NCBI RefSeq assembly: GCF_021278965.1
Contig: NZ_CP065589.1
Span: forward strand, 3,477,001 to 3,541,000
Reading direction: 5' to 3'
Source of the DNA: Chryseobacterium capnotolerans
Lineage (GTDB): Bacteria > Bacteroidota > Bacteroidia > Flavobacteriales > Weeksellaceae
Length of the DNA: 64,000 nt
Shown here: positions 1 to 64,000 of the stretch, in pieces
Numbering within the stretch: the stretch's first letter is position 1
Layout: every line of letters starts with the position of its first letter
Made by a program: the position numbers and the translations under genes
Notes under the pieces: model-generated
Seen by the model: only the letters and a program-made list of their open reading frames with translations
What the model was told of the DNA's origin: nothing
Database searches by the model: none

Positions 1-669
1 TCTGATTGTTACGAAGTTGTTAAACTCAAATAATTCTTTTGCCTGATCATCCCAGCTTTTTCTGGGTAACAGCTGAAGGGTTACGAAAATATCTGTCTTC
101 TTATTGTAAGAATCAATTCGCTCCAACCTTCCGCGGTAGTCTTTTTCGGCGTGTCTATAAAAAGAATAGGGTAAAATAGTATCTGTAGGATAAATGTAAA
201 AACGAGTATAATTCCAGGGAGAGTTGATTTCAAAGCGTTTAAATTTTTTATTGAACAATACAGTATCAGACAAATTTCTTCTGTTTCTGTAGTTGAGAAT
301 CCAATCCTTTGAAAATATAGCACCGACTTTTTTGTCCCAAACCGATAGTGGTTTTTGTTTTTGAGAAATTTCTGAAAATATGATATCATTCTCCGATTGA
401 CCTATCTGAAAGTACAATGAATCTTTGATGTAGTAAGCTTGTTTATTGATGTCAGGAAACGAAGTATCGGGAACCAATTCTATCAAATGATTTTGAGAAT
501 AGTTTATTTTTGATAAATGAAAACTTTCCATTTGGTCCAAACCTTTCGAAGCATCAAAATAGACATTGGAAATAAGATCAATTCCTCCACTTTCAGAAAC
601 GATTTCCTTGTGACAAGAACTTACTGTAAATAGAATTGCATTAAGTAGAAATATTAATTTTAGTTTCAT
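1..669 (-). CDS. Lipoprotein of unknown function, C-terminus beyond window
   Basis: The reading frame opens with ATG at 667-669 and stays open to the window edge, giving 223 visible residues, so the 3' end is missing. The first 19 residues form a lipoprotein signal (basic MKLK start, hydrophobic stretch, then VSSC with Cys at 19), so the product is probably anchored in the outer or inner membrane facing the periplasm. The rest is rich in Asp, Lys and aromatic residues, with no domain I recognise. It is transcribed in the same direction as the conjugation genes that follow and lies just beyond them, so it may be the last cargo gene on this side of the element. Function unknown. Confidence 0.7.
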   Translation of the reverse strand, partial: MKLKLIFLLNAILFTVSSCHKEIVSESGGIDLISNVYFDASKGLDQMESFHLSKINYSQNHLIELVPDTSFPDINKQAYYIKDSLYFQIGQSENDIIFSEISQKQKPLSVWDKKVGAIFSKDWILNYRNRRNLSDTVLFNKKFKRFEINSPWNYTRFYIYPTDTILPYSFYRHAEKDYRGRLERIDSYNKKTDIFVTLQLLPRKSWDDQAKELFEFNNFVTIR

Positions 670-744
670 TTCAATTGGGTTTATAAAAAAGCGGCAAATC
701 TTATAGACTTACCGCTTCCGATGGTATTATGGTAAGTAAAATCT

Positions 745-1314
745 TTATCTTTTAATGCTTTGTTCCCTAACATTGGCTTTATCGTGCTTGTTATCTTGTT
801 CCAAGCCCTCTAAAGGTTTGTTGGTATTAAGCCTGTTCATCTCGTTATCGTAAAGTTTAAGATTTCTATTTTGTGGATCCAGAACTGCTTTTCCTTCTAT
901 GACCTGATCATTTTCTTTGAATTTTACTTTTAATACATTCCCTTTTTCTAGTGATTTTATTGCACTTTCTTTCCATTCAGGTTTGTCAAATACGAGATTA
1001 GATTTGTCAACAATCTTAGCCGTATCTACACCATAGTTTTTGTAGAAATTCTGGAAGTAATAATTTCCTTTCTCAGTCTTTGGTTCGTTGAAATTAAATT
1101 GAACAAAAGCCGGTTCTACTTGTTGACTCTTTGGATTAAGAAACTCAATTTTGACACTGCGTCCCTCCAATAGATTAATTGCTTCTTTTGCGGTGAATGA
1201 ACTCTCCTTACTGATTGGAAAATTATGAGAGATTTCTTCATTCTTGTTATTAGTCAATTTTGCATTGTAGGAATTAAGAAAAACACCTCCGCTTTCACTC
1301 TTATTGAATTTCAA
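745..1314 (-). CDS. Conjugation-region accessory protein, C-terminal part (apparent frameshift)
   Basis: This open frame encodes 189 soluble, charged residues (KFNKSESGG near the start, VREQSIKR at the end). Its true N-terminus is in another frame: the preceding frame ends in METQQDFNQVKYLKDQMKY-like sequence starting at ATG 1496-1498. A run of eight T at 1378-1385 separates the two. With seven bases the frames join, and the linking codons read as sensible sequence (QEFEIKTSSDKTL). The real product is therefore either about 250 residues from 1498 or the C-terminus of a 674-residue protein from 2770. Similar proteins, from memory, sit next to conjugation genes in Flavobacteriales; function unknown, possibly related to the DUF3945/DUF4099 group. 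Confidence 0.6.
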   Translation of the reverse strand: MKFNKSESGGVFLNSYNAKLTNNKNEEISHNFPISKESSFTAKEAINLLEGRSVKIEFLNPKSQQVEPAFVQFNFNEPKTEKGNYYFQNFYKNYGVDTAKIVDKSNLVFDKPEWKESAIKSLEKGNVLKVKFKENDQVIEGKAVLDPQNRNLKLYDNEMNRLNTNKPLEGLEQDNKHDKANVREQSIKR

Positions 1315-1366
1315 AGTAAAATCAACCTTATTTTCAGGTAAGGTTTTATCTGAGCTGGTCTTAATT

Positions 1367-2770
1367 TCAAACTCTTGTTTTTTTTGAATTAATGCCTTTT
1401 TCTAAATCTTTGTGAAGTTTTTCCTCTTCCCCAAAACCGAGATATTTCATTTGGTCTTTAAGATATTTTACTTGGTTAAAGTCTTGTTGCGTTTCCATAA
1501 TGTGTGGGTTTTGATTGTTAAACTTTATATCATTGACTGTTAATATTCTGAATATTGATAAGTTATCTTCATTGAGATAGGTTTTTAAAATTTCTCCATT
1601 TTGTAATAATTCATAGGATTCGCCACTCTCTTGTATTTCCAATAAGCCAAAAGCCAAGGCGTATTTATCATTCTTTGATAAATGATGTCCGTCAAGTACA
1701 TCCGGAATTTTTTCTAATTGTTTATTTGTTAATGTGTAATCTCCATCCGTCGTTCCAAATTCTACTTTTTCTGAAAAACTCTTTCTTTGCTTATCTGTTA
1801 AGTGCAGATTTTCTAGGATGAATTCATTTTCTTTATTAATAAGTACGTAATTGAGCAGATTATTTTTTTCATCTTCAGAAAGCTTAGGGGTAAGATTATT
1901 TTGAGTAGCTTTTCCCTTCAGGTCATTTTCCACATAGGTTTTGAATTCGTTCAAACTTTTCGGTCGATCATAAAGATCTTTCATATCAGTCCAACCATTG
2001 CCAAATGAGGATGACTTATATTCTTGGGTTTGTAAATCATAGCTATAATAAATATTACCAGTTGGACTTTTCAGAGAACCGCTCCCATCGTCGTACTCGC
2101 GCCAAATCCATCCTTCAGGAAGACCAGATGCAGGAACCAAACTTTCATCAAAGTCATCTTTTGAAAACAGGTCATCAAATTCGAAATTGTTTTCGTCCAA
2201 ATCAAGTTGACCGCTACTTTCCCTGCTGTTGTTAAGCTCTTCAATGAGAGGATTAATTTCTATTCCTAATTTTTTTGCTTCAATCTCATAATTCCGGTAA
2301 TGGTGGGCGTGCTGTTCATCAATTTGTGTATTGGTCATTCCAAAACTTAAATCTGTTCCTTTCTCCAATTCTTTTGCCCAGACATCGGAAAGAAATTTTT
2401 GTTTGGACGCTTCGTCACTAATAGTTATTTCAACAAATGCAGTATTATCTTGTACTATTAAAAACCTGTCATCGATTCTCTGTTTATCAATAAATCGTAC
2501 AGCTTCGCCAAAGCTTTTAAAATTTGTTTTAATCAACGCTTTACTATCTGAATTAAAAATGGAATTCACAATAAAAGCAGATCCCTGAATCACTTGACTT
2601 TCTCTGGATTTATAGATTTGCATAAATCTTTTTTCCTGATTGGAAAACCTTCTTTCTCCATCTCTAAAAAACATTTCGGGAGCAGTATTTTTAATTTCTA
2701 TTTCAAAATCTTTGTAAGCTTTGGTTTTTGGAGTAATCACTCTGTCGAACCAGGATAATTTATTCTCCAT
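1367..2770 (-). CDS. Conjugation-region accessory protein of unknown function (reads into next gene)
   Basis: The frame gives 467 residues from ATG at 2768-2770. Residues 1 to about 424 form one acidic soluble protein with no signal peptide or membrane segment, and a WIWREYDDGSGSL-type segment near the middle. The final 43 residues, from METQQ on, look like the N-terminus of the downstream accessory protein and are followed by a stop created just after the eight-base T run at 1378-1385. No stop separates the two parts, so in nature this may be one 674-residue protein over 745-2770. It lies directly after the 232-residue gene at 2798-3496 in the same orientation. No enzyme motif seen; a role in DNA handling during transfer is only a guess from location. 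Confidence 0.6.
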   Translation of the reverse strand: MENKLSWFDRVITPKTKAYKDFEIEIKNTAPEMFFRDGERRFSNQEKRFMQIYKSRESQVIQGSAFIVNSIFNSDSKALIKTNFKSFGEAVRFIDKQRIDDRFLIVQDNTAFVEITISDEASKQKFLSDVWAKELEKGTDLSFGMTNTQIDEQHAHHYRNYEIEAKKLGIEINPLIEELNNSRESSGQLDLDENNFEFDDLFSKDDFDESLVPASGLPEGWIWREYDDGSGSLKSPTGNIYYSYDLQTQEYKSSSFGNGWTDMKDLYDRPKSLNEFKTYVENDLKGKATQNNLTPKLSEDEKNNLLNYVLINKENEFILENLHLTDKQRKSFSEKVEFGTTDGDYTLTNKQLEKIPDVLDGHHLSKNDKYALAFGLLEIQESGESYELLQNGEILKTYLNEDNLSIFRILTVNDIKFNNQNPHIMETQQDFNQVKYLKDQMKYLGFGEEEKLHKDLEKGINSKKTRV

Positions 2771-2797
2771 TATTTTAATTGTTTGCTTCTTGAGATT

Positions 2798-3496
2798 TTA
2801 TCTTCTGAATCCTCTTCTTTTCTCCTGTCCTTCAGATTGTTCTTCCTGCTCTTCCCTGTTCCTGTTGGCATCTTCATACATATCCCTATCATTCACATTG
2901 AGTTGAATATCTGAATCACCTCCTTTTGAAAGTTGTTTTTCTGTTTCAGCAATGCGACTTACAGAGCCAATCTCTCTCGAAACAATGTTCACATCATTTG
3001 TGATTTCCTTTGCTATTTCAGGATATTGGTCAATTTTATTCTGTAGAAATCCCTTAAGCTTTAGCAATTCGTTTTTATAGCGGTTTAGTTCCTGCGCATC
3101 CTTTTTATCAGCAATGAGGGCAGTTAGCTCTGTTGCATTTTTGATGAAATCAAACTCAACTGTTTTTCCTGTCTCACTGTCATAGATAAAAGCCTTTTTT
3201 TCAAAAGAAGGATTTTCATTTGAAAGCTCTTTTACATTTGTGTACTGAACTTTTTCCTTGCTGTCTTCAAGAATTTTTGAAAGACTCTTGTCACGTTCAA
3301 GAAATATGACCTTTAGTTTAGTATTATCATCAGTGAGCTGGAAAGTAGCTCTATTCTTATCATTGTCAGCTACAATGGTATATCCTTGAAGAAACTTCTG
3401 AATGTCATCATCGCTCAGTTTCTTAGAAAATGTGAGGTCTTCATTAATGATTCCAAAGCTTTTAAGTTCATCAGTTGGTAAATTGTGTTCTTTCAT
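2798..3496 (-). CDS. Conjugation-region hypothetical protein
   Basis: A 232-residue soluble protein starting MKEHNLPTDELKSFGI and ending in an acidic then basic tail (EEQEEQSEGQEKRRGFRR). Residues 1-110 look globular, while about 130-190 are Lys/Glu/Leu-rich and likely helical or coiled coil. It has no signal peptide or transmembrane segment. It lies 13 bp after the M23 peptidase gene and 27 bp before the next accessory gene, so all are probably cotranscribed downstream of the coupling protein. The charged repetitive C-terminus and position recall accessory proteins of Bacteroidetes conjugative elements (DUF3945-like); I cannot assign a function. Confidence 0.6.
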   Translation of the reverse strand: MKEHNLPTDELKSFGIINEDLTFSKKLSDDDIQKFLQGYTIVADNDKNRATFQLTDDNTKLKVIFLERDKSLSKILEDSKEKVQYTNVKELSNENPSFEKKAFIYDSETGKTVEFDFIKNATELTALIADKKDAQELNRYKNELLKLKGFLQNKIDQYPEIAKEITNDVNIVSREIGSVSRIAETEKQLSKGGDSDIQLNVNDRDMYEDANRNREEQEEQSEGQEKRRGFRR

Positions 3497-3509
3497 AATC
3501 GTAAGTATT

Positions 3510-4379
3510 TTAATATTGGATATTTGAGTCGCCTCCTACTTCATAATAGGCTGCAATTAAATTATTGGCTTTGATAAGATCATTCAGAAATCGAATTGGA
3601 TTGATGTATTTTCCGTCTTCAGTAACAGAAAAGTGGAGATGCGCACCTGTGGAATTGCCGGTATTACCACTTTTTGCGATAATGAAACCTGCTTTTACGG
3701 ATTCTCCGGCTCTGTAATAGGTCTCGGAAAGATGCAGATAGGACGTTTCAAACGTGCCGGAATGTCTGACTTTAATATAATTCCCACCTCCACCTGAATC
3801 CCAGCCTGCCGCAGTTACAATTCCGTCTAAGACAGCATATACATTTTCATAGTTGGCTTTAAAATCTGTTCCCGTATGCATTTTGGCTGTTCCAAAAATT
3901 GGATGCATTCGTCTTCCGAAAGGGGAAGTAACCACTATCTTTCTATCCAGTGGCATACTTATTTTTGAGATAGATTCCTCTTCATCAATGAAATCAAATT
4001 TTTTAATAGGCTTTTCCGTATTCGGTTTCTCCAGATATGCTGATTGCTTTTTATACTTCAGAAAGAGCGAGTCTTTATCAATTTTTGAGTCTGTTTTACT
4101 TATCTCAATCTTAGATACATTGTAGCGAAGCATTAATGTCTTCAAAGAATCAATCTCCTTTTTCAGATTTTTCTTAGTTGGGACATTGAAAAGTTTGTTA
4201 ATTATGCTTTTTTGCTTCTTTTCTATTTTGATGGCAGATTGTTTCTGAAGACTTTCTTGTTCATTAAGAATTTCGTTGGATATAACCTTTTTAGGAGTCA
4301 GTGTATTGAACTGGGTAAAAACCAACGAATAGCAACCTAAAAACAGCACTGTTATTATATTTTTCATTGTTGATCCCAT
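3510..4379 (-). CDS. M23-family metallopeptidase, exported, conjugation-associated
   Basis: The product (289 residues, or 285 if translation starts at MKN, 4365-4367) is a LytM/M23 zinc peptidase expected to cut peptidoglycan cross-links. A signal peptide (MKNIITVLFLGCYSLVFTQ) is followed by a Lys-rich linker predicted to be coiled coil, and the catalytic domain occupies about residues 150-270. Zinc ligands are visible in RRMHPIFGTAKMHTGTDF (His and Asp) and HLHFSV. The gene starts 4 bp from the end of the coupling-protein gene and is in the transfer operon, so the likely job is local opening of the cell wall for the conjugation channel. Motifs are complete, so it should be active. Confidence 0.88.
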   Translation of the reverse strand: MGSTMKNIITVLFLGCYSLVFTQFNTLTPKKVISNEILNEQESLQKQSAIKIEKKQKSIINKLFNVPTKKNLKKEIDSLKTLMLRYNVSKIEISKTDSKIDKDSLFLKYKKQSAYLEKPNTEKPIKKFDFIDEEESISKISMPLDRKIVVTSPFGRRMHPIFGTAKMHTGTDFKANYENVYAVLDGIVTAAGWDSGGGGNYIKVRHSGTFETSYLHLSETYYRAGESVKAGFIIAKSGNTGNSTGAHLHFSVTEDGKYINPIRFLNDLIKANNLIAAYYEVGGDSNIQY

Positions 4380-4383
4380 TGTA

Positions 4384-6370
4384 TTAATCTTTAATATTTT
4401 CGTTTACGATGAGTTCCACCTCTCTATTTATTTTTCTAAAATTGGTCATTAGAACTTCTTCTTTGCGATTGATTCCCTTTTTATCGATGAATGAATAGTA
4501 ATTAGGCATAGCTACATAGTTTTGTTCCTCGTCCTTAATAGCTTTCATATCAAGATTGATTTTTCCTCTTATTGCAGAAGTTTTATATTCCTCAGTACTG
4601 TTCTCTTCTCCTTGCGCAAACATTCCAACCATTTCACCAGTTTTAAGTGCAGCAATTTTTCCTGCAGGAATCATAAAGTCCATTTTTTCATTGATGCTTG
4701 TCGATGTTCCTTGCTGAGAAATAGATTGGGAATAGGATTTTTGTTTAATTTTTCCGAACAATTTCTCAAGCCAATCCAAGGTATTTTTATCTCTTACAGA
4801 ACCGGAAAGAACATTTCCTACAATAGCAGATATAGTATCGGCAACTTCTTTTTGTAAAACTGTCGAAGCTGTGGAATTTCCTGAAGCCCTAATAAAACAG
4901 CTATCTTGTTACTTCTTGCTGTTGCGATCACATTATCAATTTTATGAATGTAGATTGTTGGAAACTCATCACCAACTACTCCACCAGGTAAATTATGTTT
5001 GGAATTGATTAAGCGTAAAGTCCTATTAAGTATTGACGAATACAAGGCTGAATTAATATCCTGTGTACTCGGGTCGGATGCTAAAATCAGAATCGAAGGA
5101 TTTTCTCTATCCGTTATTTTCAGCTCAACTTCATCTCCTGAGAATACCCAAAAACTTTCCTTGGTAGCTAAACGCGAAAGGAATATTTTCAAAGTACCAA
5201 TTTGCCCTTCCAACTGGTCAAAAGCTTTGTTATCATAAGCCGTTTTGAATGGTGAAAGCAAAGAAAGAATCTCTTCATTGGTAAAAAGTGTATCAAAGAT
5301 TTCTTTATAGCTGCGGTTCATAAAGGATAAAATATGTGGCAGGTCTGAATATTTACCATTTTCCAGTGTGGCAAAAAAGTAGATACAAGATGAAAGAAAG
5401 TTGATTGCCGACTGGGTAAAGAAAGCTTCGGAACCACCTCCGGAACTTGCACCTCCTTTTTGTAATGAAGAAACCATTGATTCTGCCATTTCCTGAGCTT
5501 CCGCCAAGGTTTGAATATACTTTTTATGAAACGGATTTACTCTTCTTGATTTTTCTACTTCATTCAGATTGATAATATGAAAACTGTAGTTGTAATCTGA
5601 TTCTTTACTTTTTTTCAATAAGTAGTGGTAATAGGCAATCTGTGCCAGATCAGGAAACTTGAAATCGTAAATACAAAGACAAAAACCTTTGGCAATCATC
5701 TGTCGAATGGAAGGATTAATAACCCCAAACGATTTTCCAGAACCAGGTACTCCGATTACAATAGTTCCTCTAAAAGGATCTATATTGATATAGCCTTTGT
5801 AGGTTTTATTATTGTATCTGAAAACATACGGGATATTAATTGAAGTATCCGTGTTTACAAGTTCTTTGTTTTGATCAAAAGACTCTTCTTCAACATTCCA
5901 TCGGTCTTTTCCCATTTTCTGCTGCATCAGTTTCGAAATGCTGTCTGCTCCCATCTGAAGAATAACTGCTCCTAAAAAAGAAAGAACTGCATAAATGATT
6001 TGATACAAATTAAGTCCGGGGAAAATATTGGGCAGTTCTCCATTTCCTGCTTCATTCTGCCAGATCAAGGATGAGAAAATCATAAATAACCCTAACACCA
6101 TTGAATTCCAATCTTCGTATAGATATTGAGATCTTTTTTCTTCTTAGCTTTTGTTCCAACGGCAACCAGTCCTATCAGAATCACCGTGGCAAATTTTGCA
6201 TTGATGGGAGGATAAATGAAACTCATCTTTGAGAAGTTCTTTAATAAGTTGGAAACTACAGGGATGTTAGCATTCAGATAAAACAGCGAAGCACAATCCA
6301 ATACAACCACAGCATAGACCACCTTTTGCAGAAATCCATAGATTTTGATTTGATGTTGTTGCTCTTGCAT
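4384..6370 (-). CDS. mobC: Type IV coupling protein, VirD4/MobC-like (two apparent frameshifts)
   Basis: This is the ATPase that hands the relaxase-DNA complex to the secretion channel. It is read in three overlapping frames: 6370-6092 (two N-terminal membrane helices), 6101-4818 (Walker A GVPGSGKSFG; later SILILASDPSTQ and GGVVGDEFPT, the Walker B region) and 4779-4384 (C-terminal tail). One base is missing near 6100 and one in the T5 run at 4849-4853; restoring both gives about 662 residues, the usual length, with VADTISAIVGNVLSGS bridging the second gap. It sits between traN and the M23 peptidase gene. As written the gene is broken, but the intact codons around both breaks suggest read error rather than decay. 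Confidence 0.85.
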
Positions 6371-6410
6371 TTTGTTATTTTTTTATTTAAAAATGGAGGT
6401 CGAATCTCGG

Positions 6411-7274
6411 CTAGAATGTATCAGCTTTTAGAATGTCAGAATAGTTCACTTTCATTTCAATAGTTCTGCCCGATAGTTGTTCCTCAATTAATCTTATCAT
6501 CATCACTTTGGAATTAGGGTAAGTGAACTTTTTGAAGACGTAAATGTTTCTGAAATTTTTCTTGAAATGTTTTTGAGGATTAAGCTGAAAAAGCGGGGTC
6601 ATCTCGATGCTTTGGTTATTCGTAGCCTTATGGATTTTTTTATCCTCTATGGAAAATTTTAACGCCTCTATATCATAGCTCAGATTAGAATTGTTTTTAA
6701 AGGTCATATCAAGGAAAATGTAATCGCTGATGACATAGACATTGTTGAGCTGGAAGCTGAGTTTAAGATTTTTCTCTTCTCTGATTGGATTATTTTCAGA
6801 TTTCTTCTGAATGATTCCCATTGCAAATCTTCTAAGTTCAAGGTTAGAGAAGACCATTTTATCGAACTCAATAGGCTGCATCGCTTCAGGCTGAATGTGA
6901 ATATTGGTAATTGTATTCAAATTTTCAGAATGTCTGTAAACCGCTTTATACTGTGCAATATAAGATTGCCCTACAACGGTAATAATTCCAACTTGATCTC
7001 CATTAAAAAAGATGGAGGTCTTTTTCTTTTTATCTTCTTCAGATGTTTGACTATCTGCAATTTTGATTCTTGCAATATTGGTCGTTGGTAAATCCCCTGT
7101 TAGTTTTTCAGTTGATAAATCGACGTATTGGATAGGTTCAGGAGAAATAATATGCAGGTTGACCCCTTCTGCTATTTCTATTTCTGGCAGATCAGAAATA
7201 ATTTGTTCTTTGGTTGCTGTTTGAGCTTTGAGAGTCGCTGTAAACAGTAAAAGTGTATATAAAAATGATTTCAT
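6411..7274 (-). CDS. traN: Conjugative transposon protein TraN
   Basis: This 287-residue exported protein has a cleavable signal peptide (MKSFLYTLLLFTATLKA) and the extended beta-rich sequence of the Bacteroidetes TraN family (DUF4138), which occupies the VirB9-like outer-membrane core position in these transfer systems. Supporting features are the segment GVNLHIISPEPIQYVDLST at about 38-56 and the order traJ-K-L-M-N found in CTnDOT-like elements. It follows traM by 5 bp and precedes the coupling protein by 40 bp. The length is close to family norms and no break is seen. Confidence 0.85.
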   Translation of the reverse strand: MKSFLYTLLLFTATLKAQTATKEQIISDLPEIEIAEGVNLHIISPEPIQYVDLSTEKLTGDLPTTNIARIKIADSQTSEEDKKKKTSIFFNGDQVGIITVVGQSYIAQYKAVYRHSENLNTITNIHIQPEAMQPIEFDKMVFSNLELRRFAMGIIQKKSENNPIREEKNLKLSFQLNNVYVISDYIFLDMTFKNNSNLSYDIEALKFSIEDKKIHKATNNQSIEMTPLFQLNPQKHFKKNFRNIYVFKKFTYPNSKVMMIRLIEEQLSGRTIEMKVNYSDILKADTF

Positions 7275-7279
7275 TGCTT

Positions 7280-8491
7280 TTAAGGTTTTGGTTGGTTTTG
7301 TGAGTCTTTCAATTGTTTTTCATCGATTAGAAATACATAGGAATTGTATTTCAATTTTGCTTTATTGGTTTTGATTAGATTAGCAATCGATTTGGAGGTG
7401 GATGTAAATAATTTGGAGCCGATAGTGGTAAAAAATCCTTCTCCTCCCATATCCATCTGAGTTCCCTGAACCGAATTGCTTCCCATTTCACGAATCATAT
7501 CTCTGAATATACTTTGGGGAACATACAAGCCTTTCATCCCATCAACATCATAAATTGAAAGGTTGATTGGAAAAATCTCTCCTTTCGCAAATACTGAGAT
7601 GATTTTCAAATCAACTCTCTGCATTGTAAATCCTGAAATCTGACCATACAAAATGGAACCTTTACTGATTTTCCTATTTCCAACAAAAATGTCTTCCAAC
7701 AATCGAAATCTGATTCTGCTCCCTAAAAATCCTTTGTTGTTTTCATCGATGACGGCTTTGATAAAACTGTTTTCCTTGTCTTTATAAATTGCATTGAAGT
7801 CATTATTGATACCTGACTTGCTGACATTGAAAGTAGAATTAAGGAACTCGTCCATCTTTTCTTTATTGGCTTTTAGCTTTTGTTCAGCCGCCAGCTTGGT
7901 TTGATATTCTGGATCTCTAGCTTTCTCTAAAGAATCCATCACCAGCATTTGCTGCTTCAGATATTTTACAGGATCCTGCTGTGCATTTTGTTCCTTTGTT
8001 TTAGGCTTTTCAGTCTGAATATTATCTTCTGCTTTTCCGTAGGAATTGTCATTTAGCATTTTAATAATCTCAGTCGATCTTTTATAGTCCTGATCTTCTT
8101 TACCTTGTTTAGCGTTATAATAGGATGATGGATTTCCATTTGCCTGATATTGATTCTGCCTTGAATTGACAGCTTTTAAAGAATCAATTCTTCTTTTTTG
8201 AGCTAATGACAATTGGTCGTCATAGCTTTGCAGACTATCTTGTTCCTTGTCCAATCCACCAAGCATTGTTCTGTTATCATCCTTTTTAAAGAATGCATCA
8301 TAAGCATCATTCTTGGTCATAATGGAATCCTGCGATTCACCAAGTGACAGAGAAAGCTCTTTCGGTTTATCTGCAGGTTTATCTTCTTTCATAAACTGAA
8401 CCCCAACATATGCAAACAACAAAACGAAAGGCAGAGCAAGGAGAGGCAGAACATATTTCTTTTCTTTAAAGTTAATTTTCTTAATGTCCAT
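7280..8491 (-). CDS. traM: Conjugative transposon protein TraM (VirB10-like)
   Basis: A 403-residue inner-membrane-anchored protein. One transmembrane helix (about 13-32, VLPLLALPFVLLFAYVGVQF) follows a short cytoplasmic N-terminus, then a long charged linker rich in Gln, Lys and Asp (about 40-220), then a compact C-terminal domain (about 245-385: FLGSRIRFRLLEDI, GSILYGQISGF, LYVPQSIFRDMI) typical of the TraM family and similar in layout to VirB10/TrbI. It should span the periplasm and link inner and outer rings of the channel. The start overlaps the end of the traL-like gene by 11 bp, indicating translational coupling. Confidence 0.87.
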   Translation of the reverse strand: MDIKKINFKEKKYVLPLLALPFVLLFAYVGVQFMKEDKPADKPKELSLSLGESQDSIMTKNDAYDAFFKKDDNRTMLGGLDKEQDSLQSYDDQLSLAQKRRIDSLKAVNSRQNQYQANGNPSSYYNAKQGKEDQDYKRSTEIIKMLNDNSYGKAEDNIQTEKPKTKEQNAQQDPVKYLKQQMLVMDSLEKARDPEYQTKLAAEQKLKANKEKMDEFLNSTFNVSKSGINNDFNAIYKDKENSFIKAVIDENNKGFLGSRIRFRLLEDIFVGNRKISKGSILYGQISGFTMQRVDLKIISVFAKGEIFPINLSIYDVDGMKGLYVPQSIFRDMIREMGSNSVQGTQMDMGGEGFFTTIGSKLFTSTSKSIANLIKTNKAKLKYNSYVFLIDEKQLKDSQNQPKP

Positions 8492-8834
8492 TTTTTAAGT
8501 GTTGGTATTGGTTAAACAGATATTCTATTCTCAGGCTGTCCTCTTTCCGTAATTTTTGCTGATCTCTTTTATCTTTAAGTGATTGTAGTTCATCCACTAT
8601 TTTTTTCATCTCCTTATCATTATTTTTCAAAATATTTTGAGCCACCGAACTTTTGGAATAAAGCACAGGGGGCTTGATTTTAAATGTCATATCAGAAGGA
8701 AATAAGATTCCTTGCATAATAGAAATGATGAAGGAAACTGATAGGAAAGCCATCGAATACATAAAAAATCTCTTCGGATTTTTGACTGCCCAGACTAACC
8801 ATTTCTGTCCGTTTTTTTTAACAAAAGCATTCAT
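8481..8834 (-). CDS. traL: TraL-like small membrane protein of the transfer operon
   Basis: I place the start at MNAFVKKNGQKW (ATG 8832-8834), directly after the traK stop; the longer open frame to 8906 would run into traK. The 117-residue product has a short basic N-terminus, one transmembrane helix at about 24-45 (FMYSMAFLSVSFIISIMQGI) and a charged, helical periplasmic tail. Position between traK and traM and this topology match the TraL slot of Bacteroidetes conjugative elements, though TraL sequences diverge widely, so the name rests mostly on order. Confidence 0.7.
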   Translation of the reverse strand: MNAFVKKNGQKWLVWAVKNPKRFFMYSMAFLSVSFIISIMQGILFPSDMTFKIKPPVLYSKSSVAQNILKNNDKEMKKIVDELQSLKDKRDQQKLRKEDSLRIEYLFNQYQHLKNGH

Positions 8835-8835
8835 T

Positions 8836-9456
8836 TTAGTAAGAGTTTTTATTTTGATTAGACAGTTCTTCGTTATTGATGATTCGCCAGTTTTTGAGAA
8901 GAACACCGTGCGGATTGTTTGGGCTTCTTATGATGTCATCAAAGAAACCTTCAGTAAATAATTTACGCGTAATGACAGAAGATTTTCTTGTAATCATCTG
9001 CTTTCCGAAATACTGGAATTTCTTGTTTTCCATATTCAGAGAAATGGAATCGGTGTGAATACTGACCATAGAACTTGAAGCAACGATCTGATTGTAAAAT
9101 CCCTTTTCTCTTAGGTTGGTGTACTCCTTTTTTCCACTATCATCAATGAGGTATAATGATTTTTGAATGTTTTCTTTGATGTAGGAATCATCAGGAGCCA
9201 AAGTGAAAAATAGTCGGTGGAATAATTCGATCTGTGCTTTATATTCCACAGGTCGATTCAAAAGCACATCGGTCTGTTTGGCAAGAATCGGAACACCGTT
9301 ATCCAAAATGTAGATTGACTTTCTGGAATCCTGAATCATTCTGTAAGCAAAGAAGAAACCTGCAATGATGATGAAGACAGCAAATGCAATAGCTCCCAAT
9401 GAGACCACTTTGTTGATCTTAATTCTCTGTTCTATGTTTTTAATAAGCATTTTCAA
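8836..9456 (-). CDS. traK: Conjugative transposon protein TraK (VirB8-like)
   Basis: A 206-residue bitopic inner-membrane protein: a short N-terminal cytoplasmic segment (IEQRIKINKVVS), one helix at about 17-41, then a periplasmic domain including RPVEYKAQIELFHRLFF and YIKENIQKSLYLIDDSGK, a pattern seen in the TraK family. It plays the VirB8 role, organising the channel from the periplasmic face. It is 14 bp downstream of traJ and directly abuts the traL-like gene. Length and topology are standard, with no visible lesion. Confidence 0.87.
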   Translation of the reverse strand: MKMLIKNIEQRIKINKVVSLGAIAFAVFIIIAGFFFAYRMIQDSRKSIYILDNGVPILAKQTDVLLNRPVEYKAQIELFHRLFFTLAPDDSYIKENIQKSLYLIDDSGKKEYTNLREKGFYNQIVASSSMVSIHTDSISLNMENKKFQYFGKQMITRKSSVITRKLFTEGFFDDIIRSPNNPHGVLLKNWRIINNEELSNQNKNSY

Positions 9457-9470
9457 TTATTTTTTTCAGA

Positions 9471-10718
9471 TTACTTTCCATTTTTCATAGCATCATTAAC
9501 TCTTCCAGATGCAGAACCTGCAGCAGCGGCCTTTGTTGTCGCAGCAACTGCTGAAGCACCTCCCGTTTTCGCAGCCAAAACCGCTGTTTTTGCACTACTC
9601 GCCATTTTACCTGCTGCACTTTTCATTTTGGTCATCGCTCCTGCTCCGCCCGCAGTTACAATCGTATCAGCAATGGTTGGCGTCATCAGAACTCCAACGC
9701 CTGTGACGATATAAGCTACACAGGTAAAGAGTTGGTTGTAGATCATTCCGGAATTTGAAACATAGACCATCAAAGCATCCAAATTGGTAATGGTTCCGTT
9801 GGTTAAAAGAGTATCATATCGTTCAATTTCCATTGTATAGCCTGATGCAATCAGCTGTTGTCCAATATTGATAATGGTATATGCAACAAAAGTGTACAGA
9901 TTGATGTTAATGAACTTGGAAACCCAACTGTATAAAGAATTTTCAAATCCAGGTATTAGTGCCATTCCGACTGCAATGGGACCAAGAATAATTAATATAT
10001 ATGCCCAGATCTTTTGGATAAAGAAGATGAGATAAACACAAATTCTGAGAATGGATAAACATACAAACTCAATGATTTCTGCAACTAATTTCTGTAGCTG
10101 GAATTCCATCCTGATCTGCCATTCTTTGATAGGCTGTAATAATTTGTCAATCCCATCACTGATATCAAACCAAGAATCGTCTGCATCTTTACTTGTATTA
10201 TTGATAACTTCCTGCTTGGCATCTTCTTCAGCATTGAGCTTGATGACTGCATCCAGTAATTGCTGCTGTTTCTTGAACCTTTCAATTCTGAGGTCATTTA
10301 CCTCAGATTCAATATCACTAAAGATGGCTATTCCCGGTTCCGCAATGGCCTCAAAAGGAGCTTGCAGCATATTGACAAATCCCATCCAATAAATGAGTGT
10401 AAACCCGATCAGAATAGGTTTGAGCATCGGGATAATTTCCCATTCACGATCTCCGGCTGCCATTTGCCATCCCATATATCCGAGATACATTAATGCTCCC
10501 AATCCGCCTATGGCTCTTCCAACCAATGCTGAACCTTCCGCACTGTCCTGCACACTATTATCAAGTTTAGTAAAGACTTCCATAAACCATTTTTCAAAAG
10601 CGCCATCACCTTTTAAAAACTGTAAAAGATTACTGTAATCACTATCCGTCTGGGCAAAACCCAACACCGGTACTATCATAGCCAAAAGACAAAAAAAGTA
10701 TGTATATGTTTTATTCAT
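9471..10718 (-). CDS. traJ: Conjugative transposon protein TraJ (VirB6-like polytopic)
   Basis: A 415-residue protein with a signal-like N-terminus (YTYFFCLLAMIVPVLGFAQ), several hydrophobic helices (about 75-90, 95-115, 225-265, 275-300, 330-350), and an Ala/Gly/Lys-rich low-complexity C-terminus (about 360-415). This is the layout of TraJ in Bacteroidetes elements, the VirB6-type inner-membrane channel component. It abuts the preceding secreted-protein gene (1 bp between) and leads into traK. The Ala-rich tail makes overlapping spurious frames on the other strand, which I ignore. Confidence 0.87.
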   Translation of the reverse strand: MNKTYTYFFCLLAMIVPVLGFAQTDSDYSNLLQFLKGDGAFEKWFMEVFTKLDNSVQDSAEGSALVGRAIGGLGALMYLGYMGWQMAAGDREWEIIPMLKPILIGFTLIYWMGFVNMLQAPFEAIAEPGIAIFSDIESEVNDLRIERFKKQQQLLDAVIKLNAEEDAKQEVINNTSKDADDSWFDISDGIDKLLQPIKEWQIRMEFQLQKLVAEIIEFVCLSILRICVYLIFFIQKIWAYILIILGPIAVGMALIPGFENSLYSWVSKFININLYTFVAYTIINIGQQLIASGYTMEIERYDTLLTNGTITNLDALMVYVSNSGMIYNQLFTCVAYIVTGVGVLMTPTIADTIVTAGGAGAMTKMKSAAGKMASSAKTAVLAAKTGGASAVAATTKAAAAGSASGRVNDAMKNGK

Positions 10719-10719
10719 A

Positions 10720-11550
10720 TTAAAATTTGTGTTTGTATTGCTGCATTACATTTTGAACAATCTGTTTGTCTGAAGCAGGTGTCCATTGCGTTGGTAAAGC
10801 TGTGGGTAAATGGCTATTCAGTATATTTTTGTAATCCAGCAACAAAGTCGTTTTGTTATTATGCTTTCTTAATTCCTGAACAAATTTTCTCCATTTGATA
10901 AGGGTTTCGTGATACATTACAAAGCGCTTCCCCCTTGGCATATCCATTGAGCGGGACATTGAATATTTATCTTTAATTAAATCCAGTTCTTCCTGAAGCC
11001 TTTTTAATGTACCAGTTGTATTGAGCGTTTCATAAGTCTGCTGATCTTTCAGTCGCCATTCGATAAAATTCTGTGGTGTATCCGGAAATTCAGTGATTGG
11101 TTTCAACATTCGCTTGTAGTAAAGAAGCCAAAGAGGGTCGGCATCGACAGTCGCCGAAGTCCAATGGGCAAGATCTTGCACGCTTCTCTTATAAATGGTA
11201 TCCGAAGCGGCTTTGATTTTCTTAGCTTCATCCTCCTGAAATTTCAACTGGACGAATCGTAGATTCTGTTCTCCGGTTGGTTTTAGTGGTCTTATATCGT
11301 CACCGTCTTTATAATCTCGGTTAATTTTAGGAGCCCACATTCCCCAAACCGTTGCGTAAGCAAAATTGGTTTGAATACCAAGAAAATATTTAGGATATGG
11401 TCGCCAGTCGCCCCAGCTTTCAAAGGTCATCCTCTTATGCTGTGCAACAATAGATGGGTCGTTCAATCTCTTTACACTGACTTGCCCAAAAACATTTGCA
11501 ACAGCAAATAGTAAGAGGGAGAGTTTTGCTATTTTTGATAGATTTTCCAT
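10720..11550 (-). CDS. Secreted transfer-operon protein, fourth of a set sharing a C-terminal motif
   Basis: Start chosen at MENLSKIAKLSLLL (ATG 11548-11550), 4 bp after the previous stop and at the head of a signal peptide ending near VFG; a longer open frame overlaps the upstream gene and is unlikely. The mature part of the 276-residue product is rich in Trp, Tyr and Lys with no enzyme motif I know. The last residues, SDKQIVQNVMQQYKHKF, match the ends of the three preceding secreted proteins. It probably acts in the periplasm or at the cell surface as part of the transfer apparatus. It may correspond to one of the unnamed proteins between TraG and TraJ in flavobacterial elements. Confidence 0.72.
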   Translation of the reverse strand: MENLSKIAKLSLLLFAVANVFGQVSVKRLNDPSIVAQHKRMTFESWGDWRPYPKYFLGIQTNFAYATVWGMWAPKINRDYKDGDDIRPLKPTGEQNLRFVQLKFQEDEAKKIKAASDTIYKRSVQDLAHWTSATVDADPLWLLYYKRMLKPITEFPDTPQNFIEWRLKDQQTYETLNTTGTLKRLQEELDLIKDKYSMSRSMDMPRGKRFVMYHETLIKWRKFVQELRKHNNKTTLLLDYKNILNSHLPTALPTQWTPASDKQIVQNVMQQYKHKF

Positions 11551-11554
11551 AGGT

Positions 11555-12220
11555 CTAATTGAATAGGTGTTTGTATTTTTGAATGATATCACCGACAATA
11601 GCTTTGTCAATATTGAGATAGTTTCTGAGTACAGGGACTTGGAACAGGTACGGGATTTTTTTGGCGTTCTCCAATCGTAAAATGATATAAAGAATGTTTC
11701 CATTGATATTTCTTACCCTGGTAAATACTTTCTCAATCAGCATTTCTCTGTCCATTGCATCCATCAGGAAATCTTTGTCTTCGTTCAAGACATCCTGGGT
11801 CACTTCCTGTTGGAGCTTAGTGACTTGTGTTCCGATTTCAGAATAGTATTTTGAGACCAGAATTGCATATTCAGGATGTTGAGCAGACAGATCCAGCATC
11901 TTGTTGGAATTCGTCACAATCTTTCCTAAATACTGATACAGATAGATTAATTTTTTGCTTTGTGTAAGCGCTGAATTAACATTTTTAAGCTGTTGATAGA
12001 TGTATTCCTGAATCGCAATAACTTGGGTGGTTTTATTGTTGATATCATCGTACAGCTCCTTTTGTTTTTCATAAGAATCCAAGAATGCCTGCTCACTTGC
12101 CAACCGAACACCGTGATTGAGCGTGATCTGGGATAGAAGTTTATCATTGATGACAATCTGTTGGCTCTTTACAAAAATGCTGGAGAGCGCAATGATTCCA
12201 AAGGTTAATATTTTCTTCAT
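11555..12220 (-). CDS. Secreted transfer-operon protein, third of a set (TraI/VirB5-like position)
   Basis: A 221-residue protein with a signal peptide (KKILTFGIIALSSIFVKS) and an otherwise helical, Gln/Lys/Leu-rich mature sequence without cysteines. The C-terminus IDKAIVGDIIQKYKHLFN repeats the motif seen in its neighbours. Its layout resembles the protein at 12913-13566: both contain an ASQHPEYAI/SAQHPEYAI-like segment at about two fifths of the length, so the two look like paralogues. Genes abut (1-4 bp spacing), so the set should be made in equal amounts. The position between VirB4 and TraJ fits VirB5/TrbJ-like pilus or channel factors, which is inference. Confidence 0.72.
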   Translation of the reverse strand: MKKILTFGIIALSSIFVKSQQIVINDKLLSQITLNHGVRLASEQAFLDSYEKQKELYDDINNKTTQVIAIQEYIYQQLKNVNSALTQSKKLIYLYQYLGKIVTNSNKMLDLSAQHPEYAILVSKYYSEIGTQVTKLQQEVTQDVLNEDKDFLMDAMDREMLIEKVFTRVRNINGNILYIILRLENAKKIPYLFQVPVLRNYLNIDKAIVGDIIQKYKHLFN

Positions 12221-12221
12221 C

Positions 12222-12902
12222 TTAAAAGGATTTGAAATTGTTCATTATACTTTCTACAACCTGTTTATCTCTATTGACATAATACTGGAATGCTCTTTTG
12301 TTTCGTAAAACCTTTGCCTTGATATCTTTTATTTTTAAAAGCATATGCGTAGAATTTCTGCTGATTGCTTTGACTTCTCCCAATGCATAATCCAGTAAAA
12401 TTTTACGTTCCGATTTTTCCATCTGGTTGATAGCTCCGTATGACAGGATGATCCCTGCCACTAAACGAGTGACCATTTGGAGGTCATCCACAAACTGTAC
12501 TTGCGAAGGCAAAACGGTTATGATAGAATATGGCGCGGTGCTGATCTCATTGATAATAGCGGTCTGATTATCCGTTATCTTCGTTATCTCTCTGCTCATA
12601 GAGATTCCTGTTGGTATTGACTGAACAGCAAATGAGACAATACGAAGCCTGTCCTGAACTTTAACAATTTTTTCCTTGAAATCTTTCCATTGTGATTGAT
12701 TAATAGTTTCCACCGTAGCATTTACAGTTTGCTTCTGTCTCATTTCTTTTTGTCGGTCGTGCTCTTTCATTGCTGCATTGATCTCCAGGTCCATCATTGG
12801 AAAAGAAACATTTTCCTGTTGCCACGCAGGTGTAGAACCACCACTTGAAGAAGTGATTAAGATGTAAATAGGAATAGTCAGGATTAGAAAAATCTTTTTC
12901 AT
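12222..12902 (-). CDS. Secreted transfer-operon protein, second of a set
   Basis: A 226-residue exported protein (signal peptide MKKIFLILTIPIYILITSSS). Residues 60-200 are predominantly helical, and the C-terminus NRDKQVVESIMNNFKSF carries the shared motif. Unlike its neighbours it has extra hydrophobic stretches (about 145-160, VTRLVAGIILSYGAI), which might associate with membrane or with partner helices. It is 10 bp from the preceding gene and 1 bp from the next. No family name is assigned with confidence; paralogy with the flanking secreted proteins is supported by length, signal peptide and ending. Confidence 0.7.
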   Translation of the reverse strand: MKKIFLILTIPIYILITSSSGGSTPAWQQENVSFPMMDLEINAAMKEHDRQKEMRQKQTVNATVETINQSQWKDFKEKIVKVQDRLRIVSFAVQSIPTGISMSREITKITDNQTAIINEISTAPYSIITVLPSQVQFVDDLQMVTRLVAGIILSYGAINQMEKSERKILLDYALGEVKAISRNSTHMLLKIKDIKAKVLRNKRAFQYYVNRDKQVVESIMNNFKSF

Positions 12903-12912
12903 CTCTTGATTT

Positions 12913-13566
12913 TTAAAAATTCCTTTTATACTTGTTCATTATATTCTCCACAATCCCTTTATCGGTATTGATGTATCCTGCAAAAGGATTGATGGAATTC
13001 CAAAACCCCAATCGGTTGGCTTTTTCCAGTCTTAGCTTTATTGCCAAAAGCCATAGTTTCAGATTTTTCACATTGCCGGAAATATTATGCAGGATTTTAT
13101 AGCGGTCTCCTGCAGTAGCCAGATTCAATTCTCCTGATGCCAGAATATCAGTGATGTCTGTTACTATTTTCAAACTTTGCTCGTAGGTTTTTTGTGAAGC
13201 CTTAGTTCCAAATATGGCATATTGAGGATGCTGCGAAGCCAATTGAATAACCTGAGCAGAATAATCATAACATTTGTTGAGCTCAGTGTAGATCTGCTGT
13301 ACCTGAATGCCGTTTTGAAGTGTTCCGGAAACCTCTTTCAGGCCCTTTAATATTTTATTCTGAATATCATTGGCGGCTACCATCTGGGTTCCGACCCAGG
13401 TTTGAGCATCCTTTAATTTGGATGTTTCTTCAATAACTTCATTTTGTTTGGCTTTTAGATTTTCTGAATACAGAATCATTGCAGCTGTTACCGTAGGATC
13501 GATATAGGTATTCTGAGCAAATAAAAAACTGCCGAATCCTAGAAAAAATAGACTAAGTTTCTTCAT
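12913..13566 (-). CDS. Secreted transfer-operon protein, first of a set (TraI/VirB5-like position)
   Basis: A 217-residue protein, signal peptide KKLSLFFLGFGSFLFA, mature part helical with coiled-coil tendency (EVIEETSKLKDAQTW). A Cys-Tyr pair (KCYDYSAQ) precedes ASQHPQYAIFG, which is matched in the protein at 11555-12220. The C-terminus TDKGIVENIMNKYKRNF is the clearest example of the shared ending. The gene overlaps the end of the VirB4 gene by 14 bp. Bacteroidetes elements carry TraI (DUF4141) near this position, a VirB5/TrbJ-like protein; this is the most likely equivalent, but I could not verify family membership. Confidence 0.72.
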   Translation of the reverse strand: MKKLSLFFLGFGSFLFAQNTYIDPTVTAAMILYSENLKAKQNEVIEETSKLKDAQTWVGTQMVAANDIQNKILKGLKEVSGTLQNGIQVQQIYTELNKCYDYSAQVIQLASQHPQYAIFGTKASQKTYEQSLKIVTDITDILASGELNLATAGDRYKILHNISGNVKNLKLWLLAIKLRLEKANRLGFWNSINPFAGYINTDKGIVENIMNKYKRNF

Positions 13567-16500
13567 ACTGATAATTTTTAGTGATTAATTCTGAAAAACT
13601 GATTTGATGGTCTTCGAGCTCCTGTGAAATAACTTTGAAAATATTTTTCCCTTTGTTTTCATTTTTCATCCTGCGGTAATAGGAAACAATCTTTTGGTCT
13701 AAGGGATTTTGATACAGATTGACCAGCGAAACAAGATTTTCAAGGCTGTCTCCAAAAACTTTTAAATCAGAGACAATCTTCATAAGGGCTTCATCATAGC
13801 TTCCGTACTTCTGTACATAATACTCTACTGCCGATTTTTCGGGTTTCTCTGTCGTGTAGGTTAAGTACTGCTCTATTGAAACTTCGTTACCATAGACTTC
13901 TCCCTTAGAACCTCGCTTCAGATAAAATTCTTTGAATCTGCTTCTTCCGAATTTGTTATTGAGGTTGTTGATTGTAAAAATCTTGTTCTGCTCGACTTTA
14001 TTCAATGAAAGTAATGCGGCTATCCTATCGAAATTGTCCTTGAATTTGGTCTGATCAAGAAGAATGAAAGTGTCCGAATTGTTGATAATGGAATCTTTTA
14101 CAACTGCATTTCCAATGATGTCATCCAATTCCTGTGTTACCACCACTGCTTCTCCCCAGAATTTCCTTACCGTTTTATAGAGGTATAGAATGTAACCTCC
14201 CATCAACTTACTTGCGATTGCTTTCCACGCTTCTTCAATAATCAGAGCTTTTCTTCGGTCTTTTCTGAGCCTCATTTTCTGAATAAAGGTGTCCATTATG
14301 ATGAGTGTTACAATGGGAAAAAGTTTTGGATTATCTTTTACATTATCAATCTCAAACACGATAAACGATTCGTCAAACAAAGTATTATCAGCAGATTCAT
14401 TGAGTGTTGTTCCATATCTTCCACCTTTATAAAAATCTCTCAGAACAAATAGAAAAGTTCTTAGGTTAAATTCTCTTTCTGTGATACTGTGTTTCTTATT
14501 ATTCAGATAAAGAGGAAGAAATTTGTCACAGTAATCATAGAAACCATTAAAGGAAAGTTCTTTTGCATCCAACTTCTCTTCAAGTTCTTTGATTTTTCTG
14601 ATGATGGCTTTCCTAAATGATTCATCCCAGTTTTCTTCCGTTTTATCCTTTTTGATGATTTCATTGGATTTAATAAGAATCAATTGAGTTTCATTGTAAA
14701 TTCTTCTTCTATCTTCATCACCCAGCGTTTCATAAGCCTCGTAAACGGTATAGAATTTTTCATTGTCATAATCTGGATTATTGATGTTCTTGTCAGGATG
14801 ATAGAACTTCAATAGTTTCCTTCCGGCTTCCTTGATCTCTTCAGAACTTGCATCAAAGGAAATTCCTAAAACATCGTAGTATGTCCGCTGTTCGTTAACT
14901 TCACTCTCATATTGAGCATAAATATCTTCTTCGTGAATGTTGTATTTATTCAAATAAAGAAGTAATTCTTCTGAACTTTTATTCTCATACCATTCAGTTC
15001 CCGAATTGAAATACTGATGATAATAGGACATCAGCACATTGTCCAATATTGATTTCTGCGCAGATGACATTGAAGCATCAGGACCTTGCCAGATCAGGAA
15101 GATCAGATTCGTCAAAAATTCTATTTTTTCAATATTGAATTCTTTCTTATCCATCAGAAAAGGATTCATTGTGATTGGCTTTTCTTCAGTGTATTGAATA
15201 TATCTTCCCCCTTTGTATTTGCAGGTTCCTGAATAAGAATCTCCTGTATCTACGATGACAACATCATAGTTATAGGTGAGATATTGCTCAATGATATTGT
15301 TCATTAAGAAACTCTTGCCTGAACCACTTGGTCCGAGAACGAACTTGTTTCGATTGTTAATTCTGCCAATTTTCATAGGCAGGTCAGCAGGGTCAACTTT
15401 TAATGGAACTCCCTGCCTGTCCGTAAACCTCAGATAGAAATTAGATTCTTCATTCACGGGGTAACTCTCTTTAAAAAAAAAACACAAGGCCGCTTCGCTT
15501 GTCGTCATAAATAGATCGTATTCCCTAAGCTCCGTGGCATTGCCAGGAATAGCAGACCGGAAGAGCTCCAGCTGATTGTAAGCATTCTTGGAAACAATTA
15601 TTCCTTTCGTGAAAAGCTTATTTTCAATCATCGATTGGATATTCTCCATTTTTTCTAATGTGCCTGCTGAAAACAAAATTGAAAAATGAGCATTCACAAC
15701 CAGTTGCCCATCTGTAGCGATATTATGGAGAAGAGTTTGGATTTCTTCTGCAATGATGGCATTGGACGGAGAATTATTGGCTGCACCCTCGTGCTTTTTC
15801 TTTTTCTTATCGAGCTCTCTTTGCTGTTGTGCCTGTAGTGGGATGGTAATAACCTGATTGTAGACAATTGTTTCGTAATCTTCCAGTTCATTGATAAATG
15901 TAAAATTATCCACAGCTGTTTCCGATGCTGCACCATTCCCTCCAAGTATAGAATAGGGGTCTATTTCGGAAGGCAGATCAATATTTTCGACATCGACGTA
16001 GGAAATATTCTTGACGAAACGATTTCCGATCTGCAGGTACTCATTGGTACTTTTGATATTATCAAAACTTGGTATGTCAGAAAACTGCATTGACAATACA
16101 CCGGAAATGCAATGTTCAAAATCCTTTTCAAATAGAAATTGTGGTTCGCAATCACTTTGTCTTAAAAGCATAAATACCTTTTGGCATTTATCTCGAAGCT
16201 CTTTATAACTTTTCTCAGAGAAATTATAATGTTTTGTTTTCTTCTTTAGCTTATCATCTACAATATCTGTGAAGAAAAGTAACGTTTCTATAGTTTTGAA
16301 AAGCCTGCCATCAAAATGCTCTGAATATTTTTGCTGGAGAAATTGATTGGATTCTTCAGCTTCGTATTTCTTTTTTGAGAAAATATCAAGCTTTTGAACA
16401 ATTCTACCTTCACCAATAATAGACACTACTTGATTCAAAACCGTATGAAAATTCAGATATTGATCTGGATCTGCAGAATATTGTTCAACGGCATTTTTTA

Positions 16501-16624
16501 TTCTAATTCCGATAATAGGATTTCCGTATTGTCCAAATAAAACATCAAAGTCCCACCCGAAATCTTTTCCGTAATCAAATCCGATAAAAGGAATATCAAA
16601 TGTTAGTTTCTTTATTTTGGACAT
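13553..16624 (-). CDS. traG: TraG-family VirB4 secretion ATPase with an internal J-domain
   Basis: The 1023-residue product is the AAA-type ATPase that powers the type IV channel. An N-terminal DUF3875-like domain (about 1-60) is followed by the conjugative ATPase core: Walker A GPSGSGKSF at about 431, Walker B region RRKALIIEEAWKAIA at about 795, and a downstream VTQELDDI segment. Relatives are usually nearer 800-850 residues; the excess lies mainly between the two Walker motifs and includes a recognisable DnaJ-type J-domain at about 581-645 (YYDVLGI, then YHPDKN with HPD at 609-611, then AYETLGDEDRRRIYN). The frame is intact. It overlaps traF upstream and the secreted-protein set downstream. 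J-domain recruitment of DnaK to the channel is inference. Confidence 0.92.
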   Translation of the reverse strand: MSKIKKLTFDIPFIGFDYGKDFGWDFDVLFGQYGNPIIGIRIKNAVEQYSADPDQYLNFHTVLNQVVSIIGEGRIVQKLDIFSKKKYEAEESNQFLQQKYSEHFDGRLFKTIETLLFFTDIVDDKLKKKTKHYNFSEKSYKELRDKCQKVFMLLRQSDCEPQFLFEKDFEHCISGVLSMQFSDIPSFDNIKSTNEYLQIGNRFVKNISYVDVENIDLPSEIDPYSILGGNGAASETAVDNFTFINELEDYETIVYNQVITIPLQAQQQRELDKKKKKHEGAANNSPSNAIIAEEIQTLLHNIATDGQLVVNAHFSILFSAGTLEKMENIQSMIENKLFTKGIIVSKNAYNQLELFRSAIPGNATELREYDLFMTTSEAALCFFFKESYPVNEESNFYLRFTDRQGVPLKVDPADLPMKIGRINNRNKFVLGPSGSGKSFLMNNIIEQYLTYNYDVVIVDTGDSYSGTCKYKGGRYIQYTEEKPITMNPFLMDKKEFNIEKIEFLTNLIFLIWQGPDASMSSAQKSILDNVLMSYYHQYFNSGTEWYENKSSEELLLYLNKYNIHEEDIYAQYESEVNEQRTYYDVLGISFDASSEEIKEAGRKLLKFYHPDKNINNPDYDNEKFYTVYEAYETLGDEDRRRIYNETQLILIKSNEIIKKDKTEENWDESFRKAIIRKIKELEEKLDAKELSFNGFYDYCDKFLPLYLNNKKHSITEREFNLRTFLFVLRDFYKGGRYGTTLNESADNTLFDESFIVFEIDNVKDNPKLFPIVTLIIMDTFIQKMRLRKDRRKALIIEEAWKAIASKLMGGYILYLYKTVRKFWGEAVVVTQELDDIIGNAVVKDSIINNSDTFILLDQTKFKDNFDRIAALLSLNKVEQNKIFTINNLNNKFGRSRFKEFYLKRGSKGEVYGNEVSIEQYLTYTTEKPEKSAVEYYVQKYGSYDEALMKIVSDLKVFGDSLENLVSLVNLYQNPLDQKIVSYYRRMKNENKGKNIFKVISQELEDHQISFSELITKNYQYEET

Positions 16625-16919
16625 AACCTAAAAGTGTTTTATTGTTTATTTTTTTTGGGAAAATCAAAACTTGGTTGAAGTTTTTGGTCTTAGCGTACAA
16701 ACCATATTTATCCTGTCTTTTGAAAATGAAATAGACACCTCCTCCTGTAACTGCGAGTCCCAAAAGAGAACCCAGCAATCCGAATTTGGATAATATGAGT
16801 GCTGCGATGACACCAACTCCAATTACGCCTACTGCATAAAAGATGTATTTGCCTTTGAGTCCGAAAAATACAAGGGGTTTTTTAAGCCCCTTGTAGAGAT
16901 AGAATCCCATATTAAGCAA
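16596..16919 (-). CDS. traF: Conjugative transposon protein TraF (DUF4133-like)
   Basis: A 107-residue small membrane protein starting MGFYLYKGLKKPLVFFG (ATG 16912-16914; an ATG at 16917-16919 is the alternative). Two adjacent hydrophobic helices at about 24-65 are followed by a short polar tail. This matches the TraF/DUF4133 protein found between the TraE pilin and the VirB4 gene in Bacteroidetes systems, a VirB3-like partner of the ATPase. It overlaps traE by a few bases and VirB4 by 29 bp. Its early codons contain the hairpin listed at 16869-16895. Confidence 0.85.
   Translation of the reverse strand: MLNMGFYLYKGLKKPLVFFGLKGKYIFYAVGVIGVGVIAALILSKFGLLGSLLGLAVTGGGVYFIFKRQDKYGLYAKTKNFNQVLIFPKKINNKTLLGYVQNKETNI
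16869..16895 (-). terminator. Terminator-like hairpin inside the start of traF
   Basis: On the minus strand TACAAGGGG pairs perfectly with CCCCTTGTA across a 9-nt loop, and the 3' arm is followed at once by five T (plus-strand A at 16864-16868). The structure lies within codons 6-16 of traF, just after the TraE pilin gene. It resembles a rho-independent terminator or attenuator; its function is inferred. Confidence 0.45.
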
Positions 16920-17232
16920 AGAATGCTGTTACGAATTCCGGAACTACCAATAAGAATATCATAGCACCTCCGTAGCCCAAGATTTCCTTGTTGACATCCT
17001 GGTCACCATTTGTCCATTTGTTATACACTCTTAGACCGCCGATGAAACCGACCAATCCTCCTACTGCTTTTAGAATAAGCTTGATTGGATCCCAATAATC
17101 CTTGATGTCATTGGCAGCATTGGAGATCGCTGTTGCACCACCCTGTCCAAATGCCGGGGTAATAGCCAAGAGAATTACACAAGCAGTTAATAACTTTTTA
17201 ACCAGCTGATGTCGTTTAGATTTGTAGTTCAT
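16912..17232 (-). CDS. traE: Conjugative transposon protein TraE (DUF4134, VirB2-like pilin)
   Basis: A 106-residue protein with a long basic N-terminus, a signal or first helix (KKLLTACVILLAITPAFGQ), a short Gly/Ala-rich mature region and a second pair of hydrophobic segments (LILKAVGGLVGFIGGLRVY and GGAMIFLLVVPEFVTAFF). This is the pattern of DUF4134/TraE, the predicted pilin subunit. It is preceded by a 119-bp spacer and followed by traF with a small overlap. Pilins are needed in excess over other channel parts, which fits the hairpin directly downstream. Confidence 0.87.
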   Translation of the reverse strand: MNYKSKRHQLVKKLLTACVILLAITPAFGQGGATAISNAANDIKDYWDPIKLILKAVGGLVGFIGGLRVYNKWTNGDQDVNKEILGYGGAMIFLLVVPEFVTAFFA

Positions 17233-17351
17233 AATAATTGAAGATTTATGTTAAGAATTGTGTTTATTTTGCTCAGAAATTGGCATAAGCGGTGTGCTAT
17301 CCGTCATTTATTGGCGGATCATTTTAGATTTGAAATGTGTGGATTAATCTC

Positions 17352-17894
17352 TTAGATCATTGACTGATAGACCTTATAGCCGTCAAGATCAGAAAGAACC
17401 TGAACGTTGGTTTCGGCGAGGTTTAGAAAGTTCTTAAACTGTCTATGAAAGGATTTGAGCTTAGGTGATTCTGCTTCTTTTTTTTCCTGATTCTGATTCT
17501 CAATTTTTGCAGAATCAAGACTTGCAGTTTCATTGTGATTATTTTCTTTTGTTCTCTCTGATATTTCTGGAATATTGTTATAGTCATCAATATCCTGTTC
17601 AGATTCGAACTTCTTTCGAAAGTGATCAAGGTCACGGGTTTCATCCTGTATCTCTTGATTTGCCTGAGAAAGCTCTTTTTGATTAAAAGAATTAGGAGTA
17701 TTGATATTTTCCACATCATCGATTCCAACTTGTTGTATTTCGTTTTTGTCTTTTTCTGAAAATTCCGTCAGGGAATACTCTTCAGTTTCTTCCGGTCTTC
17801 CAGAATTATCTTTTTTCAGAAAAAGATCGTAGACCATATTGCCTGCGTAATAAAGCAGATAAACGGCTATGATAGTGGTAATTATTTTGATCAT
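17352..17894 (-). CDS. Single-span membrane protein of the transfer operon
   Basis: A 180-residue protein with one N-terminal helix (MIKIITTIIAVYLLYYAGNMVYDLF) followed by a highly charged, disordered linker rich in Glu, Asn, Gln and Lys (about 30-145) and a short folded end (FKNFLNLAETNVQVLSDLDG). The topology suggests a cytoplasmic tail tethered to the membrane. It lies between parA and traE, 20 bp from parA, where Bacteroidetes elements carry small TraB/TraC/TraD proteins that vary greatly. I do not recognise the family. Confidence 0.65.
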   Translation of the reverse strand: MIKIITTIIAVYLLYYAGNMVYDLFLKKDNSGRPEETEEYSLTEFSEKDKNEIQQVGIDDVENINTPNSFNQKELSQANQEIQDETRDLDHFRKKFESEQDIDDYNNIPEISERTKENNHNETASLDSAKIENQNQEKKEAESPKLKSFHRQFKNFLNLAETNVQVLSDLDGYKVYQSMI

Positions 17895-17914
17895 CTTTAG
17901 TAAAGTATTTGTGG

Positions 17915-18565
17915 TTACAAAGTAATTTCAAGGCAATTATTAATATGATCTATTAATTCTACGAATGGGTTTTTTACAGCATATTTTTGTTCATAGGTCA
18001 ATTTCCTTGTATCAAGGATTTGGAGACAATTTCTTTTGAATACAGGACTTTTCAGTAAGATTCCATACCTGCTGATTTCGGTATCCATTCCATCCTGATT
18101 AAGGTATTTGTAGCCTTTATCATATTTCGAGCGGATAAATATTCTTTCGGCCTGGCTTTCCAATAGTCCCAAAAAATTAATGAAGACCAACGTTGATTTC
18201 GCAGAGACATTGGAATATTCAAAAGGAATGACAATGAAATCACTATAGATAAGAAGGTCGCTGTATTTCACGTCCAATGTTCCTGCAAGGTCGAATATGT
18301 TTATTTCTTCACTTTCTTTCAATTCGATCAAAGTTTCAAAATCCGAGAAAGGCTGTTCGTTTTCTTCATCGATGATTTCAACATCATATAGTTTTGGAAT
18401 ATCCAGCAATTCGTCTTCTTTCCATTTATGATAAAATGACTTCTGAAAATCGAAATCGAATACATTGACCTTTCTCTTGGAATTAACAGAAATATAATTG
18501 GCAAAAGCAATGGCAAGCGTTGTTTTACCGGTTCCTCCTTTCTGTGTGGCAAAAGTGATTATCAT
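17915..18565 (-). CDS. traA: ParA/MinD-type P-loop ATPase (TraA of Bacteroidetes elements)
   Basis: A 216-residue ATPase with the deviant Walker A motif FATQKGGTGKTTLA at residues 4-17 and a typical ParA layout (VNVFDFDFQKS, IFDLAGTLDVKYSDLLIYSDFIVIPFEYS). It could position the transfer apparatus or relaxosome, or help partition the element. No parB gene is next to it, which favours the transfer role. It is the first gene of the secretion operon, 41 bp after the relaxase gene. Confidence 0.85.
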   Translation of the reverse strand: MIITFATQKGGTGKTTLAIAFANYISVNSKRKVNVFDFDFQKSFYHKWKEDELLDIPKLYDVEIIDEENEQPFSDFETLIELKESEEINIFDLAGTLDVKYSDLLIYSDFIVIPFEYSNVSAKSTLVFINFLGLLESQAERIFIRSKYDKGYKYLNQDGMDTEISRYGILLKSPVFKRNCLQILDTRKLTYEQKYAVKNPFVELIDHINNCLEITL

Positions 18566-18606
18566 AATTTTCTATATCTTTTAAATAATTGGAAGCTACA
18601 TTTTAC

Positions 18607-20070
18607 TTATCTATTTCTTTTTTTTCTTCGTTTTTTAAGTTCATTTTCAGCAGGATCCCTTGCAGTCCCAGTACTTTTCATTAATTCAAAAAGCATTTCA
18701 TTGACAGCTTTTTTAAATTCACCCCCTTCCTTATTTTCGCTTTGGTGCGCCGTTTTTAATTGAGGGTTTAGGAATTCCTGATATTTCTTTTCCCCAATCA
18801 TTGGTTCCAATTCTCCGATGTAATGAAGTCTAGAATGAACGATGTAATATTTTCCATCCTCTGATTTGATGATATTAACATCTTCTTTATTTTGGCTTTT
18901 CAGGTATTCTTTTACATCGTTTCTGATTGCTGTTAATATTTCCTTATTTTTCAGCTTTTTATTCTCAAAAAGCATAAAGTCTTTTATTTCATTTTTTGAA
19001 TTTCTATCTTTTAAAAATCTTTGTAGTACTACTTTAGTGTCATCATTTGGAATATTGTAATCCTTAAGACTTTCAAACAGTTTCTTATCCATTTTCTCCG
19101 AAGTGAATTCGAACAACTCATTCATTTTCATTATTTCACTTCCTTTATAAACTGAGCCTGTCTTGTGGTCAATGACCGTATAACCAAAAGGTTGCAAATC
19201 ATCTTTATGATGGAATATTAAGTCTATCCCAAAAACATCTTTCAGCTTTTTCTGAAGTTCACTTTCGAATTCAATTATTGGTGTCCAATCATCTTTTTGC
19301 TGCTCTTCCGGAAGCATTGCTTCCTGCCTTCTAAAATCCTCGACTTTGAAAACCTTATTGGAGCAAATATCTTTATACTTTGAAAAAATGGCTTTCAGCT
19401 GTTTTGTCCTTTTCTCATTTTTTCTACTATCAAAAACAATTTGGTCTCCTGATAATGTTCGCTGGATTACTCCGTTTTTTAAAATGGTCAAAGATTTTGC
19501 ATCATTTGTGTTTTCACCCAGTTTATAGCCATTTCTGTTAAGTAAAGTTTCAAACTGATGGAGGGAACTCATTTTGTATTTCAACAGTTTGTTCAATACT
19601 TCCTCCGGTTTAATTCCGTAAAGTTTCTCTAGAGTATTAGCTAAAGCTTTTTGAGCTTTTAACTTTTCATAACTGTCATTAATCTTCTTTCCAGTCTGTT
19701 TATCTACTCGAGTCGTAACAATATGAATGTGATTGTTCTCTGTGTCATTATGGAAAGCCACAATAAATGGTTGTTTTCCATATCCCAATTCATCCATAAA
19801 GTCATCAGCAATTTTTGTAAGTTCTTCTTTGGAATGTTCCCTGAACTTGGTCGAAATTGTTGCGTGAAATTGAGGCCTAATTACTCTTTTATTTCCAGCC
19901 GAAATAACTTTTAAATAATCTCTGACTTGCTGTTTATCACTATTTTCATTAATGAATGATGGAAAGTTTTTCATCATCATCAACTCCCCTTTTCCTTTGT
20001 CTATTTTTTTATCATTGTAATTAACTCCTGGAAAGTCGGATCCAGCTGGATTCATTATTTTAACAATCAT
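18607..20070 (-). CDS. mobB: Relaxase/mobilisation nuclease (MobB-like)
   Basis: The relaxase nicks the transfer origin and carries the strand into the recipient. Start taken at MIVKIMNPAGSDF (ATG 20068-20070), giving 487 residues; the nearby ATG at 20053-20055 is an alternative. Metal-binding histidines are visible in RPQFHATIS and NNHIHIVTTRVD, and a Lys-rich helical C-terminal region follows. As read, the frame continues upstream into the MobA-like gene, making a 606-residue fusion, but this depends on a missing base in the T5 run at 20115-20119. With it restored the two genes are separate and overlap by 11 bases. It precedes parA in the same orientation. Confidence 0.85.
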   Translation of the reverse strand: MIVKIMNPAGSDFPGVNYNDKKIDKGKGELMMMKNFPSFINENSDKQQVRDYLKVISAGNKRVIRPQFHATISTKFREHSKEELTKIADDFMDELGYGKQPFIVAFHNDTENNHIHIVTTRVDKQTGKKINDSYEKLKAQKALANTLEKLYGIKPEEVLNKLLKYKMSSLHQFETLLNRNGYKLGENTNDAKSLTILKNGVIQRTLSGDQIVFDSRKNEKRTKQLKAIFSKYKDICSNKVFKVEDFRRQEAMLPEEQQKDDWTPIIEFESELQKKLKDVFGIDLIFHHKDDLQPFGYTVIDHKTGSVYKGSEIMKMNELFEFTSEKMDKKLFESLKDYNIPNDDTKVVLQRFLKDRNSKNEIKDFMLFENKKLKNKEILTAIRNDVKEYLKSQNKEDVNIIKSEDGKYYIVHSRLHYIGELEPMIGEKKYQEFLNPQLKTAHQSENKEGGEFKKAVNEMLFELMKSTGTARDPAENELKKRRKKRNR

Positions 20071-20427
20071 TTTGAAGCAAAGAATAAATGTTTTCAAATA
20101 TTTTGTTCTGCTCCTTTTTAGAATTATTATTTCTGAAAGCTTTTCAGAAAAAACTTTTAACTCTTCTGAACCGATGAATTTTTGCGTATTTACAATCTTA
20201 GCAACCTGATTGATATTGGTCTCAATCTTTACAAAAACATTATCTTGTTTTTCAATGAATTCGAGAACCTGTCTTCTTTCATCATCCAAAATCCTGTTTT
20301 CGACAGAATTGATGATTAAACTTGTAAGCGAAATATTTCTTGTATCGCATATTTTTTTCCATTCTTGCTTTTTCTGATTACTGATTCTAAAAATGATAGT
20401 CTTATTCTCGGTTTCAATCGGACTCAT
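20060..20427 (-). CDS. mobA: MobA-like mobilisation accessory protein (apparent frameshift)
   Basis: The N-terminal 110 residues (MSPIETENKTIIFRISNQ, LTSLIINSVENRIL, KQDNVFVKIETNINQVAKIVN) match the layout of ribbon-helix-helix-like MobA/MobC accessory proteins that open the transfer origin for the relaxase. Restoring one base in the T5 run at 20115-20119 gives the natural C-terminus EQNKIFENIYSLLQNDC and a stop at 20060-20062, total about 122 residues. Without it the gene runs on into the relaxase. It is the first gene of the mob pair; the transfer origin is normally near such genes, but I could not define it. Confidence 0.72.
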
Positions 20428-20459
20428 TTGAAATAGTAAATAGTTTCATTCAAGTATAT

Positions 20460-20783
20460 CTAAATTGGAATAAAAATTAGAGTAGCAATTGCTAAAGCGC
20501 CTACAAAAACAGAATTCAATATTTTCCATTTCTTCATTTGCCTAATGCTTGCTTTCTCAAGGATAATCTGTTCTTTCTTAGCCGAAATTCCATAGATACA
20601 ATCTTTATCAAATCCCGTGATTTTCAGATTAAGTACTTTTGCATTAAAATCTTGAACTTCATAGCTTCTGCCAACTTCTATTGAACTTTCAATTAATGGT
20701 CTCCCAGGATTAGCTACTATGGTTTTGCAGGAGGTCAATGAAATGCATAATAACAGAATTAAAAATATTTGGTAATTTTTCAT
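20460..20783 (-). CDS. Small lipoprotein of unknown function
   Basis: Start chosen at MKNYQIFLILLLC (ATG 20781-20783), giving 107 residues with a lipoprotein signal (LLLCISLTSC, Cys at 18). A beta-rich middle segment (VGRSYEVQDFNAKVLNLKITGFDKDCIYG) is followed by a C-terminal hydrophobic helix (VFVGALAIATLIFIPI). It lies 38 bp after the adhesin-like gene and upstream of mobA. No known family; possibly a surface-exclusion or envelope protein, which is a guess from location. Confidence 0.6.
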   Translation of the reverse strand: MKNYQIFLILLLCISLTSCKTIVANPGRPLIESSIEVGRSYEVQDFNAKVLNLKITGFDKDCIYGISAKKEQIILEKASIRQMKKWKILNSVFVGALAIATLIFIPI

Positions 20784-20820
20784 TGGTTTATTTTCTAAGT
20801 TCAATTGAATTCGCTGTGCA

Positions 20821-21912
20821 TTAAAGTGCTTCCCAATTTGCCACACCATTTACACTCTTTAGAACATAGCTTCCTACAGGTGGAGGTTGAGGAATAAATT
20901 CTGTTGCAAAACCAAATGATCCATCAGATTTAGCCACTACTCTTTTCGTATATGAAGAATCGTTATCTGCATTAGGCATTTGTGATGGCGTGACACTTAA
21001 TTTTCCATTGATGTTTAGCCACCTTTCAGAAAAATCCCCCGAAATCAACGCGAATTTGTAATCCGTATAATTATTCGTAATACTATCCCAAAAGTTGGTT
21101 GAACTTGTTGTGACGGGGGTTGAATGTATAGCCAATTTGTTACTAACACTTCTGTTACCAGTGGCAGGACTTCCTGCTCCTGTACCAATGAAGATATTAT
21201 TGGAACCTGTTCGGTTTCCTGTACCTGACAAATATCCTATCGATATATTATCATTCCCGGAAGTGATATATGACATTGCTCCTGCCCCGATTCCAATATT
21301 TCTGCTTCCTGAAATTGTTCCGTTTACAATGCCATTCAGTGCCGAAACACCTGCTCCATAATTCAATTTTCCTGTAATTTCTCCCTGAGACATTGCGTAA
21401 AAACTAGCAGAATTTCCTTTTCCTGAAGTTATCTTAGAATCTGTCGCAACGATAGAATTATACTCGCCTGTAATTTGACCTCGGGAATTTCCAAGTGTAT
21501 AATTTTCCTTACTATCAAAATCAAGATGGAGATTACTTTTGACAACAAGTTCTACTGTTGAAGAATTTCCTCTTAGAACAACATCATTTAGAGAGTCTTC
21601 TTGAGTAAAAGGTATCCACGCACTACCATCAAAATAATATAAACCTGATTTTGTAATATGAATCACTTGACCAACTAAATTTGTCGCAGGTAATGTCACA
21701 AAGACTATAGTTCCCTTTTTTGCAGTTGAATAAGTTTTTGCTGCCAGTTGTTCTCCCGTAATACGTGGTGGAATAATTCCATCATAATGATTAGTATCAT
21801 TGGGTTTGCCTACAACTTCTAATGTTGCTTCTGGTGTTTGGGTATTGATTCCGACTTGAGCGTGAACCGCTATACCAAAAAAGGACAAAAAAAGATAAAT
21901 AAGTGTTTTCAT
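20821..21912 (-). CDS. Exported adhesin/tail-fibre-like protein, paralogue of next gene
   Basis: Start taken at MKTLIYLFLSFFG (ATG 21910-21912); 363 residues with a signal peptide ending AVHA. Residues about 20-115 (VGINTQTPEATLEVVGK, DGIIPPRITGEQL, KGTIVFVTLPATNLVGQV, GLYYFDGSAW) are shared almost position by position with the protein at 21997-22788. The remainder is Gly/Ser/Asn-rich with repeated SGRG/GSNNIFIG-type turns, like the head-repeat regions of trimeric adhesins or phage-type fibres common in Chryseobacterium relatives. The paralogues differ after the common N-terminus, suggesting a conserved anchoring part and variable ends. Cell-surface location is inferred. Confidence 0.68.
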   Translation of the reverse strand: MKTLIYLFLSFFGIAVHAQVGINTQTPEATLEVVGKPNDTNHYDGIIPPRITGEQLAAKTYSTAKKGTIVFVTLPATNLVGQVIHITKSGLYYFDGSAWIPFTQEDSLNDVVLRGNSSTVELVVKSNLHLDFDSKENYTLGNSRGQITGEYNSIVATDSKITSGKGNSASFYAMSQGEITGKLNYGAGVSALNGIVNGTISGSRNIGIGAGAMSYITSGNDNISIGYLSGTGNRTGSNNIFIGTGAGSPATGNRSVSNKLAIHSTPVTTSSTNFWDSITNNYTDYKFALISGDFSERWLNINGKLSVTPSQMPNADNDSSYTKRVVAKSDGSFGFATEFIPQPPPVGSYVLKSVNGVANWEAL

Positions 21913-21996
21913 TTTATTATTGTTTTTATATAAATTCATTTGGTTATAGAATCGCTTTCTTTCATCACTTGTATCAGAATTTCAATTTTGAAGATT

Positions 21997-22788
21997 CTAC
22001 TTTAGATATGGCTTCCTCCAGTTAGAATAACTTTGCACTTCTCCATATGTATAAAATGAGGGTGACATTGAACTTAAAGTACTTTGCGGAATTTGAAAAC
22101 CATAATTTTCAAGCAAGGCTGGAAAATATTGGGTTGAATTTTCTCGATGTAGTAAGGCGATTTGATATGGGACAAAACCTAAATCATTGCATATATCTCC
22201 AATATTGATGAAAGTATTTCCTGTGATTGGTTCGCTATCTGATCTGTATAACTGAAAACGGATGTTGACAATACCATTATTTTTTTTAAAAGATATATTT
22301 CCATTTAATCCTCCAAAATTTTTTGTCCCTACAGAGTAAGATTTTGATGAAGTCAAATATGCGTTTGTATTACCCCACTGATTTCTCGGAGTTGACCAAG
22401 TTGATGTTGCAGTAAGTCCTGCAGTACTGGTTGGGTCGAATGTCAGTAAAATGAAATATTCGATTGGATCTTTATCTTGTAAAAGTAGCTGCCAAAAACT
22501 TCCATCAAAACAGTATAATCCTGTTTCAACAACATACTTAACCTGACCGACTAAATTGGTTGCAGGAGATGTCACAAAAACGATAGTACCCTTTTTACCT
22601 GAAGTATATACCTTAGTAGATAACTGGTCGCCTGTAATACGAGGAGGAATTATGCCATCATAATGATTAGAATCACTTGGTTTTCCTACAACATCCAAAG
22701 TAGCTTCTGGTAATTTGGTATTAATTCCGACTTGTCCCCGAATAGTTATGACTATGAATAGCAGAAAAAAATAAAAAGGTATTCTCAT
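21997..22788 (-). CDS. Exported surface protein with the same N-terminal module as its neighbour
   Basis: Start at MRIPFYFFLLFIV (ATG 22786-22788), 263 residues, signal peptide ending near IRG. The N-terminal about 110 residues repeat the module of the previous gene (VGINTKLPEATLDVVGK, DGIIPPRITGDQL, GLYCFDGSFW). The C-terminal half (TSTWSTPRNQWGN, NGNISFKKNNGIVNIRFQLY) looks like a beta-sandwich of unknown specificity. It is 84 bp upstream of its paralogue, same strand. Upstream of its start lie phased TCTGGA repeats and the palindrome array, possibly its control region. Confidence 0.65.
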   Translation of the reverse strand: MRIPFYFFLLFIVITIRGQVGINTKLPEATLDVVGKPSDSNHYDGIIPPRITGDQLSTKVYTSGKKGTIVFVTSPATNLVGQVKYVVETGLYCFDGSFWQLLLQDKDPIEYFILLTFDPTSTAGLTATSTWSTPRNQWGNTNAYLTSSKSYSVGTKNFGGLNGNISFKKNNGIVNIRFQLYRSDSEPITGNTFINIGDICNDLGFVPYQIALLHRENSTQYFPALLENYGFQIPQSTLSSMSPSFYTYGEVQSYSNWRKPYLK

Positions 22789-22881
22789 TTCGTTTTTTTG
22801 GTTAACATTTCTTCTGCAAAGTTGGGACATCAAAACATTGAAAACAATAGTGTTAATGGGAGCTGGGCTAAATAAGATGAT

Positions 22882-22938
22882 TCTGGATGATTCTGGAATC
22901 TCTGGAGATTAAAAAAGAATAATCTGGATTAATCTGGA
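22882..22938. repeat. Five phased TCTGGA direct repeats
   Basis: TCTGGA occurs at 22882, 22892, 22901, 22923 and 22933, about one helical turn apart except for one two-turn gap, with flanking GATTCTGGAT / AATCTGGATT contexts. It lies 94-150 bp upstream of the minus-strand gene starting at 22788. Such phasing suggests binding sites for a regulator; function not shown. Confidence 0.5.
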
Positions 22939-23259
22939 ATCTTAAACCTAATTTCACAGAAAACAAAAAAACAAGTTCCGCAGTTTTTTACCCTTTTTGA
23001 AGAAAAAGGCAAGAGAGTCTTTGGATGTACAACTTGTAAAAGTCTGTATATACAAAGACACATCTTGCTCAAAAAGGCCGCTTATTTTTCGGAGTTCTGA
23101 AAATCGATTTATATTATTGATAATCAGTAAGTTTGAATCTCCTGTTGTGTTTATTGGGAAATTACAGAAGTGAATTCTTTGAGTATGAAAGAAAAATAAT
23201 AATTGCTTGTAAAGTGAAAATTTACTTACCGTATTGTAAATCAAATTGTAATGATTTTG
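22939..23259. other. Non-coding stretch upstream of the palindrome array
   Basis: No convincing gene. An open frame on the minus strand has a low-complexity, Phe-rich translation, no recognisable start context and no resemblance to a protein; I treat it as chance. The stretch contains the sequence between the TCTGGA repeats and the palindrome array and may belong to the same control or recombination region. Confidence 0.4.
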
Positions 23260-23517
23260 ACCTGTACTTATTTTACGCAGGTGACCTGTATCTAATTTAC
23301 GCAGGTATGAGATTGCACCAGTATTCGTATTACGCAGGTGCGATGAGTAATATTGTCCTATTTTTTGCAGATGACCTGTATCTGATTTACTCAGGTATGA
23401 ATTCCAGCTGTATGTATTTTACGCAGGTTTGATGATTGGCATAATCCTTTTTACTCAGGTAACCTGTATCTAATTTATACAGGTATGGGGTTCAACCTGT
23501 ATTCGTATTACGCAGGT
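23260..23517. repeat. Array of nine 23-bp palindromic units in three triplets
   Basis: Units begin at 23260, 23284, 23317, 23350, 23374, 23406, 23438, 23462 and 23495. The best units start ACCTG and end CAGGT, forming an inverted repeat around a 13-bp AT-rich centre; units 4 and 7 have lost most of the left arm. Units 1-3, 4-6 and 7-9 form a higher-order repeat of 88-90 bp with spacers of 1, about 10 and 10 bp. Within each triplet the second unit contains ATCT.ATTTA and the third ends GTATTACGCAGGT or a variant of it. This is too short-spaced for CRISPR. It could be a partition, recombination or regulator array. Confidence 0.8.
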
Positions 23518-23743
23518 TAGATGATGTATTGAACTTGCTTTAATTAATGAATTTTCAATGATGTATTTTAATAGTTACGGGAATCCTTTTTTTACTATCC
23601 GAAAAAATTCCGTTAGGCAAAAAATGATGAGTATAGAACTATTTTGGATAAATATCAAAAAAGAGCACAAGATTCATTATCATTTTTTTGGTATATTTGA
23701 AACTCTTATCAAAATTCTAAACAAAGAAATTTCAATAAAAAAA

Positions 23744-24160
23744 ATGAGAAGAATATTATTTCTATCTTCAATATCACTGGCTTCATTGGCGTACAGCCAG
23801 ACCAACTGTGAATCTCTCAAAAAGGAAAACGAAGCTTTACAATCGACGGTTAAAACTTTGTCTTTAGAAAATTAATCTATAAAAAAAGTATTTGATATTA
23901 ATAATCCAATTCTCGATTCGGAAAAAGACAATTCTTCATTCAAAATAACAAAAGTCGTTGGAAATAAAGCAACGAAAAATATTGCTGTAAGTTTTCTTGT
24001 CTAAACAAAAGATGAGAACAAAAAAATGACGATTACCGATATTTCTATTGTAGATATTGAAGGAAATGAATATCAAATAGATTTATATAAATCCAGCAAA
24101 CCATATCCGGAACTCTCACTGAACACTCCTGTCAAAATAAATTTCTCATTTAAAGATTAA
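23744..24160 (+). pseudogene. Exported protein gene interrupted by two in-frame stops
   Basis: One frame runs from ATG 23744 (MRRILFLSSISLASLAYSQ, a signal peptide) to TAA at 24158-24160, broken by TAA codons after LSLEN and after AVSFLV. The three blocks together would encode about 137 residues: a coiled-coil start (NCESLKKENEALQSTVKTLS) and a beta-rich domain (SSFKITKVVGNKATKN, ITDISIVDIEGNEYQIDLYKS). From memory, intact exported homologues exist in Flavobacteriales. Two nonsense codons without any frame change indicate real decay, unlike the single-base gaps elsewhere. It is the only plus-strand gene between 0 and 34 kb that I support. Confidence 0.7.
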
Positions 24161-24343
24161 AAAAGAACTAATTTCTTCAGCAGTTGAAAGGAAAAGCTAT
24201 CAATACATCCTCCCTAAGTTATTGCATTACAACAATGTATTTAATGATGCTTTTTTAAGATCGCTATATGTAGCAAGGTTAGAAATTTTACTTATAGATG
24301 AGTTGATACCCAAACTTGTAAATGACAAAATCATAGTTATAAA

Positions 24344-24369
24344 AAGTGAGGCTAAATTTAACCTCACTT
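24344..24369 (-). terminator. Rho-independent terminator of the arsR-merTP operon
   Basis: On the minus strand AAGTGAGG pairs with CCTCACTT around a 10-nt loop and is followed by TTTTTAT. It begins 5 bp after the stop of the gene at 24374-24583, a good position for the end of that transcript. Confidence 0.7.
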
Positions 24370-24373
24370 CCAT

Positions 24374-24583
24374 TTATTTACAACAAGCATTTCCCTCTTG
24401 AATAGGTGGGCACTTCACTGTGCCATAACTACAAAACACGCAACAATCCCCCTCTTTTGGTTTTAGGATTGTTTTGCAATTCTCACACTGATAGAAAAAT
24501 TGACAAGCATCAGTTGGCATTTCTTCGGATTTCTTATGTCCGCAGGTTGGACAAGTTATTTCGGATATTAAAATGATGTCCAT
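24374..24583 (-). CDS. Small cysteine-rich GDCC-type metal-binding protein
   Basis: A 69-residue protein with twelve cysteines. It holds a zinc-ribbon-like N-terminal pair (CPTCGHKK with CENCK) and the signature GDCCVFCSYGTVKCPPIQ, which recurs in a small protein linked to mercury or other soft-metal operons. It probably binds or passes on a thiophilic metal in the cytoplasm. Its start codon overlaps the merTP stop, so the two are cotranslated. The name is by pattern only. Confidence 0.72.
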   Translation of the reverse strand: MDIILISEITCPTCGHKKSEEMPTDACQFFYQCENCKTILKPKEGDCCVFCSYGTVKCPPIQEGNACCK

Positions 24584-25185
24584 TATGAAATAATTTTGCT
24601 TTTTAGTGATTTGTAACCAGTCGAGTTAATAGCTTTTTCGATTTGCTCGATGCTGGTTTGTTTGTTGTCGAACTTTACAATTGCGTTGCCTTTTTCGTAA
24701 GAAACAATAACTTCAACAATGCCTTTTAGTTTGCTAATTTCTGTCTTTACATGATGTTCACATCCTGAACAAGTCATTCCTTTAATAGTAAATTCAACTT
24801 TCTGAATTTTAGAAGTCGAGGTAACAATTGCCGTGATTTTTGTCTTCGGAACAAAGATGTGAGCATAACTCGGAAATGATAGAAGTAAAACTGATATTAC
24901 GGTAATACTTCCTAAAAATGATTTCGTTTGCATAAAATTTTGTTTTTGATTTGTTTCACAATTACAGTCAATTTGTTTTTGAGGTTTCAGTTTTTGATAC
25001 CAAGCAAAGCCAAGAACTAAAACAGTCATACCAATAAAATAAGGTCGAAAAGGTTCGAGCCACGAAAAGGTAGAAGCAATTCCGCTTGAACCCGCAACTA
25101 TAGCCAAAATTGGCGTAATACAGCACAAGGACGAAGCAATTGCTGTCAAAAGTCCTGCACCGATTAATTTTTTTTCTGTTTTCAT
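24583..25185 (-). CDS. merTP: MerTP fusion: mercuric-ion uptake protein with C-terminal HMA domain
   Basis: A 200-residue fusion. The N-terminal part resembles MerT, with membrane helices and a vicinal cysteine pair in SSLCCITPILAI that takes metal from the periplasm. A second hydrophobic region at about 87-108 (SFLGSITVISVLLLSFPSY) leads into a C-terminal MerP-like domain with the binding motif GMTCSGCEHHV. In known systems MerT/P import Hg(II) for reduction by MerA. No merA or merB occurs in the window, so either the reductase is elsewhere or the protein serves another soft metal. It overlaps the arsR stop by 4 bp. Confidence 0.87.
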   Translation of the reverse strand: MKTEKKLIGAGLLTAIASSLCCITPILAIVAGSSGIASTFSWLEPFRPYFIGMTVLVLGFAWYQKLKPQKQIDCNCETNQKQNFMQTKSFLGSITVISVLLLSFPSYAHIFVPKTKITAIVTSTSKIQKVEFTIKGMTCSGCEHHVKTEISKLKGIVEVIVSYEKGNAIVKFDNKQTSIEQIEKAINSTGYKSLKSKIIS

Positions 25186-25556
25186 ATTGCTTCCAAAATT
25201 TTGTTTTCATTAAGGATTTTGAAAAAAGGTTTGAGCATTTTTTCATACTCTTTTGCCAACGAATAGAAAATAGTTTGCGCTTGTCTTTCCGTTTCAATGA
25301 GTTTTCTGTCTTTGAGTTTTCGCAAGTGCTGAGAAACTGCCGAAATGGTCATACTGAGAATATCGCTTAGGTCGCAAACACAAAGTTTCTTTTCTTCATA
25401 AAGAAGAAAAAGTATTTTCAGTCTTACATTGTTACCCGCTAACTCAAGTCCGCTAGATAAATAATCAACTGTCCCTTTAATTTCACTAATCCGGTCTTTG
25501 CAACGCATTATCTGCTTAACGTCTGCCTGCTGCCTTATACAAGAAAGATTATCCAT
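25182..25556 (-). CDS. arsR: ArsR/SmtB-family metal-sensing repressor
   Basis: Start taken at MDNLSCIRQQADV (ATG 25554-25556; an upstream ATG at 25574 is possible), 124 residues. The winged-helix core contains the ArsR metal-box LCVCDLSD with two cysteines and the recognition helix region SAVSQHLRKLKDRKLIE. Extra cysteines at the N-terminus (SCIRQ, MRCKDR) may complete the metal site. It should repress its own operon and release DNA on binding a thiophilic metal. It replaces the MerR-type activator usual in Gram-negative mer operons, as expected for Bacteroidota. Confidence 0.87.
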   Translation of the reverse strand: MDNLSCIRQQADVKQIMRCKDRISEIKGTVDYLSSGLELAGNNVRLKILFLLYEEKKLCVCDLSDILSMTISAVSQHLRKLKDRKLIETERQAQTIFYSLAKEYEKMLKPFFKILNENKILEAI

Positions 25557-25615
25557 AAGTACAAAGATATGCAAATTGTTTATTTAAGCAAATACTAAAA
25601 TACAAAAACATCTTT

Positions 25616-26028
25616 TTATACATTTTCATAAAAGGATAAAAGATTTCCGTATAAGTCTAATGCTGCAAATTCTCTTGTGCCATAATAGGTACTTTCTATC
25701 TCTGTTTTTTCATTGTGAAGCACCTCTTTTCTTTTAGCTCCTTATACAGCTCTTCAACTCCTTTTACTTCAATTCTGCAACTGTGTGTTCCTGCTAAAAA
25801 GCTTTCTGCCCCACTACTAATCGGTTTTAGAAATAGAAAAATGCTTTTCCATTTCCAACTATAATTGCAGGAAGCCCACAAATGCAGCTCTATGTTGTCC
25901 CGAACCAAAATTGCAAAAGTGTCTTCCTTGTACCGACAATTAAAACCAAATTTGTCTTTGTAAAATTGAACTGCTTTGTCAATTTCCCTGACAGGAAATG
26001 CGGGTGTTGTCTTTATCAGTTCTATCAT
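25616..26028 (-). CDS. Glyoxalase/bleomycin-resistance-like protein (apparent frameshift)
   Basis: A small vicinal-oxygen-chelate protein starting MIELIKTTPAFPVREIDKA (ATG 26026-26028). It has the typical FYKDKFGFNCRYKED and ELHLWA elements and the HSCRIEVKGVEELYKELKEK half. As read it ends early, but adding one base to the T4 run at 25727-25730 restores EVLHNEKTEIEST and then YGTREFAALDLYGNLLSFY, giving 137 residues, the length usual for bleomycin-binding proteins. These proteins sequester glycopeptide-type drugs or act on glyoxal adducts; the substrate here is unknown. It is a cargo gene next to the metal block, on the same strand but not tightly coupled. Confidence 0.75.
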
Positions 26029-26134
26029 TGTCATGTGCAATTTTAAATTGTAATATTGTGCTAAATAGTCGAGACAGCACAAACGGGTTGAAAAAACGTT
26101 TTCGGTTTCCTGGCTTAGCTGTTTATCCTTTGTT

Positions 26135-28672
26135 TTAATAATTTAAAGATAATCCTATACCCCAGCCCATATCACTATCGTAATGTGTACGAATACCCAC
26201 ATTTTTATTGATAATATATTTTAGCTCTGTCATATACTCTTTATCGGTGTTGACCATAAAACCAGCCCTCAATCTCTTTGTGATGGGAATATCTTCACGC
26301 ATTAAGGAAAGACGTACAATTCCATCGTGATATACCTCTGCCTGAAAGTTTACTAACATTGGCAAAGTGTACATAAAACCTAAGCTAATAGCTCTACGTG
26401 TATCTTTTTCATTTTTCTGTCCAAATAAATTGGTTTCGTGTTCATCCATACCCATTTTACGATATCTCCAATCAAAACCTATAAACGGCATAAACCATTG
26501 CATTTTTCCAATGTACCTTCCTAAATGTGTTTCTACTTCATAACCGTGCACATCGTTATAGCCTAATCGCCATTCTGTTCCTAAACTCCATCTTGCCTTT
26601 TGAAGCATCGCATCACCATCATTTCCATTGGTAGCAAAATCATTCTGAGCCATAAAGTGTGGCATATTGCTTTCTCTTTGCAACATATTATATGCTTTCT
26701 TCTTGTCAGGCAAATTTGGATTTTGATAATCGTCAACCGCAAATACCCTGTTCATTCCTGACATCATATGATAAAGGATATGACAGTGGAAAAACCAATC
26801 TCCTTCTTCGTTTGCTAAAAACTCAATAGTATCAGTTTCCATTGGCATTATATCCAACACATTTTTAAGTGGTGATTTTTCGCCTTTACCATTAATTACT
26901 CTAAAATCGAAACCGTGCAAATGCATCGGATGGCGCATCATTGAGTTATTATGAATGGTAATTCGTAGAATTTCTCCTTTTTTCACAGGTATTTTATCAA
27001 CTTCTGAAAGTATTTTATTATCCATGCTCCACACATAACGGTTCATATTTCCGGTAAGGGTAAATTTCAATTCTTTTACTGGAGCATCTTTAGGAAGTTC
27101 CGTATTGGAAGGAGATTGTAGCATTGCATAATTCAGCGTTTTGATTTCTCCCAAAGCATTTGCATTGTAACGGTTGGGATCATTTTCCATATTCATATTG
27201 TGTTGGCTATGGTCTTCTTTCTGCTTACTATCTCCGGTTATTTCGGGATACATTACCACATTCATATCCATTTGATTAAGGCTCATTTTCATACCCATAT
27301 CATCTAAATCGCCGTTCATCTTCATCATATCATTCATCATTTTCATCCCCTCAAAATATTTAAGGCGAGGAAGCGGAGAAATAAGTTGTTTAATACCACT
27401 ACCTACAAAATAGCTTGCCGATTGTGTTCTGTCTTCAGTAGTTGCTAAAAATTCATAGGCAATCCCATCTTCAGGAATCGTAACCACAATATCGTAGGTT
27501 TCTGATACTGCAATGATTAATCTATCAACTTCTACAGGTTCTACATCGTTTCCGTCGTTGGCTACTACGGTAATTTTACCTCCTGCATAGCGCAACCAAA
27601 AATAAGAGGATGCACCACCATTTGACACTCGTAATCTTACTTTATCTCCTGCTTTTAGCGTTTTGCCATCAACTTTTTTTAAATCTGTAGCGTTATTTCC
27701 GTTGATTAAAATTTTGTCATAATAAACATCGCTTACGTCCATTGCCAACATACGTTTCCATTCGTTGGTTACTTTTGTTTTGAAATGACCTTCTTTGATA
27801 GCTTCTGCGTAAGATTGTGTTGCATTTTTTTTAATAGCTGCCCAATCATTGGCATTATGCAACATACGGTTGATATTATCCGGGTTTATGTTTGTCCACT
27901 CACTTAAAATGATGGGTACGGTAGGCAAATCATCAATTCCCTCTCTATAAGTTTTATCATCCTCACGCTTTTTCATTACAAAACTGCCATACATACCAAT
28001 CTGCTCCTGCAAACCTGAGTGGGAATGATACCAATGTGTTCCGTGCTGGATAATTGGAAAACGATAGGTATAAGTTGTGCCTGCCTTAATAGGTTTTTGT
28101 GTAAGCCACGGCACACCGTCTTCTTTGTTAGGCAGGAACACTCCGTGCCAATGGAGCGAGGTGCTTTCTTTTAATTGGTTATGGACTACTATTTCGGCTG
28201 TATCGCCTTCTGTGAAAGTTAGGGTTGGCATCGGTATTTGACCGTTTACGGCAATGGCTTTCTTTTCTTTACCTGCGTAGTTTACTAGTGTATCTGTGAC
28301 GTATAATTCGTATCGAACTGTTTTTGGAGGTTTTGTATTTACAATTCTTTTTACGGTTTGATGCTTTTCTTTTGGCATAGACATATTGTTCATTTTGTCA
28401 ACCTTTTTCGGCTGCTCTTTTGGAGGCATCTGCATTTCATCGTTCTTTTTGTTCGATGACTGCTTTACTGTTTTAGTCTTTTCTTTTATCAATTTCATAC
28501 CACACTTTGGACAGTTGCCTGGTTTTGCCGCGTGGATTTCAGGATGCATCGAGCAAGTATAAGTTGCCTGTTGCACCTTTTCGTTTTTACTCATATCCAT
28601 ACCTTTCATATCCTGTGCTTGTGCAAAGGTGTACATGGCAAGGATGAATATTATTAATGTTATCTTTTTCAT
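26135..28672 (-). CDS. copA: Multicopper oxidase CopA fused to a CopB-like outer-membrane domain
   Basis: An 845-residue exported protein. After the signal peptide comes a short heavy-metal-binding motif (YTCSMHPEIH..KPGNCPKCGMKL, about 38-62), a Met/His-rich linker, and a three-domain copper oxidase with all copper ligand motifs visible: HWHGVFLP, HWYHSHSG, HPMHLHGFDF and HCHILYHMMSGM. From about residue 640 the sequence changes to a beta-strand-rich region (WSLGTEWRLGYNDVHGYEVE, MGWGIGLSLNY at the end) like CopB, the outer-membrane copper resistance barrel. It should oxidise periplasmic Cu(I), and the C-terminal part may anchor it to the outer membrane. It is 2 bp from the P-type ATPase gene. 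Confidence 0.9.
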   Translation of the reverse strand: MKKITLIIFILAMYTFAQAQDMKGMDMSKNEKVQQATYTCSMHPEIHAAKPGNCPKCGMKLIKEKTKTVKQSSNKKNDEMQMPPKEQPKKVDKMNNMSMPKEKHQTVKRIVNTKPPKTVRYELYVTDTLVNYAGKEKKAIAVNGQIPMPTLTFTEGDTAEIVVHNQLKESTSLHWHGVFLPNKEDGVPWLTQKPIKAGTTYTYRFPIIQHGTHWYHSHSGLQEQIGMYGSFVMKKREDDKTYREGIDDLPTVPIILSEWTNINPDNINRMLHNANDWAAIKKNATQSYAEAIKEGHFKTKVTNEWKRMLAMDVSDVYYDKILINGNNATDLKKVDGKTLKAGDKVRLRVSNGGASSYFWLRYAGGKITVVANDGNDVEPVEVDRLIIAVSETYDIVVTIPEDGIAYEFLATTEDRTQSASYFVGSGIKQLISPLPRLKYFEGMKMMNDMMKMNGDLDDMGMKMSLNQMDMNVVMYPEITGDSKQKEDHSQHNMNMENDPNRYNANALGEIKTLNYAMLQSPSNTELPKDAPVKELKFTLTGNMNRYVWSMDNKILSEVDKIPVKKGEILRITIHNNSMMRHPMHLHGFDFRVINGKGEKSPLKNVLDIMPMETDTIEFLANEEGDWFFHCHILYHMMSGMNRVFAVDDYQNPNLPDKKKAYNMLQRESNMPHFMAQNDFATNGNDGDAMLQKARWSLGTEWRLGYNDVHGYEVETHLGRYIGKMQWFMPFIGFDWRYRKMGMDEHETNLFGQKNEKDTRRAISLGFMYTLPMLVNFQAEVYHDGIVRLSLMREDIPITKRLRAGFMVNTDKEYMTELKYIINKNVGIRTHYDSDMGWGIGLSLNY

Positions 28673-28674
28673 TT

Positions 28675-30713
28675 TTATTTTTTGATTTTTAAAAAACTTG
28701 CATTGATTGCAACTACAACTGTACTAACCGTCATTAAAACCGCACCTGCTGCCGGATTTAATAAGATGCCTTGTTTATATAAAACACCTGCTGCCAAAGG
28801 CAATGCGATTACATTGTAACCCGTAGCCCAAATTAAATTCTGTATCATTTTACGATAGGTGGCTTTACCAAATAAAATAAGATTTACAACATCGTTAGGG
28901 TTACTGTTTACTAAAACAATACCTGCGGTTTCGGCTGCAATATCACTACCGCTGCCAACTGCAATACCAACATCTGCAATTGCCAATGCTGGTGCATCGT
29001 TTACGCCGTCACCTGTCATAGCTACGAATTCGCCTTTGCTTTGCAGTTCTTTTATTTTTTCTAATTTTTGATGTGGCAATACTTCGGCAATAAAACTATC
29101 CATGCCTAAAGTGTCACTTACACTTTTTGCTACTTTGTTGTTATCGCCGGTAAGCAAAATGGATCTGATATTGTTGTCTTTTAAGGTCTTGATTGCTTCT
29201 GCTGATTCAGGACGGATCTCATCGGACAAAGCAATATAACCTGCCAAATCGTTATTTACGATTAAAAACACAACCGTTTCTGTGTCGTTGGCAGTAAAGC
29301 CGTCGGGGATCGCAAAATTATTTTCTTTTAAATACCCCGGACTAACCACCAATATTTTTTTGCCTTCAACTGTTGCTTCAACGCCTTTGCCTGTGATGGC
29401 ATTGAAATTTTCTGTTGCAGGAATTGTGATTGATAAGTCTTTTACTTTTCGCAAGATGCCTGTTGCAATGGGATGTTCTGATTTTTGTTCTAATGCAGAC
29501 GCAAGGCGAATGATTTGATTTTCATTGAACTCTTTTTGCAGCGATACAATTTTTGACACTTCAAATCTTCCTACAGTTAATGTTCCTGTCTTGTCAAAAA
29601 CGATAGTGGTTATTTTTCTTGAATTTTCAAACGCAGTACGATTTTTAATAAGCAATCCGCTTTTAGCTGATAAGGCTGTAGATTTTGCAACAACCAATGG
29701 AACTGCCAGACCCAAAGCATGAGGGCAACAAATAACAATTACGGTTACCATTCTTTCCATTGCAAAAGCCAATGATTGCCCTGTGAGATACCAATATAAA
29801 AATGTGGCAATGCCGGTAACCAATGCTATAATCGTAAGCCATTTTGCAGCTTTGTCTGCTAATAGCTGCGTTTGTGATTTTGATTTTTGTGCATCGTCCA
29901 CCAATTTAATAACCTGTGATAAGTAAGAGTCTTTTGCTGCATGGGAAACGGTAACTTTTATAGAACCGTTGCCATTGATTGCACCTGCAATTACTTTATC
30001 GCCTTTTACTTTTTGTACTGGTTTGCTTTCGCCTGTAAGCATACTTTCATTCAGGTAGCTTTCGCCTTCTAATATTATTCCATCGGCTGCCACTTTTTCG
30101 CCTGGCTTTACTAAAATAATGTCGTTCTCTTTTAATGTGTCGGTTTTTACATCATGCACCATGTTGGGCATTACCATGTGTGCATCGGCTGGCATTAACT
30201 GTACCAATAATTCTAATTCTTTTGACGCACCTGCAACAGATTTCATTTCTATCCAATGCCCTAACAGCATAATAAGAATAAGCGTTGCCAATTCCCAAAA
30301 GAAATCCATACCCTGTAACCCAAAAACAATTGCAACGCTGTAGATGTAAGCAACTGTTATGGCGAAGCCGATTAAAAACATCATGCCGGGGCTCTTTGCT
30401 TTTACTTCGTTGACCAATCCTTTTAAAAATGGAAAGCCACCGTAAAAAAATACAACGGTTGACAATGCAAAGAGTATGTATTGCGAACCTGCAAACTGCC
30501 AATCAACTTTCATAAAATGTTGTATCATGGTTGATAGCAACATGATTGGAATGGTTAGGATGAGCACAACATAAAACCTTTTTTAAAATCGGCAATCATC
30601 ATGGCATGGTGGTTATGTCCTGCCATTCCCATTGATGGGTTTGCTCCAGGCTGCATATTGCTCATGTTATGCCCTGTATGGGCTTCTTTATTTTCTGTAT
30701 GTTGATGTTCCAT
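28675..30713 (-). CDS. copB: P1B-type copper/silver ATPase, CopB-like (apparent frameshift near start)
   Basis: An inner-membrane pump exporting copper or silver. Visible motifs are TGESKPV (actuator), CPHALGLAVP (metal site in the membrane, the CPH form of CopB-type pumps), DKTGTLTVG (phosphorylated Asp), SEHPIATG and GDGVNDAPAL. The long frame starts at a GTG (30567), but one base missing from the T6 run at 30579-30584 separates it from a proper start at ATG 30711-30713, encoding a His/Met-rich N-terminus (MEHQHTENK..MAGHNHHAMM) typical of this subfamily. The restored length is 679 residues. It is cotranscribed with the oxidase fusion. Confidence 0.9.
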
Positions 30714-30798
30714 ATAAATAATTTTATTTGCAACAATCCTTTTTGCGAATATAGATTGTTTTAAGAATGGTGATTAATATTTTTTTTGTGTACTGCTT

Positions 30799-31268
30799 TT
30801 AATTTTCTATTGAAAGGCTGTCTGCTTTTTTGTTCATCCAATCCATTATCAAACTTTTTTGCTCTTTTGAGAGCTTTGCGTAGCTGTGCATTATTTTATA
30901 TGAAGCTAAAGGCATTTCATCGTCTTTAATTTGGTTTGCTATTCCTTTCAATTTACTTATTTGCCTTCGACTACTAATACTGCCAAACTCACTAAAGTTT
31001 AATTTTTCTTTGCCATTATCAATATGCCTTTTCATCATCCACGCCATAGGCTGTATGTTGGAATACCACGTATTTTTGGTATTATTGCTATGACAATCGT
31101 AACAGGCATTTTGTAAAATGTTTTGCACATTTTCCGGAACGGTATAAACTTTTGCAAAATCGGTTTTGTCAACCTGCCCCTTATTTACATTGAGGGCAGG
31201 CTGATATAATTGTATAGCAATAAAAAAAACAGTACTATTGCCAAAATTATCTTTATTACTTTTTTCAT
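30799..31268 (-). CDS. Haem-binding domain protein (apparent frameshift)
   Basis: An N-terminal membrane anchor (ATG 31266-31268, MKKVIKIILAIVLFF) leads, after restoring one base in the A8 run at 31222-31229, into IAIQLYQPALNVNKGQ and the haem-binding domain. CYDCHSNNT supplies the CxxCH site, and the domain ends in LSKEQKSLIMDWMNKKAD. The restored length is 156 residues. It is expected in the periplasm, tethered to the inner membrane, binding one haem c. Such proteins often accompany DUF3347 and copper genes in Bacteroidota. It lies 1 bp from the upstream DUF3347 gene, so it belongs to the same operon. Confidence 0.8.
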
Positions 31269-31269
31269 T

Positions 31270-31932
31270 TTATAATTCCTTTTTCACAGAACCGCAGGTA
31301 AGCATTTGGCTACCGTAATAAGGATTTTTAATTGCCTTAGCTTCGCTAATCCAAATAGCACCTTTGCCGTCATTGTACATTGGGCAGAAGTCCTGATACA
31401 GCTTTTGTGTAGTTCCAAACAAGGTAATAAGGTCGGAAACATCTTTACTCAAGGATGCGAAATGTTCTCTTTGGTGGTCTACCTTTCCTGCGTTGTCGCC
31501 AATATGTTCTGCATTTTCCTTGGCATCTTCAGCTATATCCATATATTTTTTATGCTTGTTAGCAGGGATGGCTTTCATATTTACGTTTTTAAATGTTGCC
31601 AATAATTGCTTACCTGCATTAGCTGCTGCTTTATCATTATCTGCTACAAGTGCATTTTTTAACGCCAAATAATCTTTTATAATGGGTGCGATAGAGAAGT
31701 TTTGAACCTGGTCTTTTACTTCTTGTTTTTCAACTTTTTCAGTCATGGTATCCATTGTTGCAGATTTACTTACTGTATTATCTTGTGTTGCTGATGACAA
31801 ATCTTGAGTTTCTGCTATCGCAGTGCTATCATTAGCTTGCTGATTGTTGTTTTTATTGGAAGACTGATTGCATGAAACTGTTACTACTGCTATGGTTGCC
31901 AATGTTATGATGGAGAAAAATATGTTTTTCAT
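31270..31932 (-). CDS. DUF3347 periplasmic lipoprotein, copper-associated
   Basis: A 220-residue lipoprotein (signal IITLATIAVVTVSC) with a disordered Ser/Asn/Gln-rich linker up to about residue 75. The following domain contains the DUF3347 pattern: IIKDYLALKNALVADN, HREHFASLSKDVSDLI-like helix, and an ending YQDFCPMYNDGKGAIWIS with NPYYGSQMLTCGSV. The conserved Cys-Pro-Met-Tyr and Cys near the end are likely copper ligands; the same domain is fused to CusB-type efflux proteins elsewhere. Together with the gene at 32505-33389 it probably buffers periplasmic copper. Confidence 0.82.
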   Translation of the reverse strand: MKNIFFSIITLATIAVVTVSCNQSSNKNNNQQANDSTAIAETQDLSSATQDNTVSKSATMDTMTEKVEKQEVKDQVQNFSIAPIIKDYLALKNALVADNDKAAANAGKQLLATFKNVNMKAIPANKHKKYMDIAEDAKENAEHIGDNAGKVDHQREHFASLSKDVSDLITLFGTTQKLYQDFCPMYNDGKGAIWISEAKAIKNPYYGSQMLTCGSVKKEL

Positions 31933-31967
31933 TGTAATGTTATTTAAAGTTATTAAAGAATGATTTT

Positions 31968-32492
31968 TTACTTATCTGTTTCAAATTCTTTCAGCTTTCG
32001 CTTCATAAATTCGATTTCCTTTGCCTGTGTTTCGAGTATGTTTTTTTGTAGCTCAATTAATTCGGGGTCAGTAAGCTTAGCTTTTTCGGACATTAATACA
32101 GCTGCAGCGTGGTGCGGTATCATTCCTTTTACAAATTGCTTATCGCCCACATTTATTTGCTCGCGAATGCCAAACCACGAAAAGACACCAATCACAAGAG
32201 AAACGGCAATGACTGCCCAATTGATTTTTTTGTTTTGATACATTCCTTTCATTATCAATAATTCAATAATCAACATTGCCGAAACCATCAGCAACGTCAT
32301 ATATAAATTGTTGATGTTCGGGATAAGATTATTCAATCCGTCAATCATAGCATACATAATAAAGTACATAGCTGCGAACATTGCAACAGCCATTACAGCA
32401 AAGCGTTTGTACATTGCTAAAGAATGATTGTGATTATTTTCTTCACTCTTTTGAGTATGTTGCATTCCGTGTTGGTTTTTCATACTTTCCAT
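31968..32492 (-). CDS. DUF305 membrane protein, copper-associated
   Basis: A 174-residue protein: a His/Met-rich N-terminus (MKNQHGMQHTQ, NNHNHSLAM), three membrane helices between about 30 and 115, and a C-terminal DUF305-type segment (VKGMIPHHAAAVLMSEKA followed by ETQAKEIEFMKRKLKE). DUF305 is a ferritin-like helical domain whose HH motif binds metal. Location between two DUF3347 genes indicates copper handling in the envelope. Start at MESMKNQ; the inner ATG (MKNQ) is equally plausible. Confidence 0.82.
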   Translation of the reverse strand: MESMKNQHGMQHTQKSEENNHNHSLAMYKRFAVMAVAMFAAMYFIMYAMIDGLNNLIPNINNLYMTLLMVSAMLIIELLIMKGMYQNKKINWAVIAVSLVIGVFSWFGIREQINVGDKQFVKGMIPHHAAAVLMSEKAKLTDPELIELQKNILETQAKEIEFMKRKLKEFETDK

Positions 32493-32504
32493 AACAATTG
32501 TTTT

Positions 32505-33389
32505 TTATTTGTTATTAATAATTTCCTGTACGCTGCCACAGGTAAGCATTTTAGAACCGTAATAAGGATTTTTAACCACTTCTTCTTTGCTTAACCAATT
32601 TGCACCTTTACCATTGTTGTACATTGGGCAGTGCTGATAATAAACAGGTGTTTCTTGTTTTGATACTTTGATTAATTCGTACATATTTTTAGAAAGCATG
32701 GCAAAAGTTTCTCTTTGTTTTGAAACATCTTTGGCTATAGCAATTTTCTCTGCATTTGCTGTTAAATCTTTCATTATTTTCATCCAAACGGTATGTTCTT
32801 CTGTTAAAAGCTTTGTCATTTCTACAGCTTTTATTGCCTTTACCAATTCAGCGGCTTTTGCCGATGAAGCACCTGCATCGGTTTTTACCAAAGCATCTTT
32901 TACTGCAAAATAGTTGTCAAAAACAGTTTTCAGTTGTGGTGCATTTTGTGTAGTCGTCGTATTTGTGGTAGCCATTTCTTTAGGGTTGTGGCTGCCGTGT
33001 TCGGCTTTCATATCCATATCTGCATCTTTGGTCTTTGCAAGTGGTTTTAGTTCCCTGTTATAATGGCAACAGTCGGATAATTTTGCATATACATCATCTG
33101 GGGCTAAAAATTTTTCATTGTCGTACCCCGCTAAAGCAATACGTTTTAGAGTCTCATCCTGATTTGTTTTTTTACTATCGTAGTCAATCGTAGCTATCTT
33201 GGTATCTTTATTCCAATTTACTGTGACTACATTTTTTACATTTCCTGCTTTTTCAATGGTAGTTTTGCACATTTCGCAGTTGCCATATATTTTTACGGTT
33301 TCTGTTTTTGCATTTTTGATTTGTGCAAAACTGTTTACAGCTGATAGTAATACGGTGATTACCATCAATATTTTTGATATTGATTTCAT
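32505..33389 (-). CDS. Exported HMA-DUF3347 protein, copper binding
   Basis: Start chosen at MKSISKILMVITVLLS (ATG 33387-33389) because it opens a signal peptide; 294 residues. Residues about 25-95 form a heavy-metal-associated domain with binding site YGNCEMCKTTIEKAG, followed by a DDVYAKLSDCCHYNRELKP-like segment with a second Cys pair. The C-terminal half is DUF3347 (VFDNYFAVKDALVKTD, YYQHCPMYNNGKGANWLS, YYGSKMLTCGSV). It probably binds Cu(I) in the periplasm and passes it to efflux or oxidation partners. First gene of the downstream copper operon. Confidence 0.83.
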   Translation of the reverse strand: MKSISKILMVITVLLSAVNSFAQIKNAKTETVKIYGNCEMCKTTIEKAGNVKNVVTVNWNKDTKIATIDYDSKKTNQDETLKRIALAGYDNEKFLAPDDVYAKLSDCCHYNRELKPLAKTKDADMDMKAEHGSHNPKEMATTNTTTTQNAPQLKTVFDNYFAVKDALVKTDAGASSAKAAELVKAIKAVEMTKLLTEEHTVWMKIMKDLTANAEKIAIAKDVSKQRETFAMLSKNMYELIKVSKQETPVYYQHCPMYNNGKGANWLSKEEVVKNPYYGSKMLTCGSVQEIINNK

Positions 33390-33484
33390 TTTGAAAATTT
33401 TAAAATTAATAAGATATATAAAAGGGTTGCGAAAACCGGATTTAGTTTTCGACAAGACGTAACTGTGGATAGCAAGCCATAGTT

Positions 33485-33876
33485 TTATCCTATTTTAGGC
33501 GGTTGCCAAATGGAAGAGTAGCCTGAAGAATAGTAGGCTTGTTTAAAATTGAATTTTTGCTTTTTAGTTTCGGCAAAAAGGTTTGTTAGTTTAAAATAGA
33601 TAAGCGTAGGTGAGCTAAATGCTGGTGAAGTAGTAATACATCTACAACAACTGTGATTACACTTACCGTTGCAGTCGTGACCATCGTTGCATTTTTTACA
33701 GGACTTATCCTTACAACCGCTTTTGTGTTCTGCTTTTGCAGATTGGTCTTTAGAACAACTTTTTCGTTCTGTATTGACTGTTTTTTTGCACAAGCATAGC
33801 CTATGCTTGGAATTAGAAAAAAGCCCAAACATAGTAAGATAATAAAGCTGATATGTTTACTAAAAGTTTTCAACAT
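33485..33876 (-). CDS. Small exported cysteine-rich protein (apparent frameshift)
   Basis: ATG at 33874-33876 opens a signal peptide (FIILLCLGFFLIPSIGYA). One base missing in the T5 run at 33760-33764 shifts the frame; restoring it gives ACAKKQSIQNEKSCSKDQS and then a Lys/Cys/His-rich stretch (GCKDKSCKKCNDGHDC, GKCNHSCCRC) and a 45-residue C-terminus ending SIWQPPKIG, 130 residues in all. About twelve Cys in the middle suggest a metal-binding, metallothionein-like periplasmic protein. It lies just upstream of the HMA-DUF3347 gene in the same direction and may be the first gene of the copper island. Confidence 0.72.
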
Positions 33877-34198
33877 AACAAAATTATGAAATTATTTCTT
33901 TTAATTGCTATATTTTACACTTTTTAAATCTCAATCTAAAAGATACTCTATAAGTTTATAGTAAATTTCGTTCATCTAAAAGGGAGACCCAATTAACTAG
34001 CGCCCTTCAAATATTGAAAATTAAATAGGTGTTAAATAGTAAAGTTAATTTGTGACCAGGGCTCTATTTGAAAACTGCTTTTTGGATCGTTTCGATTACT
34101 TGTGCTCCTAATAATTCGTTTTGATTTTACCGTCAATATTTTATTCATTGCACTTCCTAATTGCAGATGTGATAATTGCAGAGTATTTAGCTGTTATT
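33877..34198. other. Non-coding stretch at the edge of the metal cargo
   Basis: About 320 AT-rich bases with no supported gene, repeat or hairpin. It probably contains the promoter of the copper operon on the minus strand, but I could not pick out a clear TAnnTTTG element. Confidence 0.4.
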
Positions 34199-34507
34199 AT
34201 GGATTATCTGAATTTTTACATCTTACAACTAGTGACGACAGAAGAAATAGAATATGCTGCAAAATCATTGGGCAGCGCGAAAAGCAAATCATTTTTAAAA
34301 ATGATTTTTCAATTGAGGCTAAAAATAGATTTATTGATTGTCTGTTCAATGGTTGGACTATATAGAATGTTTATAGACGATTCAATACGAGCCGTTCCCT
34401 CTTTTGACAATAAACTAACTGCTTACGTTCAATATATGTGTAAAGAAAAAAGGTTGTCAGATTATACAATTAATAGGCGATGCAGAATGCTTACATATTT
34501 ATGCTGA
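34199..34507 (+). CDS. Possible truncated protein with recombinase-like end
   Basis: A 102-residue frame from ATG 34199 (an ATG at 34121 is also in frame). The C-terminal third (SFDNKLTAYVQYMCKEKRL followed by SDYTINRRCRMLTYL) resembles the N-terminal SAM-like DNA-binding domain of tyrosine recombinases, where similar helices start the protein, but no catalytic domain follows. It is one of the few plus-strand frames in the element. It could be a remnant of an integrase, a small independent protein, or chance. Low confidence. Confidence 0.3.
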   Translation: MDYLNFYILQLVTTEEIEYAAKSLGSAKSKSFLKMIFQLRLKIDLLIVCSMVGLYRMFIDDSIRAVPSFDNKLTAYVQYMCKEKRLSDYTINRRCRMLTYLC

Positions 34508-34716
34508 TAATTTTTAGCATCGATCAAATGTTTAGCTACGAATATAAATTAATATTTAAAATACTACACATAATATATTTATTTAGATGAATCAGGATAA
34601 TATTGAGGTGAAAAAAAATATTTATACATCTTCAACTAAAACCTACAACCTTTTTTCAAAAACAAACCAAAGCCAAAGTCCGGAATTGTTTTAGAAATGG
34701 GGTTGTTCCGCTTTCC

Positions 34717-34759
34717 GCAAAAATGCGTTTCCGACCGTAGGGAGGAATTGCATTTTTGC
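34717..34759 (+). ncRNA. Candidate structured RNA or trailer with a 10-bp inverted repeat
   Basis: GCAAAAATGC (34717-34726) pairs perfectly with GCATTTTTGC (34750-34759). The enclosed and flanking bases are richer in G+C than the surroundings, and a terminator-like hairpin follows at once. No protein frame explains the conservation-like structure. It may be the end of a small RNA or of an mRNA reading rightward. Confidence 0.35.
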
Positions 34760-34787
34760 CGCCCAACTTTTGGTCAGGCGGTTTTTT
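34759..34787 (+). terminator. Rho-independent terminator, plus strand
   Basis: CCGCC (34759-34763) pairs with GGCGG (34777-34781), with an internal CCAA/TTGG option, followed by six T at 34782-34787. It terminates transcription entering from the left and meets the minus-strand gene ending at 34786. Confidence 0.6.
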
Positions 34788-35055
34788 ATATTTTTATCGG
34801 TTGAGAATGGAAATTTTTTAGATTAAGGAAAAAACCTCTGTTTTCTGTCAGTCCATTTCGGAATAAGTTCCACAAAAGAGAACATCCCATTTGTGCCAAT
34901 GCAGAATTGATATATAAATCCTGTTTTTCAAATGCCTCCGCTAAACTACAACTTGGTGTATCGTCTTCGGTTTCAGACTGTAAAAGCAGTTCTCCAAATT
35001 CTTCCGTCACATAAGGAAGATGCGATAATGGCAAAATCGCCATTATCCCATTCAC
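34786..35055 (-). CDS. Hypothetical protein, probably missing its true start
   Basis: The open frame begins at a GTG (35055) and encodes 89 residues (LPYVTEEFGELLLQSETEDD, SLAEAFEKQDLYINSALAQ). A better start, ATG at 35108-35110, directly follows the stop of the upstream gene (TAAATG) and encodes MKTSLQQTEYLLIKTMTNSEW, a beginning I recall from other Bacteroidetes mobile elements, but it lies in a different frame. The gene is therefore either frameshifted between 35110 and 35040 or a hybrid of a truncated gene and unrelated sequence. Function unknown. Confidence 0.4.
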   Translation of the reverse strand: MNGIMAILPLSHLPYVTEEFGELLLQSETEDDTPSCSLAEAFEKQDLYINSALAQMGCSLLWNLFRNGLTENRGFFLNLKNFHSQPIKI

Positions 35056-35110
35056 TGTTGGTCATTGTTTTTATCAGTAAATATTCTGTTTGTTGAAGTG
35101 ATGTTTTCAT

Positions 35111-35598
35111 TTATGCAATTTTTTGTTTGTTACTATTTATTTTCCTGTCTAATAGGATTCTCACAATCTCCTTTTTGTAATCGTAATTTTCACCTTCAAA
35201 TTCGTAACAATCTGTATCTACATTGTAGATGAAGTCTTGAAAGTCACATTGATTGAGAAAATAATCCTGTAAGATTTGGTTTTCGCATATGGTCTTGCCA
35301 AAAACCATACAGCCAGATTCTTCGTAATCCAATACAAATCCGACATCGTAATGATTTGCAACAATCCATAATACTTCGATATTTGGACTCCATCTTGTCT
35401 CATAATGGAAAGAACATTCATCTGTTTCACTTAGATAAATTTCACAGAAGTGACCGTTTTTGCTCTTTACAAAATCGGGCAGTTGCCCGATATTTCCCTT
35501 AGTTTCCTTTTCTATCATTTCTTGAAATACATTCGAGACTTTGTCCAAAACCTCTTGATTTCCTGTAAATGTTACTTTATTGTTGCACCAATTGCCAT
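35111..35598 (-). CDS. YubB-like (DUF1281-related) ferredoxin-fold protein (apparent frameshift)
   Basis: The long frame starts at a TTG (35548), but adding one base at the TT of 35592-35593 links it to ATG 35596-35598 and gives the family start MANWCNNKVTFTGN, total 162 residues. Typical features are the N-terminal CNNxVxFxG strand and HYETRWSPNIEVLWIVANHY, the stretch corresponding to the NWGTKW motif of YubB/api92-like plasmid proteins. These are common in mobile elements; function unknown, sometimes linked to plasmid establishment. It lies between an SSB-linked small gene and a coupled downstream gene, all on the minus strand. Confidence 0.72.
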
Positions 35599-35603
35599 AA
35601 TAT

Positions 35604-35646
35604 TTGTTGTATTAATTGTTGTATTAATTGTTGTATTAATTGTTGT
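35604..35646. repeat. 12-bp tandem repeat, about 3.6 copies
   Basis: TTGTTGTATTAA repeats at 35604, 35616, 35628 and partly 35640. It fills the space between the stop of the 70-residue gene and the start of the YubB-like gene, so copy number sets the intergenic distance. The unit is a multiple of three and contains a stop on the minus strand in one frame. Confidence 0.85.
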
Positions 35647-35848
35647 TTTCGTAAATGTATGTTCCGCTTGTTTTGAAAGGTTCTTTTCCCTCTGTAAGAC
35701 GGATTTCTGATTTAAACTTTCTTGAAAGACTTTTTGCATACCATATTGCTGTAGTTCTCTCGCAATAGAATTGGGAAAAGATTTCCACCTTTTCCCAATC
35801 ATTCTTATCACTTTTCGCTTTCATTTGAAAGTTATATTGTGCTTCCAT
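35636..35848 (-). CDS. Small conserved mobile-element protein
   Basis: A 70-residue soluble protein (MEAQYNFQMKAKSDKNDWE, FCERTTAIWYAKSLSRKF, EIRLTEGKEPF) with alternating charged and aromatic residues. It starts 12 bp after the ssb stop and ends inside the 12-bp tandem repeat. Its form suggests a small DNA- or protein-binding partner, and homologues, from memory, accompany ssb in Bacteroidetes elements. No known motif. Confidence 0.6.
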   Translation of the reverse strand: MEAQYNFQMKAKSDKNDWEKVEIFSQFYCERTTAIWYAKSLSRKFKSEIRLTEGKEPFKTSGTYIYENNN

Positions 35849-35860
35849 ATTTGAATGCTT

Positions 35861-36256
35861 TTAGAATGGTAAATCATCGTCCGTATCTTCCGCAAAAGCA
35901 TTGGACTTCTGTGGCTGTGAAGCTGGTTGTTCTTCTGTGTCAGACTTTTTTCCACCTCCGTGTACTTTGATGTTTGAAGTATGGAAATTCAGTCCCGATT
36001 TTATTTCTCCATCTTTTGTAATCCACCCACTCGAACTCGCCCTACCTGTCAATTCAACTAAAGTTCCTTTGGTTAAAATCTTAGCAACATTTGGACTTAG
36101 CCAATAAGAACAGTTGTAATAGGTGGTCTGCTCTTTTCGTTCGCCTTGTTTGGTCTTGTAACTGTCATTGATTGCTACTGAAAAATTAACGACCTGCTTG
36201 TCGTTTTTTAAATTGTTGATTTCTGCATTTTTTGTAATTCTGCCTACGATGTTCAT
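35861..36256 (-). CDS. ssb: Single-stranded DNA-binding protein
   Basis: A 131-residue OB-fold protein (MNIVGRITKNAEI, VVNFSVAINDSYK, TTYYNCSYWLSPNVAKIL, GTLVELTGRASSSGWI) with a flexible Gln/Ser tail and the acidic tip DDDLPF, which recruits replication partners. It protects single strands during conjugal transfer or replication of the element and is distinct from the chromosomal copy expected elsewhere. Intact; first of a small operon with the 70-residue and YubB-like genes. Confidence 0.9.
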   Translation of the reverse strand: MNIVGRITKNAEINNLKNDKQVVNFSVAINDSYKTKQGERKEQTTYYNCSYWLSPNVAKILTKGTLVELTGRASSSGWITKDGEIKSGLNFHTSNIKVHGGGKKSDTEEQPASQPQKSNAFAEDTDDDLPF

Positions 36257-36829
36257 AATATTTCGTTTTAAATGTTAATAATTATTTTCGCATTTGTTGA
36301 AATTTTCGATTTGATTGATTTGGTTTCGAGGACACTCGTTTTTTTCTTTCTCTGCTTATATCCAATTGGAAAAGCAGAATTATTTGTTGTTTTATTTTGT
36401 TGTTTTTTCCGTTGATGTCAAAGACTGTCTGCGATTTAATTGATTCGTATAACTGAGGTTCCGTCTTTTTCTTTGCCGATGATCATAGGAAAGTATCAGG
36501 CATATAAAACCACAATCCTCCAAAGTTTTGGAGGATTGTGGCTCGAAATATTTTTGTCCGAAGGATTCAGGAGTGTCTGAAAAAATTATTGGAACTCGTG
36601 GAAAGAATTTTTATAGAAACCCAAAAATATTTTTTTAGGTGAATGATGCTGTCCTACATTTGCAATAGTAAAAAGCCAAAAATCAGTTAGAAGTGATTAA
36701 ATAGAGGGTTTTGATAGTAGGAAAAATGTAAAATTAAACATTAGGTAATCTGTTTTTTTTAAGGTTTAACCAGTTTATGATTTTTAAAATTAAATTTCTC
36801 TTTAAAATCATTTTCAGAATTTTTACATT
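36257..36829. other. Intergenic region between primase and ssb
   Basis: No gene supported. It contains the terminator hairpin at 36510-36541. The part nearest ssb (36257-36480) should hold its promoter, but no clean -33/-7 pair stands out. The part nearest the primase is AT-rich and featureless to me. Confidence 0.5.
36510..36541 (-). terminator. Perfect 15-bp hairpin, terminator-like
   Basis: CCACAATCCTCCAAA and its exact complement are separated by two bases. On the minus strand the hairpin is followed by TTTTATATG, a weak T-run, so it probably ends the primase transcript. The unusually long perfect stem could also be a recombination or protein-binding site. Confidence 0.6.
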
Positions 36830-37671
36830 TTACTTTGTTGCACAAAACCACTCGTTTAAATCCTTAAAATCTTTGTACAACAAAGAACAATCTTCAACAT
36901 TTTTATAGTTTTTCCGGATAACCTGTTTGATTGTAATTCCATTATCATCATTATCTAGGAAAAGTGAGGTTTTATAATATGCTCTAAGTTCTTTATCGAC
37001 TTTGAAAAGCATTGCCGTAGAATTGAGAATCAAACAATCTGAAATTGAACTTTCTGCACTTTCCAAATTTTTAAAAGTCAGATAATCAAAAAAACCTTCA
37101 AAAACTACAATTTCATTGGAAGTATTCAAATCATTTTTTATCAAAGTGACATCTTTTTTGCCCAAACATATCTTTGAATATTTACTTCGGATTTCGACGC
37201 CTCCGAATTATTAAAAAATCCAATGCCGAAATATTTTTTTCCGTTCAGTTCGTAGTAAATCTCTTTAATCAAATTTCTTTGTTCCAAAACCTTTCTGAAT
37301 TTTAAATATTGGATTAATGCCGGATGTTTGATTTCGCTTACCTTGAGAATCTGATAATTCTTGCTTTGGTCGATTTCTTCAATCTCAAGATTTTCTTGAA
37401 TCGAAAAATCAAATTTTTCAAGATACTTCAAAGCATCAGAAACTGAACATCGATTCATTTGCTGAACGATTGAAATCACATCATAACTTTTCCCGGTTCC
37501 GAAATCAAATGCTTTATTTTTCACAAAATCAACCGAAAAACTCGGGATTTTTTCTTCCCTGTCGAGCGCAAAGTAAAATGCAGTTTTCCAATTCTCTTTA
37601 ACAGGAAAAAGGCTGAACGATTCCAAAACTGTTCTTATATTCACTTTTTCTTTTACTTCTTCGCAATTCAT
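36830..37671 (-). CDS. Toprim-domain DNA primase (apparent frameshift)
   Basis: Start at MNCEEVKEKVNIRTVL (ATG 37669-37671). The N-terminal half (WKTAFYFALDREEKIPSFSV, FDFGTGKSYDVISIVQQ) is the zinc-finger-like primase module, here without the CHC cysteines. One base missing in the CC at 37203-37204 breaks the frame; restored, it reads NNSGGVEIRSKYSKICLGKKD into the Toprim domain with EIVVFEGFFDYL and TSLFLDNDDNG (catalytic Glu and Asp-x-Asp). Total about 280 residues. It primes synthesis at the nearby origin or on transferred strands. It lies beside the iteron array, on the same strand as rep. Confidence 0.83.
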
Positions 37672-37696
37672 TTTTTTCTTTTTTAAAGCAATTTTT

Positions 37697-38099
37697 TTAT
37701 CCACATTTTCCTTTTTAATAAAAAAAAAGACTTTTTAATTACTTTTAATATACTTTTAATGAGGCGTCGTATCCTCTTATGGCAAAGGTTTTGAGCCACT
37801 TTTTGGGTGAGCGCAATTCCGAATTCCAGTGAGCGCAATTCCGAAAGTTGAGTGACCGCAATTCCGAAAAAACAACAGTTTTCGGGTGAGTGCAATTCCG
37901 AATTCAACTTTCCATTTTCATTCATTTTTAATACAATACTCGTAGTTATCCACATTTTTTTATGGTTATCCATATTTTTAGTGGTTTTGAATTTCGGAGT
38001 GAGCGCAATTCCGAAATTTCAATCAAAAGTTTCGGAATTTTAACAATTTTTTAACTTCAGTGACCGCAATTCCGAATTCCAGGTGAGCGCAATTCCGAA
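37697..38099. other. oriV: Iteron-type replication origin with DnaA boxes
   Basis: Between rep and primase lie seven iterons (separate entry), two perfect DnaA boxes TTATCCACA (37697-37705 and 37946-37954), a near match TTATCCATA (37966-37974) and an AT-rich stretch at 37705-37765 with repeated ACTTTTAATA that could be the unwinding element. This is the standard arrangement for a Rep_3/RepB plasmid origin, immediately downstream of the initiator gene. It shows that the element can, or once could, replicate autonomously. Confidence 0.85.
37807..38099 (+). repeat. Seven 17-bp iterons GTGASCGCAATTCCGAA
   Basis: Copies start at 37807, 37829, 37852, 37886, 37999, 38060 and 38083, all in the same orientation. 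Variants are GTGAGCGC (1, 2, 5, 7), GTGACCGC (3, 6) and GTGAGTGC (4). Spacing is about 22-23 bp for copies 1-3 and 6-7, near two helical turns, and wider around the DnaA boxes. They are the likely binding sites for the Rep protein encoded next to them. Confidence 0.92.
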
Positions 38100-38100
38100 T

Positions 38101-39231
38101 TCAAATAATTATCGGGTAACCATTTGGTAATAATTCTCCCATTTTTGTACGCCGATAAATTTGTATGATGTGTTCCTGAATTTCATTTAGAAATAATTTT
38201 CCTTGAAATTCCGTAGATTTAATTTCTTTCAATCGAGCTGTTCGGATAAATGCATGGAATGCCTTTTCTATCAAAACTCTTGTTTGTGGAACGTTTCTGT
38301 ATTGATGGGAAAACTGGAGCATTTCATTTTCGTGCAGACCATATCTTTTTCTGATGTAACTTAATCTTTGGGCAATTTTTTCCCTATTTTCAAGATACAC
38401 TTCGCTTGATTCCAATTGTTCTCTTGTGTTTTGGGATAAATTGTTGTTCAAAATGATTTTAGTTAAATAAGGAATAATAAAAATTGAATCCCCTCTATAC
38501 TTGTAATTGAAGGAAAGCGTATTGAATGTATTCAAACTGATTCTTGCAGGTTTTAAAAATTTGAAACAAAAATCCTTGGAAGTTTTATACTTCAATCCAA
38601 ATTTCTTGTTCAGTGTGGAGAGTTTTAAAACGGCTCCGTTTTCAGGCAGTTTTGCAAGCCAGATAGCGAAAATAATATGCTTATTGTTCCTGATATTGTA
38701 CACCAAATTGTACAAAACGTAATTGTATTCCGGAATAACCATTAGTTTTTTAAGCCAATAACTACTGATTAGAAACGTGGTGTAACCTCTCTGGTCATAA
38801 CTAGGTATAGAAATTAGTCCACCAAAAGTTTTGATTTCCTTACCTTTGGAATTAGTAGATTTGTACCAGCTCATTTTGAACTTTGTAAGAAATTCATAAG
38901 CATCTACCACCTGCTTTGAAGATCCGCTTGGCGAAATTTTATTGTTCCTGATTTTTAAGGAAGCGAAAATATTGTTCTCGGTTTCAAACTCCTCATCAAA
39001 CAAGGAGAGTTGTTTAGGTCGGTCTTCCGGACGAAATTGCTCATTGCTGATGATAGAAACAATATTAAATATTACCCGAAGCGCATTGATGGGAATATCC
39101 GCAGCCTCGTGACCTTCGAAAATGAAATCGTCCACGAAACGGTTTCCCAAGCGAATTCTCTCAGGATTTATTTCATCATTATTTTCAAATTCCTTGCGGA
39201 TTAACCGTAAATCCTTTTCCGGGACAGCCAT
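38101..39231 (-). CDS. rep: Replication initiation protein, Rep_3/RepB family
   Basis: A 376-residue initiator with two winged-helix halves. The first includes DEINPERIRLGN, FVDDFIFEGHEAADIPINALRVIF and the SWYKSTNSKGKEIKTFGGLIS strand pair; the second includes LPENGAVLKLSTLNKKFGLKY with RISLNTFNTLSFNYKYRG. A Lys/Arg-rich C-terminus follows. It should bind the iterons that begin 2 bp after its stop. Intact frame. Its presence in an element with relaxase, type IV secretion and RteC points to a conjugative plasmid or an ICE with plasmid-type replication. Confidence 0.88.
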   Translation of the reverse strand: MAVPEKDLRLIRKEFENNDEINPERIRLGNRFVDDFIFEGHEAADIPINALRVIFNIVSIISNEQFRPEDRPKQLSLFDEEFETENNIFASLKIRNNKISPSGSSKQVVDAYEFLTKFKMSWYKSTNSKGKEIKTFGGLISIPSYDQRGYTTFLISSYWLKKLMVIPEYNYVLYNLVYNIRNNKHIIFAIWLAKLPENGAVLKLSTLNKKFGLKYKTSKDFCFKFLKPARISLNTFNTLSFNYKYRGDSIFIIPYLTKIILNNNLSQNTREQLESSEVYLENREKIAQRLSYIRKRYGLHENEMLQFSHQYRNVPQTRVLIEKAFHAFIRTARLKEIKSTEFQGKLFLNEIQEHIIQIYRRTKMGELLPNGYPIII

Positions 39232-39279
39232 AACATTGCTTTAAATTGGGTTTGAAATTTTTATTTTTCTTGATAAATT

Positions 39280-39510
39280 TCAATGATTAATCGATTTGCA
39301 ATTATATACCAACTCGATTTTCTCGCTTTTGAGGGTTTTAGCTCCGTCATTGAGATTATAATACTTGTAGATGTTGATGCCTTCGCCTTGAAAGACCCTT
39401 TTCTCGACTTTACCGAAATTTGGGATCTTCACTTTTTGAATTCCTTTGTACTCGGCAAGCATTCCGTTGATGGTTACTTTTTGACCGGGTTTTAAATCTG
39501 ATAGTGTCAT
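39280..39510 (-). CDS. Small hypothetical protein upstream of rep
   Basis: A 76-residue protein (MTLSDLKPGQKVTINGMLAEY, KVEKRVFQGEGINIYKYYN) with a beta-barrel-like pattern of alternating hydrophobic residues and no signal peptide, resembling small SH3-like or KOW-like folds. It precedes rep by 48 bp on the same strand and may regulate or assist replication. No family recognised. Confidence 0.6.
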   Translation of the reverse strand: MTLSDLKPGQKVTINGMLAEYKGIQKVKIPNFGKVEKRVFQGEGINIYKYYNLNDGAKTLKSEKIELVYNCKSINH

Positions 39511-39558
39511 AATTCAATTTTTTTTAATGGATTTTTATCGTAGACATTTGTCGGCCTT

Positions 39559-40311
39559 TCAAAGGTTGCCGTTTTGGGATTTTGGACGTTTTATATCCGG
39601 AATGGATTGAAGTGAAAGTTGATGACTTTCCATTTGACCTTTCATAAAAGGTAATGTACTTTTCAATGAAGATTTCCAATTGGTAATAGGTCTATCAGAA
39701 CTATTTTTCCAGTCATTGTTTTTCCAATTCTCATATTTCGATTGTATTTCAGAATCTAACTCAGGCACGTAAATTTTTAATGTTTCCGCATACGTTATAA
39801 ATTCTTCGAAAGACGGAATATTTTCATCGTTCCCTTTTTGAGTGGTTGGTTGTGGTTTTGAGGATTGTATTGTTTGCGATAAATCGCTTTCAATTTCCTG
39901 ATCACTGGTGTTTTCAGAAAAATTTTGAACGGGACGATCTGTAAGTAATGAAACTCCGGATTCTACTGTTTTTTGAATAGATTCCTCCTTTCCAATTTCT
40001 TCTTTACTCATCATTTCAGGGCTAGAAATTTGTGAAGGATAATCTCCTATTAACCTGTATTTACAAGCAAGTCCGCTTTTTGCTTCGTACTGAATTAATC
40101 CTAAATTTCGGAGTTTTTCTTTAGTGGATTTTACCGTTTTTCTAGTCACCCCTAATTCTATGCTTATGACAACATCAGAAATTTGAAAATCACAAGAGTC
40201 ATTGTCAGAACCAATTTTCAGCAGGTATAAGTACATTGAAATTCCCGTTGTTCCAATTGATGTTTTTTGGTTAAAATCCCAAAACCGCCGCATTAATTCA
40301 AGGTAATGCAT
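39559..40311 (-). CDS. Winged-helix replication-region protein
   Basis: A 250-residue protein with an N-terminal winged helix (GISMYLYLLKIGSDNDS, ISIELGVTRKTVKSTKEKLRNLGLIQYE), a long Ser/Gln/Glu linker and a C-terminal segment (FEEFITYAETLKIYVPEL, KYENWKNNDWKNSSDRPI, NWKSSLKSTLPFMK) similar to the end of the gene at 40571-41113. The layout resembles DnaD/DnaT-like helicase-loading proteins of mobile elements. It lies 3 bp after the DUF3853-like gene. Function inferred from layout and position near rep. Confidence 0.65.
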   Translation of the reverse strand: MHYLELMRRFWDFNQKTSIGTTGISMYLYLLKIGSDNDSCDFQISDVVISIELGVTRKTVKSTKEKLRNLGLIQYEAKSGLACKYRLIGDYPSQISSPEMMSKEEIGKEESIQKTVESGVSLLTDRPVQNFSENTSDQEIESDLSQTIQSSKPQPTTQKGNDENIPSFEEFITYAETLKIYVPELDSEIQSKYENWKNNDWKNSSDRPITNWKSSLKSTLPFMKGQMESHQLSLQSIPDIKRPKSQNGNL

Positions 40312-40313
40312 CC

Positions 40314-40564
40314 TTATTTTTGTGCAAAAAGCGCTAATGCCTTTTCCTTATCAATGATGATAATGTTTCCGTTTTGAATGATGGCATCATCCAACAGTCC
40401 TGAAGATTTTATTTCCGAGGCTTTCGAAATAGAACATCCCAGCATTTTTGCCAGACCTTTCAATCCAAATTCATATTTTTTTCCGAATTAATTTTTTTGG
40501 AAACCTCCAAAAATTCTTCAACAGTTAGTCGCCATATCGGAGTTCTGGGATCGATATTCTTCAT
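40314..40564 (-). CDS. DUF3853-like small DNA-binding protein (apparent frameshift)
   Basis: ATG at 40562-40564 starts MKNIDPRTPIWRLTVEEFLE. One base is missing in the T7 run at 40476-40482; restoring it gives KKYEFGLKGLAKMLGCSIS, then KASEIKSSGLLDDAIIQNG and the end KEKALALFAQK, 83 residues. The helix-turn-helix (LKGLAKMLGCSISKASEIKSSG) is the mark of the DUF3853 proteins found near excision and replication genes of Bacteroidetes elements. As written the frame stops after 34 residues. It sits between two winged-helix genes in a tight minus-strand series. Confidence 0.72.
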
Positions 40565-40570
40565 CTGTTC

Positions 40571-41113
40571 TTAATTTATAGATTTTTTCAATTCAGAGAT
40601 CCAATTCCTCGCAGCAGCCCGCCAGCATTTCATTGGTTTCTCATTACTCAATTTCCAGTTTTTAGATCGATAAAAAGAGAAAAAGCAATCTGCTTCAGCA
40701 GATGGGAGATCCCGCTCAGTAAAATATAACTCAACTTCATTGAACATCGGAACTAAAAACCGAATCTCATCTTGTAGTAAGAAATTTTGATTTTGAGATA
40801 TTTTTTTTTCACCTACTTTTTCACTGTCAAAATCAATGATCTCAATCAAGCTTCCTTTGTATGAGTTATAACTTGGTGAATAACGTATAAATCCTGCGCG
40901 ATAAAGTTCTCTGATGCATTTATGGTAGGTAGCGATTGACCTGATCTTGCTTAACTTCATCACATCTTCCCGGCTAATCCGAAAAGGATTCTGAAACCGG
41001 TTCAAACTCCAGAATTGGAAAAGTGAAACATACATACTGATGTGAGAGGGATACAATCGATCATCTTCAATGACACGCTCAAAAAAGCCGATGATATTTT
41101 TATTATTCTTCAT
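40571..41113 (-). CDS. Winged-helix-like mobile-element protein
   Basis: A 180-residue protein. The N-terminal part (ISMYVSLFQFWSLNRF, ISREDVMKLSKIRSIATYHKCIRELYRAGFIRY) is a helix-turn-helix of the kind seen in replication accessory proteins. The C-terminal part (VELYFTERDLPSAEADCFFSF, NWKLSNEKPMKCWRAAARNW) matches in spacing the end of the protein at 39559-40311. It is common in Bacteroidetes conjugative elements next to the excisionase-like gene, from memory. 16 bp downstream of that gene; role in replication or excision not established. Confidence 0.65.
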   Translation of the reverse strand: MKNNKNIIGFFERVIEDDRLYPSHISMYVSLFQFWSLNRFQNPFRISREDVMKLSKIRSIATYHKCIRELYRAGFIRYSPSYNSYKGSLIEIIDFDSEKVGEKKISQNQNFLLQDEIRFLVPMFNEVELYFTERDLPSAEADCFFSFYRSKNWKLSNEKPMKCWRAAARNWISELKKSIN

Positions 41114-41129
41114 AATTCCGTATTAAAAA

Positions 41130-41393
41130 TTATTGTTTTTTATCCGCGAGTAATTTTTGGATGTCTTTATAATTGTAATACAAGGAGCCCCCTATCTTGC
41201 TGTACGATAATGTTCCGTTGATCCTCAGATTTTGTAAGGTTCCTGAAGATATGTTAAGCAGCTTCTTGACCTCAGAACTCCGAAGCCATAATTTTTGCTC
41301 TGTCGTCTTACCCTTGAGTAATATTTCAATGCCTTCCAATAGTTCAATTTTGAATTGCTGAAGGTCTTCCTTGGTGATAATAGATATTGCCAT
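41130..41393 (-). CDS. Excisionase-family helix-turn-helix protein
   Basis: An 87-residue protein whose C-terminal half is a MerR-like/excisionase helix-turn-helix (WLRSSEVKKLLNISSGTLQNLR, GTLSYSKIGGSLYYNYKDIQKLL), the HTH_17 form. Such proteins direct excision or regulate the element. An inverted repeat ATTTTGT-TCG-ACAAAAT (41403-41419) lies 10 bp upstream of its start and could be its operator. First gene of a tight series running to the DUF3853-like gene. Confidence 0.83.
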   Translation of the reverse strand: MAISIITKEDLQQFKIELLEGIEILLKGKTTEQKLWLRSSEVKKLLNISSGTLQNLRINGTLSYSKIGGSLYYNYKDIQKLLADKKQ

Positions 41394-41438
41394 TTGTCAA
41401 TTATTTTGTTCGACAAAATTTCAAAATCACGCTTAATA

Positions 41439-41470
41439 TCTTTCGGTAGTTTCTCGGTACTACCGAAAGA
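41439..41470. promoter_or_regulatory. Palindrome TCTTTCGGTAGT...ACTACCGAAAGA, copy 1
   Basis: Twelve-base arms are perfectly complementary across an 8-base centre that itself contains TCGGT. It lies 46 bp upstream of the excisionase-like start. The same arms recur at 41775-41808. Protein-binding site or structured transcript; not a terminator, as no T-run follows. Confidence 0.6.
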
Positions 41471-41774
41471 TTCTCTTGTACACCCTTTGGATAAAGAGTT
41501 TTAGATCAATGGTTACTGATGATTCAACTTAATTTTTTTGAAATTGGAAAAAAACAACCAATTCATTGCGATAAGCAACACTTTTACTGGATTATAATTC
41601 AATATTTATCTAAATTTTTTATTTTGTCCCATTAAGGCTATTGTTTTGCCGATATTTCTAAGAGTTATATTGATCGAATTCAAATTAGCTTGAAGTACTT
41701 TTAACGATCATCTAAGTAGAAATCTCGCTGATATTGATGTATATCAAGCTGCTCTATGATAAATCACACAGAAG

Positions 41775-41808
41775 ATCTTTCGGTAGCTTATCGATACTAC
41801 CGAAAGAT
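41775..41808. promoter_or_regulatory. Palindrome ATCTTTCGGTAG...CTACCGAAAGAT, copy 2
   Basis: Twelve-base arms, 10-base centre CTTATCGATA. It shares the core TCTTTCGGTAG/CTACCGAAAGA with copy 1, 336 bp away, while the centres differ. Two copies of the same long palindrome in one control region suggest cooperative binding or a recombination substrate. Confidence 0.6.
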
Positions 41809-41994
41809 TTACAATTACAATTCCTATGAAATACTCTATTTTCATAAATTAAGTTGAATTATGAATAATGAAAGACTCTACATTAATACATATTAATGTT
41901 TAGCCACATAAAAACCAATACAGTCTTAATTAGTGAAAATAGTATATGGTCCTATTTAAAATTGGAGAATTTTGTGTAGAAACTAATTGTTCTC

Positions 41995-42839
41995 CTATAG
42001 GTCTAAATCATCCAAATACTGATTAAAATTATGCTGAAGCAATGACAAAAATTTAGTTCTGTCTATTTTTCTTAACCGTATTTCGCCTAAAGTCTTGTGA
42101 TAATTACCCAGATTAATATTTAGTGAATTTTCTGCCCAACGGAAAATTTCCGCCAGATCTGAATGACCTCCATTAAAACACTTCGTTTGATGAAGTGCAT
42201 ACAACAGCTCAATAAGGGCAACTTTCGGAGCCGTCCATTCCAGATTCTTAATATGGTCAATAGAGTTGTCTTTACCGTCTTTTGAATCAATTTTATTTGT
42301 TAAATATTGCTCTAAAAGATCATTTGCCAATATTTGAGACACAATATGGTCGTGGGAGGTGGAAAATTCCTCATCATAACTGTACAGTTCCGGACTGAGC
42401 TTTAACTTAAAATCAAATTTGAACCGAACGAAATATTTTTTGTCTAAGTATGTCGATTTACGACGATAATAACTGATAAATTCTCTTTGCTCATTATAGA
42501 AATATAAAAGATTGGATCTCTCGTTTTCATAATACGATCTTAACGCCTGCGAATCAGCATAGGGTTTTGAGGCTTCTATGGCTAACACTTTGGAATAGTA
42601 GATATATACTGCTACGAACTGCGGTTTGGTATTTTTAAAGAAATATATTTCGTTACTCCAGTCCGGAAATTGATATTGGCGCAATAGGTCTTTCAATTGT
42701 CTTACAGCAGCGTCTGTTTCCATCAGAATTTCTTCTGCCCGAATCACAACATCATTCTCACTTCTGTTGATCTGATCTACTGCTGTTGTAAGATCTTTCC
42801 AAAGTTGATCTACTTTTTTTTAAAATTTTGTCCGTTCAT
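41995..42839 (-). CDS. rteC: RteC-family regulator of element excision and transfer (apparent frameshift)
   Basis: Restoring one base in the T8 run at 42814-42821 joins ATG 42837-42839 (MNGQNFKKKVDQLW) to the long frame and gives 281 residues, the family length. Features are the repeated helical N-terminus and the C-terminal FYNEQREFISYYRRKSTYLDKKYF and APKVALIELLYALHQTKCFNGGHSDL segments typical of RteC, the activator of excision genes in CTnDOT. The start as read is a GTG at 42747. No rteA/rteB or tet gene is nearby, so control differs from CTnDOT. It is the last element gene on this side that I recognise. Confidence 0.85.
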
Positions 42840-42891
42840 ACGTTTTTCAATTTATTGTTAACGTAAAAATCGGGCTAAAAAAATAAAAAAG

Positions 42892-44600
42892 TCAGGTCTT
42901 CTTTAATTCTTCCTGTCTCATTCTGATAAAATCTCTAGGCCTGATACTGTTGATCTCGAGAAAGTGTGCTGAGAAGATCTGCCTGTTCGCCATCCCGCAT
43001 ATTTTGGCGAGTGTTTCAATTTTATAACTAAGATATATAGTTTCCTCTACAAGTAAATTGGTGATATATCTGATTCTTAAAGCTTTAAGGTATGTTGGAA
43101 ATGTTACATCAAAGTGTACATTAAGTACATACGATAAATGGGTTCGGTTGCTTCCTATCATTTTGGCAACAATGTCAAGTGTTAAATTCTGCTGAAGAAA
43201 TTGTTTTTCGTCTTCAAAAATCTTCAGATTTGTTTTGATGTCCTCGATAATTTCTGAACTGTATAAGTCTAAACTGTTTTCATCAGATGAAGCGGGTGGT
43301 ATGAAGTCGAAACTAATGGTTTCTTTTGAGGTACTTAATTTTTCAAGCACTTCCTGATACCTCGCATTCAATTCCTTTTCTCTTTTCCGGAATCTCCAAA
43401 TGAGAAAAAACAAGATTACCAATCCTGCAACAATGGAAGAATATAAAATGACCTGATGGTCTCTGATCTCCTGATTCTTCCCTTCTAATAAATTGTCCGT
43501 ATCATACTCACTATAAATTTTGTCCGTGAGTATCACAAAGTCAGCATTAATAATAGAGTCAGCCTTTAACAACTGGTCCGCGTAATACATCTTCCTTTCA
43601 GTATCTCCATTTTTTTAGCATCATCGATCAGATACAGGTAACTTGATCTGATCTCAGGGGTAATAAACCAAAATTTATTGACCAGCGAATCAACTTTATT
43701 AAAATAATTTAACGATTCAGCTCTATTGCCAATCGACTTATATAGTTTCCCTATATTAAAATAGACGCTCGTCAATGATGCGTAATCTTGATTGGTGATC
43801 AAAATATCACGTGAGAGTTTTAATCGCTTTAAGGCTTCATCTGTATTTCCTTTTCTCAGCAGCTGAATACCCTTTCCTTTCTGGAAATATCCAAACTCAA
43901 CTACAAGCTCGTTATTGTTATGAAGTCTTTCCAGCCCAATATTAATCAGAGAGTCTTCCTTATGATATAGTCTTAGATTTTTATAACAAGTGCTTAAGCG
44001 ATAAATACTGTTAAAATAACCTGATTCATTATTGTACCTAATGTTCCGATCTAAACTCTCTTTGGCATTTTTTTCAAAAAAATCAGCTGCCTCTGAAAAA
44101 TGTACAGCTGCCTGCTTATAGTATCCCAAATAGCTTTTGATCATTCCCAAATGATAGATGATCTTATTTTTAAGGTAACCATCTTTTGAATTTTTTGAAT
44201 ATTTGAATGCTATTAAATATTCTTGTAAAGCTTTTTTATATTGTCTTAGATTATAGTAATAAATAATTCCTTTTCCTGCATAGGCTCTCGCGATCTGATC
44301 CTGGTCGTTTGATTTTACAGCGGTGACAATGGCACTGTCAGCATAAGATAATTTCCTGCTGGTTTCTTTGCTGTAATAGATGGCTTCTTCGTAACCTCGG
44401 ATCAATTTTTTAAGGTTATGGTCATTTTTTGCTTTGTCAATGTACATTTTGACAAAAACAATTGCCCTTTCATCATTCTCAGAATAAGAATCGATCAATC
44501 GGGAAATCTCTTTGTAAGATTGTTGCTGTATCTCTTGACCTTGTGTCATAAACACAAACAAAGTGAATAATAGCGTTAAAACCCCATTATAATAATGCAT
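42892..44600 (-). CDS. TPR-membrane-AraC-type transcription regulator (apparent frameshift)
   Basis: A 569-residue regulator if one base is restored in the T7 run at 43610-43616 (DAKKNGDTERKMYYADQ). An exported N-terminus carries TPR-like repeats (GKGIIYYYNLRQYKKALQEY, YHLGMIKSYLGYYKQAAVHF, YFNIGKLYKSIGNRAESLNYF), followed by one membrane helix (YSSIVAGLVILFFLIW) and a cytoplasmic AraC-type DNA-binding domain (LTLDIVAKMIGSNRTHLSYVL, FPTYLKALRIRYITNLL, ICGMANRQIFSAHFLE). This layout is common in Flavobacteriia, where it senses an envelope signal. It is transcribed away from the small-protein/MauE genes and probably controls that locus. Confidence 0.85.
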
Positions 44601-44856
44601 TATGATAAGATATATACAAATTTAACAAAAAAACCACAATCAAACGCTTGTTCAAACTTTACACCCAAAACAACTAACTGATTATTAATACGATACACCT
44701 TAATTTTGTTGGTAGGATTGATCAATAGTTACATTTAATGTATCAATCGATGCAACAATAGTTTTTTTTAATTCCCTAACCCACCTAATTTCGACATCAG
44801 AATTCTAATCAGTATCAAAAACCGGCCGGGATAACTTTAAAACCATTGTTAAAAAA

Positions 44857-45108
44857 ATGAAAAAGTATATCTCACTTTTAAGTCTAATAACTGCATTCTG
44901 TATGCAGTCTTGTGAAAGATCTGAGTCTGATTTAAATACAACAGAACAGAAACAACAAAATATGAAAGTTCAAAGCAATAAAGAATCTGCAAGGATTCAA
45001 AATGGCATTGCGGAAGAAAAAGGTTCTGACAATATGGATACAGGTGATGATGATGAACCGAAAAAAGATAAGCAGCACTGGAGGATGGCGCAGGACACGA
45101 TCTGGTAA
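44857..45108 (+). CDS. Small lipoprotein of the MauE/DUF6520 locus
   Basis: An 83-residue protein with a lipoprotein signal (SLITAFCMQSC, Cys at 19) and a disordered, acidic mature part (NMDTGDDDEPKKDKQHW). It is the first gene on the plus strand after the divergent regulator, 256 bp away. It has no other Cys and no known motif. Small acidic lipoproteins beside MauE-like genes recur in Chryseobacterium-type genomes, from memory; function unknown. The C-terminus may be affected by a frame error, as the sequence ends abruptly. Confidence 0.6.
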   Translation: MKKYISLLSLITAFCMQSCERSESDLNTTEQKQQNMKVQSNKESARIQNGIAEEKGSDNMDTGDDDEPKKDKQHWRMAQDTIW

Positions 45109-45143
45109 GGATAATTTCTGCTTAACTGATACAGTTTCAAAAA

Positions 45144-45308
45144 ATGGAAAATCAGAAAGTGATCTTAAGCACCGGAAAGAGATGTACCGAAAGTGGAGAA
45201 TGGGAGGTTGAAGGAAGGATAAGCACCGTAGTTTACCTTTCAAAAGGCGAAGTAATGCCAACCTACTGTGGGAAAAATGTCAAATGGATATTAGTCAGAA
45301 AAGGATAA
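45144..45308 (+). CDS. 54-residue small protein with SGEWEV motif
   Basis: ATG 45144 to TAA 45308 encodes 54 residues (MENQKVILSTGKRCTESGEW, then VYLSKGEVMPTYCGKNVKW). Two cysteines flank a beta-rich core, and the SGEWEVEG.ISTVVYLSKGE pattern resembles small YjzC-like proteins. The frame is supported by position 35 bp after the lipoprotein gene and 11 bp before the MauE-like gene, and by sensible composition. Another frame over the same bases gives a longer but compositionally odd product, which I reject. Possible redox or metal role through the Cys pair, inferred. Confidence 0.55.
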   Translation: MENQKVILSTGKRCTESGEWEVEGRISTVVYLSKGEVMPTYCGKNVKWILVRKG

Positions 45309-45319
45309 ATATTAAGATT

Positions 45320-46826
45320 ATGAAAACCATCAAAACAATATTTGTAGAATTCGTGAGCTATTTTTTTATACTGCTCTTCTGCTATGCAAGTATCAGTAAA
45401 ATGATGGATTTTGAGAATTTTCAGATCCAAATCGCACAATCACCTCTCCTGAGTGCCTATGCAGTTTTTATTACATACGGAATTTTAATCCTTGAGCTTT
45501 TGGTTTGTTTCCTTTTGATCTCTGAAAGAACAAGGTATATCGGTTTATATGGATCATACATTTTGATGGTTTTGTTTACTGTCTATATTTATTTGATTCT
45601 TAACTATAGTGAATTTGTTCCATGTTCGTGTGGTGGCATTCTTGAAAAGATGGATTGGAACACGCATTTAATTTTCAATCTGATATGTATATTGATTGTT
45701 GTCTTTTCTATAATTTTTTCTGCAGACCATCAGATGATCAACAGAACAAAGATGAGCTTAATCCTTGTAGTGACAGCTTTTCTATCCTCGGCAGGAATGT
45801 TTTTTCTCTACAAGCAGTCAGAAAATATTTTAAAGAGGGACAATGGTTTCCAAAGGAGATTTTTGCAGCATCCCATTCTGAAAGATGGTACTTATGATTT
45901 GAAACTGAATTCGTATTATATTGCAGGCTTCTACGGTGATACTTTATATTTGGGCAATTATACCGCACCTTTTTCGATTACAAAAATCACCGATTTGTCT
46001 CCATTGAAACAGCAGAATTTACGATTGGACCGAACAGACATCAATTTCAGATCACCGATGTTGGAAGTCGCTGACAGTATAACATATCTGTATGACGGAA
46101 CAATACCTGTCGTTTTTTCAGGACAGACCGGAAAGAATGAGCTAGCGGAACAAAAAGTTGGAAAGACCTATTTCAGAAAAATAAAAAGCCTTGATTCAGA
46201 TCATTTTGTAATCGGTGCTTTTCACCGTCTCAAACAGATACAGACTTTGGGGATTATTTCCAAAGGTCATAAGGATTCAATAAAGCTAAGACCCGATTTG
46301 CTTGAGAAAAAAAAGTGAAGGATTTTTTGAACCTGACGGGCAGTTAAATTACGATGCTTTTACAGGAAAGGTGGTTTATGTCTATCATTACAAGAATCAG
46401 TTTGTCGTTACTGACTACAATCTGAAGTCAAAGAATGTCTACAAGACCATTGACACGGTCAAAACACCGCATCTGGGATTATCCGTCTTATCTGATGGAA
46501 GCCGAAAACTGAACAATCCGCTCATCGTCAATGAAGGATCATTTGCTTACAAGGGAGTGCTCTTTGTTCGATCAGACCGCAAGGGAAAACTTGAGAAGGA
46601 AAAGGGTAAAAGAGCCATCATACTTGATCTCTATTCTACACAAGAACAAAAATATCTTGGAAGCATAAATATACCGAACAGATCCGAAGAGCAGCGAATA
46701 CAATTTGCAATAAATAAAGACCAACTGTATGTAATTGTTGAAAATGAAATAATCAGATATCGTTTTGCGCAAAACATCATTCAACATTTCATTTCAGGGG
46801 AAGCCGAAAACCTGAACAAAGAGTAG
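45320..46826 (+). CDS. MauE-like membrane protein with long C-terminal exported domain (apparent frameshift)
   Basis: Start MKTIKTIFVEFVSYFF (ATG 45320). Residues 1-150 form the four-helix MauE/DoxX-type redox membrane domain (FCYASISKMMDFENFQ, FVPCSCGGILEKMDW with a Cys-x-Cys pair). The rest is a beta-rich, probably propeller-like domain (YIAGFYGDTLYLGNYTAPF, VADSITYLYDGTIPVVFSG). A run of eight A at 46307-46314 creates a stop; with seven the frame continues as KKSEGFFEPDGQLNYDAF to 46826, about 501 residues. MauE-like proteins help disulphide formation or thiol transfer in the periplasm. The Cys-containing small proteins on both sides are plausible clients. Confidence 0.8.
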
Positions 46827-46850
46827 GCACCAACAACAAATTTTAACATC

Positions 46851-47119
46851 ATGAAAAAGTGAGACAAATCGTATTGCCATTGGCTATCCTATTTATTGGA
46901 GCCGGTAGTGCGTATGCTACCAATGTAGCATCCAAATCTGCTAAAGCAGAAATTCCTGGCTGGAAAATCGATCTTGAAAATCCTGGCGCGCCATGTGTCA
47001 TGACGGAGCAGCAATGTACGACCGACAATACAGGATTTGTATGTACGGTCAGTGATGCTTCCGGTGTTCACGATCTTTATCAAACAGGATGCGAAACGGA
47101 ACTCTTCAGAATTCCTTAA
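46851..47119 (+). CDS. DUF6520-like small exported protein (apparent frameshift at start)
   Basis: With one base added to the A5 run at 46854-46858, translation from ATG 46851 reads MKKVRQIVLPLAILFIGAGS, a signal peptide ending YA, then about 68 residues with four cysteines (APCVMTEQQCTTDN, FVCTVSDASG, QTGCETELF). Size, Cys spacing and linkage to a MauE-like gene match the DUF6520 family of Bacteroidota. As written, only a GTG start at 46859 is in frame. Likely a secreted, disulphide-stabilised peptide; its purpose is unknown. A terminator follows 28 bp after the stop. Confidence 0.72.
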
Positions 47120-47146
47120 CCTCCTTCATCAATTAATTATTAAAAG

Positions 47147-47168
47147 AAGGGTGCTATTAAGCACCCTT
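47147..47168. terminator. Bidirectional terminator between convergent genes
   Basis: AAGGGTGC pairs with GCACCCTT across TATTAA, with AAAA before and TTTATAT after, so it can act on both strands. It overlaps the stop codon and last codons of the minus-strand S9 peptidase gene and follows the plus-strand DUF6520-like gene. Confidence 0.75.
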
Positions 47169-49742
47169 TATATATTTATGTATCCAAGAAATATCTTTAT
47201 AGTCCTTTAAATGATAATTAAACCAGTCTAAAATCTTGACGGTCAGGTCTCTTTGTGTTTCTTGCTTTTTCATCGCATGACCCTCTTTATCATAGAATAA
47301 TGCAATCACAGGTTTTTTATATTTCCTCAAAGCGATAAACATCGATTTTGTACCCTCTGGGCTGACATTGCCATCATCTGTCCCAGTCCATAAGAGCATT
47401 GGTGAACTGACATTCTGAGCAAACATAATTGGATTGTTCCTCATGTATTTTTCGGGATCTTCAGCAACCGTAGATTTAAACCAGTACTGCCGTCCTTCAT
47501 ATCTATAATAATCTGGCGCATGAAAGTTATAGTTATAGGCATAGTAGGTGCGGATTACATCTGAAACAGCCGCTCCTGAAACATACGCCGCAAAACGATC
47601 GGAATGAGTGGCTATAAAATTGGTTTCATATCCTCCGAATGACTGTCCCATCAAACCAATTCTATTCATATCCACATATTTTATTTTTTGCAGTTCATCC
47701 AAAGCATTATTGATACTATCCAAAGCAGATATTCCGGCACCTTTATCAGATTGTGAGATGTCGGCAAGCAACACTGCAAACCCCTCCTCTATCAACAGCG
47801 GAATATTGTAACCTGTCGGATTTGCAAAAGATGGTCTCAAAAACCTTTTGGTGAGATAGTCCTGTTTCTCATAGATATGCATCACAACAGGATATTTTTT
47901 AGAGCGGTCAAAGTTCAGCGGCATATACAACGCACCGCTGATCTTCTCACCATCCGAACCCTTATAAGAAATCCTGATCATCTCAGTTTTCTCAAACTTC
48001 TGATCATTCTGATCCGACACATACAATACCTTAGGATTTTCTTTCGCTTTTTTGACCATCAGCATAGGTCGTTTATTATAATTTTCAGCAATCCAGTAAT
48101 AACTTTCGTTTTGACCCAACTGTTTAAATTCAGTGATCTGATCAGGAGTAGGAGATAAAATTGAACAAAGTTTCCTATTTTTCAAATAGGCATAAGATAC
48201 ACTTAGATCTCTCACATCCGTGGTCTTGATGACCAAAGGTTTCTTTAGATCCGCTGTCCTGAAATCTCTTTTATTTCCGATATCGGTATAGACACGTTTA
48301 AAATCGATCAGTTCGATCATTGAGTTTTCTCCCTTAAATACTTCCCTGACCTTTCTGTTAAAGAGATTCTGCTCAGCAATCGTATTGCCCCCAACCCAAA
48401 GGACATCGTTGTCTGAAGTAAAATAAGGCATCATTTCCCGAGAAACGTCTAAATCCACTATTTGGAGTTTTATTGTGTTATAGAGTTGCCAGTTATTCTC
48501 CTTTTGAATAAGGAGGTAATCACCCGTCGGAGAGATCACCATTTCTTTCTGCACATCGGAGATAAAAGTGTACTCATCCACAGCGGCATTCCACAAAAAA
48601 AGTTTATCAAAACCTTGTCCTCCTGCTTTATCCATCTTATCCACCTGATCTTTGTCGACCTGATTCATCAGATACAGGTCATTACCTATTGTAGTTTCCC
48701 CAAAATAGCCGGAACGGGTCATCATATTGGTCTTTGCAGTGAATGGGTTCCAATCAATCTGAATAGCTTTAAGTATGGAGGTATTATGCGCTGCAAGGTC
48801 GAAATCTGTTCCATACCAAACATCCACCATTTCTTTTTTGGCTCTTACTTTTTTCTCTAGTTTGATAACGATGTGATGATCGGAACGTGATGGGCTGAGC
48901 GTCATCTGATCATAATCATTGTATTGGCTGATGTCCAATACAAATCGCTTTTTGTCCCGGGCAATGTAGTAGATCTTAGATGTACCATCATTAAGGCTAT
49001 GAACCACAAGACCATTTTCCTTAGTTCCTGACGGAACTACATTTTTCAGGTCTTCCGTTGTTGAAAAGACATTTTCAAAAAGTCCCTTTTTCAATACCAG
49101 AACTTCATTCAGATCACCCATCTTTCTTCTGACGACCGTTTGATCATTTTTTGCATATACATACTGAACATCAGCAATGGTCTGCCGGAGATTCAGATCG
49201 GTATCAAAAACTTCTAACTTACGGCCTTCCTTTTCTGTGTAAAGTACAATCAAGGCATTATTCTTATCATCATATAGAAATTTGCTGACATTCTTCAAAG
49301 ATCGGGATTTTCCTGTTTCAGGATCAAGGTATTCCAGCATTTCTCCGGATTGGATCGCCAGATGATTCCCTACAAACCTCATTAAATTGATATTTTTCCT
49401 TTCCAACAGAAGATTTTGATTCAATATACTCTGCAGTTTCAGATTCTTGGAACCATCGCCCAAAACAGAATACCAGGCCAGCCACTTCCCATTATCAGAA
49501 GATTCAGGGAATCGTGTTTCTTCAGTTTCCCTTACCAACTTTTCAAGATGTTCATAGTTTTGAGCAGATAGTTTTCCGGTAGTCAGACTGACGAACATAG
49601 TCATAAGCAAAGCATATAAACTGTACTTCATTACATATCCAAACGATCTGGACCCTTGTCCTTCTGCATTCCTAATTTCTGAAAACCTCTTGTTAAATCT
49701 TAAAACCCTTACAACTCTGTCCCTCCTATTAATATCCATCAT
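47157..49742 (-). CDS. S9-family (prolyl oligopeptidase-like) serine peptidase
   Basis: An 861-residue protein; 824 if translation starts at MKYSLYALLMTMF (ATG 49629-49631), which would open a signal peptide ending near LSA. A beta-propeller (about 60-560) precedes the alpha/beta-hydrolase domain, with the triad visible: Ser in GLMGQSFGGYE (about 699), Asp in WTGTDDGNVSP (about 787), His in DKEGHAMKK (about 822). It should cut oligopeptides in the periplasm. It overlaps the susD stop by 14 bp, so it belongs to the SusC/SusD operon and points to peptide rather than glycan as the imported substrate. Confidence 0.9.
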   Translation of the reverse strand: MMDINRRDRVVRVLRFNKRFSEIRNAEGQGSRSFGYVMKYSLYALLMTMFVSLTTGKLSAQNYEHLEKLVRETEETRFPESSDNGKWLAWYSVLGDGSKNLKLQSILNQNLLLERKNINLMRFVGNHLAIQSGEMLEYLDPETGKSRSLKNVSKFLYDDKNNALIVLYTEKEGRKLEVFDTDLNLRQTIADVQYVYAKNDQTVVRRKMGDLNEVLVLKKGLFENVFSTTEDLKNVVPSGTKENGLVVHSLNDGTSKIYYIARDKKRFVLDISQYNDYDQMTLSPSRSDHHIVIKLEKKVRAKKEMVDVWYGTDFDLAAHNTSILKAIQIDWNPFTAKTNMMTRSGYFGETTIGNDLYLMNQVDKDQVDKMDKAGGQGFDKLFLWNAAVDEYTFISDVQKEMVISPTGDYLLIQKENNWQLYNTIKLQIVDLDVSREMMPYFTSDNDVLWVGGNTIAEQNLFNRKVREVFKGENSMIELIDFKRVYTDIGNKRDFRTADLKKPLVIKTTDVRDLSVSYAYLKNRKLCSILSPTPDQITEFKQLGQNESYYWIAENYNKRPMLMVKKAKENPKVLYVSDQNDQKFEKTEMIRISYKGSDGEKISGALYMPLNFDRSKKYPVVMHIYEKQDYLTKRFLRPSFANPTGYNIPLLIEEGFAVLLADISQSDKGAGISALDSINNALDELQKIKYVDMNRIGLMGQSFGGYETNFIATHSDRFAAYVSGAAVSDVIRTYYAYNYNFHAPDYYRYEGRQYWFKSTVAEDPEKYMRNNPIMFAQNVSSPMLLWTGTDDGNVSPEGTKSMFIALRKYKKPVIALFYDKEGHAMKKQETQRDLTVKILDWFNYHLKDYKDISWIHKYIKGA

Positions 49743-51114
49743 TCTGTGGCGTTAGATTCATGTTCAAAAGCATTTCTTTCTGTGGCAACGGAAAGAATTG
49801 GTTGGTTGCTTTCCAATTGACCTTTACAGGTTTGAGCTGATCCAGCTGTCCCCATCTTTTCAGATCTAAAAACCTGTTGCCGTGTTCTGCAAAAAACTCT
49901 TTTCTTCTCTCATTCTTTATCTCCTCCATCGCCTGAGACTGTGAAATCGAAGTAGTTAATGCAGTCAGTCCTGCCCTCTGTCTGGTGTAATTAATGAACG
50001 GTACTGCCTGAGCGGTCTTGTTTTGTTTCATAAGAGATTCTGCAAGCATCAGATAAACATCCTCCAACCTGTAAATGACGGAGTATTCAGTACTATTGGT
50101 CGTTGTAGTCACCTTGTACTTGGTCTGCTTATAATTCGTCTGGGAACCGAATACCACTGCTACAAAATATTGTTGTCTGCGGAGATCACCCATAGAAAAA
50201 GAATTGATAAGATCAGGGTTAAGGACAAAAGATGTTGGTGCTGAAACAAAATTGTAGAGCAATGCTTCATTGGTTGGGTCTGTGTTATTCTTAGGCTTCA
50301 ATTGCCAGATGATATGCTTTCCTGTTTTCTGAAAAACTTTGGACAGGTCATTTTGAAAAACATAGTCCGCATTCTGAATGACTGCCTGACATAGTACTTC
50401 CGCTTCCTGCCAATTACCGATCAGCATCTTCATCTTGGCCAGCACCAGATATCCGACCCCCTTATTTATATAGATCCGCTCCGCATTACGATATGCTGTC
50501 GGCAGCAGGTTTACCGCCTCAGACATATCTGTTTCAAGCTTTATCAGAAACTGATCCTTTGGCATTCTGTTCAGTGTACTGTTGTACACATAGTCTGTAG
50601 TATCGGTATAAGGAATTTCTCCATAGATCTGGTACAGGTAAAAATAAATCAGAGAACGGATCATCAGAGCTTCCCCTTTGATCCTGTCCTTTGCCGATTC
50701 AGAAAGGCTCTTTGATCTTTCCACGCCTTCGATAATACTATTCGCCATATAGATTTGCTGATAGGCATTTGTCCAGACCAGACTGACTGTAGAATTCGTT
50801 GCAAGGGGCTGGTTGTTGTAAATATCCAGGATCGCATTCCCTGCGCTGGTAAAGACACAGGTAATATCATCGGAATAGGTTCCCAGCAGAGCACCTGAAC
50901 CGTCTGATGTACCGCTGATCACAGAGCCGGTCCACAGACCTGAATACAAACCTGCCAGGGCGGCATCTGCCGTTTTTTCGTCTTCAAAGATCATTTCAGT
51001 GGCCAGTTGGTTATTCGGGAAATCAGTTTCCACAAACTTCTCGCAGGCAATCGTACTGAGTAGAGCGGCGAGCATCACGAGCAGATACATCATTTGATTA
51101 ATTATATTTTTCAT
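49729..51114 (-). CDS. susD: SusD/RagB-family outer-membrane lipoprotein
   Basis: A 461-residue surface lipoprotein (signal LLVMLAALLSTIAC). The SusD fold is shown by the N-terminal FVETDFPNNQLATEMIFEDE, the TPR-like helices (ADAALAGLYSGLWTG, NAYQQIYMANSIIEGV, GEALMIRSLIYFYLYQIYGEIPY) and the C-terminal RLEDVYLMLAESLMKQNK, INYTRQRAGLTALTTS and NERRKEFFAEHGNRFLDLKRW segments. It forms the lid on the SusC channel and binds the substrate. It lies 59 bp downstream of susC. The link with an S9 peptidase suggests a RagAB-like peptide importer. Confidence 0.92.
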   Translation of the reverse strand: MKNIINQMMYLLVMLAALLSTIACEKFVETDFPNNQLATEMIFEDEKTADAALAGLYSGLWTGSVISGTSDGSGALLGTYSDDITCVFTSAGNAILDIYNNQPLATNSTVSLVWTNAYQQIYMANSIIEGVERSKSLSESAKDRIKGEALMIRSLIYFYLYQIYGEIPYTDTTDYVYNSTLNRMPKDQFLIKLETDMSEAVNLLPTAYRNAERIYINKGVGYLVLAKMKMLIGNWQEAEVLCQAVIQNADYVFQNDLSKVFQKTGKHIIWQLKPKNNTDPTNEALLYNFVSAPTSFVLNPDLINSFSMGDLRRQQYFVAVVFGSQTNYKQTKYKVTTTTNSTEYSVIYRLEDVYLMLAESLMKQNKTAQAVPFINYTRQRAGLTALTTSISQSQAMEEIKNERRKEFFAEHGNRFLDLKRWGQLDQLKPVKVNWKATNQFFPLPQKEMLLNMNLTPQNDGY

Positions 51115-51173
51115 TTTCTTTAAATATTAAGAGTATAGTTTTTATTTGCATATCAAAGGAATTCAGTTTCACA

Positions 51174-54157
51174 TCAGAACGTCACCTGAAATCCCAAAGA
51201 ATACGTCTTCAAAGGCGGCAGATAACCTACCAGATAAAATTCCGGGTCCATTCCGAAATAGTCGGTGATGGTCAGAAGGTTTTGTCCCTGAAAATAGACC
51301 ATCGCTTCCTTGATCCCCATTCTATCTACCGGTATCCGGTAATTGACCTGTACATTTTTCAGCCTGATGTAAGAGGCATCACTTACCGCAGCGGTAGAAT
51401 TCTGAAAGAAACCATGCAGTGAAAGTTTCTGAGGATTATAGCCCGCTGAGTATTGCATATAGGTTCCTTCCGGATTCGAGGGCGACCATGCATCCAGAAC
51501 CTCGACAGGCTGGTTGCTGAGTGTTCCCGGCATCAGCATCTGGCGGTTGTAATTCCAGTTCCTCTGTTTAACGAACTGCCACAGGAAGGAAGCTGACCAT
51601 TGACCGAACCTGAACTGGCTTGACCATCCGCCAAACATCCGGACGCCAAGTTTTTCCACTGCCTTGTTGTCATCTGGAGAATTGATCTTTCCATCACCGT
51701 TGAAATCCTTGAACTTATATAATCCTGTTGCAGGATCGATTCCCTCATACTGGTACACTCTCGCAATAGTCGTCGGATAGCCAATAACATATTGATTGGA
51801 GTAGGTCGAACCTTCGAGGTTCGGAAACTCTACCAGCGTGTTTCGAGGAATACTCAGATTGAATGACGTATCATATCTGAACTTTCCATTTTTGAGTACC
51901 TGAATCGACGTGTCAAATTCCCATCCCGTATTCCTGATCTTTGCAGGAAGATTGGACTGTATCGAGGAAAACCCCGTAGTTGCAGGAAGTGGAATACCCA
52001 CCAGCTGATTAGATGAAGTATTTTCATAGTACGCTCCTGAGAAGTTAAAGCGTCCCTTCCAAAATCCAAGTTCCATTGCCACTTCCTTTTTCACCGTCTT
52101 CTCCCAGCTGAAATTGGGATTGTACAATCGTGCGGGATTAAGCCCGGTCTGTCCGTTATAGATATTGGAGGAAATGATATAGGTGTTGAGGTATTGGTAA
52201 TCCCCTATCTTGTCATTTCCTGTCGTTCCTATACTTCCTCTGATCTTACCTAAGGTCAGCCATTTGGAATCTCTCAGGAAATTCTCTTCCGAAAACAGCC
52301 ACGCCCCTCCTAATGCCCCGAAATTCCCGAAGCGATTGTTGGGACCGAAACGGCTTGAACCATCCCGTCTTCCTGTAAGGTTTAGGATATACCTTTTTTA
52401 AGCTGATAATTAAATCGGGCAAACACTGCGGTATAGTTGTACTCACTGCGTACCTGATCAGAGATGGTCTTTACACTGGCAGCGCCAATATTGTCGATCA
52501 GTGCATTGCTTTCAAATCCCCTTCCCGTTATCGCACCCTGATCAGATTGCGTCTTTTGAAGAGTAGTCCCTACCAAGGCCTCAAACTGATGGTTCCCGAA
52601 CTGATACGTTCCGACAACCTGCGGTTCAAGTATGTAGGAAAAGTTCACCTGATTATTCTTTGATGAGGTCGAGTTCAGGCTCGTCTGACCCAATGCGGGG
52701 TTATTGATGGTGTGGGGCTTCAGTGATCTCTCCTCGAAATTCTGATAGCTGATCCCGGCATTCATCTTGACCGACAGAAAAGGAAAAAGCTTGTAGGAGA
52801 CGTTTAGCCCGTTGTCAAAAAATGCGGTCTTATTGATATACTCACTGAGGAATGAGGCTACAGGATTCGTAAAGGTGCCGTTTTCCCAGTTGATATTTCC
52901 GGACGTATTGTACAGTGCAGGCGCATTCGGACTTAAGGTGATGCTTTTCAGGGTAAGGTCATCGTTCTGAACATTGTTCTTCTGAAAGGAGAACATGTTG
53001 ACAAAATTGAACTCCAGTCTCCTGTCAGGCGTAAAATAAGAAAAATTGGCATTGACGTTATCCGTCCTGTACCTGAAATCAGCAGGAAGAACCGTTGACT
53101 GTTCATTATGACCATAGCTTATATTGTAGGAGGTGATCTCAGAACCTCCGCTCAAAGACAACTGAACGGCATAAGCATCAGCTGTTCCGCCGATCAGTTC
53201 TTTCTGCCAATCGGTATACCTCGACTGGTCCCAGGTTCCGTTGATATCATACATAGTTGCAGGATATGGCACATTATCATTCTGAAATCCCTGTTTTCTC
53301 ATGCTGATATACTGTTCCGTATTCATCAGCTCCATCGGTCTTGTGATCCTGCTTAAAGAATAGGAAGTGTTCAGTTTCAGTTCGGACCTTCCCTTCTTCC
53401 CTCTTTTAGTGGTCACAATGATGACCCCGTTGGCTCCACGGCTTCCATAGATAGCCGTAGCATCGGCATCTTTTAGAATCTCAAAGCTTTCAATATCATT
53501 TGGATTGATCGCATTCAAAGGATTGATCGATGACCAAGGAAGGATCCTGTTGGAATACAATGAAGGCGTTTCAGAAGCCTGAGGAACACCATCAATAATA
53601 TATAGCGGTTCATTCCCTTCCCGACGGATACTGTTCTTACCCCTGATCTGAATATCAAATCCCCCTCCAGGTGTTCCCGAATTCTGAGTGATCGAAACCC
53701 CGCTCATCCTACCCTGCGCTGAAGCAAGGACATTGGTGACAGGTTGATTTTCGATGTCTTTGGCTGAGATCTTGGCAATGCTTCCTGTTCTTTCTTTGTT
53801 TTTGACCTTATAATAACCTGCATTGAGAACAACTTCCTCAATTTCCTTTTCTTTACCTAATGAGATATTGACGGTTATCCTGCTGCCTAAAGTGATTTTT
53901 CGTTCGGGATAGTCCGGATGGCGGTAAATGATTACGGGATTTTCTCCCGATACCTGAACACGGTAAACGCCTGCTGCATTGGTCACAGCCACTTCTTCTT
54001 TACCTTCCTGAAATACGGAAACACCTTTGACTGGCTGGTTATTTTCCGTGACAGTGCCTGTAATGGTGCGCATCTGCCCTATTGCTACGCCGGAGACGAG
54101 CAAGGTGAAGCCAAAAGCCATTTGAAGATGACTTAGGTTGCAAAAGCTTTTTTTCAT
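51174..54157 (-). CDS. susC: SusC/RagA-family TonB-dependent outer-membrane transporter (apparent frameshift)
   Basis: About 994 residues when one base is restored in the T6 run at 52394-52399 (QLKKRYILNLTGRRDGSSR). N-terminal signal and CarboxypepD-like domain (TITGTVTENNQPVKGVSVFQ), a plug with GFDIQIRGKNSIRREGNEPL, YIIDGVPQ and DADATAIYGSRGANGVIIVTT, then a large barrel ending LKTYSLGFQVTF. It imports its substrate with TonB energy and partners SusD. As read the gene is split into 54157-52382 and a part from 52127; the frame between is open, so only one error is needed. GC content is clearly higher here than in the element. Confidence 0.9.
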
Positions 54158-54179
54158 ACTTTTGAATAGGTTTAATTCG

Positions 54180-54467
54180 TTAGACTTTGCTCTTTCCTAC
54201 GCTAGCAGTCAACTTTTGTGGAAAGGGCTTTTGTTTTTCTATGGTTACGTTACACTTTCTGTTTCTTGAATATGTTTTTAGCGTATCTATTTGATGATGC
54301 TTGGGAGGAAGCTTCAGTAAGGACATAGCAAAACCTCCTGCCCTAGCACATCTTGAAATAATATGAATGAAATCGTGTCCCGTGTAAGCTGTAAAGCCGC
54401 AATGAGTAAACTCATTGTAAAGTGTCATTTCTAAATGAGAAAACATTCTATTGAAATCTAAAAACAA
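54180..54467 (-). CDS. Small hypothetical protein upstream of susC
   Basis: A 95-residue frame (MFSHLEMTLYNEFTHCGFTA, HIISRCARAGGFAMSLLKLP, PKHHQIDTLKTYSRNRKCN) ending 22 bp before the susC start region. The composition is plausible (three Cys, three Arg/Lys-rich stretches) but there is no recognisable domain and no obvious ribosome-binding site. It could be a conserved leader peptide or a chance frame in a conserved control region. Confidence 0.35.
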   Translation of the reverse strand: MFLDFNRMFSHLEMTLYNEFTHCGFTAYTGHDFIHIISRCARAGGFAMSLLKLPPKHHQIDTLKTYSRNRKCNVTIEKQKPFPQKLTASVGKSKV

Positions 54468-55083
54468 CAGTAACCATATGCATTATACAGACCGTTGAAT
54501 TTTTTTGTCTTCAGTATTAAATTCCCTTCGTGCTGAAAATAATTTGGAAAATCAAAAGAAAGCGAGTACTTTTAATGTGCGAGTTTAAAGCGTAGTCTGG
54601 CTTTCCTTTTACTTTTAAAGGAATTTCGGAGTTTGTCGATAATATGTAGGTTATACCAATCCAGCATTTTGCAAGCAAAACTGGCATAAAGCTGTAATTT
54701 TTTTCTGTTATGCTGGCGGACTATTCCGGTGGGCAAATAAGCAGAATGGTTGAAAATGTCGTCCTCATAAATATTATTTTATATATGGAACGATGCGTTT
54801 AAGATGAGGAGTTAAATGCAAAAATAGCAGGGAACGGTCTCACACTTTAGAACCGAGGGCGACCAAACCCTTCTTTAAATTTTCATCTAAAGATTACCTT
54901 CTAAAGCTAACGTGAGAACCGCTCGCATGCCGTATGCAAAAGTAAGAAACTTTTAGACATGGAGCGATTTCACGATAATCTCGAAGGTAAAATTGGTCTT
55001 TTCGGTCCGAGATACATCGTTTTAATTTCCCTATATGGGCTAATTATCAATTCGCTAGAACAAATATAAGAATAAATTTCAAT
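54468..55083. other. Structured non-coding region between susC locus and XRE gene
   Basis: More than 600 bp without a supported gene. It contains dyads such as ATCTCG...CGAGAT (54978-55013 area) and GGTCTCAC...GTGAGAACC (54836-54921 area), and several small open stretches without start codons. It probably holds the susC promoter on the minus strand and may encode an untranslated RNA. Confidence 0.4.
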
Positions 55084-55101
55084 ACACCAATATATAGGTG
55101 T
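55084..55101. promoter_or_regulatory. Operator-like dyad ACACC-AATATATA-GGTGT
   Basis: Perfect five-base arms around an eight-base AT-rich centre, ending 17 bp before the start codon of the XRE regulator. The centre could be part of the promoter, so the regulator may repress itself. No second copy was seen nearby. Confidence 0.5.
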
Positions 55102-55118
55102 GATTTTTTAAAAAAATT

Positions 55119-55463
55119 ATGGAAAAAACTTTTGTTTTTGAAACAACTCAATTTGATTATGACTTCATTAATCATATTAAGAGACTTAGAATGGAGAAAG
55201 AAATTTCTCAAGAAAAATTAAGTTTAAAAATGGGCTTAACTAAAAGCTTTGTCGGTAATGTTGAAAATATAAAGGAAAATCATAAATATTCTACACGCCA
55301 TATTGCTTTATTAGCGAAAGCTTTTGGATTTTTAAACATTTCTGAATTAATGAATTTTCCCACACCAAAATATGATAAGATTAAAGTAACTGTGAAGCAG
55401 ATTTATAATGAAAACGGGACCAGAATTGTAGATATTGAGATATTGAAAATTGAACCTCTTTAA
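55119..55463 (+). CDS. XRE-family helix-turn-helix regulator
   Basis: A 114-residue protein with an N-terminal helix-turn-helix (IKRLRMEKEISQEKLSLKMGLTKS region, residues 20-45) and a short C-terminal beta segment (YDKIKVTVKQIYNENGTRIV). It is the first gene of a very AT-rich group and has its own dyad just upstream. It may control the two genes that follow on the same strand, 55 and 134 bp apart. XRE proteins of this size often regulate mobile or defence cargo, but no partner is identified. Confidence 0.8.
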   Translation: MEKTFVFETTQFDYDFINHIKRLRMEKEISQEKLSLKMGLTKSFVGNVENIKENHKYSTRHIALLAKAFGFLNISELMNFPTPKYDKIKVTVKQIYNENGTRIVDIEILKIEPL

Positions 55464-55518
55464 TTTACAGAAACCATAATCTATTCGCAACACAAACTAA
55501 TAATCCAAAACTATATTT

Positions 55519-56151
55519 ATGAATGGAATTAATTTTTCTCCTCAAATTTGGTGGAATGCTATGGATCGAGCTGTCGAATTCGCTAATCATATGGGAAAAG
55601 ATCTAATCCAAGATTTTAACTTCAAAAAATGGTTGCAAACCGGCGCTATTGAGCATAATTGCTTGGAAATTCATCTCGTTGCTCAGTTAGATGACATCCT
55701 CACCGACAAATACGATTATCTGCAAAGTAACGAATATTACCATAGAGTATTTTTTAAAAATATGTATGGAAAAAATATATATGCAAGTACAATTGCAGAT
55801 TTAGAAAGCAAAATGTTTGGTCAGGAAAATCTTCAAATTGAATATGAGTTTGGGGTGGATGCTCTAAATCATTATATAACTATGCATTTTAATAATTGGT
55901 TATTCTTTGGAAAATATGATGATTGGTTTCGTTGGAGAATGTACTATTATTTTTTACTGAATAAACTGGATGATGATCTTAAAAGTATTTATAACTACTA
56001 TTTCAGTATGGTCTTAGGGCAAATCAACTTGCAAACTAATTTCTTCAATTCGATAGAGCATTACAAAAGATTTCGTGATGAGTATGAAGAAATAAATAAA
56101 TACGCGGAGTCATCGTTTTTGTCATATCAGGAAAAAATAAAATTAAAATAA
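55519..56151 (+). CDS. Hypothetical protein, AT-rich cargo
   Basis: A 210-residue soluble protein rich in Tyr, Phe, Trp and Asn (FSPQIWWNAMDRAVEFANH, YYFLLNKLDDDLKSIYNYY). Mostly helical, with no signal peptide or membrane segment. No known motif. Codon use is more AT-biased than the SusC or Mla regions, suggesting recent acquisition together with the XRE gene. It follows that gene by 55 bp. Confidence 0.6.
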   Translation: MNGINFSPQIWWNAMDRAVEFANHMGKDLIQDFNFKKWLQTGAIEHNCLEIHLVAQLDDILTDKYDYLQSNEYYHRVFFKNMYGKNIYASTIADLESKMFGQENLQIEYEFGVDALNHYITMHFNNWLFFGKYDDWFRWRMYYYFLLNKLDDDLKSIYNYYFSMVLGQINLQTNFFNSIEHYKRFRDEYEEINKYAESSFLSYQEKIKLK

Positions 56152-56285
56152 TTGTACACTTATATCAGTTTTAAATACATAATTTAAGTTTGAGCAATTT
56201 GGAATCGAAAGTATTTGAGATATACGATAATTTCTAATTAATTCTCAATCACCTAGGAAATCGTATATTAGATCCAAATAACTTC

Positions 56286-57020
56286 ATGGAAACAAATGAT
56301 AGAGAATTTATAGAGATTGTAGCGGATTATATGGAAGAAATTTCCAATTTTATAATCAATTCGGAAAAATCACGAGAAGGTTCCGAGGAGCAGTACAAGT
56401 TGGCTGAAGCCGAAATTGAAAAGTTACCAGACTTTAAGTTGATATTGGACGGTCTTATGTTGACAATTTCAAAGAATTTCCATACACCTGTTAAGAATCT
56501 TGATGATAATATCTCGTACCAGATTGGTGTATCTGCATCTTATATAAGGACACATTTTTTGATTAACAATTTAATAATGTCCGGTGATATAATTGAAGCA
56601 TCAACTTTAATTAGAAAGCAACTTGAGGCACTCACCAGGCTAATTGAGCTTGAGAAAAAAGAGGTTTCTAAGCTAGAAAAGAAAACACCTAATGTAAATA
56701 ATGTATTTAATAATACCACGAAGGAGTTGTACAGACAACTTTCCGAAATTGCACATTCTGGAAGTAATAATGTCATAAATTTAATATCGCATTTTGACGA
56801 AGGTCACAACCGGGCGGAAGCATCTATTTATCCGAAGTTTACATCACATTCTTTAGAGTGCTATAAATTTCATTGTTTTATTGCACTAGGCTTTTTGGGA
56901 TATTTCATAAAATTTGCAATGAAAGTATATGGTGAGGATTATGAATATGAAGAAGATATAGAAGTATTTTTGGTTCTGATTGACATTCACAAAGAAATTG
57001 ATTTTTTAAATAATAAATGA
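56286..57020 (+). CDS. Helical hypothetical protein, possibly HEPN-like/DUF5677-like
   Basis: A 244-residue, mainly helical protein. The middle (IRTHFLINNLIMSGDIIEAS, TLIRKQLEALTRLIEL, ELYRQLSEIAHSG) resembles the helical bundle of DUF5677/HEPN-type proteins, in which an Arg and a later His face each other; here an Arg in LIRKQ and the His of EIAHSG could fill that role. It has no membrane segment. It could be an RNase-type defence or toxin component, but no matching antitoxin is evident, so this is speculative. Confidence 0.55.
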   Translation: METNDREFIEIVADYMEEISNFIINSEKSREGSEEQYKLAEAEIEKLPDFKLILDGLMLTISKNFHTPVKNLDDNISYQIGVSASYIRTHFLINNLIMSGDIIEASTLIRKQLEALTRLIELEKKEVSKLEKKTPNVNNVFNNTTKELYRQLSEIAHSGSNNVINLISHFDEGHNRAEASIYPKFTSHSLECYKFHCFIALGFLGYFIKFAMKVYGEDYEYEEDIEVFLVLIDIHKEIDFLNNK

Positions 57021-57054
57021 TAATATATTTAAACTTAGGTCAAATTTTTCCAAC

Positions 57055-57084
57055 TTGCAAATAGGAATAAATTTTGTATTTTTG
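57055..57084 (+). promoter_or_regulatory. Bacteroidetes-type promoter (-33 TTG, -7 TATTTTTG)
   Basis: TTG at 57055-57057 and TATTTTTG at 57077-57084 are 19 bp apart, matching the TTG / TAnnTTTG consensus. The -7 element ends 21 bp before the start codon at 57106. Confidence 0.6.
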
Positions 57085-57105
57085 TAAAGCACAATATATT
57101 CTATA

Positions 57106-57246
57106 ATGAAAAAGACGATATCAAAAGGAGAGAAGCTGAACTGGAAACCATTGAGAACAGTAGTTTCTGTAAAGATTTCTGCCGCAGATCTTAAGGGCAG
57201 GAAAGTTGTTGTGTCCGCACACAGTTCTAAAAGAGTGATAAATTAA
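57106..57246 (+). CDS. 46-residue small basic protein
   Basis: ATG 57106 to TAA 57246 encodes MKKTISKGEKLNWKPLRTVV, then SVKISAADLKGRKVV and SAHSSKRVIN. It has a good promoter immediately upstream and purine-rich bases before the start. It is basic, without Cys. It could be a small regulatory or nucleic-acid-binding protein; the family is unknown. It lies 11 bp before the next gene. Confidence 0.5.
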   Translation: MKKTISKGEKLNWKPLRTVVSVKISAADLKGRKVVVSAHSSKRVIN

Positions 57247-57257
57247 ACTTTAAAAAT

Positions 57258-57815
57258 TTGTACGAGTTAAAATTCATACAGAAAGATAATTGTAAAGATG
57301 GTTCCGACCATCTTTTTACATATATATACAAATTCTTCTGTACCGATATTAAACTGCATTATATTATTAGGGCAGAGTATCATAATGGAAATGTAATTGC
57401 TCTCAAATTTTATTGTAAAAAAGACCGGGGAAGCGACTATAAGTACAATAAAATTATTAATAAAAATACTTTCAAAACTGTTGTCAAAATACTAGATACC
57501 TGTATTTCCTTAATTCCGACCTTGCTTGATAAGCATCCTGATTGTAGTTTTGGGTTGTGTTCCGCAAGATCTATCGATTTTTCTAATCCTAAAAAGTTAA
57601 CTGAGCATTTACCAAATAATCAGAGGTTTCGGGTCTATTCTCAGTATATTCAGAGTAAAGTAGGTAACGAGACATTTTCCCATATTGAATATCCATCGAT
57701 CAGCTCATATATGTTACTTAACAACAATGTTCAGGATATTGACAAAGAGGAAAGAAATATTATAGAAATGTTTGAAAGGACTTACAGAACTATTCCTGAC
57801 ATTACAAATCAATAA
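57258..57815 (+). CDS. Hypothetical protein downstream of small basic protein
   Basis: A 185-residue soluble protein that starts at a TTG (57258; no ATG fits) and contains an alternating beta pattern (FTYIYKFFCTDIKLHYIIRA, GNVIALKFYCKKDRG) then helices. Six Cys are spread over the sequence. No recognisable family. It shares the promoter of the small gene upstream and ends 33 bp before the AraC-type gene, so it may belong to that transcript. Confidence 0.5.
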   Translation: MYELKFIQKDNCKDGSDHLFTYIYKFFCTDIKLHYIIRAEYHNGNVIALKFYCKKDRGSDYKYNKIINKNTFKTVVKILDTCISLIPTLLDKHPDCSFGLCSARSIDFSNPKKLTEHLPNNQRFRVYSQYIQSKVGNETFSHIEYPSISSYMLLNNNVQDIDKEERNIIEMFERTYRTIPDITNQ

Positions 57816-57848
57816 TATTTTATAAATTGTTGAATTAAATAAGGAACT

Positions 57849-58723
57849 ATGAAAGCTTACGAAAGTATTAAAGAAATATTATCTTTTTATCAGGTACACT
57901 GTGATGAACCTTACTATATATCTTCAGGAAAACTCATTTTTGAATTCCCAAAAAGACTGTTCCGCATGGATTTTTATGCATTCTGCATCTGTGTTTCCGG
58001 TAGTATTGATTTAGAAATTGATAATCACCATTACAATATATCCCAAAACGGATTCCTGATATCTGCTCCGTCAACAATTATAAAATTTGTAAATACCAGC
58101 AAAGATTTCCGCATGAAGGTTCTATTCTTTGAAAAGAATTTCCTGCTTAAGAACATTTCTAATCCATTTTTTATCGAGAATCTGTCTCTATTCAATAAAA
58201 CTACTTTTAATGTAGTTATTTCCAACGAAGCAAGTAGTAAACACTTAATCAATTTGTTGGAATATCTTCAGCAGCAGACCACGAGGAATGGTCGTTTTAC
58301 AGAAGATATTTTTCGTACTATTATTATTAATATTTTATTGGAAGTTGCAGTTCTAATTGATGAAGGCAGAAAAGACAACGCATATCCCACTCCACAGGAT
58401 AACAATCATATTTTTTTAAATTCAATGAATTGGTGAAAGAAAATATTTTGCAGCATAAGGACGTACAATACTATGCGGACAAGCTATTCATTTCCAACAA
58501 ATATCTTATTCTGATTGTAAAAAAAGCGACCGGCAAAACGCCGCATCAGATTATTGATGAGGCCTTATTAAAAGAGGTTTGCGTTCTGCTCGGCTATCCA
58601 GAAAAAAATATTTCTCAGATTGCTTTTGAAACAGGCTTTAATTCTACCTCTGCATTCGGCCGTTTCTTTAAAAAGCATGCGTCAATATCGCCCCAAAGGT
58701 ACCGAAGACAACAGCATTTTTAA
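57849..58723 (+). CDS. AraC-family transcription regulator (apparent frameshift)
   Basis: A 291-residue regulator once one base is restored to the T7 run at 58411-58417 (NHIFFKFNELVKENILQH). The N-terminal cupin-like sensing domain (MDFYAFCICVSGSIDLEI, NGFLISAPSTIIKF) is followed by the AraC DNA-binding domain (VQYYADKLFISNKYLILIVKKATG, HQIIDEALLKEVCVLLGY, NISQIAFETGFNSTSAFGRFF with PQRYRR). It stands directly upstream of the oleate hydratase gene, which it probably activates; the signal may be a fatty acid or host-derived lipid, which is inference. Confidence 0.87.
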
Positions 58724-58821
58724 AAAGAAATTCCGTATATGATTTTCGAATTTAGGGATACCAAGGAATTAATGTATATCAATACCTTTATCATATAAAA
58801 ATAACCTAAAAAAAATATCAT

Positions 58822-60410
58822 ATGAGCAATTCGAACAAACATGCATATTTCATCGGAGGCGGATTGGCAAGTCTTGCCGGCGCCGTATATCTGTTAGAAG
58901 ACGGAGGCTTTAAAGGCGAAAACATTCACATCATTGAAGCCCTGCCGATTTTGGGCGGTAGCAACGATGGTGCAGGAACTAAAGAAAAAGGGTTCATCTG
59001 TCGTGGCGGGCGTATGCTCAACGAAGAAACCTATGAAAACTTTTGGGAATTAACATCCCGTATCCCTTCTCTGGATGTCCCGAACATTTCCGTAAAAGAC
59101 GAAATTCTGGCATTTGACCACGCGAATCCGACAAATGCAAAAGCGCGGTTGATTGACAAAAACGGAAACATTTTACCTGTAACGGATATGGGTTTCAATA
59201 CTCAGGACCGGATGAAATTTTTGAAATTGTTTTTTGCCGATGAAAATGATTTAGACAACATTACTATTCGTGATTGGTTTGACGATCATTTTTTTACAAC
59301 CAACTTTTGGTATATGTGGCAAACCACTTTTGCCTGGCAGGAATGGAGCAGTATTTTTGAATTTCAACGCTATATGAAACGTATGCTGTTGGAATTTTCA
59401 AGAATCGAAACACTCGAAGGGGTTACCAGAACACCATACAACCAATATGAATCCGTTATCTTACCGTTGAAGGCATTTCTGGACCAGCATAAAGTGGACT
59501 TTTCATTAAGAAAAACCGTTACCGATTTGGATTTTGCCGATGATGATGGCATTACCGTAACGGAAATAGAATGCATCAATGCAGAAGGAAACACAGAGAA
59601 AATAACCGTGAATGAAGGCGATTTGGTATTCTTTACCAACGGATGCATTACAGACAATTCTAATAACGGCGATTATAACACGCCTGCAAAATATTTGCCG
59701 TCAAATCCGCCAAGTTTTGCATTATGGCGTGAAATTGCCAACAAGAAACCCGGCAAGTTGGGTAATCCCGACCCGTTTTTTACCAAACCTGACGAAACAA
59801 AATGGTATTCTTTCACACCAACATTCAAAGGAAATAAATTTCTGAAACTTATTGAAGAATACACTGGCAACAAACCGGGCAGTGGAGCTTTGATGACATT
59901 TAAAGATTCATCGTGGCGAATGTCAATTGTGGTGGCTGCACAACCGCATTTCAAAGCGCAAGGCGATGATACTACTATTCTTTGGGGCTACGGATTATAT
60001 CCAGATGCAGTGGGAGATTATGTGAAAAAGCCGATGATTGATTGCACGGGCGAAGAAATTTTGACAGAGTTGATTCATCATTTGCATTTTGAAAAACACG
60101 AACAGGAAATAAAAGATAGCGTTATCAATGTTATTCCGTGTATGATGCCTTACATCGATGCTTTGTTTCAGCCAAGAGCTAAAAAAGACCGTCCTGCAGT
60201 TGTTCCTGAAGGCAGCACCAACCTGGCTCTTATCAGCCAGTTTGTGGAAATACCGGAAGATATGGTATTCACAGAAGAATATTCGGTTCGTGCAGCACGC
60301 CTTGCGGTCTATACCCTGCTCGGACTCGATAAAAAGTAACACCAGTAACGGAACACTGGAAAAAACCAGACGTGCTGGCAAAAGCCATTCATACCTCTTA
60401 CAGAAATTAA
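58822..60410 (+). CDS. ohyA: Oleate hydratase (MCRA-type FAD fatty-acid hydratase) (apparent frameshift at end)
   Basis: This FAD enzyme adds water to the cis-9 double bond of oleate to form 10-hydroxystearate, detoxifying unsaturated fatty acids. Visible are the dinucleotide fold (YFIGGGLASLAGAVYLLEDGG), GGRMLNEETYENFW, the substrate-region FAWQEWSSIFEFQRYMKRML and FTNGCITDNSNNGDY. One base missing in A5 at 60331-60335 truncates it at 505 residues; restored, it continues VTPVTEHWKKPDVLAKAIHT and ends at 60410, 529 residues. It is shorter than some relatives of about 650. It follows the AraC gene by about 100 bp and precedes lipid-related genes. Confidence 0.92.
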
Positions 60411-60467
60411 ACAAAAAAAATTTTGTTAACGACAATATTAGATTGACAATTTAAATTAATACAAAAA

Positions 60468-61100
60468 ATGAAAAAAATCACACTGGCCATTGCACTTTGT
60501 GCAACTACTTTCGCTGTAAAGGCGCAAATAACGATTGACCCTGAAATAGGTCTGAATTTTAATAAAATAAAGACAGAGGTAGGCGATAATTCTTCCGAAT
60601 CCGATGACTCCAAAACGGGGTTCCGTATCGGGGCAGGCGTTAACATCCCTTTGTCACAAGGTTTCTACGTAAAGCCCGGTTTATTTTACAGCAACAAGGG
60701 CTCAAAAACCGCTACCAGCATCGGAGATTTCAAAACCAGCATGGATTACCTTGAAGTCCCTGTTAATCTCGGATATCAGTATAAAATTGAAGGAGGAAAG
60801 TCCGGAGGAATTTTTGCAGAGGTAGGGCCTTACATCGGATTTGGAGTAAGCGGTAAATATAAAGGAGAGAATATCCCAGTAATCGGTTCTCAGGAAACCG
60901 ACATCAACTTTGGTAGTGGCAGCGATGAAACTAAAGGATTCGATTGGGGATTTAATTTCGGTGCCGGATACGAAACACCTTGGGGAATCTATCTGAAAGG
61001 ACAATATGGCCTGGGATTAGGTAATCTTTCCAATATAGACAACGTAACATCTTATAACCGTGGATGGAATCTTTCATTAGGATATCGAATCTCTCTTTAA
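60468..61100 (+). CDS. Outer-membrane beta-barrel protein (porin-family, PorT-like)
   Basis: A 210-residue protein: signal peptide (MKKITLAIALCATTFAVKA), then alternating strands with aromatic girdles (GIGAGVNIPLSQGFYVKPGL-like, YLEVPVNLGYQYKI, FGFDWGFNFGAGYETPWGIY-like) and a C-terminal strand GWNLSLGYRISL ending in an aromatic-rich pattern, typical of eight-stranded outer-membrane barrels (OmpW/PorT-like). A repeated acidic loop (SSESDDSKTG) is exposed. It lies 57 bp downstream of the hydratase gene and may pass or bind hydrophobic compounds; specificity unknown. Confidence 0.85.
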   Translation: MKKITLAIALCATTFAVKAQITIDPEIGLNFNKIKTEVGDNSSESDDSKTGFRIGAGVNIPLSQGFYVKPGLFYSNKGSKTATSIGDFKTSMDYLEVPVNLGYQYKIEGGKSGGIFAEVGPYIGFGVSGKYKGENIPVIGSQETDINFGSGSDETKGFDWGFNFGAGYETPWGIYLKGQYGLGLGNLSNIDNVTSYNRGWNLSLGYRISL

Positions 61101-61200
61101 TCAATAAAAGAGATTTTGTATAATAACCAATTTATCTAACTTTATTCTGCTCTTACTTTTGTCAAGGGCAGAATTTGTTTTTGTGCAAAACCAACCGACT

Positions 61201-62160
61201 ATGGCAAGGCATACATCAGGCTATATAATCAAGCAGAAAATTGGCAACTCAGGTTCGCACACGCTTTTTTATGAATTATCCGAACCAATAAATGAATCAC
61301 CAAAGGCTACGGTTCTTATTCTCCACGGGATGCAGGAGCATAGCGGTCGTTATAAGGATTTTGCGGAATATCTGGCGAGCAATGGTTTTGCAGTTCTATT
61401 ATATGACCATCTCGGACACGGAAAAACGGCGGAAAATCGGGAAGAACTTGGCTATTTTCAAAAAGAAAATCCCAAGCAGCAACTGATAGACGATGCCGCA
61501 ACGATGGCTGCATTTTTAGAAAACAATTACCCTAACATTCCTCACTTTTTACTAGGTCATTCTATGGGGTCTTTCATTGCAAGATGCTTACTTCAGAATC
61601 AGGAAGCCGATTTTAAAGGCGCAGTCATCGTGGGAACGGGAGGAAAAATCAACGGAATCGGTTTGGCTAAATTTTTCCTGTCCATTAAGAATATTATTGC
61701 CCCAAAACACAGGAGCAAATTCATCAACCAAACTTTTTCAAAAATTAATAATCAACATTTTAAAGGCGAGAAAGATGGCGACCTTACCAGCTGGCTGAGC
61801 CTCAGCAAATCCAACCGTGAATCATTTTGCCGGGACAGCCTATGCGGAGTACCTTTTACCAATAATGGTTTTTACGCATTAGTTTCTCTAAACCAACAGG
61901 CAACGGAAAGAAAATGGGCAGAAAAATTACCAAAAGAATTTCCCTTTCTTTTTGTAAGCGGAGCTGATGATCCGATAGGAGACTTCGCAAAAGGGGTTGA
62001 AAAAACGGTAACACAAATGCAAAAAGATGGATTTACAGATGTTAAAATTAAAATTTATCCTGCTATGCGGCACGAAATACTTAATGAGGATATTAAAGAA
62101 TATGTATATGAAGATATAAGGGATTGGCTCAATAAAAAAATACAGCAATTGGAAAAGTAG
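61201..62160 (+). CDS. Monoacylglycerol-lipase-like alpha/beta hydrolase
   Basis: Start at ATG 61201 (MARHTSGYIIKQKI); the in-frame TTG at 61159 is less likely. The 319-residue protein has the lysophospholipase/MGLL fold: LILHGMQEHSGRYKDFAEYL (oxyanion HGMxEHSxRY), LLYDHLGHGKT, nucleophile Ser in LLGHSMGSFIAR, Asp in VSGADDPIGDFA and His in YPAMRHEILNE. It should release fatty acids from monoacylglycerols or lysophospholipids, which the neighbouring hydratase could then modify. No signal peptide, so likely cytoplasmic. Confidence 0.88.
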   Translation: MARHTSGYIIKQKIGNSGSHTLFYELSEPINESPKATVLILHGMQEHSGRYKDFAEYLASNGFAVLLYDHLGHGKTAENREELGYFQKENPKQQLIDDAATMAAFLENNYPNIPHFLLGHSMGSFIARCLLQNQEADFKGAVIVGTGGKINGIGLAKFFLSIKNIIAPKHRSKFINQTFSKINNQHFKGEKDGDLTSWLSLSKSNRESFCRDSLCGVPFTNNGFYALVSLNQQATERKWAEKLPKEFPFLFVSGADDPIGDFAKGVEKTVTQMQKDGFTDVKIKIYPAMRHEILNEDIKEYVYEDIRDWLNKKIQQLEK

Positions 62161-62196
62161 ACTAAAAATATTTTAATTTAAAAAAATAATTTGTTA

Positions 62197-62958
62197 ATGA
62201 TTAAAATACGTAGTTTTTTACAGGAAACAGGCAATATCACACAGTTTACCAAAAATTACTTTCTATTAGGTTTCCGTCCACCATATGAAATAAAGGAACT
62301 GCTCGCACAATGCTATCTCATAGGTTACAAATCTTTGGGGCTTATTGCCATGACAGGCTTTATCATCGGCTTGGTTCTTACGATGCAGCTGCGGCCAAGC
62401 CTCGTACGCTATGGTGTGGAATCCCAGCTGCCTGTAATGGTAGGCATTGCCATCATCCGTGAAATAGCACCCGTAATCGCCGCTCTCATCTTTGCAGGTA
62501 AAATTGCCAGTAGCATCGGGGCAGAGCTGGGCTCGATGCGGGTTACCGAACAGATAGACGCAATGGAAGTAAGCGGTACACATCCTTTTAAATACCTTGT
62601 TGCCACACGTGTCCTGGCTACAACATTTATGCTTCCCGTACTTATCATCCTGGCGGATGCCATTTCACTATATGGTGCCTGGATAGGTGTTAACATTGGC
62701 GGTACAACTAGCCTGTCACTTTTCTATTCACAGGTTTTTGACTCCTTGGATTTCAGTGACATCATACCAGCTTTTATCAAAAGCTTTTTTTTCGGTTTTG
62801 CAGTGGGAATCGTGGGTGCCTATAAAGGCTATAATGCAGTAAAAGGAACACGGGGCGTGGGGAACGCCGCCAATTCAGCGGTCGTGCTCTCCTCTATCCT
62901 TATCTTCGTTTTGGACCTGATTGCGGTACAGATAACCGGCATTCTCGGATATAATTAA
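62197..62958 (+). CDS. mlaE: MlaE-family ABC permease, lipid transport
   Basis: A 253-residue inner-membrane permease starting at ATG 62197 (a TTG at 62191 is in frame). Characteristic elements are FTKNYFLLGFRPPYEIKEL, a first helix SLGLIAMTGFIIGLVLTMQ, GVESQLPVMVGIAIIREIAP, ELGSMRVTEQIDAMEVSG (the coupling helix toward the ATPase) and TRVLATTFMLPVLIILAD. It forms the membrane part of the Mla phospholipid transporter that keeps outer-membrane asymmetry. First of three genes, 9 bp before the ATPase gene. Confidence 0.92.
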   Translation: MIKIRSFLQETGNITQFTKNYFLLGFRPPYEIKELLAQCYLIGYKSLGLIAMTGFIIGLVLTMQLRPSLVRYGVESQLPVMVGIAIIREIAPVIAALIFAGKIASSIGAELGSMRVTEQIDAMEVSGTHPFKYLVATRVLATTFMLPVLIILADAISLYGAWIGVNIGGTTSLSLFYSQVFDSLDFSDIIPAFIKSFFFGFAVGIVGAYKGYNAVKGTRGVGNAANSAVVLSSILIFVLDLIAVQITGILGYN

Positions 62959-62967
62959 ATCATCATT

Positions 62968-63735
62968 ATGGCGGAAACAAAAACAACAGCAAACGGCAAT
63001 AATGACAATGGACCGGCCATCGTCATTGAAGATATTTATAAAAGCTTTGGTGAAAAAAAAGTGCTTAACGGTTTTAACCTAACGGTCGATAAGAACGAAA
63101 ATGTTGTAGTTCTCGGAAAATCAGGCACGGGAAAATCTGTGCTTATCAAATGTATCGTCCGGCTTTTAACACCTGATAGCGGTAGGATAATGATTTCCGG
63201 GCAGGATATTGTCCAACTGGAAAATCAAGAGCTGGACAAGGCACGCTCAAAAATAGGTTTTCTTTTTCAGGGAAATGCCATCTATGACTCTATGACCATC
63301 CGCGAAAATCTGGAATTCCCTTTAAGAAGACGGTGGTTCCGGCTGAAGCAGGTTGAAATTGACGCACGGGTTGAAGAAGCACTCGATAGTGTGGGGCTTA
63401 AACATACCGTAGACCTTATGCCATCCGAATTGTCGGGAGGGATGCTGAAAAGAATAGCTCTGGCACGTACTGTCATCCTCAAGCCGGAAATCATCCTTTA
63501 TGATGAACCTACCACCGGACTTGATACGGTAACGGCAAAAGAAATAGACAGCCTTATCATGGATATACATAGAAAATACAAAACATCATCAATCATTATC
63601 TCACACGATATGAACTGTGTGAAAAATACGGCTGACAGAGTAGTCTTGCTGCTTGACGGAAAATGCTATGCACAAGGTACTTATCAGGAATTTGAAAGTT
63701 CTGATGACGAAAACATTAAACAATTTTTTGATTAA
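62968..63735 (+). CDS. mlaF: MlaF-family ABC ATPase
   Basis: A 255-residue ATPase with every motif present: Walker A VLGKSGTGKSVLIK, Q-loop IGFLFQGNAIYDS, signature LSGGMLKRIALAR, Walker B ILYDEPTTGLD and the switch His in IIISHDMN. It powers the MlaE permease, in the cytoplasm. The first 16 residues are a polar, Asn/Thr-rich extension. It is followed after 3 bp by the MlaD gene, so the operon order is mlaE-mlaF-mlaD. Confidence 0.93.
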   Translation: MAETKTTANGNNDNGPAIVIEDIYKSFGEKKVLNGFNLTVDKNENVVVLGKSGTGKSVLIKCIVRLLTPDSGRIMISGQDIVQLENQELDKARSKIGFLFQGNAIYDSMTIRENLEFPLRRRWFRLKQVEIDARVEEALDSVGLKHTVDLMPSELSGGMLKRIALARTVILKPEIILYDEPTTGLDTVTAKEIDSLIMDIHRKYKTSSIIISHDMNCVKNTADRVVLLLDGKCYAQGTYQEFESSDDENIKQFFD

Positions 63736-63738
63736 AAT

Positions 63739-64000
63739 ATGAATAAAAATAATATCAAGCTCGGCTTATTTGTAATTTCGGGGCTTATACTTATGATGGC
63801 TGTTTTCTTTTACATTGGCAGCGGTTCGGGTATTTTTACCAGCAAATTTGAGCTCAGGGCAAAATTCAAAAACTCTAATGGGCTCAGGGAAGGAAGCAAT
63901 GTGCTATTTTCAGGGATGCAGGCGGGTTCTGTAAAATCTGTAAAATTGTCCGAAAGGGATGATATAGAGGTCATTATGCTTATAGACAAAGATATTGCAA
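63739..64000 (+). CDS. mlaD: MlaD/MCE-domain lipid-binding protein, 3' end beyond window
   Basis: ATG 63739 opens a frame that runs off the window; 87 residues visible. An N-terminal membrane anchor (NIKLGLFVISGLILMMAVFF YIG region) is followed by the start of the MCE domain (FELRAKFKNSNGLREGSNVL, FSGMQAGSVKSVKLSE), the ring-forming lipid-binding module of MlaD. It should sit in the periplasm on the MlaE-F complex and pass phospholipid across. The C-terminus and any further operon genes lie outside. Confidence 0.9.
   Translation, partial: MNKNNIKLGLFVISGLILMMAVFFYIGSGSGIFTSKFELRAKFKNSNGLREGSNVLFSGMQAGSVKSVKLSERDDIEVIMLIDKDIA

Follow-up and report, generated by a model that had tools for sequence, protein, structure and literature searches.

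The conjugation ATPase TraG/VirB4 of a mobile element of Chryseobacterium capnotolerans, encoded in the 64,000-nucleotide stretch of the genome analysed here (hereafter the window), contains a J-domain in the interval between its Walker A and Walker B motifs. The J-domain is under strong purifying selection, and from its sequence it probably recruits the host's DnaK chaperone to the transfer motor. The same architecture, here called J-TraG, is common in the genus Chryseobacterium.

The J-domain and its place in the motor

The protein (P0001, 1023 aa; 13553..16624, minus strand) was identified as a TraG conjugative ATPase by a profile search (TIGR03783, 469.5 bits against a cut-off of 261.55) and by the Pfam families PF19044 (score 428.8, cut-off 25.8) and PF03135 (23.2, cut-off 21), with the VirB4_CagE model TIGR00929 scoring 110, under its cut-off of 643.1. 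Its predicted structure has the three-dimensional fold of VirB4, and its frame is open in a genome that is one 5.36-Mb contig. Walker A (GPSGSGKS, residues 431-438; 15311..15334, minus strand) and Walker B (ALIIEE, residues 793-798; 14231..14248, minus strand) were located in the translation. Across 83 aligned proteins all 8 positions of Walker A are invariant, as are E797 and E798.

A sequence-only reading of this DNA had claimed a J-domain at residues 581-645 (14690..14884, minus strand), between the two Walker motifs, with an HPD tripeptide at residues 609-611 (14792..14800, minus strand). The claim was borne out by PF00226, which matched residues 581-644 at E 8.4e-19 (67.9 bits against a cut-off of 27.8) and over profile positions 1-63 of 63, that is, completely. 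The HPD motif is present and is conserved in 241 of 243 J-TraG proteins, the exceptions being one HPG and one HSD (a 694-residue entry). The predicted structure likewise has a four-helix J fold: AlphaFold models superpose on solved J-domains at 1.5-1.7 Å over 72 residues, and on DnaK-bound DnaJ at 1.6 Å over 62 residues.

In the AlphaFold model the J-domain lies in an all-helical region, with a low-confidence joint on each side (residues 576-578 and 654-662); judging from the model, both joints are probably flexible. Together with an N-side arm (residues 542-580; 14885..15001, minus strand), which is missing from 43 aligned J-less relatives, and a C-side arm bounded by the alignment (residues 646-689; 14558..14689, minus strand), it makes up an insert of 148 residues (542-689). 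The site is an insertion-prone loop in the helical region, outside the RecA core. Among 17 Pfam matches there was no other DnaJ family (no zinc finger, no DnaJ C-terminal domain), and a Gly/Phe region was judged by eye to be absent; on these sequence features the J-domain is of class C (type III). The genome has five J-domain matches, and only that of TraG falls within the window.

The surrounding genes form a row that reads relaxase, ParA-like protein, DUF4134, DUF4133, TraG, four unnamed genes, TrbL-like protein, TraK, TraM, TraN, coupling protein and M23 peptidase. DUF4133 (16596..16919, minus strand; PF13571, 25.3 against 25.2 bits) is directly upstream of TraG in a VirB3-like position, and it may fill the VirB3 role. 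DUF4134 (16912..17232, minus strand; PF13572, E 9.7e-25) has a weak resemblance to TrbC/VirB2 pilins (PF04956, E 0.0017, under the cut-off), and the TrbL/VirB6-like protein is a TraJ (9471..10718, minus strand; PF04610, 26.6 against 25.9 bits; TIGR03782, E 1.1e-24, under the cut-off). The relaxase (18607..20427, minus strand) is MobA/VirD2-like (PF03432), and its MobC-like N-terminus was recognized by blastp to the MobC and relaxase of the J-carrying plasmid L036; the two are fused in this open reading frame and are separate genes in L036 and in a second J-carrying plasmid, L037. The gene row is common to L036 and L037 and is mostly found also in the J-less Mucilaginibacter plasmid L038, where the gene order is largely that of the window and DUF4134 occurs twice. 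The J-domain is thus a modification of a single component in an otherwise conserved apparatus. When the 20 L036 proteins other than TraG were compared with L038, none stood out as a marker of J-carrying elements; those unmatched at E 1e-3 were mobC (which was matched from L037), a 97-residue open reading frame and the small open reading frames hx, hy and hz.

Several other features of the region were observed. The coupling protein (T4CP) gene is split into three minus-strand open reading frames (4384-4779, 4818-6101 and 6092-6370), while in 68 of the 69 related loci with a match (81 scanned) it aligns over 600 residues in one frame; because of this split, the copy of the element in the window may be inactive or may not transfer by itself. 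Three adjacent genes of ~220 residues (11555-13566, minus strand) score above the cut-off of no family; each resembles the L036 counterparts of the others, and from their sequences they look like paralogues. Short, imperfectly palindromic sequences (ACCTGTA...TACGCAGGT) cluster at 23251-23524, in the DNA upstream of the transfer genes, and are possible operator or origin repeats. Two direct 300-nt copies, 72% alike, are found at 21622-21921 and 22498-22797. Near the transfer region, the genes at 26135-31932 (minus strand) are probably involved in metal resistance; they encode a multicopper oxidase that bears a heavy-metal-binding domain, a P-type ATPase and a DUF3347 protein.

Distribution and origin of the insert

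Of 59 genomes in the genus Chryseobacterium, 22 have full-length J-TraG (E 0); one locus from each (L006-L027) was examined, and all 22 have HPD. In the same search, none of 39 genomes of the same order gave a full-length match (best E 1.5e-70). A scan of 395 genomes, scoring two candidates in each, found matches with E no higher than 1e-60 in 26. A motif scan of titled genome contigs, using motifs from outside the J-domain, returned 112 relatives, and the best 80 of these were retained; all 80 have HPD. The genera represented among the best 80 of 112 include Chryseobacterium, Epilithonimonas, Kaistella, Cloacibacterium, Elizabethkingia, Empedobacter, Riemerella, Capnocytophaga, Weeksella, Halpernia and Moheibacter. 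Two plasmids also carry J-TraG, one from Chryseobacterium sp. JJR-5R and one, pWB8, from Sphingobacterium faecium, the latter indicating that J-TraG crosses orders. HPD is present in 104 of 104 locus rows, which correspond to 85 distinct proteins.

The earlier reading had proposed a survey of homologues as a check for a chimera, and the J-domain came through it: an assembly or annotation chimera as the source of the insert is ruled out, a virtually impossible account of a J-domain that is in frame in 22 genomes of the genus, in the best 80 of 112 named loci and in two plasmids.

In the sequence databases, a whole-protein query listed 120 of 7920 relatives and a J-region query 120 of 340. The PF00226 label is on the 120 listed among the 7920, a presence that is largely by construction since these sets were drawn with the J region or the whole J-carrying protein; the intact HPD is not wholly so. 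No second family with a J-domain in a motor was found among 60 listed of 526 J-matching plasmid records: two were TraG, both of the J-TraG family, and the rest were stand-alone J-proteins or unannotated stretches.

The TraG motors of Mucilaginibacter, Pedobacter, Pontibacter and pBFY46 resemble J-TraG (41-49% identity over the aligned part) and have the same gene arrangement, but differ at the insertion site. The 43 J-less rows have either 3-8 residues there or, in 7 of the 43, an insert of 56-117 residues. None of the 43 has HPD, and PF00226 was found in none of eight J-less proteins scanned (six with long inserts), versus both of two J-carrying controls. Of 37 J-less loci in one set, 5 lacked a usable frame, and several rows are duplicates or are truncated at the edge of the locus. 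The seven long inserts (L038, L040, L043, L044, L045, L049 and L138) look helical by eye from their letters. Among solved structures, R388 TrwK/VirB4 (7o41, 8rtd) and T. pseudethanolicus VirB4 (4ag5), when aligned by sequence with J-less TraG, have 0 and 7 extra residues, respectively, at the matching point, and are without a J-domain.

A tree of 66 TraG rows (23 J-carrying rows picked by eye and the 43 J-less rows), built by a quick method without the insert columns and with the root unplaced, put all 23 J rows to the same side of a branch whose SH-aLRT support is 100. The three insert states require 3 changes in all on this tree, 2 of them for the other long inserts, which occur in two places (Mucilaginibacter and a pBFY46/Prevotella group). 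Since the neighbouring branches have J-less rows to either side of them, the simplest reading of the sequences is that the J-domain was gained once in TraG. For 224 of 243 TraG J-domains the best match was a host J-protein of 230 aa (L003); the mean identities, 47% to L003, 45% to DnaJ and 41% to a third host J-protein, are too close to single out the donor.

Counterparts of DnaK-contacting residues, and selection

According to the available text of a recent study, D35, K26, Y25, H33 and F47 of DnaJ interact with R167, E217, L391 and L392 of DnaK (PMC13012618). In the 243 J-TraG proteins, the counterpart of H33 is His in 243 and that of D35 is Asp in 242, the counterpart of K26 is basic in 241, and that of F47 is Phe or Tyr in 242. 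The Y25 position is more varied (Phe in 124, Gly in 110 and Tyr in 9), and is Gly in the TraG of the window. The host has one canonical DnaK, together with one weak HSP70 match (E 3e-9). In a pairwise alignment this DnaK retains R167, E217, L391 and L392; E206 is replaced by Asp, and the alignment has a gap at D208, E209 and D211, differences with which the host's own DnaJ must likewise cope. BLAST with E. coli DnaK found no DnaK in the open reading frames of the window, in L050-L129 or in L162, so an element-borne partner was rejected for these sequences and the host DnaK would serve.

By simple pair counting over 32 disjoint pairs (of 449 in range and 5356 in total), dN/dS in the J-domain was 0.035 (0.020-0.055), compared with 0.121 in the N-side arm and 0.097 in the C-side arm (J/arm ratio 0.32, 0.17-0.54). 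Elsewhere in TraG the values were 0.046 for residues 1-420, 0.029 and 0.019 for the ATPase blocks and 0.099 for the tail (931-1015). The J-domain is thus held about as tightly as the motor itself, while the arms drift. The HPD codons had 26 synonymous and 0 nonsynonymous differences in the 32 disjoint pairs, and 200 overlapping pairs gave the same dN/dS picture. The contrast was weaker in residue conservation (0.81 for the J-domain; 0.72 and 0.80 for the arms). A degenerate J-domain is excluded by the HPD counts together with dN/dS.

Possible roles of a motor-borne J-domain

Sec63, Pam18 and auxilin belong to class C of the J-domain proteins and bring Hsp70 to particular machines. TraG resembles them in having a J-domain grafted onto an unrelated body with HPD kept, and differs in having as its body a secretion ATPase that is bacterial and mobile. 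In its sequence the TraG J-domain looks active (HPD, strong purifying selection), so chaperone recruitment is the natural reading. We hypothesize that a class C J-domain was acquired at a loop in the all-helical region of the TraG/VirB4 of a Bacteroidota conjugation system, where, held between two probably flexible joints, it probably draws host DnaK to the machine on its cytoplasmic side and would trigger ATP hydrolysis there. DnaK might then help to assemble, exchange or rearrange VirB4 subunits, much as auxilin uses Hsp70 on clathrin. DnaK binding, the cytoplasmic-side position and the client are all inferred here.

As to the client, the VirB4 inner-membrane complex, remodelled in an auxilin-like manner, is our tentative choice. 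It is favoured slightly, because the J-domain is carried by VirB4 and not by the coupling protein (VirD4), which receives the substrate and in a whole-genome scan is without a J-domain. It is conceivable, and we suggest it with similar reserve, that each VirB4 subunit, through its own J-domain, enlists DnaK to take the motor ring apart or to switch it, which would make host Hsp70 a working part of the inner-membrane complex of the type IV secretion system (T4SS). The VirB4 of R388 has been seen both as a hexamer of dimers and as a trimer of dimers, and a switch between the two is a model awaiting confirmation; these points come from the available portion of a 2025 T4SS review, in which DnaK and Hsp70 are unmentioned (PMC12624023).

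The main rival, nearly as good and resembling the use made of Sec63 and Pam18, has the DnaK recruited by TraG act on polypeptides at the channel, unfolding the relaxase ahead of transfer or handling pilin, along the lines suggested by the sequence-only reading. J-domains tethered at Sec63 and at the import channels of mitochondria serve translocation by recruiting Hsp70, and Sec63 chains are among the J-domain matches. By the same portion of the review, VirB4 provides the energy for pilin extraction, which suits this reading; against it, the protein that receives the substrate is not VirB4 but the coupling protein (PMC12624023). Donors with dnaK or dnaJ deleted are reported to conjugate the F plasmid poorly, an effect that the authors, in the available text, suspect to be an indirect result of the chaperone mutations (PMC7762799); the finding counts for DnaK recruitment to VirB4 as much as for this rival. 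The J-less L038 has matching genes for the relaxase, DUF4134 and the coupling protein; with its largely matching gene cluster, it indicates that DnaK recruitment of such a form is not generally needed. On balance we regard handling of the substrate or pilin as somewhat unlikely.

It is improbable that the J fold, like the inserts that relatives have at this site, is a protein-contact or spacer module that works without DnaK. In 7 of the 43 J-less rows the site does hold an unrelated insert of 56-117 residues, and an arm at this position may have its own purpose, but such a module would have no need of HPD or the DnaK-contacting residues, and yet the HPD codons changed only synonymously. Quite improbable is a proteostasis gate, in which the J-domain samples DnaK availability and ties transfer to host stress while remodelling no transfer protein: the only DnaK found is that of the host and a probably flexible tether would suit a sensor, but a sensor in every motor subunit is unneeded.

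The sequence-only reading also stated that no description of such a protein was known. This stood for publications, as no published description of a J-domain in a VirB4 conjugation ATPase was found in a literature collection lacking most subscription journals and all preprints, but not for the databases, where proteins of this kind are already labelled, P0102 by UniRef ('J domain-co...') and P0123 by NCBI ('DnaJ domain-containing protein'). A mention of DnaJ in PMC5714932 proved to be unrelated. As far as we have seen, the architecture is recorded yet undiscussed. The DnaJ-like genes of pGIAK1 and pRE25 are, like that of TraG, plasmid-borne, but encode separate proteins downstream of repB, with no link to a transfer motor in the available text (PMC3756968).

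A motor with a fused co-chaperone suggests a direct site of DnaK action in conjugation. If the reading of TraG as the motor's own co-chaperone is true, a host chaperone would join the components of the T4SS, and the switching of VirB4 would gain a candidate driver.
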